A DNA stretch of 64,000 bases from Marinobacter nanhaiticus D15-8W. GTDB taxonomy: Bacteria > Pseudomonadota > Gammaproteobacteria > Pseudomonadales > Oleiphilaceae. The translations under genes and the position numbers were made by a program. Positions 1 through 64,000 of this stretch are shown here, piece after piece. Positions within the stretch are counted from its first letter, which is position 1. Each line of letters begins with the position of its first letter. The notes under the pieces were generated by a model. It was not told the origin of the DNA and ran no database searches. It saw nothing but the letters and a program-made list of their open reading frames with translations. The DNA is taken from contig NZ_AP028878.1 of the NCBI RefSeq assembly GCF_036511935.1, forward strand, positions 1,116,001 to 1,180,000. Direction: 5' to 3'.

Positions 1-1508
1 TTCCGCTCCGTCAACTGGATGTTCAACGGCATCCCGCTCAGGTGGGCACCGACCACGGCCACCGCGATCATGTCGTTGGCATCGCTGGCTATAAAAGGCG
101 CTTCGGGCTGACGATCACGGTCGGTAGCGCCAATCGGCGTCGGGTAGGCGTTCATCCACAGCCCGGCGATCTGCTGGAGATCCGCGTCCCGCCAGGCGCC
201 GCTGATCAACGTTTGCCCGAACGGCAAACCGTCGGTTCGAAACCCCGCAGGGATCGCCAGTGCGCTCATATCGGCGAGATTGACGAAATTGGTGTAGGTG
301 CCCAGCAAGCTGTTGACGCCCACCGGATCGGCTTCGACCTGGGCCCGGGTCGGTGTGATTGGCGCCGTGGGCACCAGTAGGGCGTCCGTTTCGGCCAGCA
401 ACTGGTCAATGCTCCTGACCAGGGCCTCCTTGCGATACATCGCCTTGAAGGTGTCCGTTGCCGAGAACTGGCTGGCTTTTTCGATGATGCCCCGAACCAC
501 CGGGTTCATGCTGTCCGCATGATCAGCCATAAAATCTTCCACGGCCGCATGCCGTTCGGCCACCCAGGGCCCTTCATAGAGCAATGCGGCCAGCGCGAAC
601 AACGGCGAGAAGTCGACAGGCATCAGCGTATAGCCCAGCGCCTTCCACTGTTCGAGGGTGACCTGCCAGGCGGCCTCGTTTTGCGTATCACCAAACCAGT
701 CTGGGTTCGCCGGCACGGCAAGCCGCCGGATAACGCCCGGCCTGCGGATCGCCGGTTCGTCTGTCGAGAAAGCGGCTGGATGCGCCCGCGAAAATGGATC
801 CGCCGGTTCAGGTATCGCCACCAGATCAAAGACGGTGCGCGAATCTTCCAGGGTGTGCGCAAAAATGGACACGCAGTCCAGCGTGCGGCAGGCGGGAACC
901 ACCCCGTTGATACTGATTGCACCTTTAGTGGGCTTGAGGCCTACCAGGTTATTGAGACCCGCAGGTACGCGCCCGGACCCCGCCGTGTCTGTTCCCAGTG
1001 CGAAGGGCACCAGGCCGCGCGCCACGACCGAAGCTGAGCCCGAACTGGACCCGCCGCTAATGACTTCGCTGTCGAAGCTATTGGGCACCGCACCATAGGG
1101 CGACCGCGCACCCACGAGGCCCGTGGCAAACTGGTCCAGGTTGGTCTTGCCCATCACGATCGCTCCGGCGGCCTTTAGCCGGGCGACGACGACAGCATCG
1201 TGCTCCGGTGTGTAGGCGAATGCCGGGCACGCGGCCGTCGTCTCGAAACCCACCACATCGATGTTGTCCTTCACCGCAAATGGAATGCCGTAAAGGGGCA
1301 GGCGGCTGTGATCACCTTCGGCGCATTCCAGTCGATGGGCCAGCTCCGCCAGGCTGGCTTCGAGTTGGTCCGGACTGATCACGCTGATCCAGGCGCTATC
1401 GTTACTATCCAGCGAGGTCTGCAGGTCGCCGAGCAACTGCGCCGGTGTACTGCTTCCCTGGTAGGCCTGCTGCCAGTCGCTGATCGTCCATCCGAGTATG
1501 TCGGGCAT
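1..1508 (-). CDS. atzF: allophanate hydrolase (amidase-signature family), C-terminus beyond window
   Basis: This amidase-signature enzyme should hydrolyse allophanate to ammonia and CO2 in the cytoplasm, the second step of the urea carboxylase route. The reading frame is open from the ATG at 1508 to the window edge, so about 502 residues are visible and the C-terminal domain is cut. The Ser-cisSer-Lys triad is in place: Lys in PFAVKDNID, cis-Ser in SGGSSSGSA and the nucleophile in GTDTAGSGR. The stretches TTAACPAFAYTPEH and KTNLDQFATGLVG are typical of AtzF rather than of GatA. AGGATGA lies just upstream of the start. It is divergent from the urea transporter operon and shares a TTGTATAC motif with it. 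Urea carboxylase is not in view and may lie further left. Confidence 0.88.
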   Translation of the reverse strand, partial: MPDILGWTISDWQQAYQGSSTPAQLLGDLQTSLDSNDSAWISVISPDQLEASLAELAHRLECAEGDHSRLPLYGIPFAVKDNIDVVGFETTAACPAFAYTPEHDAVVVARLKAAGAIVMGKTNLDQFATGLVGARSPYGAVPNSFDSEVISGGSSSGSASVVARGLVPFALGTDTAGSGRVPAGLNNLVGLKPTKGAISINGVVPACRTLDCVSIFAHTLEDSRTVFDLVAIPEPADPFSRAHPAAFSTDEPAIRRPGVIRRLAVPANPDWFGDTQNEAAWQVTLEQWKALGYTLMPVDFSPLFALAALLYEGPWVAERHAAVEDFMADHADSMNPVVRGIIEKASQFSATDTFKAMYRKEALVRSIDQLLAETDALLVPTAPITPTRAQVEADPVGVNSLLGTYTNFVNLADMSALAIPAGFRTDGLPFGQTLISGAWRDADLQQIAGLWMNAYPTPIGATDRDRQPEAPFIASDANDMIAVAVVGAHLSGMPLNIQLTER

Positions 1509-1531
1509 CGATTCATCCTTTCGCTATCAAC

Positions 1532-1541
1532 TTGTATACAA
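1532..1541. promoter_or_regulatory. palindromic operator TTGTATACAA upstream of allophanate hydrolase
   Basis: This perfect 10-bp palindrome lies 24 bp upstream of the amidase start. Palindromes built on GTATAC are typical of GntR/FadR-type regulators. A related TTGTATACTAA occurs at 1880-1890 before urtA. The regulator itself is not in the window, so the assignment is an inference. Confidence 0.45.
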
Positions 1542-1879
1542 CCTGTCTGTAGCGGGCTATGGCAATGCCCGTGCCATGGCGGATGTTGCTCCCTAAGTCA
1601 TTAACCACAAAAGAAATTGCTTTTTTGTGGCGCAGAAGCTGGCGAGAAACGTGCACTACGGATGCGCGCCATCCCGGGTAGAGGGCCAAACGAGTGCAGA
1701 AAATAGGCCGTTGGGTTACGGAAACTTTGGCGTGTTCTAACTCCCTGCTTTTATTTGAATTTGAGACAGGTGCCCGATTTCGGACGGCGGTCCACTGGAT
1801 GCACGATATTGGTGCGCTAATCGTGTGGCTGGTCCCATAAAGGGCATGGTGTGTCGTGGGTAGTGATCGAAAAACAGGC

Positions 1880-1890
1880 TTGTATACTAA
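1880..1890. promoter_or_regulatory. second TTGTATAC motif, upstream of urtA
   Basis: TTGTATACTAA repeats eight of the ten bases of the site near the divergent amidase. It lies about 115 bp before the urtA start codon, where a promoter or operator would be expected. Shared control by one GntR-type regulator is inferred. Confidence 0.35.
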
Positions 1891-2003
1891 TTAAGTGTCT
1901 GAACTAGCTGGTTTATTTTCCTGCTGGAATGGTGGATGCAATCGCAGTACTGCGTTTTGAAATGTTGCGAAACCAATCAGGACAGGAAAATAGGACGCAC
2001 AAC

Positions 2004-3311
2004 ATGACTATTAAAAAACACCTCAAGACCGGGTTCTCTGCCCTAGCGCTCTCCCTCACGATTTCCACGGCTGCCACAGCGGCCGACGAAGGTCCGATCA
2101 AGGTCGGTATCCTGCACTCACTCTCCGGCACCATGGCGATCAGTGAGTCCACCCTGAAAGACACCATGCTGATGCTGATCGAGAAGCAGAACGCCGAAGG
2201 CGGTGTGATGGGCCGTCAGCTCGAGCCGGTCGTGGTCGACCCGGCCTCCAACTGGCCGCTGTTCGCCGAGAAGGCCCGCGAACTGCTGGCTAAGGAAAAA
2301 GTCGACGTGATCTTCGGCAACTGGACCTCCGTGTCCCGTAAGTCGGTCCTCCCTGTCGTGGAAGAGCTGAACGGGCTGCTGTTCTACCCGGTCCAGTACG
2401 AAGGTGAAGAGTCTTCCGAGAACGTGTTCTACACCGGCGCTGCGCCCAACCAGCAGGCGATCCCGGCGGTTGACTACCTGATGAACGAAGTGGGCGTTAA
2501 GCGCTGGGTTCTTGCAGGCACCGACTACGTCTACCCGCGCACTACCAACAAGATCCTCGAGACCTACCTGAAGGATCACGGCGTGGCGCAGGAAGACATC
2601 ATGATCAACTACACGCCGTTCGGTCACTCCAACTGGCAGTCCATCGTTTCCGACATCAAGAAGTTCGGCAGCGCCGGTAAGAAGACCGCCGTCGTCTCCA
2701 CCATCAACGGTGACGCCAACGTGCCGTTCTACCGCGAGCTGGCCAACCAGGGCATCGATGCCGCCGATATCCCGGTGGTTGCCTTCTCCGTGGGTGAGCA
2801 GGAACTCTCCGGTATCGACACCGGCCCGCTGGTAGGCCACCTGGCTGCCTGGAACTACTTCATGAGTGTCGATGCCGACGCCAACTACGACTTCATCGAC
2901 CAGTGGATCGAGTACACCGGCAAGGAAGATGCCGTGACCAACGATCCGATGGAAGCGCACTACATCGGCTTCAACATGTACATCGAAGCGGTCAAGAAAG
3001 CCGGCACCACCGACGTGGATGCGGTCAAGGACGCCATCATTGGTGTCTCCGTACCCAACCTGACCGGCGGCTACGCCACCATGATGCCCAACCACCACAT
3101 CACCAAGCCGGTCCTCATCGGCGAAATCCAGGACAACGGCCAGTTCTCCGTAGTCTGGCAGACCCCGTCCACCGTGGCTGGCGATGCCTGGTCTGACTTC
3201 CTGCCGGGTTCCAAGGACCTGATCAGCGACTGGCGCAAGCCCCTGTTCTGCGGCAACTACAACGTGGTCGAGAAGACCTGCGGCGGCAAGGCCGAAGTTG
3301 CAGCGCAATAA
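2004..3311 (+). CDS. urtA: urea ABC transporter substrate-binding protein
   Basis: This is the periplasmic urea-binding protein that feeds the UrtBCDE importer. The 435-residue product begins with a Sec signal (MTIKKHLKTGFSALALSL, with cleavage near ATAA). It continues with the type I periplasmic-binding fold, including KVGILHSLSGTMAISE and VVDPASNWPLFAEKA, which are typical of UrtA/AmiC-like proteins. The length matches the family. The ATG at 2004 is preferred over the upstream in-frame start at 1929 because it follows AGGAAAATAGGA and begins the signal peptide. It is the first gene of the urt-ure series, and a hairpin follows it before urtB. Confidence 0.95.
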   Translation: MTIKKHLKTGFSALALSLTISTAATAADEGPIKVGILHSLSGTMAISESTLKDTMLMLIEKQNAEGGVMGRQLEPVVVDPASNWPLFAEKARELLAKEKVDVIFGNWTSVSRKSVLPVVEELNGLLFYPVQYEGEESSENVFYTGAAPNQQAIPAVDYLMNEVGVKRWVLAGTDYVYPRTTNKILETYLKDHGVAQEDIMINYTPFGHSNWQSIVSDIKKFGSAGKKTAVVSTINGDANVPFYRELANQGIDAADIPVVAFSVGEQELSGIDTGPLVGHLAAWNYFMSVDADANYDFIDQWIEYTGKEDAVTNDPMEAHYIGFNMYIEAVKKAGTTDVDAVKDAIIGVSVPNLTGGYATMMPNHHITKPVLIGEIQDNGQFSVVWQTPSTVAGDAWSDFLPGSKDLISDWRKPLFCGNYNVVEKTCGGKAEVAAQ

Positions 3312-3341
3312 GTTCCAGGCCGGATAGGCCATTGAACCGAC

Positions 3342-3370
3342 GGCGGGCGCTGGACATACCAGGGCCCGCC
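3342..3370 (+). terminator. stem-loop in the urtA-urtB gap (attenuator-like)
   Basis: The arms GGCGGGCGCTGG (3342-3353) and CCAGGGCCCGCC (3359-3370) pair over 12 positions with one mismatch around a 5-nt loop. No T-run follows, so it may stabilise the urtA mRNA 3' end or terminate only partly. Such hairpins commonly keep binding-protein expression above that of permease genes. Confidence 0.5.
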
Positions 3371-3424
3371 CATTCCGGCGCCAACCCGGAACAGATTCAA
3401 AGACAATAACCAAGGAAAGCCATC

Positions 3425-5047
3425 ATGAGCATCACCCGATCGCTCAAACAGCTGCTTATGGCCTGCCTGCTGACGTTGCCCGCCCTCGTCCATGCCCAGG
3501 CGAGTGATGAGCAGGCGCAGTCGTTGCTGAAGCAACTGGCCGACGCGTCCTACGCGGAGAAGGGCCGCATTATCAACGACATCGCAGGCAGTGGTGACGA
3601 AAGGGCCCGGCAATGGCTCGAAGCCTTCGCCGACGGCAAGCTGGCCCGGGTGGAAGAGGACACAGATGTCGCCCCGGCCGATACCTTCGTGATCGTACTC
3701 GAAAACCGCGGCCGGGACTGGACCGTGGCCGACGCCCTGACCGGCGACGAAATCGGCGAAATCTCCCGCCGTAACCTCGATTCGATCCGCATCAACAACG
3801 CCCTGCGCGGCGAACTGGACGGCATCCTGTCCGTCATCGATCTCAAGGTGGACGACCCCGAACAGCGACTCGCCGCCGCCCGCGGGCTCCGTGGCAGTGT
3901 GGACGACGCCATGGTCGAGAACCTCTCCGAACTCATGGCGGAAGAAGAGAACAACAGCGTGAAAGCCGCGCTGGAAGAAGCCATCGCCATCTACCGTGTG
4001 GAAGAGCTGGGCGACGTTGACGCCGTCGAGACCCTCTCCGGCAGCCTGAACTCCCAGGCGCGGGCCGCACTCAATGCCGCCTCGCGCAGCGATGATGCCG
4101 CCCTGGCCAAGGCCGCGAAAGAAGCCATGGTCAGCATTGAGCAGAAACTGAAAATGAATCGTGCCGCCGAGACCCTGTACTTCGGCCTGTCACTCGGTTC
4201 CGTGCTGGTGCTGGCTGCCATCGGGCTTGCCATCACCTTCGGGGTCATGGGCGTCATCAACATGGCCCACGGCGAGCTGATCATGCTCGGCGCCTACACC
4301 ACCTGGGGCATGCAGCAACTGCTGCCGGGCCAGCCGGGGCTGGCCCTGATCCTGTCGATCCCGGCGGGCTTCCTGGTTGCTGCGCTCGCAGGTATTGCTA
4401 TCGAGCGCAGCGTCATCCAGTTCCTCAAGGGGCGCCCGCTGGAAACCCTGTTGGCCACCTTCGGTATCAGCCTGATCCTGCAACAACTGGTGCGGACGGT
4501 CATTTCCCCGCTCAACCGCACGGTGATTACGCCGGAGTGGATGAGCGGGTCGTTCATGGTGAACGAAGGCCTCTTCCTGACCCTGAACCGCCTCTACATC
4601 ATCGGCTTCTCGCTGGTGGTCTTCGCCGGCCTGATGCTGATCATGCGCAAGACCCGCCTCGGACTGGAAGTGCGCGCGGTCACCCAGAACCGGGCCATGG
4701 CGCGCTCCATGGGCATCAAGGCTACCCGGGTGGACATCATGACCTTCGCCTTGGGCTCCGGTGTAGCGGGCCTGGCGGGTGTGGCCCTGTCGCAGATCAC
4801 CAACGTCGGCCCCAACCTGGGCCAGAACTACATCATCGACTCGTTCATGGTGGTGGTGTTCGGCGGCGTGGGTAACCTCTGGGGCACGCTGGTCGCCGGC
4901 CTTTCACTCGGCACGATCAACCAGTTGCTGGAACCCTGGGCAGGCGCCGTCCTGGCCAAGATCCTGGTGCTGGTCTTCATCATCCTGTTCATCCAGAAAC
5001 GCCCGCGCGGACTCTTTCCGCAAAAGGGCCGTGCGGCGGAGGGTTGA
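3425..5047 (+). CDS. urtB: urea ABC transporter permease UrtB (long form)
   Basis: This is one of two inner-membrane permease subunits of the urea importer (LivH-like). The 540-residue product has a signal peptide (to about residue 25, ALVHAQA) and a roughly 210-residue, helix-rich, HEAT-like extension expected in the periplasm. The permease domain starts near residue 245 (LSLGSVLVLAAIGLAITFG), with the conserved NMAHGELIMLGAY and FGGVGNLWGTLVAG. The long N-terminal form is usual for proteobacterial UrtB. The start follows AAGGAAAG. The next gene, urtC, begins three bases after its stop. Confidence 0.95.
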   Translation: MSITRSLKQLLMACLLTLPALVHAQASDEQAQSLLKQLADASYAEKGRIINDIAGSGDERARQWLEAFADGKLARVEEDTDVAPADTFVIVLENRGRDWTVADALTGDEIGEISRRNLDSIRINNALRGELDGILSVIDLKVDDPEQRLAAARGLRGSVDDAMVENLSELMAEEENNSVKAALEEAIAIYRVEELGDVDAVETLSGSLNSQARAALNAASRSDDAALAKAAKEAMVSIEQKLKMNRAAETLYFGLSLGSVLVLAAIGLAITFGVMGVINMAHGELIMLGAYTTWGMQQLLPGQPGLALILSIPAGFLVAALAGIAIERSVIQFLKGRPLETLLATFGISLILQQLVRTVISPLNRTVITPEWMSGSFMVNEGLFLTLNRLYIIGFSLVVFAGLMLIMRKTRLGLEVRAVTQNRAMARSMGIKATRVDIMTFALGSGVAGLAGVALSQITNVGPNLGQNYIIDSFMVVVFGGVGNLWGTLVAGLSLGTINQLLEPWAGAVLAKILVLVFIILFIQKRPRGLFPQKGRAAEG

Positions 5048-5050
5048 TCG

Positions 5051-6214
5051 ATGTCGACTACAAACACCAGCTATTCCCAATCCTGGCTGACGCGGCCCTT
5101 TACCGAGCGTTCCACCCAGATCTTCCTGGGTGTGCTCTTCGCCGCCATGGCGGTGGTTACCTTCCTGCATGTGGCGATGCCGCAGGACAGCGCGCTCTAT
5201 GTGAGCTCCTACACCGTCACGTTGTTGGGCAAGTACCTGTGCTATGCGCTGCTGGCGGTCGCGGTGGACCTGGTCTGGGGTTATCTCGGTATCCTCAGCC
5301 TGGGCCACGGGGCGTTCTTCGCGCTCGGCGGTTATGCCATGGGCATGTACCTGATGCGCCAGATCGGCGATCGCGGTGTCTACGGCGACCCGGTCCTGCC
5401 TGACTTCATGGTGTTCCTGAACTGGGAGTCGCTGCCCTGGTACTGGCACGGCTTCGACATGGCCTGGTTTGCCTTCGTGATGGTGCTGCTGGCGCCGGGC
5501 ATTCTGGCCCTGGTGTTCGGCTTCCTGGCGTTCCGTTCGCGGGTGACCGGCGTCTACCTGTCGATCATCACCCAGGCGCTGACCTTTGCCCTGATGCTGG
5601 CCTTCTTCCGCAACGAGATGGGCTTTGGCGGCAATAACGGCCTGACTGACTTCAAGGACATCCTTGGCTTCGACCTGCGCACCGACGCCACGCGCCTCGG
5701 CCTGTTCCTGGCTACCGGCGTCGCGTTGGCTATCGGTTACGTGATCTGCCGCGCCATTGTCGGCTCCAAGCTGGGCCGGGTGAGCGTGGCCTGCCGCGAT
5801 GCTGAGGCCCGCACGCGCTTTATCGGCTACCGGGTGGAGCGGGTGCAGCTGTTCGTGTTCGTCGTCTCCGCCATGCTGGCGGGTGTCGCCGGCTCTCTCT
5901 ATGTGCCGCAGGTGGGCATCATCAACCCCAGCGAATTCTCGCCGCTGTTCTCCATCGAGATCGTGGTGTGGGTGGCCCTGGGCGGACGCGCCACGCTCTA
6001 CGGCGCGGTGATCGGTGCGCTAATCGTCAACTACGCCAAGACCGTGTTCACCGGTGTCATGCCAGACGCCTGGCTGTTCGCCTTGGGTGCGCTGTTCGTG
6101 CTGGTGACGGTATTCCTGCCCAAGGGCATTGCCGGCCTGCTGCCAGGCTTCAGGAAAAAACAGCAGGATGACGACCCGAAAACCACCGGCACCGAACGGG
6201 AGGCCACCGCATGA
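5051..6214 (+). CDS. urtC: urea ABC transporter permease UrtC
   Basis: This is the second permease subunit (LivM-like) of the urea importer, 387 residues with about ten membrane segments. It carries the family stretches YLGILSLGHGAFFALGGY, GFGGNNGLTDFK and VALGGRATLYGAVIGA. The C-terminal tail is short, polar and lysine-rich. It starts three bases after the urtB stop and overlaps urtD by four bases, so translation is probably coupled. Confidence 0.95.
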   Translation: MSTTNTSYSQSWLTRPFTERSTQIFLGVLFAAMAVVTFLHVAMPQDSALYVSSYTVTLLGKYLCYALLAVAVDLVWGYLGILSLGHGAFFALGGYAMGMYLMRQIGDRGVYGDPVLPDFMVFLNWESLPWYWHGFDMAWFAFVMVLLAPGILALVFGFLAFRSRVTGVYLSIITQALTFALMLAFFRNEMGFGGNNGLTDFKDILGFDLRTDATRLGLFLATGVALAIGYVICRAIVGSKLGRVSVACRDAEARTRFIGYRVERVQLFVFVVSAMLAGVAGSLYVPQVGIINPSEFSPLFSIEIVVWVALGGRATLYGAVIGALIVNYAKTVFTGVMPDAWLFALGALFVLVTVFLPKGIAGLLPGFRKKQQDDDPKTTGTEREATA

Positions 6215-7035
6215 GCATTATGACGGAGCTGACCCAGCGCGACCGGGTCTTCGACTTCCTCACCCCGACGGCGTCACCAGTGGACGTCCGTCATGGCCCG
6301 ATCCTCTACCTGGAGGATGTGACCGTCAGCTTTGACGGCTTCAAGGCGATCAACAACCTAAACCTGACCATCGACGACGGCGAACTGCGCTGCATCATCG
6401 GCCCCAACGGCGCGGGCAAGACCACGATGATGGACATCATCACCGGCAAGACCCGCCCGGATGTGGGCTCGGTCTGGTTTGGCAGCCGCCACAACCTGCT
6501 GACCATGAACGAGCCGGACATCGCCAGCCTCGGTATCGGCCGTAAATTCCAGAAGCCCACGGTGTTCGAAGCGCTCACCGTATTCGAGAACCTGGAATTG
6601 GCCATGGCGGCGGACAAGCGGGTACTCCCCACGCTGACCGCGCGCATGAATGGTGAAACAAAGGACCGTATCGAGGAGGTTCTTGGCACCATCGGCCTCA
6701 CCGAGCTGCGCAACCGCGAGGCGGGCATCCTCTCCCACGGCCAGAAACAGTGGCTTGAGATCGGCATGCTGCTGATGCAGAAGCCGCGCCTGCTCCTGGT
6801 GGACGAACCCGTCGCTGGCATGACCGAACAGGAAATGGAACGTACCGCCGAACTGCTCACCAGCCTCGCCGGTAAACAGTCTGTCGTCGTGGTCGAGCAT
6901 GATATGGGCTTCGTCCGCTCCATCGCCCGCACGGTCACCGTGCTGCACCAGGGCAGCGTGCTGGCGGAAGGTTCCATGGATCAGGTGTCCAATGATCCCA
7001 AGGTCATCGAAGTCTATCTGGGGGAGGGCGCCTGA
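6211..7035 (+). CDS. urtD: urea ABC transporter ATP-binding protein UrtD
   Basis: This ATPase subunit of the urea importer is LivG-like, 274 residues. It has Walker A GPNGAGKTT, a signature region LSHGQKQWLEIG in place of canonical LSGGQ (usual for UrtD), Walker B LLLVDEPVAGM and switch His VVVVEHDMGF. The roughly 30-residue N-terminal tail before the ABC domain is common in this family. It overlaps urtC by ATGA and shares one base with the urtE start. Confidence 0.95.
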   Translation: MSIMTELTQRDRVFDFLTPTASPVDVRHGPILYLEDVTVSFDGFKAINNLNLTIDDGELRCIIGPNGAGKTTMMDIITGKTRPDVGSVWFGSRHNLLTMNEPDIASLGIGRKFQKPTVFEALTVFENLELAMAADKRVLPTLTARMNGETKDRIEEVLGTIGLTELRNREAGILSHGQKQWLEIGMLLMQKPRLLLVDEPVAGMTEQEMERTAELLTSLAGKQSVVVVEHDMGFVRSIARTVTVLHQGSVLAEGSMDQVSNDPKVIEVYLGEGA

Positions 7036-7751
7036 TGCTCAAGATCGAAAAACTCAACCAGTTCTACGGCGAGAGCCACACCCTCTGGGACCTGGATCTG
7101 GACGTACCCAAGGGCCAGTGCACCTGTGTCATGGGCCGTAACGGCGTAGGCAAGACCACGCTGATGAAGTGCGTCATGGGCGAAGAACTGGTGAAGGACG
7201 GACGCATTATCTACGGAGGTGACGAGAGCGGCGCGGGGGGTGAAGACCTGACCCGACGCCGGTTGGAAGACCGCGCCGCGCTCGGCATCGGCTACGTACC
7301 CCAGGGCCGGCAGATCTTCCCGTTGCTCACGGTGGAAGAAAACCTGCGCGTGGGCCTCGCCGCTCGCGCGGATGGCAGCAAGCAGATCCCCGAACGGATC
7401 TACGAGCTGTTCCCCGTGCTCAAGGAGATGAAGAATCGCCGCGGCGGCGACCTCTCCGGTGGCCAGCAACAGCAACTGGCCATTGGCCGGGCGCTGGTGA
7501 TCGAGCCCAAGCTGCTGATCCTCGACGAGCCGGGCGAGGGCATCCAGCCCAACATCGTCGCGCAGATCGGTGAGGTTATCCGCCGATTGATTGAGGAGGA
7601 CAACCTGACCGTCCTGCTGGTGGAGCAGAAACTGCCGTTCGCCCGCAAGTATGCGGACAAGTTCGCGATCATGGACCGGGGCCGCCGCGTGGCCGAAGGG
7701 GACATCGCCGAGCTGTCCGACGAACTCATCAAACAGCACCTGACGGTATGA
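7035..7751 (+). CDS. urtE: urea ABC transporter ATP-binding protein UrtE
   Basis: This is the second ATPase of the urea importer (LivF-like), 238 residues. Walker A is GRNGVGKTT, the signature is LSGGQQQQLAIGRAL, and Walker B with its flank is LLILDEPGEGIQPN, the EGIQPN form that marks UrtE. The start overlaps the urtD stop by one base and the stop overlaps ureD by four. This ties transporter and urease genes into one transcription unit. Confidence 0.95.
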   Translation: MLKIEKLNQFYGESHTLWDLDLDVPKGQCTCVMGRNGVGKTTLMKCVMGEELVKDGRIIYGGDESGAGGEDLTRRRLEDRAALGIGYVPQGRQIFPLLTVEENLRVGLAARADGSKQIPERIYELFPVLKEMKNRRGGDLSGGQQQQLAIGRALVIEPKLLILDEPGEGIQPNIVAQIGEVIRRLIEEDNLTVLLVEQKLPFARKYADKFAIMDRGRRVAEGDIAELSDELIKQHLTV

Positions 7752-8668
7752 CGATCTTCACGCCGCTGGCCGCCAACGTGGACCCGGGCCGCGAATCCGC
7801 CAACGATTCCGGCCATCGCTTCGATACCGGGCGTCGCTGGGCGGCGTCCATCGAGCTGGGTTTCGAGTCCCGGCGTGAACAGTTGCAGCCCGTCACCCGC
7901 CTGACCCGCCGCCGGCACTACGGCCCGCTGCGGGTGCAGAAGCCGTTCTACCCCGAAGGCAAGACCCGCTGCTGCCACGTCTACCTGCTGCACCCACCGG
8001 GTGGTCTGGTGAGCGGCGATGCCCTGCATATCAAGGCGAATATCCAAACCGGCGCCCACGCCCTGCTCACCACGCCCGCCGCCGCCAAACTCTACAAGGC
8101 CGACAGCCACGGCGTGGCCTGGGGCCAGCACACCCAACTGATCGTCGAAGACGGCGCCACCCTCGAATGGCTCCCCCAGGAAACCCTGGCCTTCGACGGC
8201 TCCCGCGGCGAACAGACCACCACCATCGACCTAAGTGGAAGCGCCCGCTGCATCGGCTGGGAAATCCTGGCCCTGGGCCGACCGGTGGGGGATCTGCCCT
8301 TCGTCAGTGGCCACCTGGAACAACGCTTCCGCCTGACCCGCGACGGCCGCCCCCTGTGGATCGAACGCCAGCCCATGGACCCGAAGCACCCGAGATTCAA
8401 AGGCCCTTGGGGCCAGGGCGGCAGCACTGTCCAGGGCACGTTATGGGTCGTGGGACTGGACGATGAAAGCGAGGCGATAGAAGCGCTGCGTGAGCAGATC
8501 ACCGTATCACCGCGATGGGCCGTCACCCGCCGCCGCGGCGTATTGCTCCTCCGCTACCTCGGCAACGAACGCAACGAAGCCTGGGCGATATGCCAGCAGG
8601 CATGGGAAATCCTCAGACCAAGATTGACCGGTTACGAGGCGCACATACCCAGGATTTGGATGACATAA
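7748..8668 (+). CDS. ureD: urease accessory protein UreD
   Basis: This chaperone binds apo-urease and, with UreF and UreG, forms the complex that delivers nickel. The 306-residue product has the family features TRRRHYGPLRVQKPFYPE, HPPGGLVSGD and LTTPAAAKLYK. It is translationally coupled to urtE (ATGA overlap). It is separated from ureA by about 730 bp of repeats, an unusual break in a urease operon. Confidence 0.94.
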   Translation: MTIFTPLAANVDPGRESANDSGHRFDTGRRWAASIELGFESRREQLQPVTRLTRRRHYGPLRVQKPFYPEGKTRCCHVYLLHPPGGLVSGDALHIKANIQTGAHALLTTPAAAKLYKADSHGVAWGQHTQLIVEDGATLEWLPQETLAFDGSRGEQTTTIDLSGSARCIGWEILALGRPVGDLPFVSGHLEQRFRLTRDGRPLWIERQPMDPKHPRFKGPWGQGGSTVQGTLWVVGLDDESEAIEALREQITVSPRWAVTRRRGVLLLRYLGNERNEAWAICQQAWEILRPRLTGYEAHIPRIWMT

Positions 8669-8680
8669 AAGACGAGAGAT

Positions 8681-8780
8681 GTGTCGGGTTACGCTCCGCT
8701 TTTACGCCCTTGGGTGAACCCGACCTACGAGGTTGAACTCGGGGAAACGTAGGTCGGGTTAGCAAAGCGTAACCCGACAC
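8681..8780. repeat. REP-like inverted repeat after ureD
   Basis: The ends GTGTCGGGTTACGCT and AGCGTAACCCGACAC are perfect 15-bp inverted repeats about 100 bp apart. Inner copies of the GGTCGGGTT/AACCCGACC core lie between them. This matches the widespread GTAGGTCGGGTTAGC-type REP sequences of proteobacteria. It could form a long hairpin just after the ureD stop. Confidence 0.75.
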
Positions 8781-8797
8781 CCCGTCTCCAAAAAACA

Positions 8798-9358
8798 CGA
8801 ACACCCGAGCCCATACCTCGGCAGACCACAGGAAGCACAAACAATGTAGCCGACGCTACAGCTTCGGAGGCGTCGCCAGACGCCCGGACCAACACCAGCA
8901 GCCCCGCGGCCTGCACCGAAGCTAAAGCATCGGCTACAAAACACCCGAGCCGGATAGCTCGGAGACAACAGGAAGCACAAACAATGTAGCCGACGCTTCA
9001 GCTTCGGAGGCGTCGCCAGACGCCCGGACCAACCCCGGCAGCCCTACGGCCTGCACCGAAGCTAAAGCATCGGCTACAAAACACCCGAGCCAGATAGCTC
9101 GGAGACAACAGAAAGCACAAACAATGTAGCCGACGCTTCAGCTTCGGAGGCGTCGCCAGACGCCCAGCCAACGCCCGGCAGCCCTACGGCCCGCTCCGAA
9201 GCTAAAGCATCGGCTACAAAACACCCGAGCCGGATAGCTCGGAGACAATAGGAAGCACAAACAATGTAGCCGACGCTTCAGCTTCGGAGGCGTCGCCAGA
9301 CGCCCGGACCAACACCAGCAGCCCTACGGCCTGCACCGAAGCTAAAGCGTCGGCTACG
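8798..9358. repeat. four-copy tandem array, period 140 bp, of hairpin units inside the urease operon
   Basis: The anchor ACAATGTAGC recurs at 8841, 8981, 9121 and 9261, exactly 140 bp apart each time, with over 90% identity by eye. Each unit has a 22-bp inverted repeat (in copy 2, 8986-9007 against 9056-9077) that closes a hairpin of about 92 nt. Each also has a smaller CCGAGC...GCTCGG hairpin in the spacer. Reading frames through the array have no recognisable protein. The units look like REP/BIME-type palindromes amplified in tandem. The array sits between ureD and ureA and could affect expression of the structural genes. Confidence 0.85.
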
Positions 9359-9400
9359 AAAGACACACATACGAGCATCGCAAACAACGGAGTTACGACG

Positions 9401-9703
9401 ATGGAACTCACCCCCAGAGACAAAGACAAGCTGCTCCTCTTCACCGCAGCCCTGCTCGCCGAGCGCCGCAAGGCCAAGGGCCTCAAGCTCAACTACCCGG
9501 AATCGGTCGCCCTGATCAGCGCCGAGATCCTCGAAGGCGCCCGGGAAGGCCGCACCGTGGCCGAACTGATGACCGCCGGCACCGAAGTCCTCACCCGTGA
9601 TGACGTGATGGAAGGCGTGGCGGAAATGGTGGATGAGGTCCAGGTGGAAGCCACGTTCCCGGACGGCACTAAACTCGTCACGGTCCATAACCCCATAGTG
9701 TAA
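9401..9703 (+). CDS. ureA: urease gamma subunit
   Basis: This is the smallest structural subunit of nickel urease, 100 residues, the family length. It begins [20 protein letters not shown] and contains [20 protein letters not shown] and [17 protein letters not shown] precedes the start. It is the first gene after the 140-bp repeat array and is followed ten bases later by ureB. Confidence 0.97.
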
Positions 9704-9713
9704 GGAGGCGCAG

Positions 9714-10042
9714 ATGATTCCCGGCGAATATGAAATCAAGGACGGCGACATTGAGCTCTGCGCCGGCCGCGAGCGCATCACCGTCGAGGTGGGCAACACC
9801 GGCGACCGCCCGGTGCAGATCGGCTCCCACTACCACTTTGCCGAAGCCAACCCGGCGCTCACCTTCGACCGCGACAAGGCCAAAGGCTACCGGCTGGATA
9901 TCGCAGCGGGCACCGCGATCCGCTTCGAACCGGGCCAGACCCGCGAAGTCACCCTGATCCCCTACGCAGGCAACCGCGAAATCTACGGCTTCCGGGGTGA
10001 AGTCATGGGTGCCGTGGATAAGAAGAAAACAGGAGGCCAGCC

Positions 10043-10046
<4 letters not shown>
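9714..10046 (+). CDS. ureB: urease beta subunit
   Basis: This structural subunit of urease has 110 residues, starting [19 protein letters not shown]. The conserved [19 protein letters not shown] and the C-terminal GFRGEVMG are present. AAGGAGG precedes the start. It overlaps ureC by four bases. It forms the (UreABC)3 enzyme with its neighbours. Confidence 0.97.
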
Positions 10047-11746
<1,700 letters not shown>

Positions 11747-11756
11747 GAGCGCAGAC

Positions 11757-12365
11757 ATGATCGAACTCACAGAACGCATCGCCCCGGTCGAGTCGGCAGA
11801 AATCTTCGACAGCCTGACCCTGCCGTTCGAACTGCGTATCCGTGGCCGCCTCCGGGCCACCACCGACAACGGCACCGACGTCGGCCTGTTCCTGGATCGC
11901 GGCCCGGTGCTGCGGGACGGGGACTGCCTGCAATCCGCCGGCGGCGAAGTGGTCCGCATCCGCGCGGCCGACGAGCCGGTCGTCACCGCCCAGATCCCGG
12001 CGGGCCTGCCCTTGGCACGCCTGTGCTACCACCTGGGCAACCGCCATGTGCAACTGGCCATCGGCTCGATTGATGATCAGACAGGCTGGGTCCGCTTCCC
12101 GCCGGATCACGTGCTGGAAGAACTGGCCGAACGCCTGGGCGCCACCCTCAAACACCACCAGGCCCCCTTCGATCCCGAACCGGGCGCCTACTCCCAGGCG
12201 GGGCATTCCCATAGTCATGGGGAGAGCCATGAAAAGAGCCATGGGGAAGGGCACGGCCATAGCCACAGCCACGCGCACAGTCATTCCCACAGCCACAGTC
12301 ATAGCCACCGCGAAGAACACGACCATCATCACAGCCATGGATCGGGTAAAGGCCATGTCCACTGA
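11757..12365 (+). CDS. ureE: urease nickel metallochaperone UreE, His-rich tail
   Basis: UreE supplies nickel to the UreDFG-urease complex. The 202-residue product has the UreE N-domain (LRIRGRLRATTDNG), the metal-binding core (CYHLGNRHVQLAIG) and a C-terminal tail of about 45 residues very rich in His/Ser (repeated HSHS) that should store several nickel ions. The ATG at 11757 after TAGGAGCGC is chosen over an in-frame ATG at 11673 inside ureC. It overlaps ureF by eleven bases in another frame. Confidence 0.95.
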   Translation: MIELTERIAPVESAEIFDSLTLPFELRIRGRLRATTDNGTDVGLFLDRGPVLRDGDCLQSAGGEVVRIRAADEPVVTAQIPAGLPLARLCYHLGNRHVQLAIGSIDDQTGWVRFPPDHVLEELAERLGATLKHHQAPFDPEPGAYSQAGHSHSHGESHEKSHGEGHGHSHSHAHSHSHSHSHSHREEHDHHHSHGSGKGHVH

Positions 12366-13044
12366 CAGCACACCCATGGCCGACCTAAGCCTGCTCGGCC
12401 TGCTGCAGCTGGTCAGCCCGGCGCTGCCCATCGGCGCCTTCGCCTGGTCCCAGGGTCTGGAAAGCGCCTTCGAGCTGGACTGGGTGCGCAACGAGGATGA
12501 GCTGGGCCAATGGCTGGCGGGCGTTCTGGACGACGGCCTGACCCGCTGCGAGCTACCCGTTCTGGCGCGCCAGCAACAGGCCTGGGCCGATAGCGAGGCG
12601 ACAACATTGGCGCAGTGGAACGACTGGCTCCATGCCACCCGGGAAACCGCCGAACTGAGCGACGAGGATGTTCGCCTGGGTTCCGCACTCACACGCTTGC
12701 TGACCAGCCTGGAACTGATGCCCGAAGACGGCCTGATGCCCCACGAACCGGGCTACGTCACCGTCTTCGCCTGGGCCGCGCACCAGCGCAACGTACCGGT
12801 GCGCCAGAGCCTGCTGGGTTTTGCCTGGGCCTGGCTGGAAAACCAGCTCGCTGTCGCGTGTAAAGCGTTGCCCCTAGGCCACACGGCGGCACAACGGCTG
12901 ACCGAAAAACTGCGCCCGGCGCTGGTAAGTGCCGTGGACGCCGCGTTGGCGCTGGAAGACGACGAACTGGGTCCGGTACTGCCGGGACTGGCGCTCGCTT
13001 CAGCGCACCACGAAACACAGTATTCCCGTTTATTCCGTAGTTAA
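12355..13044 (+). CDS. ureF: urease accessory protein UreF
   Basis: UreF bridges UreD-urease and the GTPase UreG during nickel insertion. From the ATG at 12355 it has 229 residues, with the family start LLGLLQLVSPALPIGAFAWS and a C-terminal half containing PLGHTAAQRL and SAHHETQYSRLFRS. An in-frame ATG at 12376 (MADLSL) is an equally possible start. A longer upstream extension of the frame lies in ureE and is a shadow. Confidence 0.94.
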   Translation: MSTDSTPMADLSLLGLLQLVSPALPIGAFAWSQGLESAFELDWVRNEDELGQWLAGVLDDGLTRCELPVLARQQQAWADSEATTLAQWNDWLHATRETAELSDEDVRLGSALTRLLTSLELMPEDGLMPHEPGYVTVFAWAAHQRNVPVRQSLLGFAWAWLENQLAVACKALPLGHTAAQRLTEKLRPALVSAVDAALALEDDELGPVLPGLALASAHHETQYSRLFRS

Positions 13045-13089
13045 TGCGCCTACCAGAGCGCAACCAGAAACAACGATGAGGAACACACC

Positions 13090-13728
<639 letters not shown>

Positions 13729-13777
13729 GACCGGCACAAACAAAACGAACTGGATTGCAGTTAAACGGAGACAAACC

Positions 13778-14350
13778 ATGACACGACTCACCAAAACCCT
13801 GCTCACCGCCGGCCTCATGCTGACCGCAACCGCCGCATCCGCCCACCCGGGACACGGCGAAGGCGGCTTCGCCAGCGGCCTGATGCACCCCGTACTCGGC
13901 CTCGATCACCTGCTGGCCATGGCCGCTATCGGCTTCTGGAGCATGCGCCAGTCCACCTGGATGAAACGCGGCACACCGTTGTTCATGATCGGCGGCATGT
14001 TCCTGGGCGCCGGGCTGGCCTTCGCGGGCCTGAGCATCCCCGGCGTCGAGACCGGCATCGCATTGTCCGTCATGTTGGCCGGTGTCCTGATCGCCACCCT
14101 GGCTAAAATGCCGACGGTGGTTGGTGGAACCCTGGTCGCAGCATTCATGGTCTTCCACGGCTTCGCCCACGGTGCAGAAATGCCTGCTGGCTCCCACTTC
14201 CTGGCATACATGGCAGGTTTCGGGCTGGCGACGCTGGCGATCGCCTTTGCCGGTCGTGGTCTTGGCGCGCTGCTGATGAAAACCGACAACCGCGTCTCCC
14301 AGGCGCTGGGTGCAGTGTTGGCCGCGACAGGGGCTTTCCTGGCAGCTTAA
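13778..14350 (+). CDS. ureJ: HupE/UreJ-family nickel permease-like protein
   Basis: HupE/UreJ proteins are small inner-membrane proteins linked to nickel uptake for urease or hydrogenase. The 190-residue product has a signal-like N-terminus ending ATAASAHPGHGE, then five or six membrane segments. The metal-binding family motif HPVLGLDHLLAM follows the HPGHGE start, and a second His motif is FHGFAHGAEMP. As the last gene of the urease operon it probably supplies nickel. Confidence 0.9.
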   Translation: MTRLTKTLLTAGLMLTATAASAHPGHGEGGFASGLMHPVLGLDHLLAMAAIGFWSMRQSTWMKRGTPLFMIGGMFLGAGLAFAGLSIPGVETGIALSVMLAGVLIATLAKMPTVVGGTLVAAFMVFHGFAHGAEMPAGSHFLAYMAGFGLATLAIAFAGRGLGALLMKTDNRVSQALGAVLAATGAFLAA

Positions 14351-14691
14351 GGTCGGTTAAAGCCTCTGTCTCCTCGTGGAGGTAGAGGCCGATAAAAACA
14401 AAGCTCCGTTTCTTCCGCCGAAGTGGGGAGTGGAGGTTTGAAGAGAGGGCAGGCCAATGGTCTGCCTTTCTTTCAAATAACCTTGAATATCTAATGTTTG
14501 CAATAATTCCCTATCTCGCCATTTAACAAAATTTTGCCCTCCTGTTACCGATTCCATTTGCCCCCCAACTTTCCCCCGCGGTATAAAAAGGACATTAACT
14601 TTTAGAAAGCTTTGGCACCGACACGCCCAGTCAGTCATCACAATAAGAAACAGCCAAGCAGGGAGACGTCGCTGGCTGGGGATAACAATAA
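14351..14691. other. intergenic region after ureJ
   Basis: This 341-bp region holds an imperfect stem-loop at 14362-14389 (GCCTCTGTCTCC / GGAGGTAGAGGC) eleven bases after the ureJ stop, a possible terminator of the urease operon though without a T-run. The rest, with lower GC, should carry the promoter of the next operon. No gene was seen. Confidence 0.5.
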
Positions 14692-15327
14692 ATGGAATTC
14701 TCACCGACAACCCAAACCGTTCTAGACATCCTCTGGTACACCGTCCCGTTCGTCATCATCGCGGGCGTCCTCTTTGAGTCCAAGTTCAGAAGCGGGTTCA
14801 GCAAAGCCGCCTTCACGCTCTCAAAGCGCCTGCTGAACAAGAAGACCTACCACCTGATCAGCAACGTCATCCTCCCCACCGAAGACGGCGGCACCACCCG
14901 GATCGACCACCTCATCGTCTCGCCCTACGGCGTGTTCGTGGTGGACACCCGAAACATGAAAGGCGGGATCTATGGCAGTGCCGAACAGCCGGACTGGCTA
15001 CAGCGCAGGAGGCGGTATGTGAACCGGTTTGAGAATCCTTTGTTCCAGAACCGGGAGCATGTGAAGACCCTGCAGACGTTGCTTGGCCTGAGTGAGGGCC
15101 AGGTGCATTCGCTGGTGGTGTTTTTGGGAGAAGGGCGGTTTCGGACTGAGATGCCGGGGAATGTTGTGAGGGGGTGGGGGTATTTGGGGGCGGTTAAGGC
15201 TCGTCGCCAGCCGGTGCTTTCGGCGGAGCAGGTTGATGAGGTGGTTGAGATGGTGGGTTCCGGGCGTTTGAAGGAGGTGCTTCGGACTCAGCTGGATCAT
15301 GTGAGGAATGTTCGAGGGATTGTTTAA
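14692..15327 (+). CDS. NERD-domain membrane-anchored protein, degenerate active site
   Basis: The 211-residue product has one N-terminal membrane segment (residues about 10-27) and a NERD (nuclease-related) domain starting at KKTYHLISNVILPTEDG. It is clearly paralogous to the next gene over its whole length but stops where that protein's zinc ribbon begins. The nuclease-type motif reads DHLIVS...VVDTRN here, where the neighbour has DHIIVS...VVETKN. The E-x-K pair of the PD-(D/E)xK fold is thus replaced by D-x-R. This suggests a duplicated copy with weakened or lost nuclease activity. The function of the operon is unknown. Confidence 0.8.
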   Translation: MEFSPTTQTVLDILWYTVPFVIIAGVLFESKFRSGFSKAAFTLSKRLLNKKTYHLISNVILPTEDGGTTRIDHLIVSPYGVFVVDTRNMKGGIYGSAEQPDWLQRRRRYVNRFENPLFQNREHVKTLQTLLGLSEGQVHSLVVFLGEGRFRTEMPGNVVRGWGYLGAVKARRQPVLSAEQVDEVVEMVGSGRLKEVLRTQLDHVRNVRGIV

Positions 15328-15366
15328 GGGAAGGCTCCCGCTTTCTGTTTGCTAAGGATACTAAAA

Positions 15367-16149
15367 ATGGATTTTGCTCCCGCCTTACAGCCATTAATCC
15401 ACGCCCTCTGGTATCTCATCCCGCTGGCTATTCTCGGCGGCATTATCAACTCGCCACGGTTCAAGGGCTGGGTCGGCGAAAGCCTCGTTAATCTCTCTGC
15501 GCGCCTGTTTCTCGACAAGAAGACCTACCACCTGATCCGCAACGTCACCCTGCCCACCGAAGACGGCACCACACAGATCGACCACATCATTGTGTCACGC
15601 TACGGCGTGTTCGTGGTGGAAACCAAGAACATGAAAGGGTGGATCTTCGGCAGTGCCAAGCAGCGGTATTGGACGCAGAAGATCTATAAGCACTCGCAAA
15701 AGTTTCAGAATCCGCTGCATCAGAATTACAAGCATGTGAAGACGGTTCAAGCACTGCTGGGGCTGAGTGATGCACAGGTGCATTCGGTGGTGGTGTTTGT
15801 GGGGGATTCGACGTTTAAGACGGAGATGCCGGGGAATGTGACGCGAGGCGGCGGGTATTTGCGGTTTATCAAATCCCATCAAGAAACGGTACTGACGTCG
15901 GAAGAAGTCAGTCAGGTAGTAGAAAGGATCGCCTCGGGTCGTCTGAAGGGTTCCTTTAAGACGCATCGAGAACACGTGAAGCATGTCCAAGCCATCGTTG
16001 AAGAGAAAACGAATACGGTTCTCTGCCCGAAGTGTCAAGGCGATATGGTTCGGCGCGTTGTGAAACGCGGCGAGAACGTTGGGAAGGAGTTTTGGGGGTG
16101 TTCGGCGTTTCCGAGGTGTAGGGGAATGCTGAATCTCCAGGCGGAGTAG
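15367..16149 (+). CDS. NERD-domain nuclease-like protein with C-terminal topoisomerase-type zinc ribbon
   Basis: The 260-residue product has an N-terminal membrane segment (LIPLAILGGII), a NERD domain with the intact DHIIVSRYGVFVVETKNMKG motif, and a C-terminal four-Cys zinc ribbon (CPKCQGDMVRR ... FWGCSAFPRCRG) of the type found in topoisomerase I. NERD plus zinc ribbon is a known bacterial combination thought to act on DNA. The ATG at 15367 follows TAAGGAT and is chosen over a start at 15349. It lies 39 bp after its paralogue, so the two are probably co-transcribed. Confidence 0.85.
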   Translation: MDFAPALQPLIHALWYLIPLAILGGIINSPRFKGWVGESLVNLSARLFLDKKTYHLIRNVTLPTEDGTTQIDHIIVSRYGVFVVETKNMKGWIFGSAKQRYWTQKIYKHSQKFQNPLHQNYKHVKTVQALLGLSDAQVHSVVVFVGDSTFKTEMPGNVTRGGGYLRFIKSHQETVLTSEEVSQVVERIASGRLKGSFKTHREHVKHVQAIVEEKTNTVLCPKCQGDMVRRVVKRGENVGKEFWGCSAFPRCRGMLNLQAE

Positions 16150-16155
16150 AGAGAA

Positions 16156-16653
16156 TTGGATCCAGTTTCTTACTTGTTTTCTGCTTACCTGAATACGGTA
16201 CAGACCAATGTTCAGGAGCATTTCGCCGAAAGGTACGGCACCCAGATTACGCCGGTCGAGATTCAGTACGAAGGCGTCGAGGTGGCGTTTCAGCACCAGC
16301 TCTGGCGCATTCGGGACAAGAGCGTTTGCGGCAATGTTAGCCATAACCTGAAAGTGTTCTCTGAATGCACTCTGAAGGCGAAACAACTCTTTGGGGAGCT
16401 TTGCTCCGAGCTTTCCAAAGCGCCGCAGAAGAACTGGAAGCATGGGAAGTTCCGGACGATGTATTGCAATGCGTCGGTTTCGTTTAGGCCGACGATTGCG
16501 CGGGTGAGTGCCGGCACGGAAGAGACTGAGCTGGCGAAGGCGAGGCAGGCTTGTAATGCGGCTACTGTGGCGGCTATGGGGAGTCGGGAACCGGGGATTT
16601 TGCGGGAGAAGCGGGAGTTATGTTGGGTTTATGAATCGCTTAAATTGAGATAA
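16156..16653 (+). CDS. hypothetical protein in the NERD operon
   Basis: This 165-residue protein of unknown family starts six bases after the preceding stop with a TTG codon (GCGGAGTAGAGAGAA upstream); no in-frame ATG occurs near the start. It is rich in charged residues and Cys (six Cys, for example KSVCGNVSHN and CSELSKAPQKNW), has no signal or membrane segment, and ends LCWVYESLKLR. Its close spacing suggests a role with the NERD proteins. No domain is recognised. Confidence 0.6.
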   Translation: MDPVSYLFSAYLNTVQTNVQEHFAERYGTQITPVEIQYEGVEVAFQHQLWRIRDKSVCGNVSHNLKVFSECTLKAKQLFGELCSELSKAPQKNWKHGKFRTMYCNASVSFRPTIARVSAGTEETELAKARQACNAATVAAMGSREPGILREKRELCWVYESLKLR

Positions 16654-16737
16654 TAGATCTGTCGAGCTCTTTGACTTCCTGACCACTGTTATGCATACAA
16701 ATAACCCTGCGATAGCATCTTTTAATAGGGAATTGTG

Positions 16738-18513
16738 ATGAAATCGATATTTACCGGTACCTTCGATGAGTTGAAAGAAAGACTAAGCTCCATTGGAGGT
16801 GATTGGGACGAGAGCCAAGCCAATAAGAAAGTTCTCCGCCTAAATGGTGGAGTGATGAATTGGTATGAAAGTACTGGAACTATTCAGTTCCAAGGAAAAG
16901 ATAAACCAAGAGCGAAATTGGAAGATTTAGTGCTGTCGTGCCTAGATCCAGATCATCAACCGAAAGCGACAGCTGATCCAATAGAAGAGGGAGTAAGTGG
17001 TGAGCCCAAAGACAGCACCGAGGACTCAACTCCTGAAAGAGGGAGTGTTGGAAGAGCATATCTAGATGGTGTATTTGAAAACTCTGAGATAGTGATTGGC
17101 TTAGTAAGTGCTGTGGGCACAGAAACAACTAGAGTGGTCACCCCCCTGAAAGATCGGCTATCACATTTTGGATACGATGCAAAAGAGATAAAGGTCTCTT
17201 CATTGCTCGTAACCGATGGATCAGCAGCAAATGAGTACGAGCGAATAAAGTCTTTAATGGATGCTGGCGATCAGCGCCGAAAAGACACTAAGCTTAATTC
17301 AATACTCGCTTATGGGGCCGCCAAACTAATTTCCGATAAGCGAGATGAAGCAAAGCCTAAGAGAGCTTACATCATTAATTCTCTGAAACATCCCGATGAA
17401 GTAGAGGCCCTTCGGAAGATTTATGGGCAAGGGTTCTATTTGTTTGGTGTCCATGCCGAAAAGAAGAGAAGACTTCATTATCTGACTAATGACAAAAATC
17501 TAAGTGACCCACAGGCGATAGAGCTTACTGATATCGATGAAGACGAAAAGGTAAAGCATGGTCAACGCACCCGAGATACATTCCATCTTGCCGATTTCTA
17601 TATAAACTTTGGGAAAAATGACGATCAAGTAAAAAATACTGTTCAAAGATTTCTCGAGCTTATATTTGCTCACCCTTATAAAAATCCAACGTTTGATGAA
17701 TTTGCAATGTTCATGGCATTTTCAAGCTCGGTTCGATCGGGTGATCTTTCTCGTCAAGTTGGTGCAGTGATTGCGAGAAATGATCAAATATTGTCTACAG
17801 GTTCTAATGAAACTCCGAGGAAAGGTGGAGGGCTTTACTGGGCCAAGGTTGACGGTGCAAGTGGAAAGGTGATAGACGAGCAAGATGGAAAAGATTACAC
17901 AAGAAATGAAGATTCTAACAAGGTAGAGCAGCAAGAGATATTATCGGAGATTATGCGAGGTGTTAAGCAGGTCTCTGGCCTGACCGAAGCTCAAGCGAGT
18001 GAAGTAGAAATGGTTCTCAACCATAGTAGAATTAAAGACTTGACTGAGTTTGGAAGGGTTGTTCATGCCGAGATGGAAGCTATTTTATCATGTGGCAGGG
18101 CTGGAATATCAACAATAGACGGTACTCTCTACTGCACCACATTTCCGTGTCATAACTGCGCAAAACACATTATTGCAGCAGGAATTAAAAGGGTGGTTTA
18201 TGTCGAGCCCTACCCGAAGAGCAAGGCCCTTGAGTTTCACTCAGATTCAATTGAATTGAGGACAAAGTTGGAGTCAGATGGGAACTCAGAAAGCAGTCAT
18301 GTTGTTTTCGAGCCATTTACCGGCGTAGGCGCGAGACGCTTCTTAGACTTTTTCTCAATGAGTCTTGGCGGTGGAATCAAGCTAACCAGAAAAGGAAAAG
18401 ATGGGAAGATCGTAGATTGGGCGAAAAGTACTGCCAACGTTAGGGTGGCATTATTGCCTGAGTCATACAAAGAAATTGAACGTGATGCGGCTGAAATATT
18501 TCAGCAAAGCTAA
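16738..18513 (+). CDS. predicted anti-phage dCTP/dCMP deaminase with N-terminal extension
   Basis: This 591-residue protein has three parts. Residues 1-60 form a small domain ending ESTGTIQFQGK, which recalls the TBP-like N-terminal domain of RNase HIII (weak, by eye). After an acidic linker, residues about 105-330 resemble the P-loop-kinase-like region of defensive deoxycytidylate deaminases (IVIGLVSAVGTETTRVV, SLLVTDGS). The C-terminal deaminase has zinc ligands in VHAEMEAIL and CTTFPCHNCAKHI. Known members deplete dCTP during phage infection. The ATG at 16738 follows TAGGGA. AT content is higher than in the urease block, suggesting transfer. Assignment to the defence family is by motif and layout only. 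Confidence 0.8.
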   Translation: MKSIFTGTFDELKERLSSIGGDWDESQANKKVLRLNGGVMNWYESTGTIQFQGKDKPRAKLEDLVLSCLDPDHQPKATADPIEEGVSGEPKDSTEDSTPERGSVGRAYLDGVFENSEIVIGLVSAVGTETTRVVTPLKDRLSHFGYDAKEIKVSSLLVTDGSAANEYERIKSLMDAGDQRRKDTKLNSILAYGAAKLISDKRDEAKPKRAYIINSLKHPDEVEALRKIYGQGFYLFGVHAEKKRRLHYLTNDKNLSDPQAIELTDIDEDEKVKHGQRTRDTFHLADFYINFGKNDDQVKNTVQRFLELIFAHPYKNPTFDEFAMFMAFSSSVRSGDLSRQVGAVIARNDQILSTGSNETPRKGGGLYWAKVDGASGKVIDEQDGKDYTRNEDSNKVEQQEILSEIMRGVKQVSGLTEAQASEVEMVLNHSRIKDLTEFGRVVHAEMEAILSCGRAGISTIDGTLYCTTFPCHNCAKHIIAAGIKRVVYVEPYPKSKALEFHSDSIELRTKLESDGNSESSHVVFEPFTGVGARRFLDFFSMSLGGGIKLTRKGKDGKIVDWAKSTANVRVALLPESYKEIERDAAEIFQQS

Positions 18514-18615
18514 TTTTCATAATAAGATCGTGAGTGCGGGTGTTCCTTTCGTTCCCTACAGAAGTACCGTTTACTGCTGACGTTAGGAAAAATAAAAAAA
18601 GCATAGGAATATATT

Positions 18616-19467
18616 ATGGAGAACCTGATTTTCCGGATGGAAGGCGGAGCTTTCTCTGATGGATACAGATTGGACAAAATGGTTTCAGGGCTCCATGGCA
18701 CCCAACAAATTCTTGAAGGTGTGTATAAGGGTGTTACTGGTAAATCACGTCTTTCAAAAAACGACCGAGAGCTCTACAAACTAATAGCGGAAGACGTTCA
18801 GTCAGGAAGTCTGCTTGTTTATCTAGGAGCCCTTTTCTCTGGTGTTCAGCAGACGCTTCCATTTCTTCCGTCTTTGTCTCCTGAGGATATGTGGGAATAC
18901 ACCAAGGCTAGTGCAGCCTTCTTGTATGATGTTTACAAAGCTGCTCACGAAGGAAAGTCCGTGACCCTTCACCAAGAGGGTGAAAATACTGCGGTAGTCA
19001 CTGAGGGAAACGAAAATACCGTTCATGTCTACCATGGTCCGGTTTACCAAATTGCCACCCAGATTATTACGGGGTTTCGTACTCTGGACGATGCATTAGA
19101 AGAAGATAATGTTAAAGAAATAACCCTTGGCTCAAAGTATGAGAAAGAACCTGCCATAAAAATGCCTTTCGGAGAAAAGGGCTTGTACTATCCACCAGTT
19201 TCTGTGGATGAAGAGCCCAAAACAATAAACTGTGATATTTTCGATTTCAATAAATATGATCGCATCGGAAAACTTAGGGTTTCCGAATCTCAACAACTTC
19301 CTGAGGGAAACTACAAGTTTAAAGTGATTGGCAGGCAAGAAGTTGAAGATTACATTTTGTCGATGACTGAAAAACAAGTAGAGATACACTGCTTGGTGGA
19401 GTACGAGAACGACCCTCTTCGAGAAACCCGGATCGGCAGCCTGCTCATTATCGACGTGGCTGCATGA
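18616..19467 (+). CDS. hypothetical protein downstream of the deaminase
   Basis: This 283-residue soluble protein of unknown function starts MENLIFRMEGGAFSDGYRLD. Its N-terminal half resembles uncharacterised domains that occur as lone accessory genes. The C-terminal third (residues about 205-280, PEGNYKFKVIGRQEVEDYIL onward) is beta-rich and may be OB-like. It follows the deaminase by 102 bp on the same strand and shares its low GC. It could be a partner or simply a second cargo gene. No enzyme motif is seen. Confidence 0.55.
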   Translation: MENLIFRMEGGAFSDGYRLDKMVSGLHGTQQILEGVYKGVTGKSRLSKNDRELYKLIAEDVQSGSLLVYLGALFSGVQQTLPFLPSLSPEDMWEYTKASAAFLYDVYKAAHEGKSVTLHQEGENTAVVTEGNENTVHVYHGPVYQIATQIITGFRTLDDALEEDNVKEITLGSKYEKEPAIKMPFGEKGLYYPPVSVDEEPKTINCDIFDFNKYDRIGKLRVSESQQLPEGNYKFKVIGRQEVEDYILSMTEKQVEIHCLVEYENDPLRETRIGSLLIIDVAA

Positions 19468-19471
19468 AAAG

Positions 19472-19498
19472 AACTAATGGGGCCAGAGCACATAATTA
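19472..19498. repeat. short dispersed repeat (GGGGCCAGAGCACATAA type)
   Basis: AACTAATGGGGCCAGAGCAC and following bases lie directly after a stop codon. Related copies occur at 20157, 20263, 21050, 22020 and 33278. They share the layout of the RAYT element end (GGGGTCAGA..., then a T-rich stretch) and may be decayed ends. Confidence 0.55.
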
Positions 19499-19614
19499 TT
19501 GGTCGCTGTTGTTGATAAAACCCTACTGTTCACTATTTATTACATTTTCGAAGTAGGGGTGCTTTTTGTTTGTGTTAAGCTGGTTTAGATATAAAAATAT
19601 ATAAGGAACTTGTT

Positions 19615-20148
19615 TTGAAGCTAAAGAACGCTGTTGTGTTATTGCCGTTTTTGTTAAGCGGTTGCGGTATAAGTTTTGGGCCTGAAAGCGCTGTTGAAGA
19701 CACCTCCATAGCCGAAATGATTGTTTACTCTCAAGTCATGAGGGATACGAATGACGAACAGATTGAGCGGCTTATGGACAAACTTCACGAAGTCGCGCCT
19801 TTTGACGTCGACACTACCATAGGCGACGGTGTTGATGAATGCGACTCGATAACCGATTTTTCAGTGCATTCAAACTCAGACGGGCAAGATGGATACGTGG
19901 TGGCATCCCGTTTCACAATTGACGACACCTTCAGCGTTCGACTGAATTTTGTTGGCAGGGGGCTTGATATGGGGCTAACGACTGCGTTCAAAGAACTTTA
20001 TTTAATGAACATGACTATCAGTCAAGGCGACAAGCGTTTGTATGCCGGTGACGGTCGATCTGAGGCAACCGCCAAAATGCTGAGGCTATTGCTTGTTGAT
20101 TGCTCAATTGGCGACATGCTGAAGGGCTACGTAGCCAGCCAACGTTGA
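19615..20148 (+). CDS. predicted lipoprotein, unknown function
   Basis: This 177-residue product begins with a lipoprotein signal (VVLLPFLLSGCGISFG, lipobox LSGC), so it should be anchored in an envelope membrane. The start is TTG at 19615 after AAGGAAC, as no ATG fits. No domain is recognised in the mature part, which is acidic with three further Cys. It is an isolated gene in a same-strand series of orphan envelope proteins. Confidence 0.6.
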   Translation: MKLKNAVVLLPFLLSGCGISFGPESAVEDTSIAEMIVYSQVMRDTNDEQIERLMDKLHEVAPFDVDTTIGDGVDECDSITDFSVHSNSDGQDGYVVASRFTIDDTFSVRLNFVGRGLDMGLTTAFKELYLMNMTISQGDKRLYAGDGRSEATAKMLRLLLVDCSIGDMLKGYVASQR

Positions 20149-20156
20149 GTCAACAG

Positions 20157-20216
20157 GAATTAATGGGGTCGAGTGCACATTTTTTTTTTGATCAGCTCTG
20201 ACTCCATAGCCTCATA
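20157..20216. repeat. RAYT-end-like repeat, extended copy
   Basis: GGAATTAATGGGGTCGAGTG, then a T-run and GATCAGCTCTGACTCCATAG follow a stop codon. The order of blocks matches the transposase element end (GGGGTCAGATCGATTTAATT, then TTGACCAACTCGGCGTAGCC). This links the GAGCACAT family to the RAYT element. Confidence 0.5.
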
Positions 20217-20262
20217 GACAGAAAGCGGAGTCTGATTGTTTTTCCGCCATAGATCATTGAAG

Positions 20263-20289
20263 AGTTAAAGGTGTCAGAGCACATATTTG
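20263..20289. repeat. short dispersed repeat (GGTGTCAGAGCACATA type)
   Basis: GTTAAAGGTGTCAGAGCACA and following bases form another copy in the same gap as the extended repeat, and repeat the TTAAAGGTGTCA form seen at 22020. Confidence 0.5.
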
Positions 20290-20398
20290 TTAATCACAGT
20301 GGGCTATACGCCTGCGAGCAGGTGTTTACCTGATCGTTTTTATTTTAGCGGCCGTTACTCCATACATTCTTAGATTTCCTTGCCTGGAGCTGTAGTTA

Positions 20399-21049
20399 AT
20401 GAAGTTCTCCGTTTCTCTGATTTTCCCGATGGTCTCCCTGCTTTTTCTGGCCGGTTGCGCGAGCCAACAACGGATAAGTGGTGAGGCTTTGTCTGGTGTT
20501 GAAGGCGTATATCTCATTACTGAGCACACGAGCCCCAAAATCGGCTACACGGGCCCTTCTTTGGCTTGGGGAGCCGCCATTGGCGGAGCTATAGGCGGGC
20601 TTCTGGCATCTCAGGATGACGCTTCTGAACTAGAAATTATTGAAGCCTTTCTGGAACAGCAGGAGATTGATCTGACCGGTCAGGCTAATAGGGAGCTTGC
20701 AGCAGGACTGCGTGCGCAGACGCCTCGTTTCGAGATTGTCGAATCATACCAAGACAGCGACGCTCGATTCTTTTTGGACTCGCTCAAGTTGAGTTTTGTG
20801 AGTTCCAACCCTTTAACCACCAGCGTGATGCCAACAGTCGAGATCAAAGGTTCGTTTTTGCGCAACGATGGTGCGTCGGTCTGGGAAGGTTCGCACCAGA
20901 CTAATATTTACACCATATCGACTGAAGACGGTCGCAATCTCGAGGAGTGGATGTTGGAACCCGAATTTGCTCGGCAGATTATTGAGCAGTCAGTAAGTAT
21001 TGCAGTGGACGGCCTGGTCAGCGATTTTGCGGCCTCTATCGAGAATTGA
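20399..21049 (+). CDS. predicted lipoprotein with Gly-rich segment
   Basis: This 216-residue product has a lipoprotein signal (MVSLLFLAGCASQQ, lipobox LAGC) and a short Gly/Ala segment (WGAAIGGAIGGLLAS, residues about 57-71) of the glycine-zipper kind. The remaining roughly 140 residues have no recognised domain. The ATG at 20399 is the first in frame; no strong ribosome site is seen. It is single, on the same strand as its neighbours, and flanked on both sides by short repeats. Confidence 0.65.
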   Translation: MKFSVSLIFPMVSLLFLAGCASQQRISGEALSGVEGVYLITEHTSPKIGYTGPSLAWGAAIGGAIGGLLASQDDASELEIIEAFLEQQEIDLTGQANRELAAGLRAQTPRFEIVESYQDSDARFFLDSLKLSFVSSNPLTTSVMPTVEIKGSFLRNDGASVWEGSHQTNIYTISTEDGRNLEEWMLEPEFARQIIEQSVSIAVDGLVSDFAASIEN

Positions 21050-21121
21050 GGAATTAAAGGGGGAGAGCACATATTTTCGAGGGCATATGTTTCAATCAAC
21101 TCTGATACTTTAGCCTCAATA
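21050..21121. repeat. RAYT-end-like repeat after a stop codon
   Basis: GGAATTAAAGGGGGAGAGCA at the stop codon is followed by CAATCAACTCTGATACTTTA, which corresponds to the TTGACCAACTC block of the transposase element ends. It is a decayed extended copy. Confidence 0.5.
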
Positions 21122-21200
21122 TCGTGCCAGCTCAATTTGATTTCACACGGGCGTGTTGCTTTGAATGCAGGCTCAACTAACGACTAGGATCTTCTGATAC

Positions 21201-22022
21201 ATGACTTTTTCTGCCTTAGACATTGGGATTGTCATCAGTGCGTTACTGGCGTCAGTAGGTTACTTATATAAGCTTGGTGTAGAGAAGCGTCAAAGTGCCC
21301 GATATCTATTGTTTCATCTTTTAGAAATTCGTCACGAGCTAAGTCTCAGGTTGCCTCGGTCAGATCATGAAGTTGAAAAACTGCAGGAAGACTTTCGAGC
21401 AGTCGTAGGCGAGAGAACTAATCTTTTAAAAATCGTCGATATGTTGCCGAAAACGGAACTTGGGGCAATGCTCGGGACTGTAACGAATGGGTTAAATAGA
21501 GTCGATTCTAGTCTTCTCGATAGCTACGAGGTGGCGCTTGCGAACTATGCTCGTATTGATCCTTTCCTCACGCATCGGCTGCGAGGGATGAAGTTGATTC
21601 CTAAGCTCTCGAAAAACCTGGATTCAACTCTTTCTTCATTCAGAAGCTTACCTGGCTTGGCTGAAGACGATCCAGACACACAAAAGGTGGCAAGTTATGG
21701 TGCACGGCAACTGAATCGAGAGTTCGACGATACCAGAGACGGTTTGTTGGCAAAGCTGGACCAGTTGATCCTATCTGTCGGACGAGAGGCTGGCCTATTT
21801 ATGTGGTTTAGAGCTTGGAGGGTGCTTTCGCAGGCGGAAGAAGAAAATAGTAACGAACAGGAAGTAAGCGAAGCGCAGCAAGCCGCTTTGGGCAGCGCCT
21901 TTAAGACGCTAATGATTGAGGTTCTAGTACAGGATGAGAGCATAAAGGGGCAGTTAGAAGCGGCCCCCTTGGAAGAAATGCTAGATGCTATGGAAGAGAA
22001 GCTTGGCGAAACTGTAAGTTAA
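21201..22022 (+). CDS. membrane-anchored hypothetical protein
   Basis: This 273-residue product has one N-terminal membrane segment (IGIVISALLASVGYLYKLGV, residues about 8-27) and a long, charged, helix-rich cytoplasmic part with coiled-coil character. No catalytic motif is seen, and the acidic tail ends EEKLGETVS. Its function is unknown. It belongs to the same-strand series of orphan envelope proteins between 19.6 and 23.3 kb. Confidence 0.6.
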   Translation: MTFSALDIGIVISALLASVGYLYKLGVEKRQSARYLLFHLLEIRHELSLRLPRSDHEVEKLQEDFRAVVGERTNLLKIVDMLPKTELGAMLGTVTNGLNRVDSSLLDSYEVALANYARIDPFLTHRLRGMKLIPKLSKNLDSTLSSFRSLPGLAEDDPDTQKVASYGARQLNREFDDTRDGLLAKLDQLILSVGREAGLFMWFRAWRVLSQAEEENSNEQEVSEAQQAALGSAFKTLMIEVLVQDESIKGQLEAAPLEEMLDAMEEKLGETVS

Positions 22023-22043
22023 AGGTGTCATAGCACGTATTTA
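22020..22043. repeat. short dispersed repeat after a stop codon
   Basis: TAAAGGTGTCATAGCACGTA overlaps the stop of the preceding gene and matches the repeat at 20263 except for single changes. Confidence 0.45.
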
Positions 22044-22145
22044 TAGCGGCAGGATTTGAACTATTGGTGTCGGACTGATTTAGTTCACCTTTGCGTTGCC
22101 AATATTTGCCGTTGCTATACTAGAGACAAGGTAGTGAGACAGTTC

Positions 22146-22742
22146 ATGGTTATCGAAGTTGGTGAAATCTACTCCAATAGTACGACCATCAAGTTGTTGG
22201 CCCGTGAGGGCGAGGTGCTTGATGCTCGAACCCACGCAGGTACGAATTACAGAACGACTAGGCACGGTAAAAAGGTTACTTTGCACCAAGATAATTACGA
22301 GTCGACGGCCTTTTGGGTTCGTTGGGAAGATGGTTCGCAAGATGAGTTGCAGTCGCTGCCCGGTTCGGTAACAGCCCTGCCAGGACAACGCTTACGTGTT
22401 ATTTTCGCTAGCAACGGTCGTTGGGAGCTGTCTGACTTGGCTCGAATCAATATGAGCTCAAACAGATATTCAGTTATTCGATCTGTGGATTATGTTGCAG
22501 AGACAATTGCGGAAAAACTCTTTGGTAAAGGCGAGCGATATATCGTACCAGGGGTCCTCTCACTTGCGCTGGCTTTTGGAGTTTTTAAATACACAGAAAT
22601 AGCATCGCTTGCAATTTTATCTATCACTAGCTGGCCATTCTTTCAGTTCGTAGTGAATATGCCTTATAAGCGGTTGTTGAAAAAAATAAAAAATTCCGTT
22701 CTGCCGGCCATCGATCGAGCTAGCAATGCAAAGTTTCAATAA
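22146..22742 (+). CDS. hypothetical protein with C-terminal membrane segments
   Basis: From the ATG at 22146 (MVIEVGEIYSNSTTIK) the product has 198 residues. The frame is open upstream to 22056, but that part is Cys-rich and looks non-coding. The N-terminal half is a soluble beta-rich domain (TAFWVRWEDGSQDELQSLPG), and the C-terminal part has two membrane segments (YIVPGVLSLALAFGVFKY and ASLAILSITSWPFFQFVV) with a Lys-rich end. Unknown family. Confidence 0.55.
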   Translation: MVIEVGEIYSNSTTIKLLAREGEVLDARTHAGTNYRTTRHGKKVTLHQDNYESTAFWVRWEDGSQDELQSLPGSVTALPGQRLRVIFASNGRWELSDLARINMSSNRYSVIRSVDYVAETIAEKLFGKGERYIVPGVLSLALAFGVFKYTEIASLAILSITSWPFFQFVVNMPYKRLLKKIKNSVLPAIDRASNAKFQ

Positions 22743-22824
22743 AATTAACCTATTAGAAGGGGTGATTATATATTTATTATGAGCATTTAGGCGGTTGCTT
22801 TTAATAAGTAGTGTTGGAGTTTTT

Positions 22825-23271
22825 ATGGATCCTATTCAAGCAGGTGTTTTTGAAGTAAAAAGACAGGCGAAGAAAGTGAAATTTAATGTATCTGTGTTCT
22901 GCGCATCGATGAGGGAAAGTTCGAGGAATTTTTCTAAGATTCGAGACGATGACATGGATTTGGATCGTAAGCTTAAAGAGAGCATAGGTCTAGCTCTGTC
23001 GAGACAGAGCGGGGATGAGGCCTCTCCCTCTTATTGGAGTTTTCGCGTCGATTCTCACGCTATGTCTATGGGAACGTTTAGCAAACTTTATTCCGTAATG
23101 ATTGCAGCTCTAGGCTTGTCGTGTACATATCTTTTTACGAATGATGATATGCCGCTCTTGGTCGTCTCTGTGCTTACTTTATTTATTCTAACTAAAGCGA
23201 AATGGGGTATCGATAAATATTGCGAAGCTCTAAATCGAATTTCGCTTGCTCTGAAAGATATAAATAGATAG
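22825..23271 (+). CDS. small two-TM hypothetical protein
   Basis: This 148-residue product starts at the ATG at 22825 after TTGGAG. The N-terminal part is soluble and basic (FEVKRQAKKVKFNVSVF). Two membrane segments follow (LYSVMIAALGLSCTYLF and PLLVVSVLTLFILTKA), then a short cytoplasmic tail. No recognised family. The last of the same-strand orphan envelope genes before the intact transposase element. Confidence 0.55.
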   Translation: MDPIQAGVFEVKRQAKKVKFNVSVFCASMRESSRNFSKIRDDDMDLDRKLKESIGLALSRQSGDEASPSYWSFRVDSHAMSMGTFSKLYSVMIAALGLSCTYLFTNDDMPLLVVSVLTLFILTKAKWGIDKYCEALNRISLALKDINR

Positions 23272-23316
23272 CAAAGCAATTAACGGGGTTAGTTCAGTAG
23301 TATGATAAGTATGATA

Positions 23317-24150
23317 GGGGTCAGATCGATTTAATTTTGACCAACTCGGCGTAGCCCGTCGTTTTAGCTAGAATCCCAAATTCCCGAGCCAACGGATTGG
23401 CTTAACCACCCAAATGGATTTGACTCATGCCCCGAAAGACCCGGATGTATCTGCCCGATATCCCCGTTCACGTGGTCCAGCGCGGTCACAACCGGGATGC
23501 CTGTTTCTTCGCCGAAGAGGACTTCCGCTATTACCGTCAGGTGTTAGGGGAGGGCATGAAGCGTTACGGCGCCCGGCTTCACGCCTATTGTCTGATGACC
23601 AATCATGTTCACCTGTTGATAACCCCAGACGAAATCGACAGCATCTCCCGGTTGATGCAGCACGTCGGTCGCCAATATGTGCAGTACGTCAACAAGACCT
23701 ACCGTCGTTCGGGCACGCTTTGGGAAGGCCGGCACAAAGGCAGCCTTGTCGATGCTGAGAACTATCTGTTGAGCTGCTATCGCTATATCGAACTTAATCC
23801 GGTCACGGCTTGTATGGTGGAACGCCCCGAAGAATATCCCTGGAGCAGTTTCCGCTTCAATGCACTGGCTGAACCGGACACCCTGATATCCCCGCATCCG
23901 CTTTTTGAGTCTTTGGCCAAGGATAGGTTCGAGCGTGGGTCGGTTTATCGGGACCTCTTCCGGTCTCATTTGCCAGAGAAGACCCGCAGCGATATCGCCG
24001 CGAGCGTTTCGGCGAGTCGGATACTGGGCAGCGGTCGATTTAAGGAACAAGTTGAAGCTGCCCTCGGGCGCAAGGCGGGTCAGATCGGACGGGGGCGACC
24101 AGCCAATTGTAGTTGATCAAATTTAAATCGATCTGACCCCCGGGGCGGAC
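23317..24150 (+). mobile_element. RAYT-type element, intact copy with inverted ends
   Basis: The left end GGGGTCAGATCGATTTAATT (23318) and the right end, reading CCGGGGGTCAGATCGATTTA on the other strand, form inverted repeats of about 30 bp around a transposase gene. A second copy is at 30607-31431, and remnants of its ends are spread over the accessory region. After the right end, pieces of the tail are repeated (24150-24187 and 24189-24296), so insertions are nested. Confidence 0.8.
23427..24116 (+). CDS. REP-associated tyrosine transposase (RAYT, Y1 / IS200-like)
   Basis: This single-strand DNA transposase has 229 residues. The HUH metal-binding motif is in MTNHVHLLITP, and the likely nucleophile Tyr lies in LLSCYRYIELNP, both typical of TnpA_REP proteins. 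The C-terminal tail (GRKAGQIGRGRPANCS) is the part most often found in remnants elsewhere in the window. It has full length and no frameshift, so it is potentially active and could move the dispersed ends in trans. Confidence 0.93.
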   Translation: MPRKTRMYLPDIPVHVVQRGHNRDACFFAEEDFRYYRQVLGEGMKRYGARLHAYCLMTNHVHLLITPDEIDSISRLMQHVGRQYVQYVNKTYRRSGTLWEGRHKGSLVDAENYLLSCYRYIELNPVTACMVERPEEYPWSSFRFNALAEPDTLISPHPLFESLAKDRFERGSVYRDLFRSHLPEKTRSDIAASVSASRILGSGRFKEQVEAALGRKAGQIGRGRPANCS

Positions 24151-24572
24151 CCATCAAATTTAAATCGATCTGACCCCCGGGGCGGACCATCGATTCAAGG
24201 AACAGGTTGAAGCGACACTCGGGCGTAAGGCGGGCCAGATTGGACGGGGGCGACCAGCCAGTATTGGTTGATCAAAATTAAATCGAGCTGACCGGGCCGG
24301 ACTCCAGGCGAGCCTTCGGCGAAATTGATCTGCCCCGCGGCGATTCCGGCGATTTCATCAAAAGTAAATCGAACCAGGCTGAGTAACATTGTATCTAGAA
24401 ACGCTGAGCTATGATTACTTGCCTTATATCAATTGTGTAGCACAGCCGGTGAGCTGATGCTATGTATAATTGTCCGAGAGCCCCAAAATAGAATGCATTT
24501 CCTTATTTTGCTTTAGCCCCGACGCCCAACGCTTGTTGCCTTACGCCAGCAGTATAGAAAGAGGAATTAAAG
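24117..24572. repeat. nested RAYT tail fragments and AT-rich spacer
   Basis: The region holds two adjacent copies of the element right end (TTTAAATCGATCTGACCCCC at 24123 and again about 35 bp on) and a third tail copy with about 100 bp of transposase C-terminal coding sequence (24189-24296). From about 24300 a further decayed stretch and an AT-rich leader run to the acetyltransferase gene. No other gene was seen. Confidence 0.7.
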
Positions 24573-25040
24573 ATGGAATTAACCTTGGATAGCATAGTTC
24601 CACAACATGCAGAATTCCTCAGTCAAATAGAACTAGATAAAACACAGCAAGAATACATAGGTGGATTGGACAACTATTGTAATGTCCAATCTGGAGAGCT
24701 TATTTTAATGGTGAAGCTAGATGATACGCCCATAGGCGCGATGAAACTAGACTTTGAATACAGTAGTACCTATTGCTTCGCGACTACTAATGAAATAGGT
24801 TTGCGTGGAGTTATGATAGATAGGAAGTTTCAGGGGAGAGGATATGGGCTAGAAGCTATCCTTCAACTAAGGCAGTTTGTTTCTAAATACTATAAAAATT
24901 ATACCGCTATCTGTCTAACCGTAAACCATAATAATACGCAAGCTTATCGATGTTACTTGAAGGCAGGCTTTGTGGACATAAATAAAGATTACAATGGCGG
25001 AGCCCTAGGTCCGCAGCGAATTATGAGATTGGAAATTTAG
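24573..25040 (+). CDS. GNAT-family N-acetyltransferase
   Basis: This 155-residue protein has the acetyl-CoA-binding motif A (VMIDRKFQGRGYGLEAI with QGRGYG) and the motif B region NHNNTQAYRCYLKAGF, as in diamine or ribosomal-type acetyltransferases. GAGGA lies before the ATG. It has low GC like the rest of the island and sits beside a LysR regulator and an opine-like biosynthesis operon. It could modify the amine product or protect the host, which is inference. Confidence 0.85.
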   Translation: MELTLDSIVPQHAEFLSQIELDKTQQEYIGGLDNYCNVQSGELILMVKLDDTPIGAMKLDFEYSSTYCFATTNEIGLRGVMIDRKFQGRGYGLEAILQLRQFVSKYYKNYTAICLTVNHNNTQAYRCYLKAGFVDINKDYNGGALGPQRIMRLEI

Positions 25041-25062
25041 TCAAACAACAGGAAGGTTGATT

Positions 25063-25992
25063 ATGTCCAAGCCGTCTTACAAGTCTCTAGAGGTCTTTGA
25101 AGCAGTCGCGAGACTTAAGAGTTATGCAAAAGCAGCAAATGAGCTTTGCATCGATTACACTGGGGTCTCCAAGCATGTCAAAGCGCTTGAGGCATATTAT
25201 AACTTGAGGTTAATTGGGAAGCCAGGTAAGGAACTGGAGTTAACCGCGGTCGGTGAGGATGTCGCTAATCGGCTTTCGATTGGCTTTGAAGCTATTAACT
25301 CTGCTTGCTCGGCGATGCGTGATAACCCTAAATTAGAAGTGAAAGTTCCCGTAACCTTTGGGTTGAGATGGTTGCTGGAGAATGCTCCGTACGAGCTTTT
25401 AGGAGATAATGTTAATTTTCATATAGCTTGGCGACATTCGGTAGACTTCCTTCAAGAACGATTTGATCTGGCCATAATTTTTTCCGATGAGGTTTCAACG
25501 AATTACTTTTACAAAGAAAGATTAGTGGCGGTGGCCGATCCCCTATATCTTGAAAAGTTCCTGTCGAAGGGAAAAATTGATAAAAATAAAATTAAGGAAG
25601 CGGTATTAGTTAGTCCCTCTATTAATAAGTCTGACTGGTACGTATATTTTGCGCGAAGCCAACTTAACCAGTCGTTAATAGAGGAGGCAAAAATTTTAGT
25701 GGCCGATTCCATGAATTCGGCCTTAGATATTGTTGAGAGAATAGGCGGTATTACCGTTGTAGATATACTGTACGTACAGAAGGAATTAGAGTCCGGTAAG
25801 CTGATTCCTGTATTTGATTACATTGTTGAAACAGGTTTAGGCTACAAATTAGTATGTCCGAAGACTATGGAAGACTCTAGAATTTATAGGAGCTTCCTCG
25901 ATTGGTTGGTGACGCATCCTTGCCTTATCGACTCGGCGAGTTTGTCAAAACTTAAGTTACGGCTAATACCTTGGACTAATGAAAGCGTATGA
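25063..25992 (+). CDS. LysR-family transcriptional regulator
   Basis: This 309-residue protein has an N-terminal winged helix-turn-helix (SLEVFEAVARLKSYAKAANE ... GVSKHVKALEAYYNLRL, residues about 5-50) and a LysR substrate-binding domain (VPVTFGLRWLLENAPYELL onward), with a GcvA-like layout. The ATG at 25063 after GGAAGG is chosen over a TTG at 25057. It ends 20 bp from the convergent end of the exporter gene, so it probably controls the island operon from a distance or its own promoter. Confidence 0.85.
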   Translation: MSKPSYKSLEVFEAVARLKSYAKAANELCIDYTGVSKHVKALEAYYNLRLIGKPGKELELTAVGEDVANRLSIGFEAINSACSAMRDNPKLEVKVPVTFGLRWLLENAPYELLGDNVNFHIAWRHSVDFLQERFDLAIIFSDEVSTNYFYKERLVAVADPLYLEKFLSKGKIDKNKIKEAVLVSPSINKSDWYVYFARSQLNQSLIEEAKILVADSMNSALDIVERIGGITVVDILYVQKELESGKLIPVFDYIVETGLGYKLVCPKTMEDSRIYRSFLDWLVTHPCLIDSASLSKLKLRLIPWTNESV

Positions 25993-26011
25993 CTTGACTA
26001 ATTTTGAGGTC

Positions 26012-26893
26012 CTAAGTTTTTCGAGCCAAGATTTTTAGCGTTTTAAATTCTGTTGTAACTACCAACGTTGTAGATAAAATAAACAAGCTACCGATGGCCA
26101 TCTTCCATGTGGGAGGTTCGTCAAAAAATATCCAGCCTAATGAAAATGCAACTGGAACTGAGATATAAGATATTTGAGATGCCTTTTGGACGCTGCCATA
26201 TCTAAAACCTACGATCATGAAGTAACTATAAATGGAGCCCAGTATGGCAATAATAAATGCCATTGAGACTACATTAATATCTAAAGGTCTCCATTCCTGC
26301 AAAGATAACGGCGCGGAGATAAAAAAAGTAGAAATTGCGAGCCAGAACATCAAGGAGAATGCATTTTCTTCTGCGCCCCATTTCTTTGTCAAAACATGCA
26401 TCAGCGCATAAGAAGTAGCAGCTATAATGGGAGCTAGCGCTTCAATCGAATAATCGGAATGGCTTGTATCATTTATATATACCACTGCTAGAAAGCCGAA
26501 TAGTCCACATATGATATCCTTAGCCGAAGGTCGTTCGTTGAGTAAAAGGATCGCAAAGGGTATAACAAATATGGGTTCTGCAAACATAATAGTGACAACA
26601 ATTGCTAACGGTACAGTGCTTAGTGAATAAAATAGCGCGAAAGAACCAATGCAATTTAAAATCGCTCTTGCGAAATAAATCTTTTTACATCTTATACTTG
26701 TGCTGATTGTCCGGCGGCGGTACAGGACCGGCAGGAGGAGCAATATCGCAAAGAACCATCGCATGGTTAGCAATTGCCATGTTCCGATTTCCTGTCCTAA
26801 GCTTTTTACTACTGCGTCCATAACGGTCCCGGCAATTACGGCGATAAATACAAAGAACATCGCCTTGCGATCACGAAGTAGGGGCATATTCAT
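26012..26893 (-). CDS. EamA/DMT-superfamily exporter
   Basis: This inner-membrane exporter has 293 residues, about ten membrane segments and the two EamA repeats (first from AVIAGTVMDAVVKSLGQEIG, second from LAPIIAATSYALMHVLTKKW). It is the last gene of the leftward island operon and overlaps the synthase gene by ATGA, so it should export the product of that pathway. EamA exporters play this role for opine metallophores such as pseudopaline (CntI), which is the basis of the analogy. Confidence 0.88.
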   Translation of the reverse strand: MNMPLLRDRKAMFFVFIAVIAGTVMDAVVKSLGQEIGTWQLLTMRWFFAILLLLPVLYRRRTISTSIRCKKIYFARAILNCIGSFALFYSLSTVPLAIVVTIMFAEPIFVIPFAILLLNERPSAKDIICGLFGFLAVVYINDTSHSDYSIEALAPIIAATSYALMHVLTKKWGAEENAFSLMFWLAISTFFISAPLSLQEWRPLDINVVSMAFIIAILGSIYSYFMIVGFRYGSVQKASQISYISVPVAFSLGWIFFDEPPTWKMAIGSLFILSTTLVVTTEFKTLKILARKT

Positions 26894-27936
26894 AATTCCA
26901 AATCCGCTACAGAATTCCGTTTTGTTGTAATATAACTGGGCTTCGACAATACGCTCTTCAAGAATCTATAGGTCTGTTTGCAGTACAGCCCTCGCTCTTC
27001 TAGCCATGTGTTATTGAATACCGTTGACAAATACTTTTCTCCTCCATCGCAAACCAAGCATAATGACGTGCCACTTCCAGAGTATCCAATTGAACGTCTT
27101 ACCGCCTCATAGATGGCTCCGCCGGCGGAACCTCCGACAAGCAGTCCATGTTCTTGTGCTAGGTATTTGCACGTTGTAAACGCTTTTTGGTCGTTCACTA
27201 TGACACCCTCATCTAGTAGCGATGGCTTATAGATGACTCCTATTTTGTCCCCGGGCGGCACTCCTGTACCGCTTTGGTAGTATGGTCCGCCAGGATAGCC
27301 GAATACTGTGGATCCCTTCGGTTCCACGCCAATTACTTTCAAATTGGGAATCTCATCTTTTAGAACTTGTGCGGTTCCGGTTAATGAGCCACCTGTTCCG
27401 ACGCAGGCGATAAACTCGTCGAGGTCTGGGCCTACGTCGCTCAGTATTTCTTGTGCGAGGGTAAGCGCATACCCTTTTGGGTTTGAAAAGTTATTTGATT
27501 GGTCGAAGAATACTGCTCCAGGTATTTTTTTAGCCAATCTTGCCGCTGTCGCTTCCCTTTCCACCGTTGCGACTTCATTATCGGCATAATCGCCTTGGAT
27601 CATATGTATTTCGCCACCATAGGCTTTTATGGTGTTAATCTTATCTTCTGCCGCATGATGATCTACAACCGCAATGAACCTAATTCCGAGTTCAGACGCT
27701 ATGTAAGCGATTCCCGTAGCCGTATTTCCGGAAGAAGACTCAACAATAACGCCTTCTTTAGTCAATCTACCGCTATCCAGAGCATCAAAAATCATCTGTC
27801 GAGCCATGCGATCTTTCATGCTCATCCCAGGATTAAATTTTTCGATCTTAAGTAACAGTCTCCATTTGCTATTTAGAAGTCCCATTTCTAATATGGGCGT
27901 TCCACCAATCATCTGATGCATAGCTTTATAAATCAT
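26890..27936 (-). CDS. SbnA-like PLP-dependent synthase (cysteine synthase fold)
   Basis: This fold-type II PLP enzyme of 348 residues has the Schiff-base Lys in NPGMSMKDRMA, the substrate loop ESSSGNTATG and the phosphate loop GTGGSLTG. The best match by eye is SbnA, which joins O-phosphoserine and glutamate into an opine-like adduct (ACEGA) on the way to 2,3-diaminopropionate, rather than housekeeping CysK/CysM. It carries a C-terminal extension after the core. It overlaps the exporter by four bases and lies ten bases from the decarboxylase gene. Confidence 0.82.
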   Translation of the reverse strand: MIYKAMHQMIGGTPILEMGLLNSKWRLLLKIEKFNPGMSMKDRMARQMIFDALDSGRLTKEGVIVESSSGNTATGIAYIASELGIRFIAVVDHHAAEDKINTIKAYGGEIHMIQGDYADNEVATVEREATAARLAKKIPGAVFFDQSNNFSNPKGYALTLAQEILSDVGPDLDEFIACVGTGGSLTGTAQVLKDEIPNLKVIGVEPKGSTVFGYPGGPYYQSGTGVPPGDKIGVIYKPSLLDEGVIVNDQKAFTTCKYLAQEHGLLVGGSAGGAIYEAVRRSIGYSGSGTSLCLVCDGGEKYLSTVFNNTWLEERGLYCKQTYRFLKSVLSKPSYITTKRNSVADLEL

Positions 27937-27945
27937 AGTGGGTTC

Positions 27946-29253
27946 CTACATAGCCTCTTCAACGGTCCATGAGATGTCGGTCCGATAGCAATTAAGTGCT
28001 ACCTTTTTCGGGATGGGCAGATGATGAAACCTTGATTCCATAAGGTCCATCTGATATCCGGCAGTATTGTTGAAGACAAGAAGGTCTCCTCGCACGGGGG
28101 AACGTTCAAAGGCTACTAGACGCTTGGTAATAAGGTCGTCCTCTAAACAGCTTTGCCCTGCTATATATGCATACATGGGACGCTTTTTGTTGTTTGTAGT
28201 CCGAGGAATTAATATTGGATCCACGAGGAACTCAGAGTTGCACCAAACTTCGCAGGCGCTGAAACTGAGGCCCCTCACGATTATACAATTATCTCCCAAT
28301 TCGGTTTTTTTAAGCCCAAGTACTTCGAAGACCGAAAATCCTGCGTTATCTACAAGCGCCCGTCCAGGTTCTAAAATCAGCTCTATTCCCAAACTACTCA
28401 ATCGCTCGATGTTGTCGTGGTTTACCAATACTTGGTTTATAAATCTTTCTTTTGAGCTTGAATTCCAGTAGGGGTAGTAATCCTTTGGAGCTTGGTTTTT
28501 GTAAAATTTAGCCTTGGAGATGTTTGCATGATATTGGTTCCAAGATTCCTTGCTGATATAGGAAATGGGAATACCGCCCCCAATATTTACCTTTTCGACG
28601 TCTATACCTTGCTTTTGAAGCTGACTGCTTAGCTCTAAAATGCTCGCAAGACAGCCTGCTCTGTCAAGCGGCGAGTATCCCGGGAGATGAAATGAGAAGC
28701 CTACCAACTTAATATAGCTTTCGTTTTTTATATTTTTCGAAATTCTTTTCAAATCAGAGAAAGGCATGCCATATCGACTGCAAGATACCCCGCCATTCCA
28801 ACGAAGCATTACTCTTGCTGTCTTATTGGTCGATTCGGCAATATTGGTCGTTAGTAACAATTCGTCATATGAATCGACAGCAATTATTGAACCGGCTAAT
28901 ATGCCGAGTTCAATGAACTCATCGGACTTACAAGGACCGGATAAAGAACAGTTGCTGCTATCGGCGCCCCTTGATAGAGCCAGTTTCAGCTCATTTTCAG
29001 ACGAAACATCAATGCCAAGACCTTCTTTGATAGCGGTTTGCAATAACGTGACGGATCGATTGACTTTCATTGCATAATATAAAGTCGATGTGAGCCCCGT
29101 ATATTTTTTTAGCGCTTGCTGTAACTCTATTATGTTGTTTTTCATGTTGTCGGGTAATATCGCGTGTAGCGGCGATGACACTGATAATATCAGTTGTTTT
29201 ATTAGGTCCCGGTAAAAGATAGATGTATCGTTTTTAGGAGGTAGGTTAACCAT
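27946..29253 (-). CDS. PLP-dependent decarboxylase, Y4yA / SbnH-like (fold type III)
   Basis: This 435-residue enzyme has the alanine-racemase/ornithine-DAP decarboxylase fold. The PLP Lys lies in YYAMKVNRS, the Gly-rich phosphate site in VNIGGGIPISY, EPGRALVDNAG is conserved, and the second-subunit Cys lies in GQSCLEDD. Y4yA-type enzymes occur next to SbnA-like synthases, and SbnH plays this role in staphyloferrin B synthesis. It should decarboxylate an amino acid or opine intermediate. The substrate cannot be read from the sequence. Confidence 0.82.
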   Translation of the reverse strand: MVNLPPKNDTSIFYRDLIKQLILSVSSPLHAILPDNMKNNIIELQQALKKYTGLTSTLYYAMKVNRSVTLLQTAIKEGLGIDVSSENELKLALSRGADSSNCSLSGPCKSDEFIELGILAGSIIAVDSYDELLLTTNIAESTNKTARVMLRWNGGVSCSRYGMPFSDLKRISKNIKNESYIKLVGFSFHLPGYSPLDRAGCLASILELSSQLQKQGIDVEKVNIGGGIPISYISKESWNQYHANISKAKFYKNQAPKDYYPYWNSSSKERFINQVLVNHDNIERLSSLGIELILEPGRALVDNAGFSVFEVLGLKKTELGDNCIIVRGLSFSACEVWCNSEFLVDPILIPRTTNNKKRPMYAYIAGQSCLEDDLITKRLVAFERSPVRGDLLVFNNTAGYQMDLMESRFHHLPIPKKVALNCYRTDISWTVEEAM

Positions 29254-29289
29254 TTATCTGTTCCTCGCTACTGCCAGTGTAAGAGGGAG

Positions 29290-30417
29290 CTAATAAATTG
29301 CTTTCTCTGGTATGTAGTCAAGCGCCGACCGAGGGTAGTTAGCACCTATAGTAGATAGCCATCTTTTGAGCTCGGTTAGAAATGGTGTTTCTATCGCCAA
29401 GATTTTTCCAATCTCAATTAATATATCAAGCCCAAATGGTATGTCCTCGCTAAATATTCGATGGTCAAAGTCGAGTTCATATCCTTGCTCCCCTTTTTTC
29501 ATGGGCATTTTTATACTTTTATAAGCTGTATTAGTTTTTATTGTTTTATAAAGTGTAGACTTGTCTTTAACTTGATCTCCATAGATTTTAATAATGTCTT
29601 CTTGTAATGGGATTGCATTGTCCATCTTCATTTGGTAACTATTTCTAATGGTTTTAACCAGCTTTTGTTGCTCTTCATCGGCTCGCTTGACGAAGTATGC
29701 TTCTAGTTCGCTGATGTCCTCATAGAATAGGGGCTGCTGAGAGAAGGGTGTTCCGTCCCATTGGGAGTAGGGTCCTATCTTCCCATATAATATAGGGAGG
29801 TGTTCGATGGGATTACCTGCGCAGAGTGAGAACTCAAGAAAATTCTCGCAGTAGGCTAATTCGGCATCGAATATAGTTTGTAAAATATATTTGGTATGCT
29901 CGATTTTGTCAGTGCTTGGTTTATTTATTGCGAAATAGAGCGTGTTCTTTTCACCTAGTTGAGTAACGCTGACGCCGGGATTTAAATGGGATGCCATAAC
30001 GGGCGTATCCTTCAGGCCCCAAGTTATGATGTTTTTTTCATTGCCGAGCTCTTTCTCTACCAACCAGTGAAAACCTCCCCATCCAGGTATCGCGCCAACG
30101 AATACCCTTTTATTTTTGGATAGGTGAGGTTTTATTTGCTTTAATACTCGTTCTCTGTCGTTTGCGGGGTTAGTTATTAATATGATATCTGCGTGAGGGA
30201 TAATTTCTTTGGCTGCATCGGTCACCTTATCAGGCTTCGCAAACTGTGTTACGTTTTTTGCGGCATGAAATATCGCTATACCGTTATAGTCTTTTAGTTT
30301 CTGTTCGATTTCTTTAGCTTTCCTCGTCAGTATGGAAACCGAATGATTTTTTCCTGAAAGAGTTCCGATCAATGCATGAGCTTGGTTGCCCCCGCCCACT
30401 ATCACAATATTTGCCAT
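29290..30417 (-). CDS. opine/octopine dehydrogenase-like oxidoreductase
   Basis: This NAD(P)-dependent enzyme has 375 residues. The N-terminal Rossmann motif is IVIVGGGNQAHALIG, and the C-terminal octopine-dehydrogenase domain holds the conserved His region LCAGNPIEHLPILYG. Family members reductively join an amino acid to a keto acid, or reverse that step. It is the first gene of the leftward operon, with GGAG upstream of its ATG. It may make the final opine, or it may replace SbnB by oxidatively splitting the SbnA adduct. Both are inference. Confidence 0.82.
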   Translation of the reverse strand: MANIVIVGGGNQAHALIGTLSGKNHSVSILTRKAKEIEQKLKDYNGIAIFHAAKNVTQFAKPDKVTDAAKEIIPHADIILITNPANDRERVLKQIKPHLSKNKRVFVGAIPGWGGFHWLVEKELGNEKNIITWGLKDTPVMASHLNPGVSVTQLGEKNTLYFAINKPSTDKIEHTKYILQTIFDAELAYCENFLEFSLCAGNPIEHLPILYGKIGPYSQWDGTPFSQQPLFYEDISELEAYFVKRADEEQQKLVKTIRNSYQMKMDNAIPLQEDIIKIYGDQVKDKSTLYKTIKTNTAYKSIKMPMKKGEQGYELDFDHRIFSEDIPFGLDILIEIGKILAIETPFLTELKRWLSTIGANYPRSALDYIPEKAIY

Positions 30418-30606
30418 CCTTGCATCTCCGAGAAGATTATTGTGTTGGATGATTTATTAATAACTTGAAAGGTTTTGTTTTTGTATTGAGAAAAAATCCA
30501 TCAGGGTTGAGGAACATGCGATTGATTAGATTTTCTAATAGTTGCTTATTGAGTTTGATTTAGAGGAGGCCGAAGATAAGTGGGGCCTGCTTAGATTGGA
30601 AACGAT
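30418..30606. promoter_or_regulatory. promoter region of the opine-like operon
   Basis: This AT-rich 189-bp stretch lies between the start of the leftward operon and the second transposase element. It is the only place for the operon promoter and for a LysR binding site. No clear T-N11-A palindrome was picked out by eye. Confidence 0.3.
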
Positions 30607-31431
30607 GGGGGGAGCAGAACGATTTTATTTTGACCAACTCTGCGTAGCCCCTCGTGCCAGCTAGAATCCCACGCTCACGAGCCAACGGATTGGCTCAGCC
30701 CCACAAATGGACTTGACCGATGCCACGCAAGACACGGATGTATCTGCCTGGCCTTCCCGTTCATGTGGTCCAGCGCGGCCATAACCGGGATGCCTGTTTT
30801 TCGCAGAAGAGGACTTTCGCTACTACCGGCAGGTATTAGGGGAGGGCATGAGGCGCTACGGCGCCAAGCTTCACGCCTATTGCTGATGACGAACCACGTT
30901 CATCTGTTGGTCACGCCAGACGAGACTGGCAGCATCTCCCGGTTGATGCAGCATGTCGGTCGCCAGTACGTTCAGTACATCAACAAGACCTATCGCCGTT
31001 CGGGGGCACTTTGGGAGGGGCGGCACAAAAGCAGCCTGGTCGATGCCGAGAACTACCTGCTGAGCTGCTATCGCTATATTGAGCTCAATCCGGTCACGGC
31101 GTGTATGGTGGATCGGCCCGAGGAATATCCATGGAGTAGTTATCGCTCCAACGCGCTGGCTGAGACGGACACCCTGATATCCCCGCACCCGCTGTTTGAG
31201 TCTTTGGCCAAGGATAAACTCAAGCGCGAATCCGTCTATCAAGACCTCTTTCGGTCTCACTTAACTGAGAAGACCCGCAACGATATATCTGCGAGCATTT
31301 CGGCGAGTCGTATATTGGGTAGCGGCCGGTTCAAGGAACAGGTTGAAGCTGTTCTCGGGCGTAAGGCGGGTCAGATTGGTCGGGGGCGGCCAGCTAACGG
31401 TGGTTGATCAAAATTAAATCGATCTGGCCCC
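30607..31431 (+). mobile_element. RAYT-type element, second copy
   Basis: The left end (ACGATTTTATTTTGACCAAC) and right end (TTGATCAAAATTAAATCGAT) match the intact element and lie in the same orientation. Together the copies bracket the 24.3-30.6 kb island as direct repeats of about 0.8 kb. The right end abuts the ISL3 transposase remnant. Confidence 0.8.
30720..31407 (+). pseudogene. RAYT transposase, inactivated by two frameshifts
   Basis: Aligned with the intact copy, one base is missing near 30801 (GCCTGTTTTTCGCAGAAG against GCCTGTTTCTTCGCCGAAG) and one near 30884 (TATTGCTGATGACG lacks a C before TGATG), which puts a stop in frame. Downstream of that the frame is open with MTNHVHLLVTP and LLSCYRYIELNP intact to the stop at 31407. 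Overall similarity to the intact copy is high. Confidence 0.88.
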
Positions 31432-31434
31432 GCA

Positions 31435-31575
31435 TTCGGTTACCGCATGCATACCAGTGTGCGGGAAGGCATGAACAACAAGATCAAGGTGAGCAAGCGG
31501 ATGGCCGATGGCTACCGGGACAACGACTACTTCTTCCTGAAGATAAAAGCAGCGTTTCCCGGTAACGTGCGATGA
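31435..31575 (+). pseudogene. ISL3-family transposase, C-terminal fragment
   Basis: Forty-seven codons in one frame end at TGA 31573-31575 and contain NNKIKVSKRMADGYRDNDYF and FLKIKAAFPG, the usual C-terminus of ISL3 transposases. The rest is missing, replaced on the left by the RAYT element end. Confidence 0.75.
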
Positions 31576-31606
31576 ACCTTTTTAAACGCCGTTCGCCTGG
31601 GGCGAA

Positions 31607-32425
31607 TTACTTGTTGCGACGCTTGGCTACGCCAAGGCCGGCCAGGCCAAGACCCAGCAGTGCCAGGGAACCCGGCTCCGGAACTGAAGCCGCAGCGGTT
31701 TCGATACGGAAGTTGCTTTCAAAGATGTTGTTGTTGCCTTCCTGGGTCAGGAAGCCAATGCAGTTCGCGGGTGCGTCCGCTACCGCACATTGCTCATCGC
31801 TCAGCTGGTTCAGGCCAACGATTTCCAGGAACACGGAATAGCTGGTGCCATCGATGGAGAAGTTGGGCCCAGTGACTTCAAAGTTACCCGCTTCGTTCAA
31901 GTTGCCGAACTCGGGGTTCGCCAGGGAAAACACATCGTCACAGGTAGAAGCAGAACCTTCGAAGCAGTCACCGTTATTCAAGGTTTCGGTAAAGAAGCTC
32001 TGGAAGCTGATGGTGACGGGGTCTGGCGAGGTACCAGCCATTTCGTCTGGGGTCGCCGCGGTCAGCGTTAGCGTACTGTTCAGGTTAAAGCTGGCCAGCG
32101 CTGCGCTTGAAGCGGGGATAACCGCATTATCATGGCTGAATACGCCACCGGGCACCATGTCACCGTTGGTTACCAGCGGAGGTGGATTACTGGCGTCGGT
32201 AATGGAGATGGAGCTTCTGGCATCGTCTGAACCCCAGGAAACCGATTGGCCGTCTGCAGCGACGCTTCCGGTCCCTGTGCCTTCGCTAAAAGTGACATCG
32301 GAAAATGAATTGTCTACTTCGTAGTCCCATGACGTGATTTGGGCGGCGCTGGCAGCAGTTGCACCCAGAGCAAAGGGAAGAACTGCCGTTGTAATAAGTG
32401 CTGCTTTCTTCGGAAGCCGAGTCAT
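31607..32425 (-). CDS. PEP-CTERM-anchored exported protein, THxN-like
   Basis: This 272-residue product has a Sec signal (AALITTAVLPFALGATAASA), a beta-rich domain and a C-terminal PEP-CTERM signal (VPEPGSLALLGLGLAGLG, then KRRNK) recognised by an exosortase. The domain resembles the THxN family, where a TH-x-N motif is expected. Here GVFSHDNAVI stands in that place with Ser for Thr. GTG repeats and paired Cys (CFEGSASTCDD, CAVADAPANC) are present. No exosortase is in view. It is a single gene with about 950 bp of non-coding sequence upstream. Confidence 0.85.
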   Translation of the reverse strand: MTRLPKKAALITTAVLPFALGATAASAAQITSWDYEVDNSFSDVTFSEGTGTGSVAADGQSVSWGSDDARSSISITDASNPPPLVTNGDMVPGGVFSHDNAVIPASSAALASFNLNSTLTLTAATPDEMAGTSPDPVTISFQSFFTETLNNGDCFEGSASTCDDVFSLANPEFGNLNEAGNFEVTGPNFSIDGTSYSVFLEIVGLNQLSDEQCAVADAPANCIGFLTQEGNNNIFESNFRIETAAASVPEPGSLALLGLGLAGLGVAKRRNK

Positions 32426-33370
32426 ATGTAAACCACCTGATTGTTTGAGGATGAATCATTTATCCAGAGGGCAAAACGGGATTGTTGTAGCTGAATGTCG
32501 CGACCCGTTTGCCCCAAGTTAGCACTCATCATGCCAGTTTTATTTAGCTATTAATTTCAATGGATTGAGTATTTTACTTAAAATTTTTATGAATACCCCG
32601 TAAAGCCAGCCGACAACGGATGGAACACATCTATTTGTTAAAATTACTCAATCTGTTTAAAGCGGCGAATACATGTATCTTTTATTGGGGTATATATTTA
32701 AAGCCCCTATATAAAGGGCTGCTCAGCTACGGCTGTTTTAGATACATGAAACAAGAGCGCACATAAATAGTGATATTTAATATTATTTTCAAAATTACAA
32801 AGTGGCAGGGTGGACATATACTTAAAAAGGACATTCAAATTGGAGCCCTGGGCGCCAATCCGCACAACAAGCGGCGTGTGAAGCATGTAGTCGAAATATC
32901 TCTTTCCCGCGCAATAAGGCTGGCGACGTAGATCTCCCAGAGCGTCGATATTTTTTACGTTGCTATCATTACGAACGAGTTCTCCGAATTTTAGGCGTCA
33001 GTTGGGCGCCGCACAGGCATCTCGAGGCGGGTGGTAGCGCGCCCTCCCGGGCAATGGCCGCCTTGAGATAGAGATTCGCCAGCCCGTTCACATTTCTGCT
33101 GTGATCGCTATAGCGTCGTTATTTCGCGGGTGAAGGGCGGAATGGAGTGGTCCGGGGATGGTAGAAGAAACCTTTCCTACACGTCATGTACCGAGGCGGC
33201 GTCGATACTGACAATCCCTTGAAACCAGAACGCTATGCAGATAGGCGCCGGGAATGCTGTTTAGGGCCGGCAGAAGTAATGGGGCAGAGCGCATATTGAG
33301 TGGCCGTTCGTATGATCAGGTGAGCACAAACTCTCGTATCGCCTTTAGGGAACAATTGCGGGAACAAAAT
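32426..33370. other. long intergenic region with decayed sequence
   Basis: The first half (to about 32850) is AT-rich and includes a small stem-loop (AGCCC...GGGCT at 32702-32720). It probably holds the promoter of the PEP-CTERM gene. From 32880 to 33240 the GC content is higher with no intact frame, perhaps a decayed insertion of unknown origin. A dispersed repeat (AATGGGGCAGAGCGCATATT) is at 33278-33297. No gene is supported. Confidence 0.5.
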
Positions 33371-33814
33371 ATGCGCTTCACTTTTTTCGTCACCACAGGG
33401 CAAACCATTCTGGCGGTGTTGCTTTCGCTTATCGCACTGACTGCTCACGGAACGGATATGAACAGGCTGAACGACTATCAGTGGAGAAATCGACTCATTC
33501 TGGTTCAAGCTGCCAGTGAGAATGGCGGTGAGATTGAAACGCTCAGGCGTGCCAAGGCCGACGGTGATGACCGTGATATTGTCTGGTTTGTGAACACTGG
33601 GTCGGACGTCGTTTCAAACCAGGACGTTCTTTCGAGTAGCCTGGAGAGCGACGTCAGGGCTCTGCTTGAGGAGTCCCGTTCGGATGAGCGGGTCCTGTTG
33701 ATCGGCAAAGACGGCGGTATCAAAAGCCGGGAGTCCAGTCTCAATCTTGACGCTATTTTCCGCCGTATTGACGCCATGCCAATGCGCATTCGCGAGATGC
33801 GCGCCAGCGATTAA
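33371..33814 (+). CDS. DUF4174 exported protein
   Basis: This 147-residue product has a signal peptide (TTGQTILAVLLSLIALTAHG) and a DUF4174-type domain that starts LNDYQWRNRLILVQ, with a thioredoxin-like fold expected and a VLLIGKDGGIKSRE end. The function of the family is unknown. The ATG at 33371 starts the signal peptide. The frame is open further upstream to 33254, but that overlaps repeat sequence. Confidence 0.75.
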   Translation: MRFTFFVTTGQTILAVLLSLIALTAHGTDMNRLNDYQWRNRLILVQAASENGGEIETLRRAKADGDDRDIVWFVNTGSDVVSNQDVLSSSLESDVRALLEESRSDERVLLIGKDGGIKSRESSLNLDAIFRRIDAMPMRIREMRASD

Positions 33815-33898
33815 ATCGGCGGAACTGCCATCGAATTCAAGGCTCCACCGGCATAGAGAGCCGGTACCAATCGATTTTCTGAGTACCCTCTGGCCAGC

Positions 33899-34333
33899 TC
33901 AACGACCTTGCAGCTGCCCCACATAGGCAGCAATAAAAGCCGTTTCCTGAAACGCCTTCAGGCCCGTATCGGCAAACGCAATGGGCAGCGGGTTGGATGC
34001 CAGGGTCGACTTGATCAGAGCCGGGGGCAGCAAGGTCACCGTCAACTCAATACCGGTGATCAGTTGAATGGCCGCTTCCATTTTAAAGCTGATGGCACCA
34101 CCGGCAAATTTGCCTTTTGGCATCCGCTCTTTGATCGCGACACGGGTGACCCCGTACTCGGCCATTAATTTCGCAAACGCCGCCTGGAACTGCTTCAGAT
34201 CTTCACGGCTGTGGTTTTTCGGTAGTGACAGTTTGCGCACCTTGCACGCCGGCAGGTTGAACTGCCCCCTCTCCATGCTCAGCAAACACACCACCGCATC
34301 GCTGCCCGTCAGCTCAACCCCGCAAACAATCAT
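33899..34333 (-). CDS. DUF3010 family protein
   Basis: This 144-residue soluble protein starts MIVCGVELTGSDAVVCLL and has GVTRVAIKERMPKGKFAGG, typical of the DUF3010 family, which has an RNase H-like fold. Its cellular role is unknown. It is close to the SEC-C protein gene upstream on the same strand, 26 bp away, so they may be one operon. Confidence 0.8.
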   Translation of the reverse strand: MIVCGVELTGSDAVVCLLSMERGQFNLPACKVRKLSLPKNHSREDLKQFQAAFAKLMAEYGVTRVAIKERMPKGKFAGGAISFKMEAAIQLITGIELTVTLLPPALIKSTLASNPLPIAFADTGLKAFQETAFIAAYVGQLQGR

Positions 34334-34359
34334 AGCCGCCCTCTGTGCATAGACTGTTG

Positions 34360-34704
34360 TCAGTCACAGCACTTCTTGAATTTGATACCACTACCGCAGG
34401 TGCAAACGTCGTTGCGGGAGGGTGATTTTGCCGTGGTGACGGTCCCGCCTTTGTTCAGGATAGCGGTGAGCTCATTGATGGATTCAACGGCGCCCTCGCG
34501 GGTATCAACCGAAATAGTCGCGTGCAGCTTCGCCCTGGCCACCTGTGCCTCAATTTCCTGCTTGCGCGCTTCACTGGTAACTACCAGCGTTAGCGGATAC
34601 TTCCTGCTGCCACTTTTTTGGCTGGCGTTGGTCTGAAAGCCGCCGTAAGCGGTGTGGTGCTGGTGAGCGTCCTGCCGACCCTTGTAGAAAAATTTATCTG
34701 ACAT
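34360..34704 (-). CDS. small SEC-C metal-binding motif protein (PBPRA1643-like)
   Basis: This 114-residue protein has the C-terminal SEC-C zinc motif RNDVCTCGSGIKFKKCC. The N-terminal MSDKFFYKGRQDAHQHHTAY is typical of the PBPRA1643 family of small gammaproteobacterial proteins. Its function is unknown. It is probably co-transcribed with the DUF3010 gene. Confidence 0.82.
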   Translation of the reverse strand: MSDKFFYKGRQDAHQHHTAYGGFQTNASQKSGSRKYPLTLVVTSEARKQEIEAQVARAKLHATISVDTREGAVESINELTAILNKGGTVTTAKSPSRNDVCTCGSGIKFKKCCD

Positions 34705-34804
34705 CGCGACATCCTGGTGAGGAGAATACCCGAGCTATTGCCGGGAGGAGTCTTTTAGCATGCTTGCGGGAACGGCGATATAGGCAGATTTAATTTCCGG
34801 AGAT

Positions 34805-34926
34805 GGCGGGTACTGGGCAGCGGGCGATTTAAGGAACACGTTGAAGCTGCCCTCGGGCGTAAGGCGGGGCAGATCGGACGGGGCGACCAGCCATTTTTGG
34901 ATGATCCAAATTAAATCGGTCTGCAC
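34805..34926 (+). mobile_element. RAYT 3' end fragment
   Basis: GGGCAGCGGGCGATTTAAGG through the Arg/Gly-rich tail codons and the ATCCAAATTAAATCGGTCTG end match the last 120 bp of the intact element. The rest of the transposase is missing. Confidence 0.75.
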
Positions 34927-34948
34927 AGCCGGGCCGCTACGCCCGCAA

Positions 34949-35713
34949 TCAGGCGAACGCGTCGAGATCCAGGTAGTCGCCGCTGGCTTCGCGAATCGTG
35001 CGGCCCTGGTCGTCGATCTCGGCCGAGACTTCGCGGAAATGGTGCCGTGCGGCCATGGTGTCGAGCCAGCGGGCTACGCGCGGATAGCGATCGAAGTGAT
35101 AGCCCACCGCCACGATCTGATAGAGTTCGCAGGCGATGGTGAGATCGGCGAGCGTTGGCTGCGTGCCGCCACAGAGCATGGGGGTGTTCGCATCGCCGCC
35201 GTCCTGTGCGGACAGCTGCGATTCGAGCGTCGCCAGGCTCGGCTGCAGTGCATTCTGCAACGGCACGAGCACATTGCTTTGCAGCTCGTACTTCAGCATC
35301 GGCAAGGTCAGGTGCAGGTTCATGATGTCGTGGAACATGTCGTAACGCCGAACGTGATTGTGATGCCAGGCCATCCACAGATCGATTGTTGCGGTGCGCT
35401 CGGCGTCGGCCGCGCCGGGATACCATGCCGCGGCCGCACTCCCGTTCGGCGCGTGCCTGCATAGATAGCGCAGAATCGCATGGCTTTCGCCGAGCTTGAA
35501 TTCCGTCTCCCGACCGTCGCATTCTGCCGCCGGAACGATGATCGCGGGAATCGTCTGCAAGGCATTGACGCGTTGGGTGAACCAGGATTCGCGGGTCTCG
35601 CCGTTCGCGAAATCCACTTCATGCCATTCATAGGGCTGATCGAGTTCGCGTAGCAGGATCTCCACGGCGCGGCTGGGTTGCGAAAAGCGATGGGCGTACA
35701 GGGCGACAGGCAT
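34949..35713 (-). CDS. glutathione S-transferase family protein
   Basis: This 254-residue enzyme has an N-terminal thioredoxin-like domain (MPVALYAHRFSQPSRAVEIL, then AIIVPAAECDGRETEFKLGE, with the ESHAILRYL glutathione-site stretch) and an alpha-helical C-domain (LTIACELYQIVAVGYHFDRY). The layout is theta/dehalogenase-like. The ATG at 35713 after GGAG is chosen over an upstream in-frame start at 35785. The substrate is unknown. It is a single gene. Confidence 0.85.
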   Translation of the reverse strand: MPVALYAHRFSQPSRAVEILLRELDQPYEWHEVDFANGETRESWFTQRVNALQTIPAIIVPAAECDGRETEFKLGESHAILRYLCRHAPNGSAAAAWYPGAADAERTATIDLWMAWHHNHVRRYDMFHDIMNLHLTLPMLKYELQSNVLVPLQNALQPSLATLESQLSAQDGGDANTPMLCGGTQPTLADLTIACELYQIVAVGYHFDRYPRVARWLDTMAARHHFREVSAEIDDQGRTIREASGDYLDLDAFA

Positions 35714-35952
35714 GAATAATCTCCAATCGAGTGAAAGGCGGGCGATCAGGATTTGAATCCTGCGATCAGGGTCACACACATGCACGTTTCGATTAAAGCG
35801 GTCGGAGTTAATGATGTCAGGGCAAATTTGCCCTAGACGATCTCTACGGCAATGGAAGTGCTCTTATCTTCGGTAAGATGGATTGGCTTACTTTGAAGTA
35901 AGACGGTGAATTTTACGCACAGTTATGCCTGATACTTGGGAGGGTAGGGATA

Positions 35953-36276
35953 ATGATTAAAGGTGAATCGACAGTCAGTGAGAAAGGCCAGCTCGTAATC
36001 CCGAAGGAAATCAGGCAGGCCCTGGATGTGCAGCGGGGCGACAAACTGTCCTGGGTCATGAATGACGATGGCACTATCCGGGTCACCTTGGCAAAGGGCG
36101 ACCTCTTGACGCTGCGAGGCCGGACTAAGAGTGGCGGCAAATCAGTGTCTGTCGAAGAAATGGATGAGGCCATTAAGGCTGGGGCGGCGGCGAGTGAAAG
36201 GGCTGGATACCAAAGCTCTGGTGCGGTTTCTGGTCGACGCGGAGGGCGATCCGGAACAGCACGAAATCGCGGCTGA
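35953..36276 (+). CDS. AbrB/VapB-type antitoxin
   Basis: This DNA-binding antitoxin has a swapped-hairpin AbrB domain at residues 1-50 (VSEKGQLVIPKEIRQALDVQ, GDKLSWVMNDDGTIRV). The frame runs to 107 residues and overlaps the toxin gene by about 80 bp. The last 25 residues look like read-through in the toxin region, so the original stop may have been lost. It should neutralise the adjacent PIN toxin and repress the pair. Confidence 0.78.
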   Translation: MIKGESTVSEKGQLVIPKEIRQALDVQRGDKLSWVMNDDGTIRVTLAKGDLLTLRGRTKSGGKSVSVEEMDEAIKAGAAASERAGYQSSGAVSGRRGGRSGTARNRG

Positions 36277-36611
36277 CTTCATACAGACCCACGGCACCGT
36301 GGACGACCCGTGCTACATGTCCAGTATCGCGCTGTGCGAATTGTCCTGGGTTCTTCAGCGAGCTTATAAAGTGCCTAGGGTAGAGATTGCCAACCAGATC
36401 GCAGATCTGTTGGACGCCCAGCAACTGGTGGTGGCTGGCCGTGAACTGGTCCGGCGTGCCCCTGGCCGATTTCCGAGAAAGTAACGCGGACTTCCCGGAT
36501 CGCCTGATCGCGTGGCTGGGTAAAGCGGCGGGTGCGGAAGAGACGGCAACATTCGACAAGAAGACAGGTAAACAGCCTTTATTTCAATATATAGGTAATT
36601 GGCAAGGGTGA
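36194..36611 (+). pseudogene. PIN-domain (VapC-like) toxin, frameshifted
   Basis: A GTG start at 36194 begins MKGLDTKALVRFLVDAEGDP with the first catalytic Asp. The frame reaches ELVRRAPG near 36465, where a one-base insertion shifts it. The other frame continues LADFRESNADFPDRL and TATFDKKTGK, which carry the remaining acidic residues, to 36611. A complete PIN ribonuclease would need both halves, so the toxin is probably inactive, if the sequence is right. Confidence 0.75.
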
Positions 36612-36662
36612 ACCTGGCCGAACCTCATCCAGCTCTCTGCATAAGGTCGATGGACCGCTAGC

Positions 36663-37166
36663 CTAGGGGGGTAGCTGATCTGACAAAACAGCCTTCATCC
36701 CTTTCTCGTCTAGAAAATCGGAATCAATTTTCACGACAGTACGTCCATCTAACACCAGGAAGACGAATATCTTCCCGTCGTCTGCGGGGAAGTAATAAGC
36801 GTCGTGCTGCCCGGCTTGCCAAACCCCTGACGCATCGCTCACGTCGAATACCTTCCTGAAGCTTTCGACGGCTGAAATATCGCACGCGCCTGAGTCTTCC
36901 AACTTAAGAACCTGCCGGAAGAATGAGGGGTAGTCGCACCCGCCCGTTCCGAAGCTGCCCTCCTTAGTAAACGCGATGAATTGCTCGCCAGGCTTTGTGC
37001 TGTACTTGAAGCCGAGAAAGTTGTCATCTCCACCGGCTGAACCAACGGCAACGACATTGCTGGGTATATGGAAGTTCAAACCCGAGTAAGAAGCCTCCAC
37101 GTCGCTACGTGTGGCGCAGCCGGAGAAGATGAGTAGACAGGACATTGCGAGTAGGAAGCGACGCAT
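36663..37166 (-). CDS. predicted lipoprotein
   Basis: This 167-residue product starts MRRFLLAMSCLLIFSGCATR with a clear lipobox (FSGC). The mature part has two further Cys and no recognised domain. The reading frame is open upstream to 37409, but the internal signal peptide argues that translation starts at 37166. Confidence 0.65.
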   Translation of the reverse strand: MRRFLLAMSCLLIFSGCATRSDVEASYSGLNFHIPSNVVAVGSAGGDDNFLGFKYSTKPGEQFIAFTKEGSFGTGGCDYPSFFRQVLKLEDSGACDISAVESFRKVFDVSDASGVWQAGQHDAYYFPADDGKIFVFLVLDGRTVVKIDSDFLDEKGMKAVLSDQLPP

Positions 37167-37479
37167 ATCAAAGGCCCATAAGTGCGAACTGGATTTTGAT
37201 TTATAGCTTCTGTCGACTTGAGCCCGGTAGTCTTCGTAGACAGCGGTATCGCCCTCGGCCATTCGCTTGCCGATCTTGGCAATCTGTTTGACGATATAGG
37301 ATATCCCGGGTTTGCCGGAGCTTGGCCTCGGCACGAGATCCATGGAGGCATAACAGGATTGGCTTTCTTCGAGGGTTTCGTACACGACTTTTGCCGACTC
37401 ACCATTCACAGCACGAGGCGCTGCAGTGCCTTGTCCCCAGAAGTAGTTGATGACAGTACGCTCTTTCGTCGTTGTTCAT
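37167..37479 (-). pseudogene. frameshifted hypothetical gene upstream of the lipoprotein
   Basis: An ATG at 37479 has a strong ribosome site (AAAGGAGATTGG) but its frame stops after 26 codons. A one-base shift near 37450 would join it to a long frame (NYFWGQGTAAPRAVNGESAK ... KQIAKIGKRMAEGDTAVYED) that runs into the lipoprotein. The product is not recognised. It may be a decayed gene. Confidence 0.4.
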
Positions 37480-37594
37480 GCCAATCTCCTTTTGGCGATA
37501 ATTTGGTCCTTCTAAACATGTAGGAAATTAGCATAGCGCCACGCTGTTTTATATCGGATTTATGGTTCGCTGAGGTGAATACATTATAGGGCGC

Positions 37595-37635
37595 AGTTCA
37601 ATCTGACCCCCGCGCTAGACCACCATCGATTCGAC
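37595..37635. mobile_element. RAYT right-end remnant
   Basis: CAGTTCAATCTGACCCCCGC and the following ACCACCATCGATTCGACCAT correspond to the outer end of the element (TCGATCTGACCCCCGGGGCG, then ACCATCGATTC as at 24187). Only the end is left. Confidence 0.55.
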
Positions 37636-37732
37636 CATGTCTCGGTGGCCAGAAAAGACTATTGACGGGAATATTGTTCTTTTAATTGGTATTATCCAGA
37701 ATTATAGACTTATCTTGAACAAGGATTGTTCT

Positions 37733-38905
37733 ATGCAGACATACGCTCAGTCAGCTTGGCGTGGCGAGAAGCCCTTCAGCTGTGAATTCGCTGTGCAGGC
37801 ACCCCATGACGAACAGCTACCGGTTCCAGGGAAGGCTTGGCGGGTTTCCAAAACGCTTCTCATGTTTGTGATCACGGCGGCCCTGATTGCCAGCATTATA
37901 CTCTTCGGTATGGCTGCGTTCGGTTCTGGCCTGAGGCCTTCCGTCATGATTAATGACCCGCTTTTCTCCGCCGTCTACGTGTTCCTGGCTGCTATTGCCA
38001 TATTGCATTTTGTACTCTGGATCGATGAAAAAAAACAAAAGCGGTTGCAGGCCGAAGGGTTTAGGCGACGCGCGAGTCACCGCCTAAAGTCGGGCGCCGC
38101 CCGATTGAATATCCTTGATTTTGAGTGCAGGCCAAGCCCTCGATCCGCCCTAACGGCGTTTCGTGGCGGAGACGCGAAACCAAGCAGATGGCGGAGATAT
38201 ATTGGAGGTTATTCCAATTTCCAGGGCGTGGCGTGGAATGAGGAGGAGCTTGCGTACGTCTCTCCCTCTTCCTTTCAGGGTAATATGCTCGGAGTGCAAC
38301 TCTTATGCTGGCCTATAGTTTTGCTTGCTTGGCCGCTCGTTATCGTTCACTTGTTCGGTCTAGATGCAAGTAACGTTAATGTTATAGGTTATGTTGTTTT
38401 CTTTATGCTTAGTGGAGGTGTGATCGCTCACCAACTAATATTCAAGGGATATTACCAAGACCATGGTGGCTCAAAAGAGTTTACTCTGAACAGACGAACG
38501 GGGTTGGTTACTTTATATGAAAATGGGGAAGAGGTCTTTTGCCATCGTTTTATAGATTTTAACTGCTACTTCAAGCAGGAGTACTATGGTGGCCGCACCG
38601 GGTGGGTGAGAAGCTTGCATATGGCTTATAGAAACGAAGATTATTCTTACGGCCATGTCGTGGATTTAGCCCCATTTGTTGCGAGTACGTCGGCCCGTGC
38701 CTATTTAGAGGTCTGGGAAATCATAAAATGCTACATGAATGTGACGCTTCCTTTACCGGAAACGCTATATCTGGAATCGCGAAGATCGCGTGATCCTACA
38801 ACCGTGGCCTATGATTTGGAGAGCAAAAATTCTCCAATAGTTACGTCAAAAATGAGTGACAGAGAATTCCATAGTCTTCTTTATGCAATTGATGACGCAG
38901 GTTGA
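37733..38905 (+). CDS. multi-pass membrane hypothetical protein
   Basis: This 390-residue product starts at the ATG at 37733 after AAGGATTG. Two membrane segments are near residues 45-65 and 80-97, and two more near residues 190-245 (LLCWPIVLLAWPLVIVHLF and VIGYVVFFMLSGGVIAHQL). A soluble C-terminal domain follows (FTLNRRTGLVTLYENGEEVF), with the look of a PH-like or beta-sandwich domain. No family is recognised. It is a single gene. Confidence 0.65.
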   Translation: MQTYAQSAWRGEKPFSCEFAVQAPHDEQLPVPGKAWRVSKTLLMFVITAALIASIILFGMAAFGSGLRPSVMINDPLFSAVYVFLAAIAILHFVLWIDEKKQKRLQAEGFRRRASHRLKSGAARLNILDFECRPSPRSALTAFRGGDAKPSRWRRYIGGYSNFQGVAWNEEELAYVSPSSFQGNMLGVQLLCWPIVLLAWPLVIVHLFGLDASNVNVIGYVVFFMLSGGVIAHQLIFKGYYQDHGGSKEFTLNRRTGLVTLYENGEEVFCHRFIDFNCYFKQEYYGGRTGWVRSLHMAYRNEDYSYGHVVDLAPFVASTSARAYLEVWEIIKCYMNVTLPLPETLYLESRRSRDPTTVAYDLESKNSPIVTSKMSDREFHSLLYAIDDAG

Positions 38906-39102
38906 CGTTTCATATTTAGCTAAGCCTGATTCTCTTAAACCGGCTTTTAATGGCTACTCATCGACTGTCAAGCTTAGAATATAGCTGATTGGCCCAGCCG
39001 GCGCGGGCTCAAATTTCACGGCAATATGTTTAGCGGACTCTATGGAGACTAAAACTCTTCCATTCTCGGCTTCGGGATCCTTTGTTCTTCTGTTCGAGGC
39101 GT

Positions 39103-39717
39103 TCAACGAGCCAGGGCCGGCTCGGCAAAGCCTGAAAGAACTTTATAACTTAACTGGACGCCAGTGAACTTCATCCCAACGGAGGAGTACTCAACGGTGA
39201 ATCGCGCAAGAAAAGGATGCTCCGGAAGGCGATACCAGAGTCCCTTAGGAATACACATCTCGAAAAACAGTCGGTCTATCCTCTCATTGATGAGCTGGTA
39301 ATCGCATGAATGACGCCCACCGCCGCGGCCCAGGGATACCTCATACTCGATGATCTTGCTTTCGCTATACAGTGTCGTCCAGAGGTTTGGGATCGTATAT
39401 CCGATGGACATGAAGAACGTCCACCATATCAACAGCGGTGCTCCTATAATTGCGAGGGACTTCTTGGCGCGACTTAGAGCGTACCATTGTGCATCGGGCT
39501 TGAGGCGCCCTGTCCGTAAAAGTAGCGTATACCAGAGTAGAATCGTAACGGTTAACCCAATAGAAATGTACGTAGATAAACGTTCGAGCCACAGGTGTGG
39601 AAGAAAGCTTTTAGGGCCAAGTACATGAATCAATGTAAGGCTGGCCACAACGAGTACGATCGTCAACAATGCCCTCTGTTGCCAGTTCTCGCCGGATCTC
39701 TGGCTGGTGCTCTTCAT
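39103..39717 (-). CDS. membrane hypothetical protein
   Basis: This 204-residue product has three predicted membrane segments (LLTIVLVVASLTLIHVL, TYISIGLTVTILLWYTLLL and LAIIGAPLLIWWTFFMSIGY) and a soluble C-terminal domain with two Cys (SCDYQLINERIDRLFFEMC). No family is recognised. Confidence 0.6.
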   Translation of the reverse strand: MKSTSQRSGENWQQRALLTIVLVVASLTLIHVLGPKSFLPHLWLERLSTYISIGLTVTILLWYTLLLRTGRLKPDAQWYALSRAKKSLAIIGAPLLIWWTFFMSIGYTIPNLWTTLYSESKIIEYEVSLGRGGGRHSCDYQLINERIDRLFFEMCIPKGLWYRLPEHPFLARFTVEYSSVGMKFTGVQLSYKVLSGFAEPALAR

Positions 39718-39831
39718 TGGTTTCTCTTCATATTTAGACCAAGCGTGTTATTGGCGTTGTTGAATTTGGCATGTGGCTTAACAGCGGTTTGCTTTAAGCG
39801 TCAGGTGGGCTGAGCTTGGACCGAAGATTTT

Positions 39832-40416
39832 TTAATAACCCGTGGGCGTGAGTGGGACAATGGGTATGCTTGCATCGATAAACGGATTCACGATCGCAAA
39901 CAGGATCATGGCGGAATAGGTAATTGTGAAATTCTTGGCGGCATCAATCGGAGTGATTGCGGTAGCGAGCGCATTGAATGGGTAGGCATACCATTCGCTG
40001 TACTCTCGTCGAACTTCAACTTTGTATCCATAATCGGTTTCACGCTGCCGCGCTTCAAACACTGCAGGTTCCCCGTCCAGGGTGCCATTTACTTCGGTCC
40101 ATGATGAAGTCAGTCGGTTAAAAGGGATACGGACTGTGCCTCCTTCGCCTTTCTCCGATTTACTGATCGACGTCTGCAATGCCAGCGAATAGAAAAAGTT
40201 ATTGTCGACGTTGAACTCGTGAATCTTTGTAGGGATGGCGTGGTTTTCTTCGAGGTCCCTGACGATGATTTCGCCGCTCTGCTCGCGTTCGCCGACGGTA
40301 TCGAGAGTATTCGTCATCGTAAGCGCACAACCCGAGCTAAACATCAGGCCAGGCATTAGCAGAGCGGTTGTAAGAAAACGAACGATATGCGGTACTGCAC
40401 TGAGGCGATGAGACAT
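39832..40416 (-). CDS. predicted lipoprotein with C-terminal membrane segment
   Basis: This 194-residue product has a lipoprotein signal (LMPGLMFSSGCALTMTNTLD, lipobox SSGC) and a hydrophobic stretch near the C-terminus (AMILFAIVNPFIDASIPIV). The central part is beta-rich with no known domain. It lies upstream of the outer-membrane protein gene on the minus strand's far side, without evident operon structure. Confidence 0.6.
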   Translation of the reverse strand: MSHRLSAVPHIVRFLTTALLMPGLMFSSGCALTMTNTLDTVGEREQSGEIIVRDLEENHAIPTKIHEFNVDNNFFYSLALQTSISKSEKGEGGTVRIPFNRLTSSWTEVNGTLDGEPAVFEARQRETDYGYKVEVRREYSEWYAYPFNALATAITPIDAAKNFTITYSAMILFAIVNPFIDASIPIVPLTPTGY

Positions 40417-40547
40417 GGAGTGGCGTCCTTTCCACTGTTATCAGAGCTATGTCCGGCTCGATTCCTTTCGAGTTCGCGGACGGTTTGCGACTTAATACTT
40501 TAAAGGAAGCGGGCTGTCAATTGGACGCCCCTTGGCAAAGCTCTCCA

Positions 40548-41375
40548 TTAGAAAACATAAACCACCCCGATACCTACCTCAGCCTCGTAATTGTTACGAG
40601 ACACGGGGCTATCCGCTATATCGTTCCCGTAGTGCTCGTAAAGGACCTCGCCAAACAATTGCCAATTCTCGTTAAAGTTGTATCTGTAGTTGTAGTTAAC
40701 CCCGATCGATCGAAAGCCGCCATCAAGATCGGTAAGTGGGAGCCCCGAGGCGGAAGATTGGGTCGCATCAACGCCAAAATCACTATTGGCTTGGTCACTG
40801 TCATGAAACACCGCGACAATGCCAATTTCGGAGCCGGTTCCGTCCGTTTGTGCGCCGAATCTATGCCCGTACCCGATCAAGGCTCGGTTTCCATTCGGGC
40901 CGAATATTAGGCGGCCATCTATCCAGTTGCGCCAACCGTCACTGAGGTCACGACGTAATTGCAGTACCACTTCGGCCCCGTCGTCTTGATCGCCGAGCCC
41001 ATCCAGATCCCCATCACTTGAATCGGATTCCTGTCGACCTTCATCGAATCCCAGCGATGCCTCCAAAAGCCAGGCGTCGGAAACAAGACCACGCCAACCA
41101 ATGGCTTCTCCCGCAAAATAGTAAATGTGGCGGCCGCTACGCCATTGGAGTGCCCCCGCCGGATCGACTTCAAAATCGAAGTCGTCAGAACCCTCGTACT
41201 CGGATTCATACTCCACTGAAAGCCCCAGCCCGATACCCCAGCCGTCACCATCCGTAAAATCGTCCAGGGAAGGTAGAGGTACTAGCACCCTTCTACTTTC
41301 GTCCGCCAACACGTTGTTTACGTAGGGAAATGCCAGTAGGGGCACCGTTAGCAAAAGAGCAGTTGGGCGCTTCAT
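40548..41375 (-). CDS. MipA/OmpV-like outer membrane protein
   Basis: This 275-residue product has a signal peptide (LLLTVPLLAFPYVNNVLA) and a beta-barrel pattern throughout, ending in aromatic VGIGVVYVF as outer membrane barrels do. The start of the mature part (GDGWGIGLGLSVEYESEYEG) is typical of MipA/OmpV proteins. Acidic loops (SDSSDGDLDGLGDQDDGAE) fit a halophile's envelope. The ATG at 41375 is chosen because it starts the signal peptide. Confidence 0.8.
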   Translation of the reverse strand: MKRPTALLLTVPLLAFPYVNNVLADESRRVLVPLPSLDDFTDGDGWGIGLGLSVEYESEYEGSDDFDFEVDPAGALQWRSGRHIYYFAGEAIGWRGLVSDAWLLEASLGFDEGRQESDSSDGDLDGLGDQDDGAEVVLQLRRDLSDGWRNWIDGRLIFGPNGNRALIGYGHRFGAQTDGTGSEIGIVAVFHDSDQANSDFGVDATQSSASGLPLTDLDGGFRSIGVNYNYRYNFNENWQLFGEVLYEHYGNDIADSPVSRNNYEAEVGIGVVYVF

Positions 41376-41459
41376 TGGGTTGTCCTCCGATATAGAAGAG
41401 GTCGTACTAGTGAGTATGGATATACTTACGTTCCGGAAAGAATATTGGCCTGCATGGTG

Positions 41460-41670
41460 AGGATCGGATCGATTTAATTTTGTCCAGCATCGGTTGATGC
41501 AGTCAGTGCAATACATCAACAAGATTTTTGGCTGCAATGTTCCGGCGAGTTGCCTCCTGGGCGGCGGCCGATTTAAGGAAGAAGTTGAAGCTGCACTCAG
41601 GCGCAAGGCGGGCAGATGAGCGGGGCGGCCGGCTAACCGTGGTTGATCGGGATAAATCGACCCGCCCCGT
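41460..41670. mobile_element. internal-deletion (MITE-like) derivative of the RAYT element
   Basis: Both ends are present: GGATCGGATCGATTTAATTT at the left and GGTTGATCGGGATAAATCGA at the right. Between them only a short piece of the HUH-region coding sequence (GTGCAATACATCAACAAGAT) and the 3' tail coding sequence remain. This 210-bp unit lacks a transposase and could be mobilised only in trans. Confidence 0.7.
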
Positions 41671-41853
41671 GGTTGGACCGTGCCCCCGCGCTGGATAAGA
41701 AACCCCGCTGGTTTGACCACTGCAACCCTCATTGTTAGGTTAAATTTGCTAACAGCATGCATTACCGGGGTGCGGTGTACTGATGGCGAGGTTCGCTTGG
41801 TTAGCGACACCTAATTGGGAGAGAAGCGGAACCTGGAAAAGACAAGGGAGCGC

Positions 41854-43515
41854 ATGTCCACTGCACATATGAGTCGCCAGGCTTTCAAGAGTTCCTGGCG
41901 TAAGCTGGGGCGTAATCTGCTTCCCTGGCTGTTTGCCGTACTGGTTACATCTGTCCTCGGCTCTCTGGTCCAGTCTACCCTGAATCTCATCAACATATTC
42001 GAGATGGGGTCCTACGCAACCTGGCACGATTGGGGGCGGACCCTCCTTCACGACTTGCTCACCTTTGCGCCGTTTTATGCGCTGCTAGTTGGCGTTGCCT
42101 TTCTCTTCGCGTTTCCCAGCGCACTCTGGGTGTCCCGGGGCTGGCCCAGGTTAGGCTCGACTGCACTGGGTGCGTCGGGCGCCGTGGGGCTGGCCGTTGC
42201 GTTTGTCGTTGCCAACGAGATATCCGCTATACCGACGGTGATCGCCGCTACTCGCAACGTCGTTGGCTTCGTGGCCATGATGGTGACCGGGTTGATCGGT
42301 GCCTGGGTCTTTGCAGTCACCAGCGGCAAGCCGGAGTTTCGGTCACAAAAGGGGTTCACCTGGACCCACCTGGCGTTTCCCGTGGTCGTGCTGATCGCGG
42401 CGTTTGCACTTCACCTGTCGATGCGCCCGGAACGCCAGCTGGCCATTGATGACTACTCCCATACGAATTATCGGGTCGCCATTCTGGCCAAGGGCCTGGA
42501 ATATCCCTGGAGTATGGTGACGCTGCCGGATGGGCGGCGTCTGGTGGCTGAACGCACGGGCGATATCCGCATCATCGATACCGAGGGGGCGCTGCTCAAA
42601 TCGCCCCTGGAGGGCGTTCCCGAGGTGGTATTCGGCGAGCAGGGCGGTCTGCTGGACATGGAGCTGTCGCCCCACTTCGAGCAGGACCGGACCCTGTTCC
42701 TCAGTTATGCCTGCGGCACGGTAGAAGCCAACAACCTGTGTGTCGGCCGGGGCGAACTTGATGGGCGAGTGCTTGAGAACGTGCAGCGCATCTTCCGGGC
42801 GGAGCCGTTGAAAGATACGACATTACAGTTCGGTTCACGGATCGTGTTCCTCCCCGACGACACCCTGGTGGTATCGGTTGGCGATGGCTTCGACTTCCGT
42901 GAGGAGGCCCAGGACCTGAGCAACCACATGGGCAAACTGATCCGTCTGAATATGGACGGGTCCGTGCCGGAGGACAATCCCTTTGTGGGACAGGAGGTCA
43001 AGCAGCCGGAGATCTACAGCTACGGCCACCGCAATCCCGAGGGGCTGTTCTACTACGCAGAGACCGGTCGTCTTTACGAGAGTGAGCATGGCCCCTACGG
43101 AGGGGATGAGGTCAACATTATTGAGCCGGGCGTGAACTATGGATGGCCAGTGGCCACCGAGGGCATCAACTATCCGGGCTCGAACATTACCCCTCACGAT
43201 CAGCTCGAAGGCATGCGGGGCCCTATCAATCACTGGACACCGTCGATCGCCCCGTCAGGCATGACCGTCTATGACGGCGAGGCGTTCCCTGAGCTAAAAG
43301 GTGACCTGCTGGTCAGCGGCCTGGCGGGACAGGGCGTTTTCCGCCTGAACATGGAGGAGGGTGAGCTGGTCTCCGACCAGCGCCTGTTCCACGAACTCGG
43401 CAAGCGTATTCGCGACGTTATCGTCGGCAAGGAAGGCGAACTCTACCTGCTGACAGACTATGCCTCCGGCGAGATTCTTCGCATCGAGCCGAACGGGAAA
43501 ACGGCGGAAGACTGA
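41854..43515 (+). CDS. membrane-anchored PQQ-type sugar dehydrogenase
   Basis: This 553-residue protein fuses about five N-terminal membrane segments (residues about 18-200) to a six-bladed beta-propeller of the soluble glucose/aldose sugar dehydrogenase (YliI/Asd) family. The propeller shows GLEYPWSMVTLPDGRRLVAE, the conserved SYGHRNPEGLFY and SEHGPYGGDEVNIIEPGVNY, which hold cofactor and calcium ligands, and PSIAPSGMTVYDG. It should oxidise sugars in the periplasm. Most family members are secreted without such a membrane part. The ATG at 41854 after AGGGAGCGC is preferred over a TTG at 41815. Confidence 0.85.
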   Translation: MSTAHMSRQAFKSSWRKLGRNLLPWLFAVLVTSVLGSLVQSTLNLINIFEMGSYATWHDWGRTLLHDLLTFAPFYALLVGVAFLFAFPSALWVSRGWPRLGSTALGASGAVGLAVAFVVANEISAIPTVIAATRNVVGFVAMMVTGLIGAWVFAVTSGKPEFRSQKGFTWTHLAFPVVVLIAAFALHLSMRPERQLAIDDYSHTNYRVAILAKGLEYPWSMVTLPDGRRLVAERTGDIRIIDTEGALLKSPLEGVPEVVFGEQGGLLDMELSPHFEQDRTLFLSYACGTVEANNLCVGRGELDGRVLENVQRIFRAEPLKDTTLQFGSRIVFLPDDTLVVSVGDGFDFREEAQDLSNHMGKLIRLNMDGSVPEDNPFVGQEVKQPEIYSYGHRNPEGLFYYAETGRLYESEHGPYGGDEVNIIEPGVNYGWPVATEGINYPGSNITPHDQLEGMRGPINHWTPSIAPSGMTVYDGEAFPELKGDLLVSGLAGQGVFRLNMEEGELVSDQRLFHELGKRIRDVIVGKEGELYLLTDYASGEILRIEPNGKTAED

Positions 43516-43721
43516 GGCGGCGGGAAAGCCGGGACACATCTACTTGCTGAAATCGATCTCATCCCGGTACAGGGCGGACTCGCGGTCGTTTTGCTTGTTT
43601 GGGACACGCGAATACAGGGTGTCGGTCGCCAAAGTGTGCGGTACTTTCGGTCGGGCAGCTGCAGAGAACGCCGGCACTCAGGCCGGCGGTCCGTTGCTGC
43701 TCTGGTCGTCATTGGTGGCCG

Positions 43722-45038
43722 CTAGCGACCCAACCGGTCCGCAAATCGCGAGACCGCATCAACCACCTGCTGGGCAGCTTCCTGGATATCGTTGATGACG
43801 CTGCTGGCTTCATCCACCATCTGGTTGACTTCCTCGGCCTGTTTTTTGCCGGTTTCAATGATGCTGACGGCGTGCGAGGTCATCTGCTGGTTCTGTCCTA
43901 CGACGCCGACGATTTCCTCGGTGGCAGCAGATGTCCGTTGTGCCAGTTGGCGCACCTCGTCGGCAACCACGGCAAAACCTCGGCCCTGATCACCGGCACG
44001 AGCCGCTTCGATCGCTGCGTTCAGTGCCAGCAGGTTGGTCTGGTCGGCGATGCCGCTGATGCTCTGGATGATTGAGTTGATCTTTTGGGATTGCTGATCG
44101 AGGGCGCTGATGCCTTCAGTCGCCTTGGTCATTTGCTCGGCGAGCTTCTGCATTACGCCGGCGGTACCCTGCATGACCTCGATGCCGCGTTTGGTGCTGG
44201 CATCGGTGGCCTTGGAGGTTTCGTAGGCCACGCCCGCGGCATTTGCGACCTCGCGCTCTTGCATAACCTGGTCGGTAATCACCGTGGCGAACTTGACCAC
44301 TTTGTAGTATTCGCCCCGTGAGTTCTTGAGCGGGTTGTAGGACGCCTCCAGCCAGACCTCGTTGCCGAACTTATCGACACGTTTGAAGCGGCTCGCCACG
44401 AATTGGCCCCTAGCGAGCCGCGCCCAGAACTGTTCGTACTCGGGGCTCTCGTAGACGTCCGGTGGGCAGAACATCCGGTGATGTCGTCCTTTGATTTCAC
44501 TCAAGGTGTAGCCCAGACAATTCAAAAACAGGTCGTTTGCCGCCAGCACCTGGCCGTCCAAGTCAAATTCGATTACGGCCGTCGAGCGTTGCATGGCGTG
44601 GATCAGGCTTTCGTGTTCTTTAGACGTCTCAATGGTGCGTGTGAGGTTGTTGGCAAAGGCCCTGTAACCTTCCAGATCGCCGTCCCGATGTTTTATGGGG
44701 AAGAGCGTCGTTCGGAACCACATGTCTTTGTGGTCACCATTCTGAACCTGCCACGCGCCCACCCAGACTTCTTTTTTCTCGATTGCAGACACCATTCTGC
44801 GGAAGTGATCGGTGTTGCGCAGGGCTTGCGGTACGAGGTCTTTCATCTGCTGACCAATAACGGCATCAGCACCGGCGCCAAACTCTTCGCGGAAATTTTG
44901 GTTGATCGACGTGATCTTGCCTGAGGGATCCAGGTCAAGGACCATCTTTTCATCACAGAGACCATCGATGATCTGGTCCCGCATGAAGAGTTTTTCTTGC
45001 AGCGCCTCGATCTCTTTTTTTACCTTTCTGTCAAACAT
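43722..45038 (-). CDS. soluble PAS-PAS methyl-accepting chemotaxis protein (BdlA-like)
   Basis: This 438-residue receptor has no membrane segment. It has a PAS domain at residues about 20-130 ([20 protein letters not shown]), a second PAS at about 145-260 ([28 protein letters not shown]), and a C-terminal MCP signalling domain with the hairpin tip [19 protein letters not shown]. The layout and length match BdlA of Pseudomonas aeruginosa, which controls biofilm dispersal. The ligand is unknown, perhaps redox or haem via PAS. It is a single gene. Confidence 0.85.
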
Positions 45039-45450
45039 GTCTAAGACCTTTCAAACAGGCGAGTCGTGAGCGAGTCCGTTTTCTAACGACTTACTGCCGG
45101 GTAAGGGTATTGCTCGTTTTGCCGTTCCAGTAAAACGGGCCTTGAAGGCAGCTCAAACTTTGAGCGCGTCAAATGCCAAGGGCCGCATACCGGCCTGAAT
45201 AATTGCTGTTAGGGAAGGTATCGGCAAACGCATGCAAAGCTGAAGTTTCTTTTGGTGAAAAAGTAATACGATGAGGTGTGGTTAGATTCCACTTGGGCAG
45301 ACTCTGCGTAACGTTTCGTTTTCGCTGTAACCCCAGTCTGACTAGCCAACGGACTGGCTCCGCCACGCAAATGGAAACGACCCACAGGTAAGGCACCACC
45401 ATTTGCTACTATGTTCGCCCCATCACCCCGATAACGATTAAGCCCTGCAA
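45039..45450. mobile_element. intergenic region with RAYT left-end remnant
   Basis: Between 45300 and 45395 the sequence repeats the leader of the transposase element (CTCTGCGTAAC ... CTGACTAGCCAACGGACTGG, then CGCAAATGGAAACGACCCAC) with many changes, and without the transposase. The rest is non-coding and should hold the promoters of the two divergent neighbours. Confidence 0.6.
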
Positions 45451-47241
45451 ATGAACGCACCTTTCAAACTGCGGCCTTACCAACAGGAAGCGGTCGATGC
45501 CACGCTGCGGCACTTCCGCCAATCCGACGAGTCGGCCGTGATCGTGCTTCCCACCGGTGCGGGTAAAAGCCTGGTCATTGCCGAGTTGGCCCGCCTGGCC
45601 CGACGCAAGATTCTGGTGCTGACCCACGTCAAAGAGCTGGTAGAGCAGAATCACGCCAAGTACGAGAGCTACGGTTTAACGGGCGGCATCTTCTCCGCCG
45701 GACTGAAACAAAAGGAAAGCCGGCATCAGGTGACCTTTGCCAGCGTGCAGTCCGTCGCGGCGAACCTGGATCAGTTCCGGGACGAATACTCGTTGGTCAT
45801 TATCGATGAATGTCATCGGGTCAGTGGCGAGGAAACCAGTCAGTATCAACGGATCATCGAGCTGCTGCGGCAACAGAATGACGCCCTCAAGGTGCTTGGG
45901 CTGACCGCCACACCCTATCGTTTGGCGATGGGCTGGATCTATCGCTATCACTACCGGGGTTTTGTTCGCGGTTCTAGTGAAGATCAGGACAAACCCTTTC
46001 AGCACTGCATTTACGAATTGCCGTTGCGCTACATGATCAACCGCGGGTATCTCACCAAACCTGAGCTGGTGAACGCAGCGGTGGCGCAATACGATTTCTC
46101 CACGCTGCCTCAGGACCGCTTTGGCGAATACGCCGAGCGGGACGTCAACCAACTGCTGAGCAAACACCCGCGTGTGACCCGTTCCATCATCGAGCAAGTG
46201 ATGGAGCTGGCCGAGGAGCGCCAGGGTGTGATGATTTTTGCGGCCACGGTGGATCATGCACGTGAGATCACCAGCTATCTGCCGGAACGCCAAACTGCCC
46301 TGGTGACCGGCGCGACCGACCTGACGGAACGGGCATCGCTGATCCAGCGCTTCAAGCAGCGGCAGTTAAAGTACCTGGTTAACGTATCTGTGCTCACCAC
46401 AGGCTTCGATGCGCCCCATGTGGACTTTATCGCCATCCTTCGTCCGACCCAGTCGGTCAGCCTGTATCAGCAGATCGTGGGTCGCGGTCTTCGACTAGAT
46501 GAGGGTAAGCAGGATTGTCTCGTCATCGATTACGCGGGCAACAACGTGAACCTTCATCATCCGGAGGTGGGGGAGCCGAAACCGGATGCCGACAGTGTAC
46601 CGGTCCAGGTCTTCTGCCCCGGCTGTGGTTTCGCCAACATCTTCTGGGGCAAAACCGATGGTGACGGTCTTGTGATCGAACACTACGGCCGGCGCTGTCA
46701 GGGATTGCTTGAGCCTGCGGATGAGGAGAGTGTTTCTGCGCAAAGCGCACGACCTCAGCAGTGCGACTACCGTTTTCGCTTCAAGGAATGCCCACACTGC
46801 GGTGGCGAGAATGATATCGCCGCCCGAAACTGCCATCAGTGCCAAAAGGCCATCATCGATCCCGACGATCAGCTAAGAGACGCACTGAAACTCAAGGACG
46901 CCATGGTGATTCGGTGCGCCGGGATTACGTTAGGCGCCCCTAACAGCAGAAACGACGAAAAACTGAAGATCACCTATCACGGTGAGGATGGGGAGGAACT
47001 CAGCGAGTCGTTCGATTTCGGTAAGCCGGCGCAGCGCACCGTCTTCAACAAGCTGTTCGGGCGTCGTTTCGCCAATAGCCAGGCCCCGAGAATGTTCAGC
47101 GGGGTGGGGGAGGTGCTTGAGATGCAAGCCCTGTTGTCGGCGCCGGATTTCGTCATCGCCCGCAAGCAGAAGCATTATTGGCAGGTGCAGGAGAGGATCT
47201 TCGATTATCGGGGGCCTTATCGTAAGGCGAATGAGGTGTAG
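45451..47241 (+). CDS. radD: DEAD/DEAH-box helicase RadD (YejH)
   Basis: This superfamily 2 helicase-like ATPase acts in double-strand-break repair with RecA and SSB, 596 residues, the family length. It has Walker A LPTGAGKS, the DEAH-type box IIDECHR, motif [11 protein letters not shown] and motif [12 protein letters not shown]-terminal Cys clusters [12 protein letters not shown] and [18 protein letters not shown] form a zinc-binding region as in RadD. The ATG at 45451 is preceded by few ribosome-site bases (AGCCCTGCAA). Confidence 0.9.
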
Positions 47242-47580
47242 GTTGGATCAGCGCGTCGTCAAACGAGTCCCCATGTATCGACAGGGCTTACCGCGCATTT
47301 GCGAAAAATAACATTTTATCGGGTTATTCCGGTAAGTACTTATCAGAGCAAGCATTTAGCTCTGACCAAGCCTTCACACTCTAACGATACTCCTTATGGG
47401 GTACCTCCCTCACCCATCGGGAATCCCCAATAAACGCCTTAATTTCCATTGCGTTAACACGGCGTTACGCAGCTTAACTATGCTGTAACTACCTCTTTTT
47501 CATCACTTTTGGCGGATGGCGCACTCGATAATCAGCCATTAAGCTACGGCTTTATCAGTTCGCACGTCGGGATACTTTGC
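47242..47580. other. intergenic region before the NIT chemoreceptor
   Basis: This 339-bp gap contains a small stem-loop (TCAGAGC at 47343 and GCTCTGA at 47359) that could end the radD transcript, followed by sequence that should hold the receptor's promoter. No gene was seen. Confidence 0.45.
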
Positions 47581-49593
47581 ATGTCTATTTTAAGTCGCCT
47601 ATCAATGAAGGCGAAGCTCCTTACGCTGGTTGCTCCAGCCTTGATCGTCATTCTCATATTTGCGGCAGGCCGAATCTCTGCAAGCTATGACAATTTCCAC
47701 AACACGCGCGTGCTGCAGGCTATGATCGAGCAGGTCCGGCTGGGGGCGCCGGTCGTGGAGAACCTCCAGCGGGAGCGGGGGCGTTCTGCGGTCTACATCG
47801 CCTCGGGCGGTCAGAGCCAGGAGGCAGAATCGGGCCTTCAAACCCAGCGAGCTGACACAGATGCGGCCATCCGTGACTTCCGGCAGCAGGTTCAGCCCTT
47901 ACTGGCGGCGGGCAACCTGCCGGAGAGTATTGTCAGTGGCGCCGAGCAGTTTCTCGGCGAGTTGCAGAAACTGGGGGGGCTGCGACAGGCGGTGGACCGG
48001 CTGGAAAAAACCGGCGCAGAATCCGCGCGCTTCTATACCGATCTGATCACTGACGTTATCGATCTTGAGGGCCGGATCCTCCGCCGCTCGTCCTCTGCGA
48101 CCGTCACCCGCCTGATGGCCGCCTATCATGGCCTGTCGGAGGGTGTAGAGATGGCGGGCAGGGAGCGGGCGATCGGTGCTGGGCTGGTCCAGAGTAATCA
48201 GTTCAGTCTTGAAACCGCAGCCCGCATTACCGAGCTCTATGGCCAGCAGGTGGCACTGTTCAGGTCCGCTGCCGAGATGCTTGACGAGGAATCGCGCGAG
48301 ACGGTCAAGGCAGCCGTGGCGTCGGCCAATGCCCGCGCCATGGGCAAGCTACGCAATACCTTGATCCTGAGCGAGACCGGCATACTGCAAATGACCCCGG
48401 GGCAATGGTTTGACGAAGCCACGGACCGTATCGAGGTCCTGAACGGAATTCGCAATGACCTTCTCGATGAAGTCGCCGTCGTGACACAGGCCGAGGTGTC
48501 CGCAGCGCGTAGCGCGTTGGTGACCACTTCCGTAATGGCTGCCGGTGCGGTGGTGTTGGTGCTTGTCCTGGTTGGGTTGATTACCGCGGCGATCACCGGT
48601 CAGGTGCGCAACCTGCTGGAGGGTGTTCGTTATGCCATGGATAACAAGGATCTGTCTCAGCCGCTGACCGTCACCTCGCGGGATGAGATAGGTGATATCG
48701 GACGGGCCGTCAATGACCTGTTCCAGCGCTTTGGCCAGGCGTTGCGTCAAATCGATCAAGCCAGTGTGCAGCTTGCCACCGCCACTGAGGAAACCAGTTC
48801 AACGGCCTCCCAGAATGCCGGTCAGGTGCGGAACCAGCAACAGCAGATCGAGCAAGTGGCCGCGGCAACCGAGGAGATGTCCGCTACGTCGGAGGAAATT
48901 TCCCGCAACACCCAGCAGGTGGCCGAGGCTGCAACCAGCGCGACCGACAAGAGTCGCGAAGGTGAGCGGGTACTGCGGACCAGCGTCGAGCGAATCCATG
49001 AACTGGTCCAATCGGTGCAGCAGGTCAATCAGGTTATTGAAGAGCTGGAAGGGCGGAGCGGAACCATTAGTGAAGTCATCAATGTCATTCGCCAAGTCGC
49101 AGACCAGACCAACCTCCTTGCACTCAATGCGGCTATCGAGGCGGCCCGGGCCGGCGAGCATGGCCGGGGCTTCGCGGTGGTTGCGGACGAGGTCCGTACC
49201 CTGGCGCGCCAGACCCACGAGTCGACCACTGAGATCGAAGGCATCATCAATGGCTTCCGCGACATTACCGAAAATGCCGGCCGCTCGGTAACAGCCAGCT
49301 ACCAGCTGGCCACACAGACTAGCGACAGTGCCGGAGAACTGGAAAAAACCTTGGCGGACATTCTGGCCGATGTGGGCCGTATATCCGATATGGCGACGCA
49401 GATTGCGGCAGCCTCTGAGCAGCAGGTTTCCGTGACCCGTGAGGTGTCTGGCAACATGGAGTCGGTAAGCGAGGTCGCTATCCTGACCCTAACGGGTTCG
49501 CAGGAAATTACCCAGGTAACCGGCGAACAGGCCCGCCTGGCCAGGCAGCTCCAGGATTTGGCTAACGAGTTCCGGCTACCGGCCACGGTTTAG
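47581..49593 (+). CDS. methyl-accepting chemotaxis protein with NIT sensor domain
   Basis: This 670-residue receptor has a first membrane segment ([20 protein letters not shown]) and a periplasmic nitrate/nitrite-sensing-type (NIT) domain of about 280 residues ([20 protein letters not shown] is its hallmark start). A second membrane segment ([20 protein letters not shown]), a HAMP domain and an MCP domain with [20 protein letters not shown] follow. The ATG at 47581 is taken because it starts the first membrane segment. It probably senses nitrate or a similar anion, by family knowledge only. Confidence 0.88.
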
Positions 49594-50021
49594 CAGGATG
49601 ATGAGTGTCCGATCGATTTGGTTTTGACCAACTCGGCGTAGCCTTTCGTCCCAACTAAATTCCATAACCCTCAAGCCAACGGACTGGCTTGGCCATACGA
49701 GTGGGCTTGACCCGCACCAAGTAAGGAAGGGATGTATCTACCTGAGATTTCTGTTCCCCTGGCGCAAATGATAAGGATTAGTTCGATCTGATGTTTTCAG
49801 GATGAAGCATCCATCGGCAACAAAACCTGGTCCAGGGCGCGGGTCCTTAACGACTAGCACCGGGGAACAGCCTGTCCTATAGTCATAGGTCACGAATTCT
49901 TGCTTTATTCGGTGGGAGACTAACTTTATTAACTGAGCGCCGCCATGCTGTAAAACTGGCTATGCGAGCTCTGCGAAGCGATGGCAGGCTATTTGATTCT
50001 CAGGATGAGAAAGAGGGTAGC
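49594..50021. mobile_element. intergenic region with truncated RAYT element
   Basis: From 49604, GTCCGATCGATTTGGTTTTG and CCAACTCGGCGTAGCC reproduce the left end. The leader (TCAAGCCAACGGACTGGCTT) and the first codons (GGATGTATCTACCTGAGATT) follow, then the copy breaks off, with a right-end-like AGTTCGATCTGA near 49780. It is an internal-deletion remnant of about 180 bp. The rest is the nitroreductase leader. Confidence 0.65.
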
Positions 50022-50759
50022 ATGAACCCAACGATTAAACTGCTCAAGTCACACCGTTCTATTCGTAAATTTCTGGACTGGAAGATTCGCAACGAGCTTT
50101 TTGAAGAGCTGATTCGTGCAGGCCAGAGCGCTGCCACCTCCAGTCACATCCAAGCCTATTCCATTATCCATGTCACCAACAAGAAAATCTGCAAAGCCCT
50201 GGCGGAGCTGAGTGGTGGCCAACATTATGTATTGGATTGCTCGCATTTCCTGGTGTTCTGCGCTGATATGAAGCGGCCCACCGATGCCGCCGAACGTGCG
50301 GGAATCGAGGTGGTCAGAGGTACGACAGAGCAATTATTAGTGGCCACTGTTGATACTGCTCTGGTTGCCCAGAACGTGGCGACAGCAGCAGAATCTGAGG
50401 GCTTGGGTGTCTGTTACATTGGTGGCATTCGCAACGACCCTGCCGAGGTGAGCACACTGCTCCGCCTGCCAGACCATGTCTACCCGGTGTTTGGTATGTG
50501 CATTGGTTATCCTGACCAAAAACCTGAAATCAAACCGCGCCTTCCTATGGCGACGATCCTGAAGCGGGATTACTACGAGGATGAACAGGACGTGGCGCTG
50601 GTGGCGGAGTACGACGACACCATCAGCGCTTATTACCAGGCACGTAGCGCCGGCAAAAAACACTCCACCTGGTCAGAACAACTTAAACCGCTATTTTCCA
50701 CCAAACTGCGCGGTCACATGCGTGACTTCCTGCGAGCCAGGGGCTTTGAGATGAAATAG
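50022..50759 (+). CDS. NADPH-dependent oxidoreductase, nitroreductase family (NfsA-like)
   Basis: This FMN-dependent oxidoreductase has 245 residues. The N-terminal SHRSIRKFLDWKIRNELFEE and AATSSHIQAYSIIHV, the middle AESEGLGVCYIGGIRNDPAE and the late VYPVFGMCIGYPDQ are typical of NfsA/Frp flavin reductases. It should reduce nitroaromatics or flavins. The ATG at 50022 after AGAGGG is chosen over an upstream in-frame start at 49962. Confidence 0.88.
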   Translation: MNPTIKLLKSHRSIRKFLDWKIRNELFEELIRAGQSAATSSHIQAYSIIHVTNKKICKALAELSGGQHYVLDCSHFLVFCADMKRPTDAAERAGIEVVRGTTEQLLVATVDTALVAQNVATAAESEGLGVCYIGGIRNDPAEVSTLLRLPDHVYPVFGMCIGYPDQKPEIKPRLPMATILKRDYYEDEQDVALVAEYDDTISAYYQARSAGKKHSTWSEQLKPLFSTKLRGHMRDFLRARGFEMK

Positions 50760-50836
50760 CGACTTTGGCGGTGTCATCGTATTCGGATATTCAAATGGGG
50801 GCGGTCTACTTCATTCATGGATGATAGGCGGTGATG

Positions 50837-50935
50837 AGGGGCAGAGCGATTTAGCTTTAACGAACTCGACCACGTACTCGTTTTTTATCCGGGATTCAGA
50901 TCCTTACAAGCCAAACCCGCCCTAACAGCCTTCCT
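50837..50935. mobile_element. RAYT left-end remnant
   Basis: GGGGCAGAGCGATTTAGCTT, AACGAACTCGACCACGTACT and ATTCAGATCCTTACAAGCCA follow the order of the element's left end and leader, with many changes. Confidence 0.5.
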
Positions 50936-50999
50936 CAACGTGATTTACGGCGGGGTGCGACGGCTGATAGTCGCCCGGGGCCCACCTCTTGGGCAACTT

Positions 51000-51600
51000 G
51001 GGCTATCCGAAGAGGGACGGGTCCAGGGTGCGCTGTCGACTAGGTGAGCAATGCAGTATAGGTACGCCCGTTCCTGGTCGTTGGTGTCGACAATATGCCA
51101 GGGAACGTAGCTGGTTTGGGTCATGATTAACATCGCATCGTAGGCACACCAATAGTCGTAGTAACGGCGAATTGCTTCAATATCCATTAGGGAGAGTTTC
51201 CAGTGCTTGGGAGGGTCCTCGATTCGTTCGCGGAAGGGCTCCTCCTGCTCCTCGGGGTCAGCATCCGGTCAGTGCTTGAGCAGCCGAATGCCGGTTTCAA
51301 CCAGAGAACGCTCGAAAGCTGGGCAGGTGCGAACGAACTTGCCATATCTTCTGCGGAACAGCATCCCATGAACCGCTGCACCCCCGTACCAACTGCGGTC
51401 GAACAGGACCGCCCCGCCGCCGGCGGGTAGGTGGGGAATATAACGCCGCCCTTGCCCTAGTATCCGGCCCCTCAAACAAGAGCAAGATCCGGGCTCTGGT
51501 CTCGTGCACCCGGCGCTGCATCTCGCAAATATCAGTCCGCAGTTTGTTTACCGCATGCTCGTCGTCCTTCTTGGTGAGCTTAGCTACAACCCGCGGGTTA
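51000..51600 (-). pseudogene. polyphosphate kinase 2 (PPK2), decayed
   Basis: Three pieces in different frames on the minus strand give the PPK2 order. The first is EMQRRVHETRARILLLFEG (51480-51530), with the Walker-type glycine loop altered. The second is LFDRSWYGGAAVHG followed by CPAFERSLVETGIRLLK (51270-51400). The third is MDIEAIRRYYDYWCAYDAML with YVPWHIVDTNDQ (51010-51190). Intact PPK2 uses polyphosphate to phosphorylate nucleotides. At least two frameshifts and a lost P-loop make this copy inactive. Confidence 0.8.
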
Positions 51601-51944
51601 CCATCTCCTCTATTTCACAGCCGGCCTGTCGCATAATCCAGTTGTGGTGATATGGGGTAGAACGATTTAATTTTTGAGCGTAGGTCCGTTTATCAATATC
51701 CCCGTCCGATACTCTCTGTCTGGCTGTGGTGCAAGCAAGATGGCGGGAAGGTGAGTTACTTGGATGGGCAGATCAATATTAAATCGATCTGGCTCCTTCG
51801 GCGGGGAACAGGACAGGACCAAAGGACCGGCAGCCAGTTCTCGCTGTTTGCTTTCCCGGCACGAGGGCATCCTTGCCAACTTGTCCCTTTTTACTCTTTC
51901 GTTTTTTAAGCATTCGTTGCCATTCTTCACGGCGATTATTTCAC
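51601..51944. other. intergenic region with repeat end
   Basis: A left-end-like GGGGTAGAACGATTTAATTT lies at 51654 and a right-end-like AATATTAAATCGATCTGGCT at 51776. They face each other as a possible small non-autonomous element of about 140 bp. No gene was seen. Confidence 0.5.
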
Positions 51945-52103
51945 TTACTCATCGGCCATCTTGAAGGCAACAAGTGCGGTCAGGCCGGCAGCAAGAAAGC
52001 CCAGCATGCCTGGTTCAGGCACTTCGATAGGTGCTACGAGGCTTGTTGCATTGGCGGTAGCGGAGAGGGCAGAGAAGACCAGTCCAGTGATAACGTACTT
52101 CAT
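51945..52103 (-). CDS. 52-residue exported protein with PEP-CTERM signal and almost no mature domain
   Basis: An ATG at 52103 follows AAGGATG and encodes 52 residues: a signal peptide (MKYVITGLVFSALSATANA), about eight residues, and a PEP-CTERM motif with membrane segment (VPEPGMLGFLAAGLTALVAF). The tail KMADE lacks the usual Arg cluster, which is odd. It could be a tiny sorted peptide or the remains of a longer PEP-CTERM protein. Ribosome site, signal and motif together make it more than chance. Confidence 0.65.
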   Translation of the reverse strand: MKYVITGLVFSALSATANATSLVAPIEVPEPGMLGFLAAGLTALVAFKMADE

Positions 52104-52525
52104 AGCTAATCATCCTTGTTATGGGTCCACTCTGGCTTCAGCATTTTGTAGGCCAGTTGTAAAAATGAACGGAATATCAGATAGATAAGGCGCCGGCTGT
52201 AAGTCGAGTGTAAATATAGTTGACGCATATTTGGGTGGTGTAAAAATTATAGACACTATTCGGTGCCATTCGCGAAACGCATGAACGACAGGGCTTCCTT
52301 TGCTACCGGTGCAGGCTTAGGCGGGTCTGGATCACCCAGTCGCTAGGGCATTAAAGGCCGAAATTGATCCGGGGGATGCAGAAGGTGGCAACGCGCACTG
52401 TTCTCGTCGGGTCTAGTCTTTCGCCGCCGTTGGATGAAACATACTCGCTTCAAACATTCTTTTCCTGTATCGCTTATCATGGGGGACCGTAGTTGGCGCA
52501 AAAGCTGACCGTTAACCTGGAGGAT
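52104..52525. other. intergenic region, divergent promoters
   Basis: This 422-bp non-coding stretch lies between two small divergent genes, AT-rich near 52200-52260. No repeat or gene was recognised. Confidence 0.4.
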
Positions 52526-52690
52526 ATGATGAGTAAGAAACCTGAGAAGGCGACATTGACGACTGCCATGATCGAGGAGCAGACGGCTGCTTTCCTAAAA
52601 GCGGGCGGAACAATCGAGTATGTGGATAAAGGCAGAAGTAAGCAGTACGAGGATCAAGGGTCAAAGCAGAGTGCCCAGAAAGCAAAATGA
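52526..52690 (+). CDS. small hypothetical protein (AFLKAGG motif)
   Basis: This basic product of about 54 residues contains TAAFLKAGGTIEYVDKG, a motif seen in several small gammaproteobacterial proteins of unknown or transcription-linked role. Starts at 52526 or 52529 (adjacent ATGs) follow GGAGG. A TTG at 52493 is possible but has no better site. Its Lys/Gln-rich tail may be disordered. Confidence 0.6.
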   Translation: MMSKKPEKATLTTAMIEEQTAAFLKAGGTIEYVDKGRSKQYEDQGSKQSAQKAK

Positions 52691-53056
52691 ACATCGGCAC
52701 AGATCGCGCCTGGCAAGCTTGAGGGCGCGTACTTTTTTGTCCAAGCCATGCTTCGTTCAGCTCGAAACGCTGGAATTCTCAAAGTCAAGAACAGTAGCGA
52801 AGTCATAAACTTTAAAGTTGACCAGCCTCGCGTAGCCCTCCTCTCTTTGAAATCAGTTCCCCGAAGTCGCTAGCGTGCGCAAAGCCTTCGCACGAACACG
52901 GCCTTTAACGTCGATTTAATTTACATGTCGATTGGCCAAGCCTTTTTAATTCCTAATTAGTTAATTGTTTTTAATGTTATTTGTTTTTTATGGAGCGTTT
53001 TGTGCTTATGGCTTGTCCGTGATTAGATTTTAAAATACTAAAAAGGAGTAAGAGCA
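52691..53056. mobile_element. intergenic region with decayed RAYT ends
   Basis: AAAGTTGACCAGCCTCGCGT (52810-52830) and the following AGCCCTCCTCTC match the left end leader, and CGTCGATTTAATTTACATGT (52911-52930) resembles the outer end. An AT-rich stretch with a possible promoter (52950-53040) precedes the PEP-CTERM gene. Confidence 0.45.
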
Positions 53057-53608
53057 ATGGCAGTGCTCTATAAAACGCTAGCGTTTGTACTTTCTCTTGG
53101 ATTAGCCTCATCTGCGTCGGCTTTGGTCATCACGGATGTGAATAATCCCTATACCTTCCTGAATGAAGGTCAATCGAAGACCATTACGCACGACCTGACT
53201 GATGACGGCGTGCCTACTGATTTCTTTGTGACCGCGGCTTCACTGACGTTGAGCTTCTCTGACGGCACCTTGTTCGGTGATTTCGCGTTGGATCTGGCCG
53301 GTATTACCGGCGCCGGATTGAGCGGTACCTATGAAGTGGGTGGCACCCACCTGTTCGGATTCGACGTTCGTGTGCTGGGCGTAGGCCCTGCGGGTATCTC
53401 TGCGCTTAATTCACTCGGCATGCTCGAGGTCACCGTGACCGCTCTGGACACCGAGTGGTGGGCGGGCCACAACGACTTCTGGTGGAAAACCTCACGACTT
53501 GACGCCATCGTAGAGGCTCACGAGGTACCGGAGCCGGCCTCCCTGGCGCTGCTGGGCCTGGGCCTGCTTGGCGTAGGTATGGGTAGCAAGCGTCGCCGTA
53601 ACGTTTGA
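53057..53608 (+). CDS. PEP-CTERM-anchored exported protein
   Basis: This 183-residue product has a signal peptide (LAFVLSLGLASSASA), a beta-sandwich-like domain and a PEP-CTERM signal (VPEPASLALLGLGLLGVG, then SKRRRNV). The domain (ITHDLTDDGVPTDFFVTAAS) recalls exported choice-of-anchor domains, but no specific family is assigned. AAGGAGT precedes the ATG. A strong stem-loop follows the stop. An exosortase elsewhere in the genome is implied. Confidence 0.85.
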   Translation: MAVLYKTLAFVLSLGLASSASALVITDVNNPYTFLNEGQSKTITHDLTDDGVPTDFFVTAASLTLSFSDGTLFGDFALDLAGITGAGLSGTYEVGGTHLFGFDVRVLGVGPAGISALNSLGMLEVTVTALDTEWWAGHNDFWWKTSRLDAIVEAHEVPEPASLALLGLGLLGVGMGSKRRRNV

Positions 53609-53615
53609 ACGCTCG

Positions 53616-53646
53616 GTCGGTACCTTCGTTGCTCGAAGGTACCGAC
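53616..53646 (+). terminator. stem-loop after PEP-CTERM gene
   Basis: Perfect 13-bp arms GTCGGTACCTTCG and CGAAGGTACCGAC surround a 5-nt loop, eight bases after the stop codon. No T-run follows, so it may end transcription with help or stabilise the mRNA. Confidence 0.65.
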
Positions 53647-53823
53647 TATCCCAACCGGGGCGTTCCGCGCGCCATCTTCCAGTACACCCCCCTTTCATTA
53701 AATCTTGGTATCTATCGAAGGTTGGTCTCGCTTCCTTGCGGATGGTTGTACCCTTCGTCGAACTATACTGCGGGCTGAATCCCCGAAGTTTTTTTTCTGT
53801 TTGCTGCCCCATACGACGCGACA

Positions 53824-55206
53824 ATGTTAAATCTTGATTTCCGAACGCTCGTTGCAATCCTGGCCATCACCACGTTTGTCGCAGCGATGTCCATGTACTT
53901 TTTCTATCGACTATTACCTGAAGTGGCGGGTCTTAAGCAGGCGGCCATTGCCGGCGGCTGGCAGGTTGTTGCCTCGCTATTTCTGCTGGGGCGGGAGCAG
54001 GTCGGCGTGTTGGTCTCCATCCTGTTTACGAATATTGGTTACTTTCTCGCGTTCGCTTTCTATTACCAGGCCGCCCGGCTCTTCGATAACCGCCGCCAGG
54101 ATTGGCGACTGCCAGCCATCGTCATCGGTGTCTTGATGCCGTTATTGCTGATATTCCATGGCAGCGACTATCTGGGCCTGCGCATTGTCCTGAGTTCGTT
54201 GGGATTGTTCGTGCTCGGGATGATGCCGGCCAAGGTTCTCTGGGAGGGCGCGGAACGGCTGCCCGGACGCCGCGCGTTAAGTATCCTGTTTGCCATTTTC
54301 AGCTCGCTTGCGCTCTTCAGAATGATAGCGACACTCCTTTACCCTGTTGGGCGCGGCGTGCTTCTGGAGGTGAAAGGGTATTCGATGTACGTGATTTTTA
54401 TCTGGGGCATCATTGAAATTATCGGAATCACCGTCGGCATTATCGTCATGGCTTCGGAGCGTCTGCGTGAAACATTGAATCATCGTCTTGCCGACCTCGA
54501 AGTGGCCAGGGACGTGGCCCACCAGACTTTGCAGGACCAGCAGAATTTTCTTGCCATGCTGACGCATGAGTTCAAAACGCCGCTCAGTATCATCAAAGCC
54601 AACGCCGATTCCATCCTGGTTTGTACAAAAGCGCCTGATCGTTTCATCGAAGACAGCGTTGACCGGATACGGAGTACCTCCACACGATTGGCGGGCTTGG
54701 TGGACGATAGTCTGAATGGTGCTCTTATATCCCAGGCCGTCGATAGTGATGACTATCGATTCGAACGCATCGATATTGCGGCCTTGCTCGAACAGCTATG
54801 CCAGGAAAACAGCGTCCGCTTCGTTAACGGGTGTGGGGCGAGCAGGGTAGAGATTCAGGGCGATCCCTTCATGGTGCATATCCTCTTATCCAATCTGATC
54901 GATAACGCCCGGAAATATGCGGCCAACCTGGACAACATCGAAGTTCGTCTGGATCGTGCCACTGGCGAGATATCGGTAATCGTGGTTAACGATGGCCCCG
55001 GTATACCCGATGCTCAGCGGCACACGGTGTTCGAAAAATACTTCAGGGCGGAGAACAGCCGAAAGGCGACCGGGTCGGGATTGGGGTTGTACTTCGTAAA
55101 GCGTATAGCGGAACGCCACGGTGGCAAGATTACCCTGGAGAGTGATGAGCTGACGCGCTTTGCACTGACCCTGCCGCTTGCCAGCGCTTCAGGTTATAGC
55201 GGTTAG
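53824..55206 (+). CDS. membrane sensor histidine kinase
   Basis: This 460-residue kinase has six or seven N-terminal membrane segments (residues about 5-210) with no large periplasmic loop, so it may sense membrane or redox state. A HisKA domain (MLTHEFKTPLSIIK, His about 248) and HATPase_c with N box LIDNARKYA, G1 DGPGIPD and G2 GSGLGLYFVK follow. It ends 74 bp before the response regulator start and should phosphorylate it. Targets are unknown; the nearby PEP-CTERM and surface-protein genes are candidates. Confidence 0.9.
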   Translation: MLNLDFRTLVAILAITTFVAAMSMYFFYRLLPEVAGLKQAAIAGGWQVVASLFLLGREQVGVLVSILFTNIGYFLAFAFYYQAARLFDNRRQDWRLPAIVIGVLMPLLLIFHGSDYLGLRIVLSSLGLFVLGMMPAKVLWEGAERLPGRRALSILFAIFSSLALFRMIATLLYPVGRGVLLEVKGYSMYVIFIWGIIEIIGITVGIIVMASERLRETLNHRLADLEVARDVAHQTLQDQQNFLAMLTHEFKTPLSIIKANADSILVCTKAPDRFIEDSVDRIRSTSTRLAGLVDDSLNGALISQAVDSDDYRFERIDIAALLEQLCQENSVRFVNGCGASRVEIQGDPFMVHILLSNLIDNARKYAANLDNIEVRLDRATGEISVIVVNDGPGIPDAQRHTVFEKYFRAENSRKATGSGLGLYFVKRIAERHGGKITLESDELTRFALTLPLASASGYSG

Positions 55207-55279
55207 CCTCAACAACTGTGCTATGGTTTTCTTGCGTTTTATCCGCCCATTCCATGAGTTTATGGTCGACGGAGATACT

Positions 55280-55969
55280 ATGCATGCCGACACCCGAGTG
55301 CTGATTGTCGACGATGAACCTGAGTTCAGTGCGCCGATCAAAGCGATTCTCGAGCAATATGGGATGGACGTCAGGGAGGCAGCGACCGCAGCGCAAATGC
55401 ATGAGATCTTGCAGCGGTTCGAGCCGGATTTGCTGCTGCTCGACGTTAACCTGCCTGACGCGACGGGCCTGGATATCGCCCGTCAGATAAAACAGACGCG
55501 GCATCTCGACATCATCATGATGTCGGCGCTGAAGACCGTCGAAAACCGTGTCGATGGACTTCACTCCGGCGCTGACTACTACCTACCAAAGCCGGTGGAT
55601 ATCCGCGAACTGCTGGCGGTCATTGCGAGTCGCCGAAAGGGGAGCGAAAGCATAGCCAGGCCAGCGGAAAGGTGGGTGCTGGATATCTCTCAATGGCTAC
55701 TCACCACTCCCGATGGCGAACGACATACACTGTCTATATCAGAGCGCAATCTGCTTCAGGCTCTGGCTTCCCATGCAGGCGAGACAGTACGCCGGTCGCA
55801 GCTCTACGAAGCCTTGGGCGTAGAAGACTACGAGCCTGAGAGCCGACGCCTCGATATCAACATTTCCCGCCTTCGTCGCCGCTTCACCAACGACCGCTAC
55901 ACCCTTCCCATCAAAACCGTTCACAGCCTTGGCTACCAGTTTAGCGAGCCGGTCAGGATCTGTTCCTGA
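55280..55969 (+). CDS. OmpR-family response regulator
   Basis: This 229-residue regulator has a receiver domain (RVLIVDDEPEFS, phospho-Asp 55 in LLLLDVNLPD, Lys in YYLPKPVDI) and a C-terminal winged helix (SRRLDINISRLRRRF, VHSLGYQF). The ATG at 55280 after CGGAGAT is chosen over in-frame ATGs upstream at 55262 and 55256. It is the partner of the histidine kinase just before it. Confidence 0.9.
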   Translation: MHADTRVLIVDDEPEFSAPIKAILEQYGMDVREAATAAQMHEILQRFEPDLLLLDVNLPDATGLDIARQIKQTRHLDIIMMSALKTVENRVDGLHSGADYYLPKPVDIRELLAVIASRRKGSESIARPAERWVLDISQWLLTTPDGERHTLSISERNLLQALASHAGETVRRSQLYEALGVEDYEPESRRLDINISRLRRRFTNDRYTLPIKTVHSLGYQFSEPVRICS

Positions 55970-56460
55970 AGCGACCGGCTGAGCTGCGCCTGACGGTGTT
56001 ACAACTCGAAAGATAATTCGAGGTTCCCCCGTGATAGATTTCCCCCAAATCCCGCTATGGCGCGGTTTTACCGCGTTATTTCACTGGACCGTTACGGTCG
56101 ACGACAGCCGGGTCATGGGTGGGTCGTATTCCACCGCCCCGGTGCTCGCAGACATGCAGGTGATGGATGCAGGCTGATTCACGGTTTGACGTCTGAACTT
56201 GCCCATGAACAACCAGCGATAGGACGACCTGGTTTTGCCTTGGGGCTGTACGCCCAAGGCGTGGTTGGTTGCGCGACTCGCTTGGATCCGAACGCCGACC
56301 TCCTTGCAGTCACCCTGGTTCACGTTAAGGAACGTCGTGGCCGGCCGTCTCAAGGCCTCGCTTTGTCGTGGTAACGCCACCGACGGCTCGGCCTACGTTG
56401 ACTGAGGCATAAACAGGCACGTGCTGAATAACTAAAAATGCGCTGGAGGTTCATTCCGTC
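55970..56460. other. intergenic region before the large surface protein
   Basis: This is 491 bp. A 48-codon GTG-started frame (56031-56177) with GAGG upstream and a 105-codon frame (56057-56374) are open, but neither has a recognisable protein. They may be relics. CTGGAGG precedes the large gene. The promoter should lie here. Confidence 0.4.
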
Positions 56461-59400
56461 ATGAGTTCTCGTTCTCTCAAGGTGATCAGCAGTTGTGTGT
56501 TGCTGATCGTTGCCAGTTTGGCATCTACGGCCGCTTTGGCGAGTCACTTCCGAGGTGGGTCGATCACATGGCAATCGGTGGATCTGGATGGCGACGGTCA
56601 GAAAAACGATGTCCAGGTCACGGTAAAGACCGCATGGCGTTTGAACGGCGGCACGCCTCCCTCGGCGGCTGCGATCAATGCCACGCCGGCACTGACGTTC
56701 AGCGAGGTTGGAACCGGAACGCTGACCAAACTGAGCGAAAGCCCCGACGCCAATGGGCAGTATGAGCTCAGTACCAAGATTTTCCAGGCCAAGGATCTGG
56801 ACCTCAATACGACGTACGCGCTGAACTACACCAGTTGCTGCCGTATCTCGAATCTGGTCAATAACGCGAATGGCGACTGGAATATCCAGAGTACGATCAA
56901 CCTCGCCAACCGTAATCTGGCGCCCAAGATCGACCTGCCCATTATCTTCGAGGTACCCCAGTTGCAGCAGGATGGCTCGACCTTGCTGAACTGGACCTTC
57001 AATACCGGTTCGACGGACCCGAACGCGGACAAGCTCAAGTTCCGGCTCGCTAACGTGAATGAACTCGGTGGTAGTGGTTCGGTGCAGCCGGACGGCTTCT
57101 CTATCAACCCGAATACCGGTGTCATTAACTGGGCGAACTCGGGCAACCTGGCGCCGGGGCTCTACAGTGCCGGTGTGGTTGCCGAGGATGTGGACTCAAA
57201 CGGCGTGATCAAGTCCAAGTCTCACGTCGATTTCATCCTGTATCTGCAAAACAAGAAGGCTGTCCAGTTCACCACGTCGGATAACGTCACCGAGACCCGC
57301 AATATCATTGTGGAGAAGGGGACGACCTACACCTTCGACGTGAATGGAACGGCAATCGAATCGACCAGTCTTGGCGATGTCCAGGGCGCGCTTTCGGAAG
57401 GCACGGAAGGTCAGTTCACGTTCGATCCCGCCGACCTGCTGCCGGCTGCCTATCCCATTACATTCGAAATCCGGGACACCACGGATAGCTTCACCAAGAA
57501 TTACCTCATCCTGAACTTTATCGTGCCCGATCCCGATGCGCCGAAAATCGCCAACCTCGAGGCCGATCGCACGTTCTACGCCGACATTCCGGAACAGCGG
57601 GTCGATGAGAATCAGGATGCCGTGGTCACCGACCGGGACAACACCCATTTCAGTGGCGGCAAACTCAAGTTCAACGTCAGTTTCACGGACGGCACTCAGG
57701 AAATACTGGGCGTGATGTCTTCCGGTGACGGTGCTGGCCAGATCAACCGGATGGGCGACCAGATCTACTATGAGGGCAATCTGATCGGTGACGTGGATGC
57801 CGATGAAGATGGTGTCGGGCGCGCATTGACGATTCACCTGACCGGTAGCCATTCCACGCCGACGGCATTGACGGCCCTGGTGCGTGCGCTCACTTACCAG
57901 GATACCTTCGCGCTGCGTGAACCTGGTGACCGGAACCTGTCCCTGTTTATTGAGGACCCGGATCGCCGTAGCAATTCCTATAACTTCTTCGTGAACGTCC
58001 AGGCCCATCCCACCCGGCCAACCAGTGGCGGGCCGGTGGAGGCGGCGAACGCGTTGACGGTGGTGGAAGGCAGTACCACCACGCTGAGTACGGAAAACAT
58101 CAATTACGGTGACCCGGACACGGATCGCGACCAGATTACGCTGACCGTTTCCGACTTGACCCACGGGCAGTTTGAGCTGATCTCGGCGCCCGGTGTGGCG
58201 GTCACCTCGTTCACGCAGCAGCAGGTCGATCTGGGCCAGGTGAACTTCGTGCACGATGGTGGCGAAGAGGCGCCCGTCTATAAGGTGTCGGCATCCGACG
58301 GTACGGCTTCAACGGTACCAGCCGATGCGCTGATCCGCTTCACCAACGTCAACGATCCCCCTGAGATCACGAATCTTCCCGGAAATAACGCGACTGCCCG
58401 TGAACCGTATCGCTATACCCCCACGGTGACGGATGTCGATTCGACCGGCGGCTTTACCTTCACGATCCAGAACATGCCATCCTGGGCGTCATTCGACACA
58501 GCAACCGGTACGCTCAGCGGTACGCCTGCGAACAGCGATGCAGGAACGGCTAGCAACATCGTCATTACGGTCGCGGATACGGACGGCGGCACGGCGACGG
58601 TCGGACCGTTTTCAATAACGACGAAGTCGAATCCTGACAGTGACGGTGATGGTGTGCCCGATGAGGTGGAACTGGTCGAAGGCACGGATCCCGGCGATCC
58701 GAAGGACTACAAGGATGAAGACGGCGATGGTGTGCCTGACTATGTCGAAACCAAGATAGACGGTACGGATCCGAAAGATCCGAAGAGCTACCGGGATAAC
58801 ACCCCGCCTGAGGTAATGGCGCCGCCGGAAGTTACGGTGAGTGCGACCGGGCTCTACACCAAGATCTCACGCACCCAGCTCGAGTCGCTCGGCAAAGCCA
58901 CTGCGAGCGATAGCGTTGACGGTGTCAATTGCTGCTCGCCATATCCCCGGTCACTGGTTGACGATGAGCCCTTCTTCCCGCCCGGCAAGCACACAATTGT
59001 CTGGGCCGCGAAGGATGCCAAGGGCAACACGGGCACTGCTGGGCAGATCCTGAACGTTGAACCGCTGGTTAGTCTCAGCAAGGACCAGACGGTACCCGAG
59101 GGTGCCATGGCGACCATCCAGGTCGTGCTCAATGGGCCGGCGCCTGCCTATCCGGTCAAAGTGCCGTATACCGTGAGCGGTACGGCCCTCAATCCGGCGG
59201 ATCATGACCTGGTGAGCGGTACGGCCGTGATCAACGCGGGCCTGACCACCACGATTGCGGTACGCACCGTTAAGGATTCCGTGCCGGAGGTGGACGAGAC
59301 GATGGTTGTCACCCTCGATAAGAGCCTGAATCGCAGCCCATCCTATCGCCACGTGTTGACTATCAGTGAAAGGAACATCGCGCCCCAGGCGTCCCTGAAG

Positions 59401-61116
59401 GTGACGCAGGGTGGCGAGAATCGATTGATGTTGCTGCGTGACGGTGCCCCCGCGGTCATAAGCGGGCTCGTGATGGATGCCAATACCGGGGATACCCATA
59501 GCTATGAATGGGACACTGGCATCATGATCGACCGCGACCGGAACGACGATACGGTCACGCTGGACCCCAGTGTGATGGAGCCGGGCCAGGACTACGCTGT
59601 AACCCTGGTTGTGACGGACGACGGAAGCCCAGCCTTGCAGGATACCGTGACGGTGCACCTGCAGGTGGTGGATACGTTGCCGGCGCTTTCCCCGACGGCC
59701 GATAGCGATGGCGATGGCATTCCCGATGCCGAAGAAGGGTATGGCGATGCGGACCAGGATGGCATTCCGGACTACCTCGATAGCCAGTCCCATGCCTGTA
59801 GCGTCGTTCCGGAGGAGGTTGCGGATTATCAGCGTTACCTGATGGAAAGCGATCCGGGTAGCTGCCTGAAATTGGGTGTGTTCTCCCGCTTTGCCTCGCG
59901 CGGTGGCAGCCGTCTTATCGATGGCAGCGACATCGGTGCGAACAGCCCGACCCACTTGCCGGAGGATATCGCCGCGACCAATGTCGGTGGTGTGTTCGAC
60001 TTTACGGTGGATGACCTTCCGCAGGCCGGCCAGAGCGTACGCATTGTGGTACCCCAGCGGGCGGCGGTTCCGGAGAACCCGATCTACCGGAAATACAGCG
60101 AATCCGCCGGTTGGCAGGATTTCTTCCAGGACGACAAAAACCAACTGGCGTCGGCACCGGGCGAGCCGGGCTTCTGCCCGACACCGGGTAGCGGCCAATA
60201 TCGGCCTGGCCTGAATGTGGGGGACTGGTGTGTGCAATTGACGATAGAAGACGGCGGTCCGAACGACGCTGACGGTCAGGCAAACGGGTCGGTACTCGAT
60301 CCCGGTGGCGTCGCGACGATCGCAGGGCTGGACAGCAGCGGTAAGCTGAAAACGTCCGGCGGCGGTTCGATGGGGCCTGTCAGTCTCTTGACGATGCTGG
60401 CCTTGGCCGGACTTGCGAGAGTCGCGCGCAAGCGAGGCCTTCGCAAGGACGGTGCGACGCGGTTCGGCGTTGCCGCCCTGGGTGCAGCTGCCGCACTGAC
60501 GTTGTCCACGCAGGCACCGACGGCCCAGGCTGAGGGGCTGCAAGGGCAGCAACCGTCGCCTATCTATCTCACTGCCAGTTTGGGCTATGCCTACACGGAC
60601 GTTGACGATGGGGATGTTGAACGTCGCTTTGCTGATCGCGGGTATCGGGCACAGGTTACTTCGACGGACGGCAGTCGGTTGGGGGGGATGCTGGGCGCTG
60701 GCTATCGCCTCAACGACAGCTTTGCCTTTGAGGTGGCCTATATCGACCTGGGAGAGACCGAAGTGAGCTTCCGCTCCACGCCCATCGATCGGGATATCGC
60801 GAATGTTTACCCGGAGTCCGGCCAGGGGCCTGCGGCTTCGGTACTTTACCGCTACGGGTTGAGTCAACGCTGGGGGCTGAATGTCCGCGTCGGTGCTTTC
60901 TTCTGGGATGGTGACTACGACACGAAGCAAGGCTCCCTCCATGTCGCCGACGCAGAGGATAGCGGTGAAGATGTCTATTACGGCTTGGGTGCCGACTACC
61001 GGTTCAGCGATGTGTTTTCGTTCAAGACCGAACTCCAACGGTTCGAGTTCGACCGCGATCCGAGCTACTACCTGTCCGCAGGCATGGAGTTTCGCTTTCC
61101 TGAACTCTTGAAATAA
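56461..61116 (+). CDS. large multi-domain surface protein with internal sorting-like signal and C-terminal beta-barrel
   Basis: This 1551-residue protein has a signal peptide (residues 1-27). The start of the mature part, ASHFRGGSITW, is shared by a family of large secreted proteins. Cadherin/Ig-like domains follow (to about 720), then thrombospondin type 3 calcium repeats (DSDGDGVPDEVE, DEDGDGVPDYVE, residues about 724-780), a Calx-beta-like domain (about 870-960) and another T3 repeat (about 1080). A choice-of-anchor-U-like domain (about 1110-1290) precedes GGGSMGPVSLLTMLALAGLA plus RVARKR, which looks like a GlyGly-CTERM sorting signal. The chain goes on to a second signal-like stretch and an OmpA-type barrel (about 1360-1551, ending MEFRFPELLK). 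This fusion is unusual. Confidence 0.82.
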   Translation: MSSRSLKVISSCVLLIVASLASTAALASHFRGGSITWQSVDLDGDGQKNDVQVTVKTAWRLNGGTPPSAAAINATPALTFSEVGTGTLTKLSESPDANGQYELSTKIFQAKDLDLNTTYALNYTSCCRISNLVNNANGDWNIQSTINLANRNLAPKIDLPIIFEVPQLQQDGSTLLNWTFNTGSTDPNADKLKFRLANVNELGGSGSVQPDGFSINPNTGVINWANSGNLAPGLYSAGVVAEDVDSNGVIKSKSHVDFILYLQNKKAVQFTTSDNVTETRNIIVEKGTTYTFDVNGTAIESTSLGDVQGALSEGTEGQFTFDPADLLPAAYPITFEIRDTTDSFTKNYLILNFIVPDPDAPKIANLEADRTFYADIPEQRVDENQDAVVTDRDNTHFSGGKLKFNVSFTDGTQEILGVMSSGDGAGQINRMGDQIYYEGNLIGDVDADEDGVGRALTIHLTGSHSTPTALTALVRALTYQDTFALREPGDRNLSLFIEDPDRRSNSYNFFVNVQAHPTRPTSGGPVEAANALTVVEGSTTTLSTENINYGDPDTDRDQITLTVSDLTHGQFELISAPGVAVTSFTQQQVDLGQVNFVHDGGEEAPVYKVSASDGTASTVPADALIRFTNVNDPPEITNLPGNNATAREPYRYTPTVTDVDSTGGFTFTIQNMPSWASFDTATGTLSGTPANSDAGTASNIVITVADTDGGTATVGPFSITTKSNPDSDGDGVPDEVELVEGTDPGDPKDYKDEDGDGVPDYVETKIDGTDPKDPKSYRDNTPPEVMAPPEVTVSATGLYTKISRTQLESLGKATASDSVDGVNCCSPYPRSLVDDEPFFPPGKHTIVWAAKDAKGNTGTAGQILNVEPLVSLSKDQTVPEGAMATIQVVLNGPAPAYPVKVPYTVSGTALNPADHDLVSGTAVINAGLTTTIAVRTVKDSVPEVDETMVVTLDKSLNRSPSYRHVLTISERNIAPQASLKVTQGGENRLMLLRDGAPAVISGLVMDANTGDTHSYEWDTGIMIDRDRNDDTVTLDPSVMEPGQDYAVTLVVTDDGSPALQDTVTVHLQVVDTLPALSPTADSDGDGIPDAEEGYGDADQDGIPDYLDSQSHACSVVPEEVADYQRYLMESDPGSCLKLGVFSRFASRGGSRLIDGSDIGANSPTHLPEDIAATNVGGVFDFTVDDLPQAGQSVRIVVPQRAAVPENPIYRKYSESAGWQDFFQDDKNQLASAPGEPGFCPTPGSGQYRPGLNVGDWCVQLTIEDGGPNDADGQANGSVLDPGGVATIAGLDSSGKLKTSGGGSMGPVSLLTMLALAGLARVARKRGLRKDGATRFGVAALGAAAALTLSTQAPTAQAEGLQGQQPSPIYLTASLGYAYTDVDDGDVERRFADRGYRAQVTSTDGSRLGGMLGAGYRLNDSFAFEVAYIDLGETEVSFRSTPIDRDIANVYPESGQGPAASVLYRYGLSQRWGLNVRVGAFFWDGDYDTKQGSLHVADAEDSGEDVYYGLGADYRFSDVFSFKTELQRFEFDRDPSYYLSAGMEFRFPELLK

Positions 61117-61120
61117 AACC

Positions 61121-61165
61121 AAACAGGCCAAGAACGGACTGATGTAAACCGTTCGTGGCCTGTTT
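61121..61165 (+). terminator. terminator after the large surface protein
   Basis: Arms AAACAGGCCAAGAACGG (61121-61137) and CCGTTCGTGGCCTGTTT (61149-61165) pair over 17 positions with one mismatch, beginning four bases after the stop. The end of the stem supplies a short T-run (TGTTT). It is a good candidate terminator. Confidence 0.75.
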
Positions 61166-61335
61166 CACTCCAATCGGTCGTCTTGATTGTCCCCTTGGAT
61201 ACCGCTCGGCGCTTCAAGCGTCAGCACGATGGGGCGAAGCCCGTTGGGTTTGCACTACTCTGCATCGGAGCCTTTTGAGGAGACGCCTTGCGGGCTCTGG
61301 CAGGCTATTTCTTGTTTCGTCGGAGACAGCAGTAC

Positions 61336-61755
61336 ATGAAAGTTAAGGTCTTTCTCTTTGTCGTATGCGGCTCGATAGTGATGACCTGGGCCGGGCTGGC
61401 CGTGGGACATCAACACCACGAACATGCGGACCATGAAATCCAGGCGCACCAGGCCTCCATCAGGATGGGAACGGGCGCAACGTATTTCACCGAAAAGTGC
61501 GTTTTCCTTGGGGCCGGCACAAAGCTCACTTATCACTTCGACGCGCCGAAACCGCTTGATTTCAATATTCACGTCCACTTGACCGAAAAAACGATCTATC
61601 CGGTAAAAGCCGAGAACGTCGCGCAATACCACGCACAACTGACCGCCTCTGAAAGTCAGGAATATTGCTTCACCTGGCACGCTCGCGAAAAGAGTGCTCG
61701 GGAGTGGTATTTCGACTTTGGCTACGAGCCGGTTCCAGAGCAGACGCCGCAGTAA
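61336..61755 (+). CDS. periplasmic hypothetical protein
   Basis: This 139-residue product starts at the ATG at 61336 after CGGAGAC, with a signal peptide (VFLFVVCGSIVMTWAGLAVG) and then a His-rich run (HQHHEHADHEIQAHQ) that could bind metal. The rest (YHFDAPKPLDFNIHVHL, EYCFTWHAREKSAREWYFDF) recalls emp24/GOLD-like beta domains, but no family is assigned. It converges on the malic enzyme gene, nine bases away. Confidence 0.7.
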   Translation: MKVKVFLFVVCGSIVMTWAGLAVGHQHHEHADHEIQAHQASIRMGTGATYFTEKCVFLGAGTKLTYHFDAPKPLDFNIHVHLTEKTIYPVKAENVAQYHAQLTASESQEYCFTWHAREKSAREWYFDFGYEPVPEQTPQ

Positions 61756-61764
61756 GCGGCCTCT

Positions 61765-63444
61765 TCAAATTGCACGGCGCAGGTAACGCCGATAGCGGGG
61801 TTTCCAGAAATTCCGTTCAATGGCCCGCCGGATCGTCTCATCGTCAGAGCGTAAGGCGACGCCTTCTTCCTGGGCCTGTTTGGCCACATCGAAGGCGATA
61901 GCGCGACTGATATCCTGAATATCGGCCAGACTCGGCAAGAGCTTCTCGCCCGTCTGCTGGACGATGGGCGCCTGTTTCGCCAGGGCGTTAGCCGCGGCCA
62001 TCAACATCGTGTCGGTTACCCGGTTCGCACCGGCAGCGACCACCCCGAGCCCGAGGCCCGGGAAGATATAGGCGTTGTTGCATTGGGCAATGGGGTAGGT
62101 ATGACCGTCCAGATCGACCGGCTTGAAAGGGCTGCCAGCCGCAACCAGCGCTTTGCCGTTGGTCCAGGTCAGGATGTCAGTGGGTGTCGCCTCGACGCGG
62201 GAGGTGGGATTCGATAGCGGCATCACCAGGGGGCGGGCGCAGCCCGCGTGCATCGTTTTGATCACGTCCTCCGTGAACAATCCGCGTTGGCCTGAGACGC
62301 CAATCAGCACAGTCGGTTTTGCCTCCTCTACTACATTAATCAACTCTCGACCCGACCAGTCCTTGATCCGCGCAGGATCCTGGGCGAGCGCTGACTGGAA
62401 ATCCTGCAGGCCGTTCATATCCGTCGTCAGCAGTCCATCACGGTCAACCATGTAGACCCGTTGTCGCGCTTCGTCCTCCGGCACCCCTTCATTCGTCATG
62501 GCGACTACGATCTGTGCGGCGATGCCGCAGCCAGCCGAGCCGGCGCCCAGGAAAGCCACCGTCTGGTCGCTGACCTTTTCGTTCTTCACCTTGCATGCCG
62601 CCAGTAACGTAGCCAGGCATACGGCCGCCGTTCCCTGGATATCGTCGTTGAAGCAGCAGGCCTCGTCGCGGTATTGCTTCAAGAGCCGCATGGCGTTGTT
62701 CTGCGCAAAATCCTCGAACTGCACCAGGGCCTTGGGCCAACGGCGTCTCACAGCGCCCATGAATTCAGCGACGAACGCGTCGTATTCTTCCGGACCAATG
62801 CGCTCGTGGCGCCAGCCCATGTACATCGGATCGTCGAGCAGCGCCTGATTGTTGGTGCCGACATCGAGGACGATGGGGAGCGTATTCGCCGGGCTGATGC
62901 CGCCGCAGGCGGTATACAGCGACAGCTTGCCGATAGGGATGCCCATGCCGCCGATGCCCTGGTCGCCCAAACCCAGGATGCGTTCGCCATCGGTCACCAC
63001 GATGACTTTGACGTTGTCCTTGGTGGCACTGCGCAGGAGGTAGTCCATGTGTTCCCGGTCGGGATAGGACACGAACAGGCCACGATGGTTGCGGTAGATC
63101 TTGGAGAACTCCTCACAGGCCTCGCCCACGGTCGGGGTGTAGATAATCGGGAGCATTTCTTCCAGATGATCTTCCAGCAGATAGAAGAAAAGGGTTTCGT
63201 TGTCGTCCTGCAACGCGCGCAGCGTGATGTGTCGGTCGAGATCGGTCTGGCATAACTCGTATTGTCGGTAAGCGCGCTCCGCCTGTTCCTTGATGGTCTC
63301 CACGTTGTGTGGGAGCAGGCCGATCAGGTTGAAATCCACACGCTCCCGGTGCGAGAACGCACTGCCTTTGTTCAGTAGCGGCAGCTCCAGCAGGGAGGGG
63401 CCGGCATAGGGAATGTACAAGGGGCGTTGTTCTCTCTTGCTCAC
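61765..63444 (-). CDS. maeA: NAD-dependent malic enzyme (oxaloacetate-decarboxylating)
   Basis: This cytoplasmic enzyme converts malate to pyruvate and CO2 with NAD. The roughly 559-residue product aligns along its length with MaeA/Sfc[38 protein letters not shown], the catalytic region [15 protein letters not shown], the metal site [12 protein letters not shown] and [12 protein letters not shown], and the nucleotide motif [16 protein letters not shown] at 63444 with GAGG five bases before is preferred to a GTG at 63450. It is a single gene. Confidence 0.93.
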
Positions 63445-63721
63445 AATCACCTCGTCGATGGAGTGGATTACGAAGGCGCCAGGCGCTGGAGATGTCTCGA
63501 ACAGCCAGATCCCGTTTATTGAGGGTAGCTGATATCAGCCTCTCTCGCAGGCCAGTGCGCCGCACTGATCGATATCAGATCGATCTTAGTGACTCCCGTT
63601 CTACCAAGGTTTTTCCAAGTTGACTTGCATCAAACTACTTGCAGTTTCCACCCGAACCACGTTGTCGATCCGCCGGTTCTCGGCTCAAGATTGTGGCAAC
63701 AAGTGAAAGGAGGACTCGTTA
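63445..63721. other. divergent intergenic region, maeA / Met-rich protein
   Basis: This 277-bp region contains CTGATATCAGCC and CTGATCGATATCAGATCGATCT near 63527-63584, short palindromic stretches that could be an operator. AAAGGAGG precedes the right-hand gene. No gene was seen. Confidence 0.4.
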
Positions 63722-64000
63722 ATGAAAACAAAACGCGTATGGGTTGCCAGTTTGGCCGCTCTGTTGTTTAGCGGTTCGCTTTGGGCCCAGCAAGGGCAGC
63801 CTGACGAGCGATACCCAATGGGCCCAGGCATGATGGGGCCGGGGATGATGAACCCAGGCATGATGGGCCAGGGCATGATGAACCCCGGGATGGGGCCGGG
63901 TATGTACGGCCGCGGTATGCATAAGGGGATGATGGGGCCCGGCATGGACGCTCACGGCGTGATGATGGGGCAATACGGGTTGCAGGCGGACGACTACCTC
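63722..64000 (+). CDS. Met/Gly/Pro-rich secreted protein, C-terminus beyond window
   Basis: The visible 93 residues begin with a signal peptide (SLAALLFSGSLWAQ) followed by a tandem run of MMGPGMMNPGMMGQG-type repeats, extremely rich in Met, then HKGMMGPGMDAHG and a less biased start of a domain. Met-rich periplasmic segments often bind copper or silver, as in CopA/Spy-like proteins, which is inference here. A strong AAAGGAGG site precedes the ATG. The gene is cut by the window end. Confidence 0.8.
   Translation, partial: MKTKRVWVASLAALLFSGSLWAQQGQPDERYPMGPGMMGPGMMNPGMMGQGMMNPGMGPGMYGRGMHKGMMGPGMDAHGVMMGQYGLQADDYL

Follow-up and report, generated by a model that had tools for sequence, protein, structure and literature searches.

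A four-gene operon of Marinobacter nanhaiticus that shares the enzyme core of NIS siderophore clusters and may make and export an ethylenediamine-type opine

The structures of rhizobactin and rhizobactin B are known and contain an ethylenediamine bridge with alanine and an amino acid, and the rhizobactin types bear malate or citramalate, as described in PMC7676072. Such a bridge is what the three enzymes of the operon described below would build, while the malate or citramalate presumably derives from an NIS step, which the operon lacks. The proteobactin operon of Proteus mirabilis is pbt (Himpsl 2010, as cited in PMC11026637). In the proteobactin cluster and in NIS clusters of Serratia and rhizobia, as in the present operon, a Y4yA decarboxylase, a synthase and an opine dehydrogenase (ODH) are encoded side by side, and we infer that clusters combining Y4yA, synthase, ODH and NIS genes are rhizobactin-like. 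Counting against a link between these clusters and rhizobactin, PMC7676072 itself points to rhbAB homologues. PMC12815270 concerns rhizobactin 1021, which is a different compound. Among the records searched, none bore the label of the rhizobactin DM4 cluster. To our knowledge there has been no assay of the rhizobactin (DM4) genes, nor of any enzyme of the group formed by the present operon and its Hahella counterparts.

Staphyloferrin B biosynthesis likewise pairs a fold-II synthase, SbnA, with a fold-III decarboxylase, SbnH; however, it includes SbnB, whereas the present operon has neither SbnB nor an NIS synthetase, and the specificity residues of SbnA are replaced. The nicotianamine-type zincophores staphylopine and pseudopaline share with the operon an opine dehydrogenase and an EamA transporter, but they need a nicotianamine-synthase-like gene. 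A search for that family (PF03059, CntL) returned nothing above the cut-off in any of five genomes, the organism's own reaching 20.5 bits against a cut-off of 27.1. The [S,S]-EDDS of Amycolatopsis, compared by description only, belongs to the product class expected here, the ethylenediamine dicarboxylic acid chelators; it is presumably made by the aes genes, and we know of no opine dehydrogenase in its pathway. In the open-licence PMC literature, no NIS-free ODH-Y4yA-synthase operon was found in the titles and abstract openings among the matches listed, and no paper united rhizobactin, opine dehydrogenase and siderophore biosynthesis.

The operon lies in a stretch of 64,000 nucleotides of M. 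nanhaiticus D15-8W (contig NZ_AP028878.1, positions 1,116,001 to 1,180,000), here called the window. Four tightly packed leftward genes (30417-26012) are adjoined by a LysR and a GNAT gene, and all six were found where the preliminary description had placed them. In window coordinates, the features are:

23427..24116, + strand, REP-associated tyrosine transposase (RAYT), left border copy
24573..25040, + strand, GNAT acetyltransferase, 5' of lysR
25057..25992, + strand, LysR-type regulator, GcvA-like
26012..26893, - strand, EamA (DMT superfamily) transporter, presumed exporter
26890..27936, - strand, fold-II PLP synthase of the cysteine-synthase superfamily, 348 aa
27946..29253, - strand, Y4yA-type fold-III PLP amino-acid decarboxylase, 435 aa
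29290..30417, - strand, opine dehydrogenase (ODH), 375 aa, first gene of the operon
30418..30762, - strand, operon upstream region
30763..31407, + strand, second RAYT copy, right border, direct orientation, shorter open frame

The synthase and EamA genes share four bases (ATGA, 26890-26893), as had been described, and the remaining intergenic gaps are of 9 and 36 bases. The GC content of the six genes is 38.7-45.0%, against a window mean of 54.5%, and the RAYT copies at the borders form direct repeats of 300, 190, 104 and 86 nt with 84-88% identity. The operon was probably acquired horizontally. A candidate 'empty site' in another genome (G001) was discarded because the right-hand match there coincides with a RAYT-type repeat.

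The Pfam assignments of the four operon genes were above their cut-offs: Octopine_DH (PF02317) for the ODH (105 bits against 30), Orn_Arg_deC_N for the decarboxylase (83.8 against 23.4), PALP for the synthase (200.9 against 35) and EamA for the transporter (99.9 against 28.2). The LysR helix-turn-helix scored 48.8 bits and GNAT 41.5 bits. Plain housekeeping identities were rejected, the NCBIfam models remaining far below their cut-offs for cysK (204.5 against 350.95), lysA (132.9 against 297.9) and apbA_panE (28.8 against 141.35), so the synthase is no plain cysteine synthase, the decarboxylase no plain LysA and the ODH no unrelated dehydrogenase. In the decarboxylase, Lys63, His189, Glu295-Arg298 (EPGR), Cys369 and Asp373 (Cys-x3-Asp) and Tyr400 are all present, with roles that we assign by likeness to LysA and ODC. 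These residues were invariant in 27 of 27 rows of one alignment, drawn from 120 listed decarboxylases, and in 30 of 30 rows of another, Lys63 being found in all 29 rows with a letter at that position; several relatives of the enzyme carry the NCBI name Y4yA family.

The nearest group to the enzymes of the window, Hahella and Marinobacter is formed by rhizobial, Serratia and Proteus clusters of the type Y4yA-synthase-ODH-IucA/C, a known kind that the preliminary description had not named. The combination had been put forward as new; however, the same three enzymes already occur together in NIS siderophore clusters, among them pbt of P. mirabilis and the cluster of pNGR234a, inside which a Y4yA-family gene lies. 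Identity to the NIS-cluster counterparts was 50-53% for the synthase, 34-37% for the decarboxylase and 29-38% for the ODH. The gene order of those clusters is Y4yA-synthase-ODH, whereas the operon reads ODH-decarboxylase-synthase-EamA. Every NIS cluster examined encodes both an NIS synthetase and a ParB-like protein, which we take to be SbnI-like, and the operon has neither. In all 42 plasmid records with an NIS-type ODH-Y4yA pair, an NIS synthetase lies at most 7 kb away. By contrast, PF04183 was found in none of eight genomes searched, including the organism's own whole genome and four of Hahella, while the E. coli control was positive; a remote NIS synthetase elsewhere in the genome was thereby rejected, and the reported lack of an NIS gene, and of a nicotianamine-synthase gene above the cut-off, was confirmed.

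With an NIS synthetase adjoining the three enzymes in the related clusters, it could be that the operon supplies a diamine building block to an NRPS or other ligase elsewhere, its own product being an intermediate. We consider this improbable: neither the organism's own genome nor the four of Hahella holds an NIS synthetase, and the fourth gene is a transporter that is kept in Hahella.

By alignment, the ODH keeps the His/Arg/Asp set of octopine dehydrogenase (His206, Arg320, Asp325), which we take to be catalytic and substrate-binding positions, and its predicted model was closest to octopine/CENDH chains. Ser143 and Glu205, the latter adjoining the catalytic His206, stand where the NIS-cluster enzymes have Phe/Tyr and Met, and thus the substrates of the two types may differ.

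The synthase belongs to the subfamily of NIS-cluster synthases. It scored 227.6 bits with the SbnA model TIGR03945, under the cut-off of 349.95, and Arg132, Tyr152 and Ser185 of SbnA are replaced by Glu126, Ser147 and Gly180, mostly as in NIS-cluster synthases, although Arg127 adjoins Glu126 and a one-residue shift would align an arginine with SbnA Arg132. Since the SbnA substrate residues are lacking, the initial proposal that the enzyme makes ACEGA as SbnA does, and with it the diaminopropionate reading, is not supported. In its full form, this alternative has the synthase make ACEGA from phosphoserine and glutamate, and the ODH run in reverse, in the manner of SbnB, to free diaminopropionate for the Y4yA enzyme. 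The family-level likeness to SbnA speaks for it, as does the lack of an SbnB gene nearby: with an SbnB-like protein of M. avium as query, rather than S. aureus SbnB, no match was present in the window at 16-36 kb, and the best in the genome was a 28% partial match far from the window, in line with the preliminary description. Moreover, a gene annotated as ornithine cyclodeaminase, presumably the family of SbnB, adjoins Y4yA in Agrobacterium (L033) and M. avium (L034), but the decarboxylases of those two loci lie across a 100/100 branch. The retained octopine-dehydrogenase residues also argue against this route, and we regard it as a distant contender. Of the two tasks suggested for the ODH, construction of a final opine is the one carried forward below, while SbnB-like cleavage is without support because the trees group the enzyme with ODHs whose clusters showed no SbnB-like gene.

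The operon is rare yet recurring in bacteria. The order ODH-decarboxylase-synthase-EamA, together with a LysR gene (43-44% identical), recurs in four Hahella genomes (L006, L023-L025), and the arrangement is therefore no chance cluster, which was the neighbourhood check set beforehand. Homologues are also present in Marinobacter, and the window, Hahella and Marinobacter sequences group together in all three enzyme trees with bootstrap values of 96-100% (the 'Mar' label on rows P0002 and P0010 is our own). The decarboxylase tree omits the S. fredii L014 row, whose frame is split in two, and takes a 414-aa open frame for Serratia; a second synthase tree leaves out two M. avium rows, and a second ODH tree ODH_G349, ODH_G541, P0005, P0006 and P0008. 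Among 58 relatives, four had the ODH, as did 5 of the 163 family genomes, and PF02317 was detected in 5 of 369 genomes of the class, four times above the cut-off. The three other class genomes above it gave ODH matches of only 22-25% (two) or none (one), and a context check found the other operon genes absent from them. At E<=1e-30 the decarboxylase was found in 1 of 369 genomes of the class, the organism's own, and in 3 of 398 of the phylum, the further two being NIS-type; one scan of the genome contigs gave a single locus. In Grimontia, a decarboxylase and a synthase of the window/Hahella group were found, with no Grimontia ODH among the eight matches listed, a point against the reading proposed below. 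Phages yielded a single 24% match, in an unannotated record.

The EamA protein is 45-46% identical to that in the same position in the four Hahella loci. In those loci the GNAT gene had no BLASTP match at E<=1e-5, and it is therefore an uncertain member of the operon. The LysR gene is convergent with the operon in the window, and in Hahella it is divergent and upstream; LysR control of the operon is likely. Fur or Zur control was rejected, the best matches in the window upstream region being no better than shuffles (Fur 11/19, reached by 411 of 500; Zur 14/23, reached in 16 of 100), and HN01 gave similar values. Controls, run for Fur only, gave 16/19 for the NIS cluster of Serratia, which has the Fur-like box that the operon lacks (0 of 500 shuffles), 14/19 for that of Proteus (32 of 500) and only 12/19 for a third, G750 (306 of 500). 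The missing box thus weighs little, since an NIS cluster scores poorly too and Zur has no control.

Most of the NIS clusters examined carry an MFS exporter, an SBP and a TonB receptor. With the NIS-cluster proteins of Rhizobium Pop5 as queries, no BLASTP match (E<=1e-5) to TonB receptor, SBP, FecCD, MFS exporter or ParB/SbnI-like protein was found in the window at 16-36 kb or in the four Hahella loci. This too counts only slightly against a metallophore because neither SBP nor receptor is present in the stretches read of two S. fredii NIS clusters, L014 and L036; a further NIS cluster, L011, is without MFS exporter or receptor. The joint lack of a Fur/Zur box and of a linked receptor or importer is odd for a metallophore.

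With a GcvA-like LysR neighbour, no Fur or Zur box and, across the five genomes examined, no homologue of an NIS-type receptor or importer flanking the operon, it could be that the same chemistry serves another end, the exported opine being an antimetabolite, allelochemical, signal or nutrient store that the GNAT enzyme of the island may acetylate for self-protection. However, GNAT is missing from the Hahella loci, siderophore clusters have this same enzyme core, and EamA exporters act for pseudopaline-type zincophores, according to PMC7438024. We hold this role to be unlikely, if less so than the two alternatives above.

With the three core enzymes of rhizobactin-like clusters present and the finishing synthetase absent, a small ethylenediamine-type opine is probable, and our reading, favoured by a modest measure, is that the operon directs the synthesis and export of an unacylated 'ethylenediamine opine', a rhizobactin-type aminopolycarboxylate core without NIS acylation. 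The synthase would form aminoacrylate from O-phospho- or O-acetyl-serine and add the alpha-amine of an amino acid. The Y4yA enzyme would then remove the serine-derived carboxyl while the amine is still primary, giving an N-(2-aminoethyl)-amino acid. The ODH would reductively join this amine to an alpha-keto acid, for example pyruvate, yielding an N-(1-carboxyalkyl)aminoethyl-amino acid, a putative multidentate chelator like EDDS or EDDA, which EamA would carry out of the cell. Judged from sequence, the most likely role is that of a secreted metal chelator, an assignment that is tentative overall. Equally tentatively, the operon may represent a third logic for opine-type chelators, in which NIS-free and NAS-free EDDS-like compounds would be made by three enzymes, exported by EamA and controlled by LysR in Hahella, Marinobacter and their kin, as the ancestral core of rhizobactin and proteobactin or a stripped-down descendant.

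In this operon the opine-forming core of rhizobactin-like siderophores stands apart from the acylation step, and its four genes are a minimal set for testing how the enzymes of that core work. If the product is an EDDS-like chelator, a biodegradable substitute for EDTA would be accessible through three enzymes, and the Y4yA clusters of rhizobia, Serratia and Proteus could be explained in enzymatic terms.

The four tightly packed genes reported in the preliminary description are confirmed, and its gene families were borne out by Pfam and NCBIfam. The operon lies in a 5.4 Mb genome of the same family as Hahella, and its four leftward genes are separated by gaps of 36 and 9 bases, followed by a 4-base overlap.

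Operon and bordering genes (window coordinates)
23317-24306 and 30610-31442, direct orientation: REP-associated tyrosine transposase (RAYT) genes on either side of the operon, with direct and inverted repeats of 24-36 nt
24573-25992, forward strand, opposite the operon: LysR and GNAT genes (Pfam and NCBIfam)
30417-26012, reverse strand: opine dehydrogenase (ODH), Y4yA-type decarboxylase, fold-II PLP synthase and EamA transporter, in that order (Pfam and NCBIfam)

The six genes of this island have a GC content of 38.7-45.0 %, against 54.5 % for the window, and are flanked by the two directly oriented RAYT copies, which share blocks of 86-300 nt at 84-88 % identity. The open frame of the right-hand copy is shorter than that of the first, and the 24-36 nt repeats at both genes are taken here to be REP-like. 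Another genome of the genus, G003, shares the window's flanks as far as 15839 on the left and again from 34811 on the right; the roughly 11.3 kb between them hold several RAYT-type repeats, and nothing there matches the operon. Because G003 carries other content between the same flanks, and ODH was not found in five same-genus genomes searched, the operon is placed in a variable region; from this, the low GC and the RAYT flanks, we infer horizontal acquisition. The same variable region holds a forward-strand gene (16735-18513) for a 592-aa protein matching the PADLOC dCTPase (anti-phage dCTP deaminase) family (558 bits, E 7e-168), likely a defence gene from this match; six ORFs 3' of it (18616-23271) gave no Pfam match. 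Beyond 16-36 kb, where the window was sampled by Pfam only, branched-chain/urea-type ABC transporter genes were seen at 1929-6214.

ODH was detected in five of 163 family genomes, namely the window's own and four of Hahella; at least three other genomes of the latter genus were without it. All four Hahella carriers keep the order ODH-decarboxylase-synthase-EamA, each with a divergent LysR gene 43-44 % identical to that of the window. Protein searches also returned an ODH (67 %) and a decarboxylase (58 %) on 36,327-base contigs, presumably one and the same. Marinobacter sp. NFXS9 encodes an ODH (66 %), on a separate contig from its decarboxylase (60 %, with 76 % of the query covered; N-terminus short as listed) and synthase (75 %). 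Grimontia marina (P0013 and P0131) has a decarboxylase (47 %) and a synthase (60 %) on contigs of equal length, 55,399 bases, and no Grimontia protein was among the eight ODH matches listed; it represents a variant in which these two enzymes belong to the NIS-free group.

The same three enzymes were found by tblastn in plasmid-borne siderophore clusters with an IucA/IucC-type (NIS) synthetase. Rhizobial clusters comprise a ParB-like protein, Y4yA, synthase, ODH and the NIS synthetase, usually with an MFS exporter, a solute-binding protein and a TonB receptor, the last two not seen within the stretch shown for two S. fredii loci (L014 and L036). The pNGR234a Y4yA-family gene sits within a cluster of this type. 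Serratia and Proteus clusters have the same genes with NIS synthetase and receptor placed in front, and the Proteus cluster matches the make-up of the proteobactin (pbt) operon given in PMC11026637. In 42 of 47 ODH-matching plasmid records, which are non-independent (22 are Sinorhizobium), a decarboxylase lay within 2.6 kb (query L012, E ≤ 1e-85), and in every one of the 42 an NIS synthetase (E ≤ 1e-100) was no more than 6.8 kb away; the other five were one phosphonate-type cluster (L009) and four weak matches. In S. fredii CCBAU 25509 the Y4yA gene of the symbiotic-plasmid cluster is split in two pieces (L014, 7654-8987), and two-piece matches occur on three other S. fredii/sojae plasmids.

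Related enzymes also occur in other settings. Mycobacterium avium plasmid pMAH135 (L034, 6208-11699) carries an SbnA-like synthase, an ornithine-cyclodeaminase (SbnB-like) gene, a Y4yA decarboxylase and a MATE transporter, with no NIS synthetase among the genes of the 19 kb shown, and is another NIS-free Y4yA cluster, of a clade other than the window's. On Agrobacterium plasmid pAt2 (L033, 2218-11351), genes for a ParB-like protein, an SbnB-like protein, a Y4yA-type decarboxylase and a synthase adjoin phosphoenolpyruvate (PEP) mutase and cytidylyltransferase genes, and a phosphonate with related diamine chemistry is a possible product. The phosphonate-type cluster of Rhizobium sp. 007 (L009, 644-14851), with an ODH 34 % to the window's, PEP mutase and three aminotransferases, is a candidate for a phosphonate opine.

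In the ODH tree the enzymes of the window, NFXS9, the 36,327-base contig and Hahella formed one group (support 97/97; 100/100 once five distant rows were removed). The decarboxylase tree gave the same group with Grimontia (97/93). The synthase tree, to which the 36,327-base contig contributes no row, grouped window, NFXS9 and Hahella (97/96), and Grimontia with them when more rows were used (96/93). The nearest group was that of the NIS-cluster enzymes and some relatives of unread gene context, in trees that were midpoint-rooted, carried a long-branch warning for ODH and synthase, and included rows flagged for odd letter composition, the window's among them. The ODH of the phosphonate cluster had an unsettled position, and the Y4yA decarboxylases from the SbnB-like-gene clusters (Agrobacterium, M. 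avium) lay beyond a 100/100 branch.

An NIS synthetase was found in none of eight genomes, including the window's own and the four Hahella, while the E. coli control was positive. No nicotianamine synthase exceeded the cut-off in five genomes (20.5 bits, sub-threshold, in the window's own). With the M. avium SbnB-like query there was no match in the four Hahella genomes and a single partial match (28 %), away from the operon, in the window's own. Homologues of the ParB, MFS, solute-binding, FecCD and TonB proteins of NIS clusters were absent from 16-36 kb of the window and from the four Hahella loci.

Rhizobactin is built from ethylenediamine, alanine, lysine and malate (PMC7676072); for rhizobactin B the same source points to genes other than Y4yA-synthase-ODH. 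One enzyme per group would explain the rhizobactin structure. The synthase would add a serine-derived two-carbon unit onto an amino acid, the Y4yA decarboxylase would remove the serine carboxyl to leave ethylenediamine, and the ODH would use pyruvate to form the N-carboxyethyl 'alanine' part. The Y4yA step is placed ahead of the ODH step because PLP decarboxylation requires a primary amine. Malate would be added by the NIS synthetase in NIS clusters; as the operon's genome has none, the pathway should stop at an ethylenediamine opine, free of NIS acylation, which EamA would export. The earlier interpretation, a candidate opine/diaminopropionate-type biosynthesis and export operon, is supported in part, with ethylenediamine as the proposed diamine.

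No Fur-like or Zur-like box was seen upstream of the operon; a Fur-like box is present in the Serratia NIS cluster and missing, as here, from another NIS cluster (G750). The lack of a box, the LysR type of regulator and the absence of a linked importer would also fit an antimetabolite or a signal. The role tentatively favoured for the product is that of a secreted chelator, since pseudopaline-type zincophores have EamA exporters (PMC7438024). On sequence evidence, the operon is an NIS-free branch beside the proteobactin/rhizobactin-type core.
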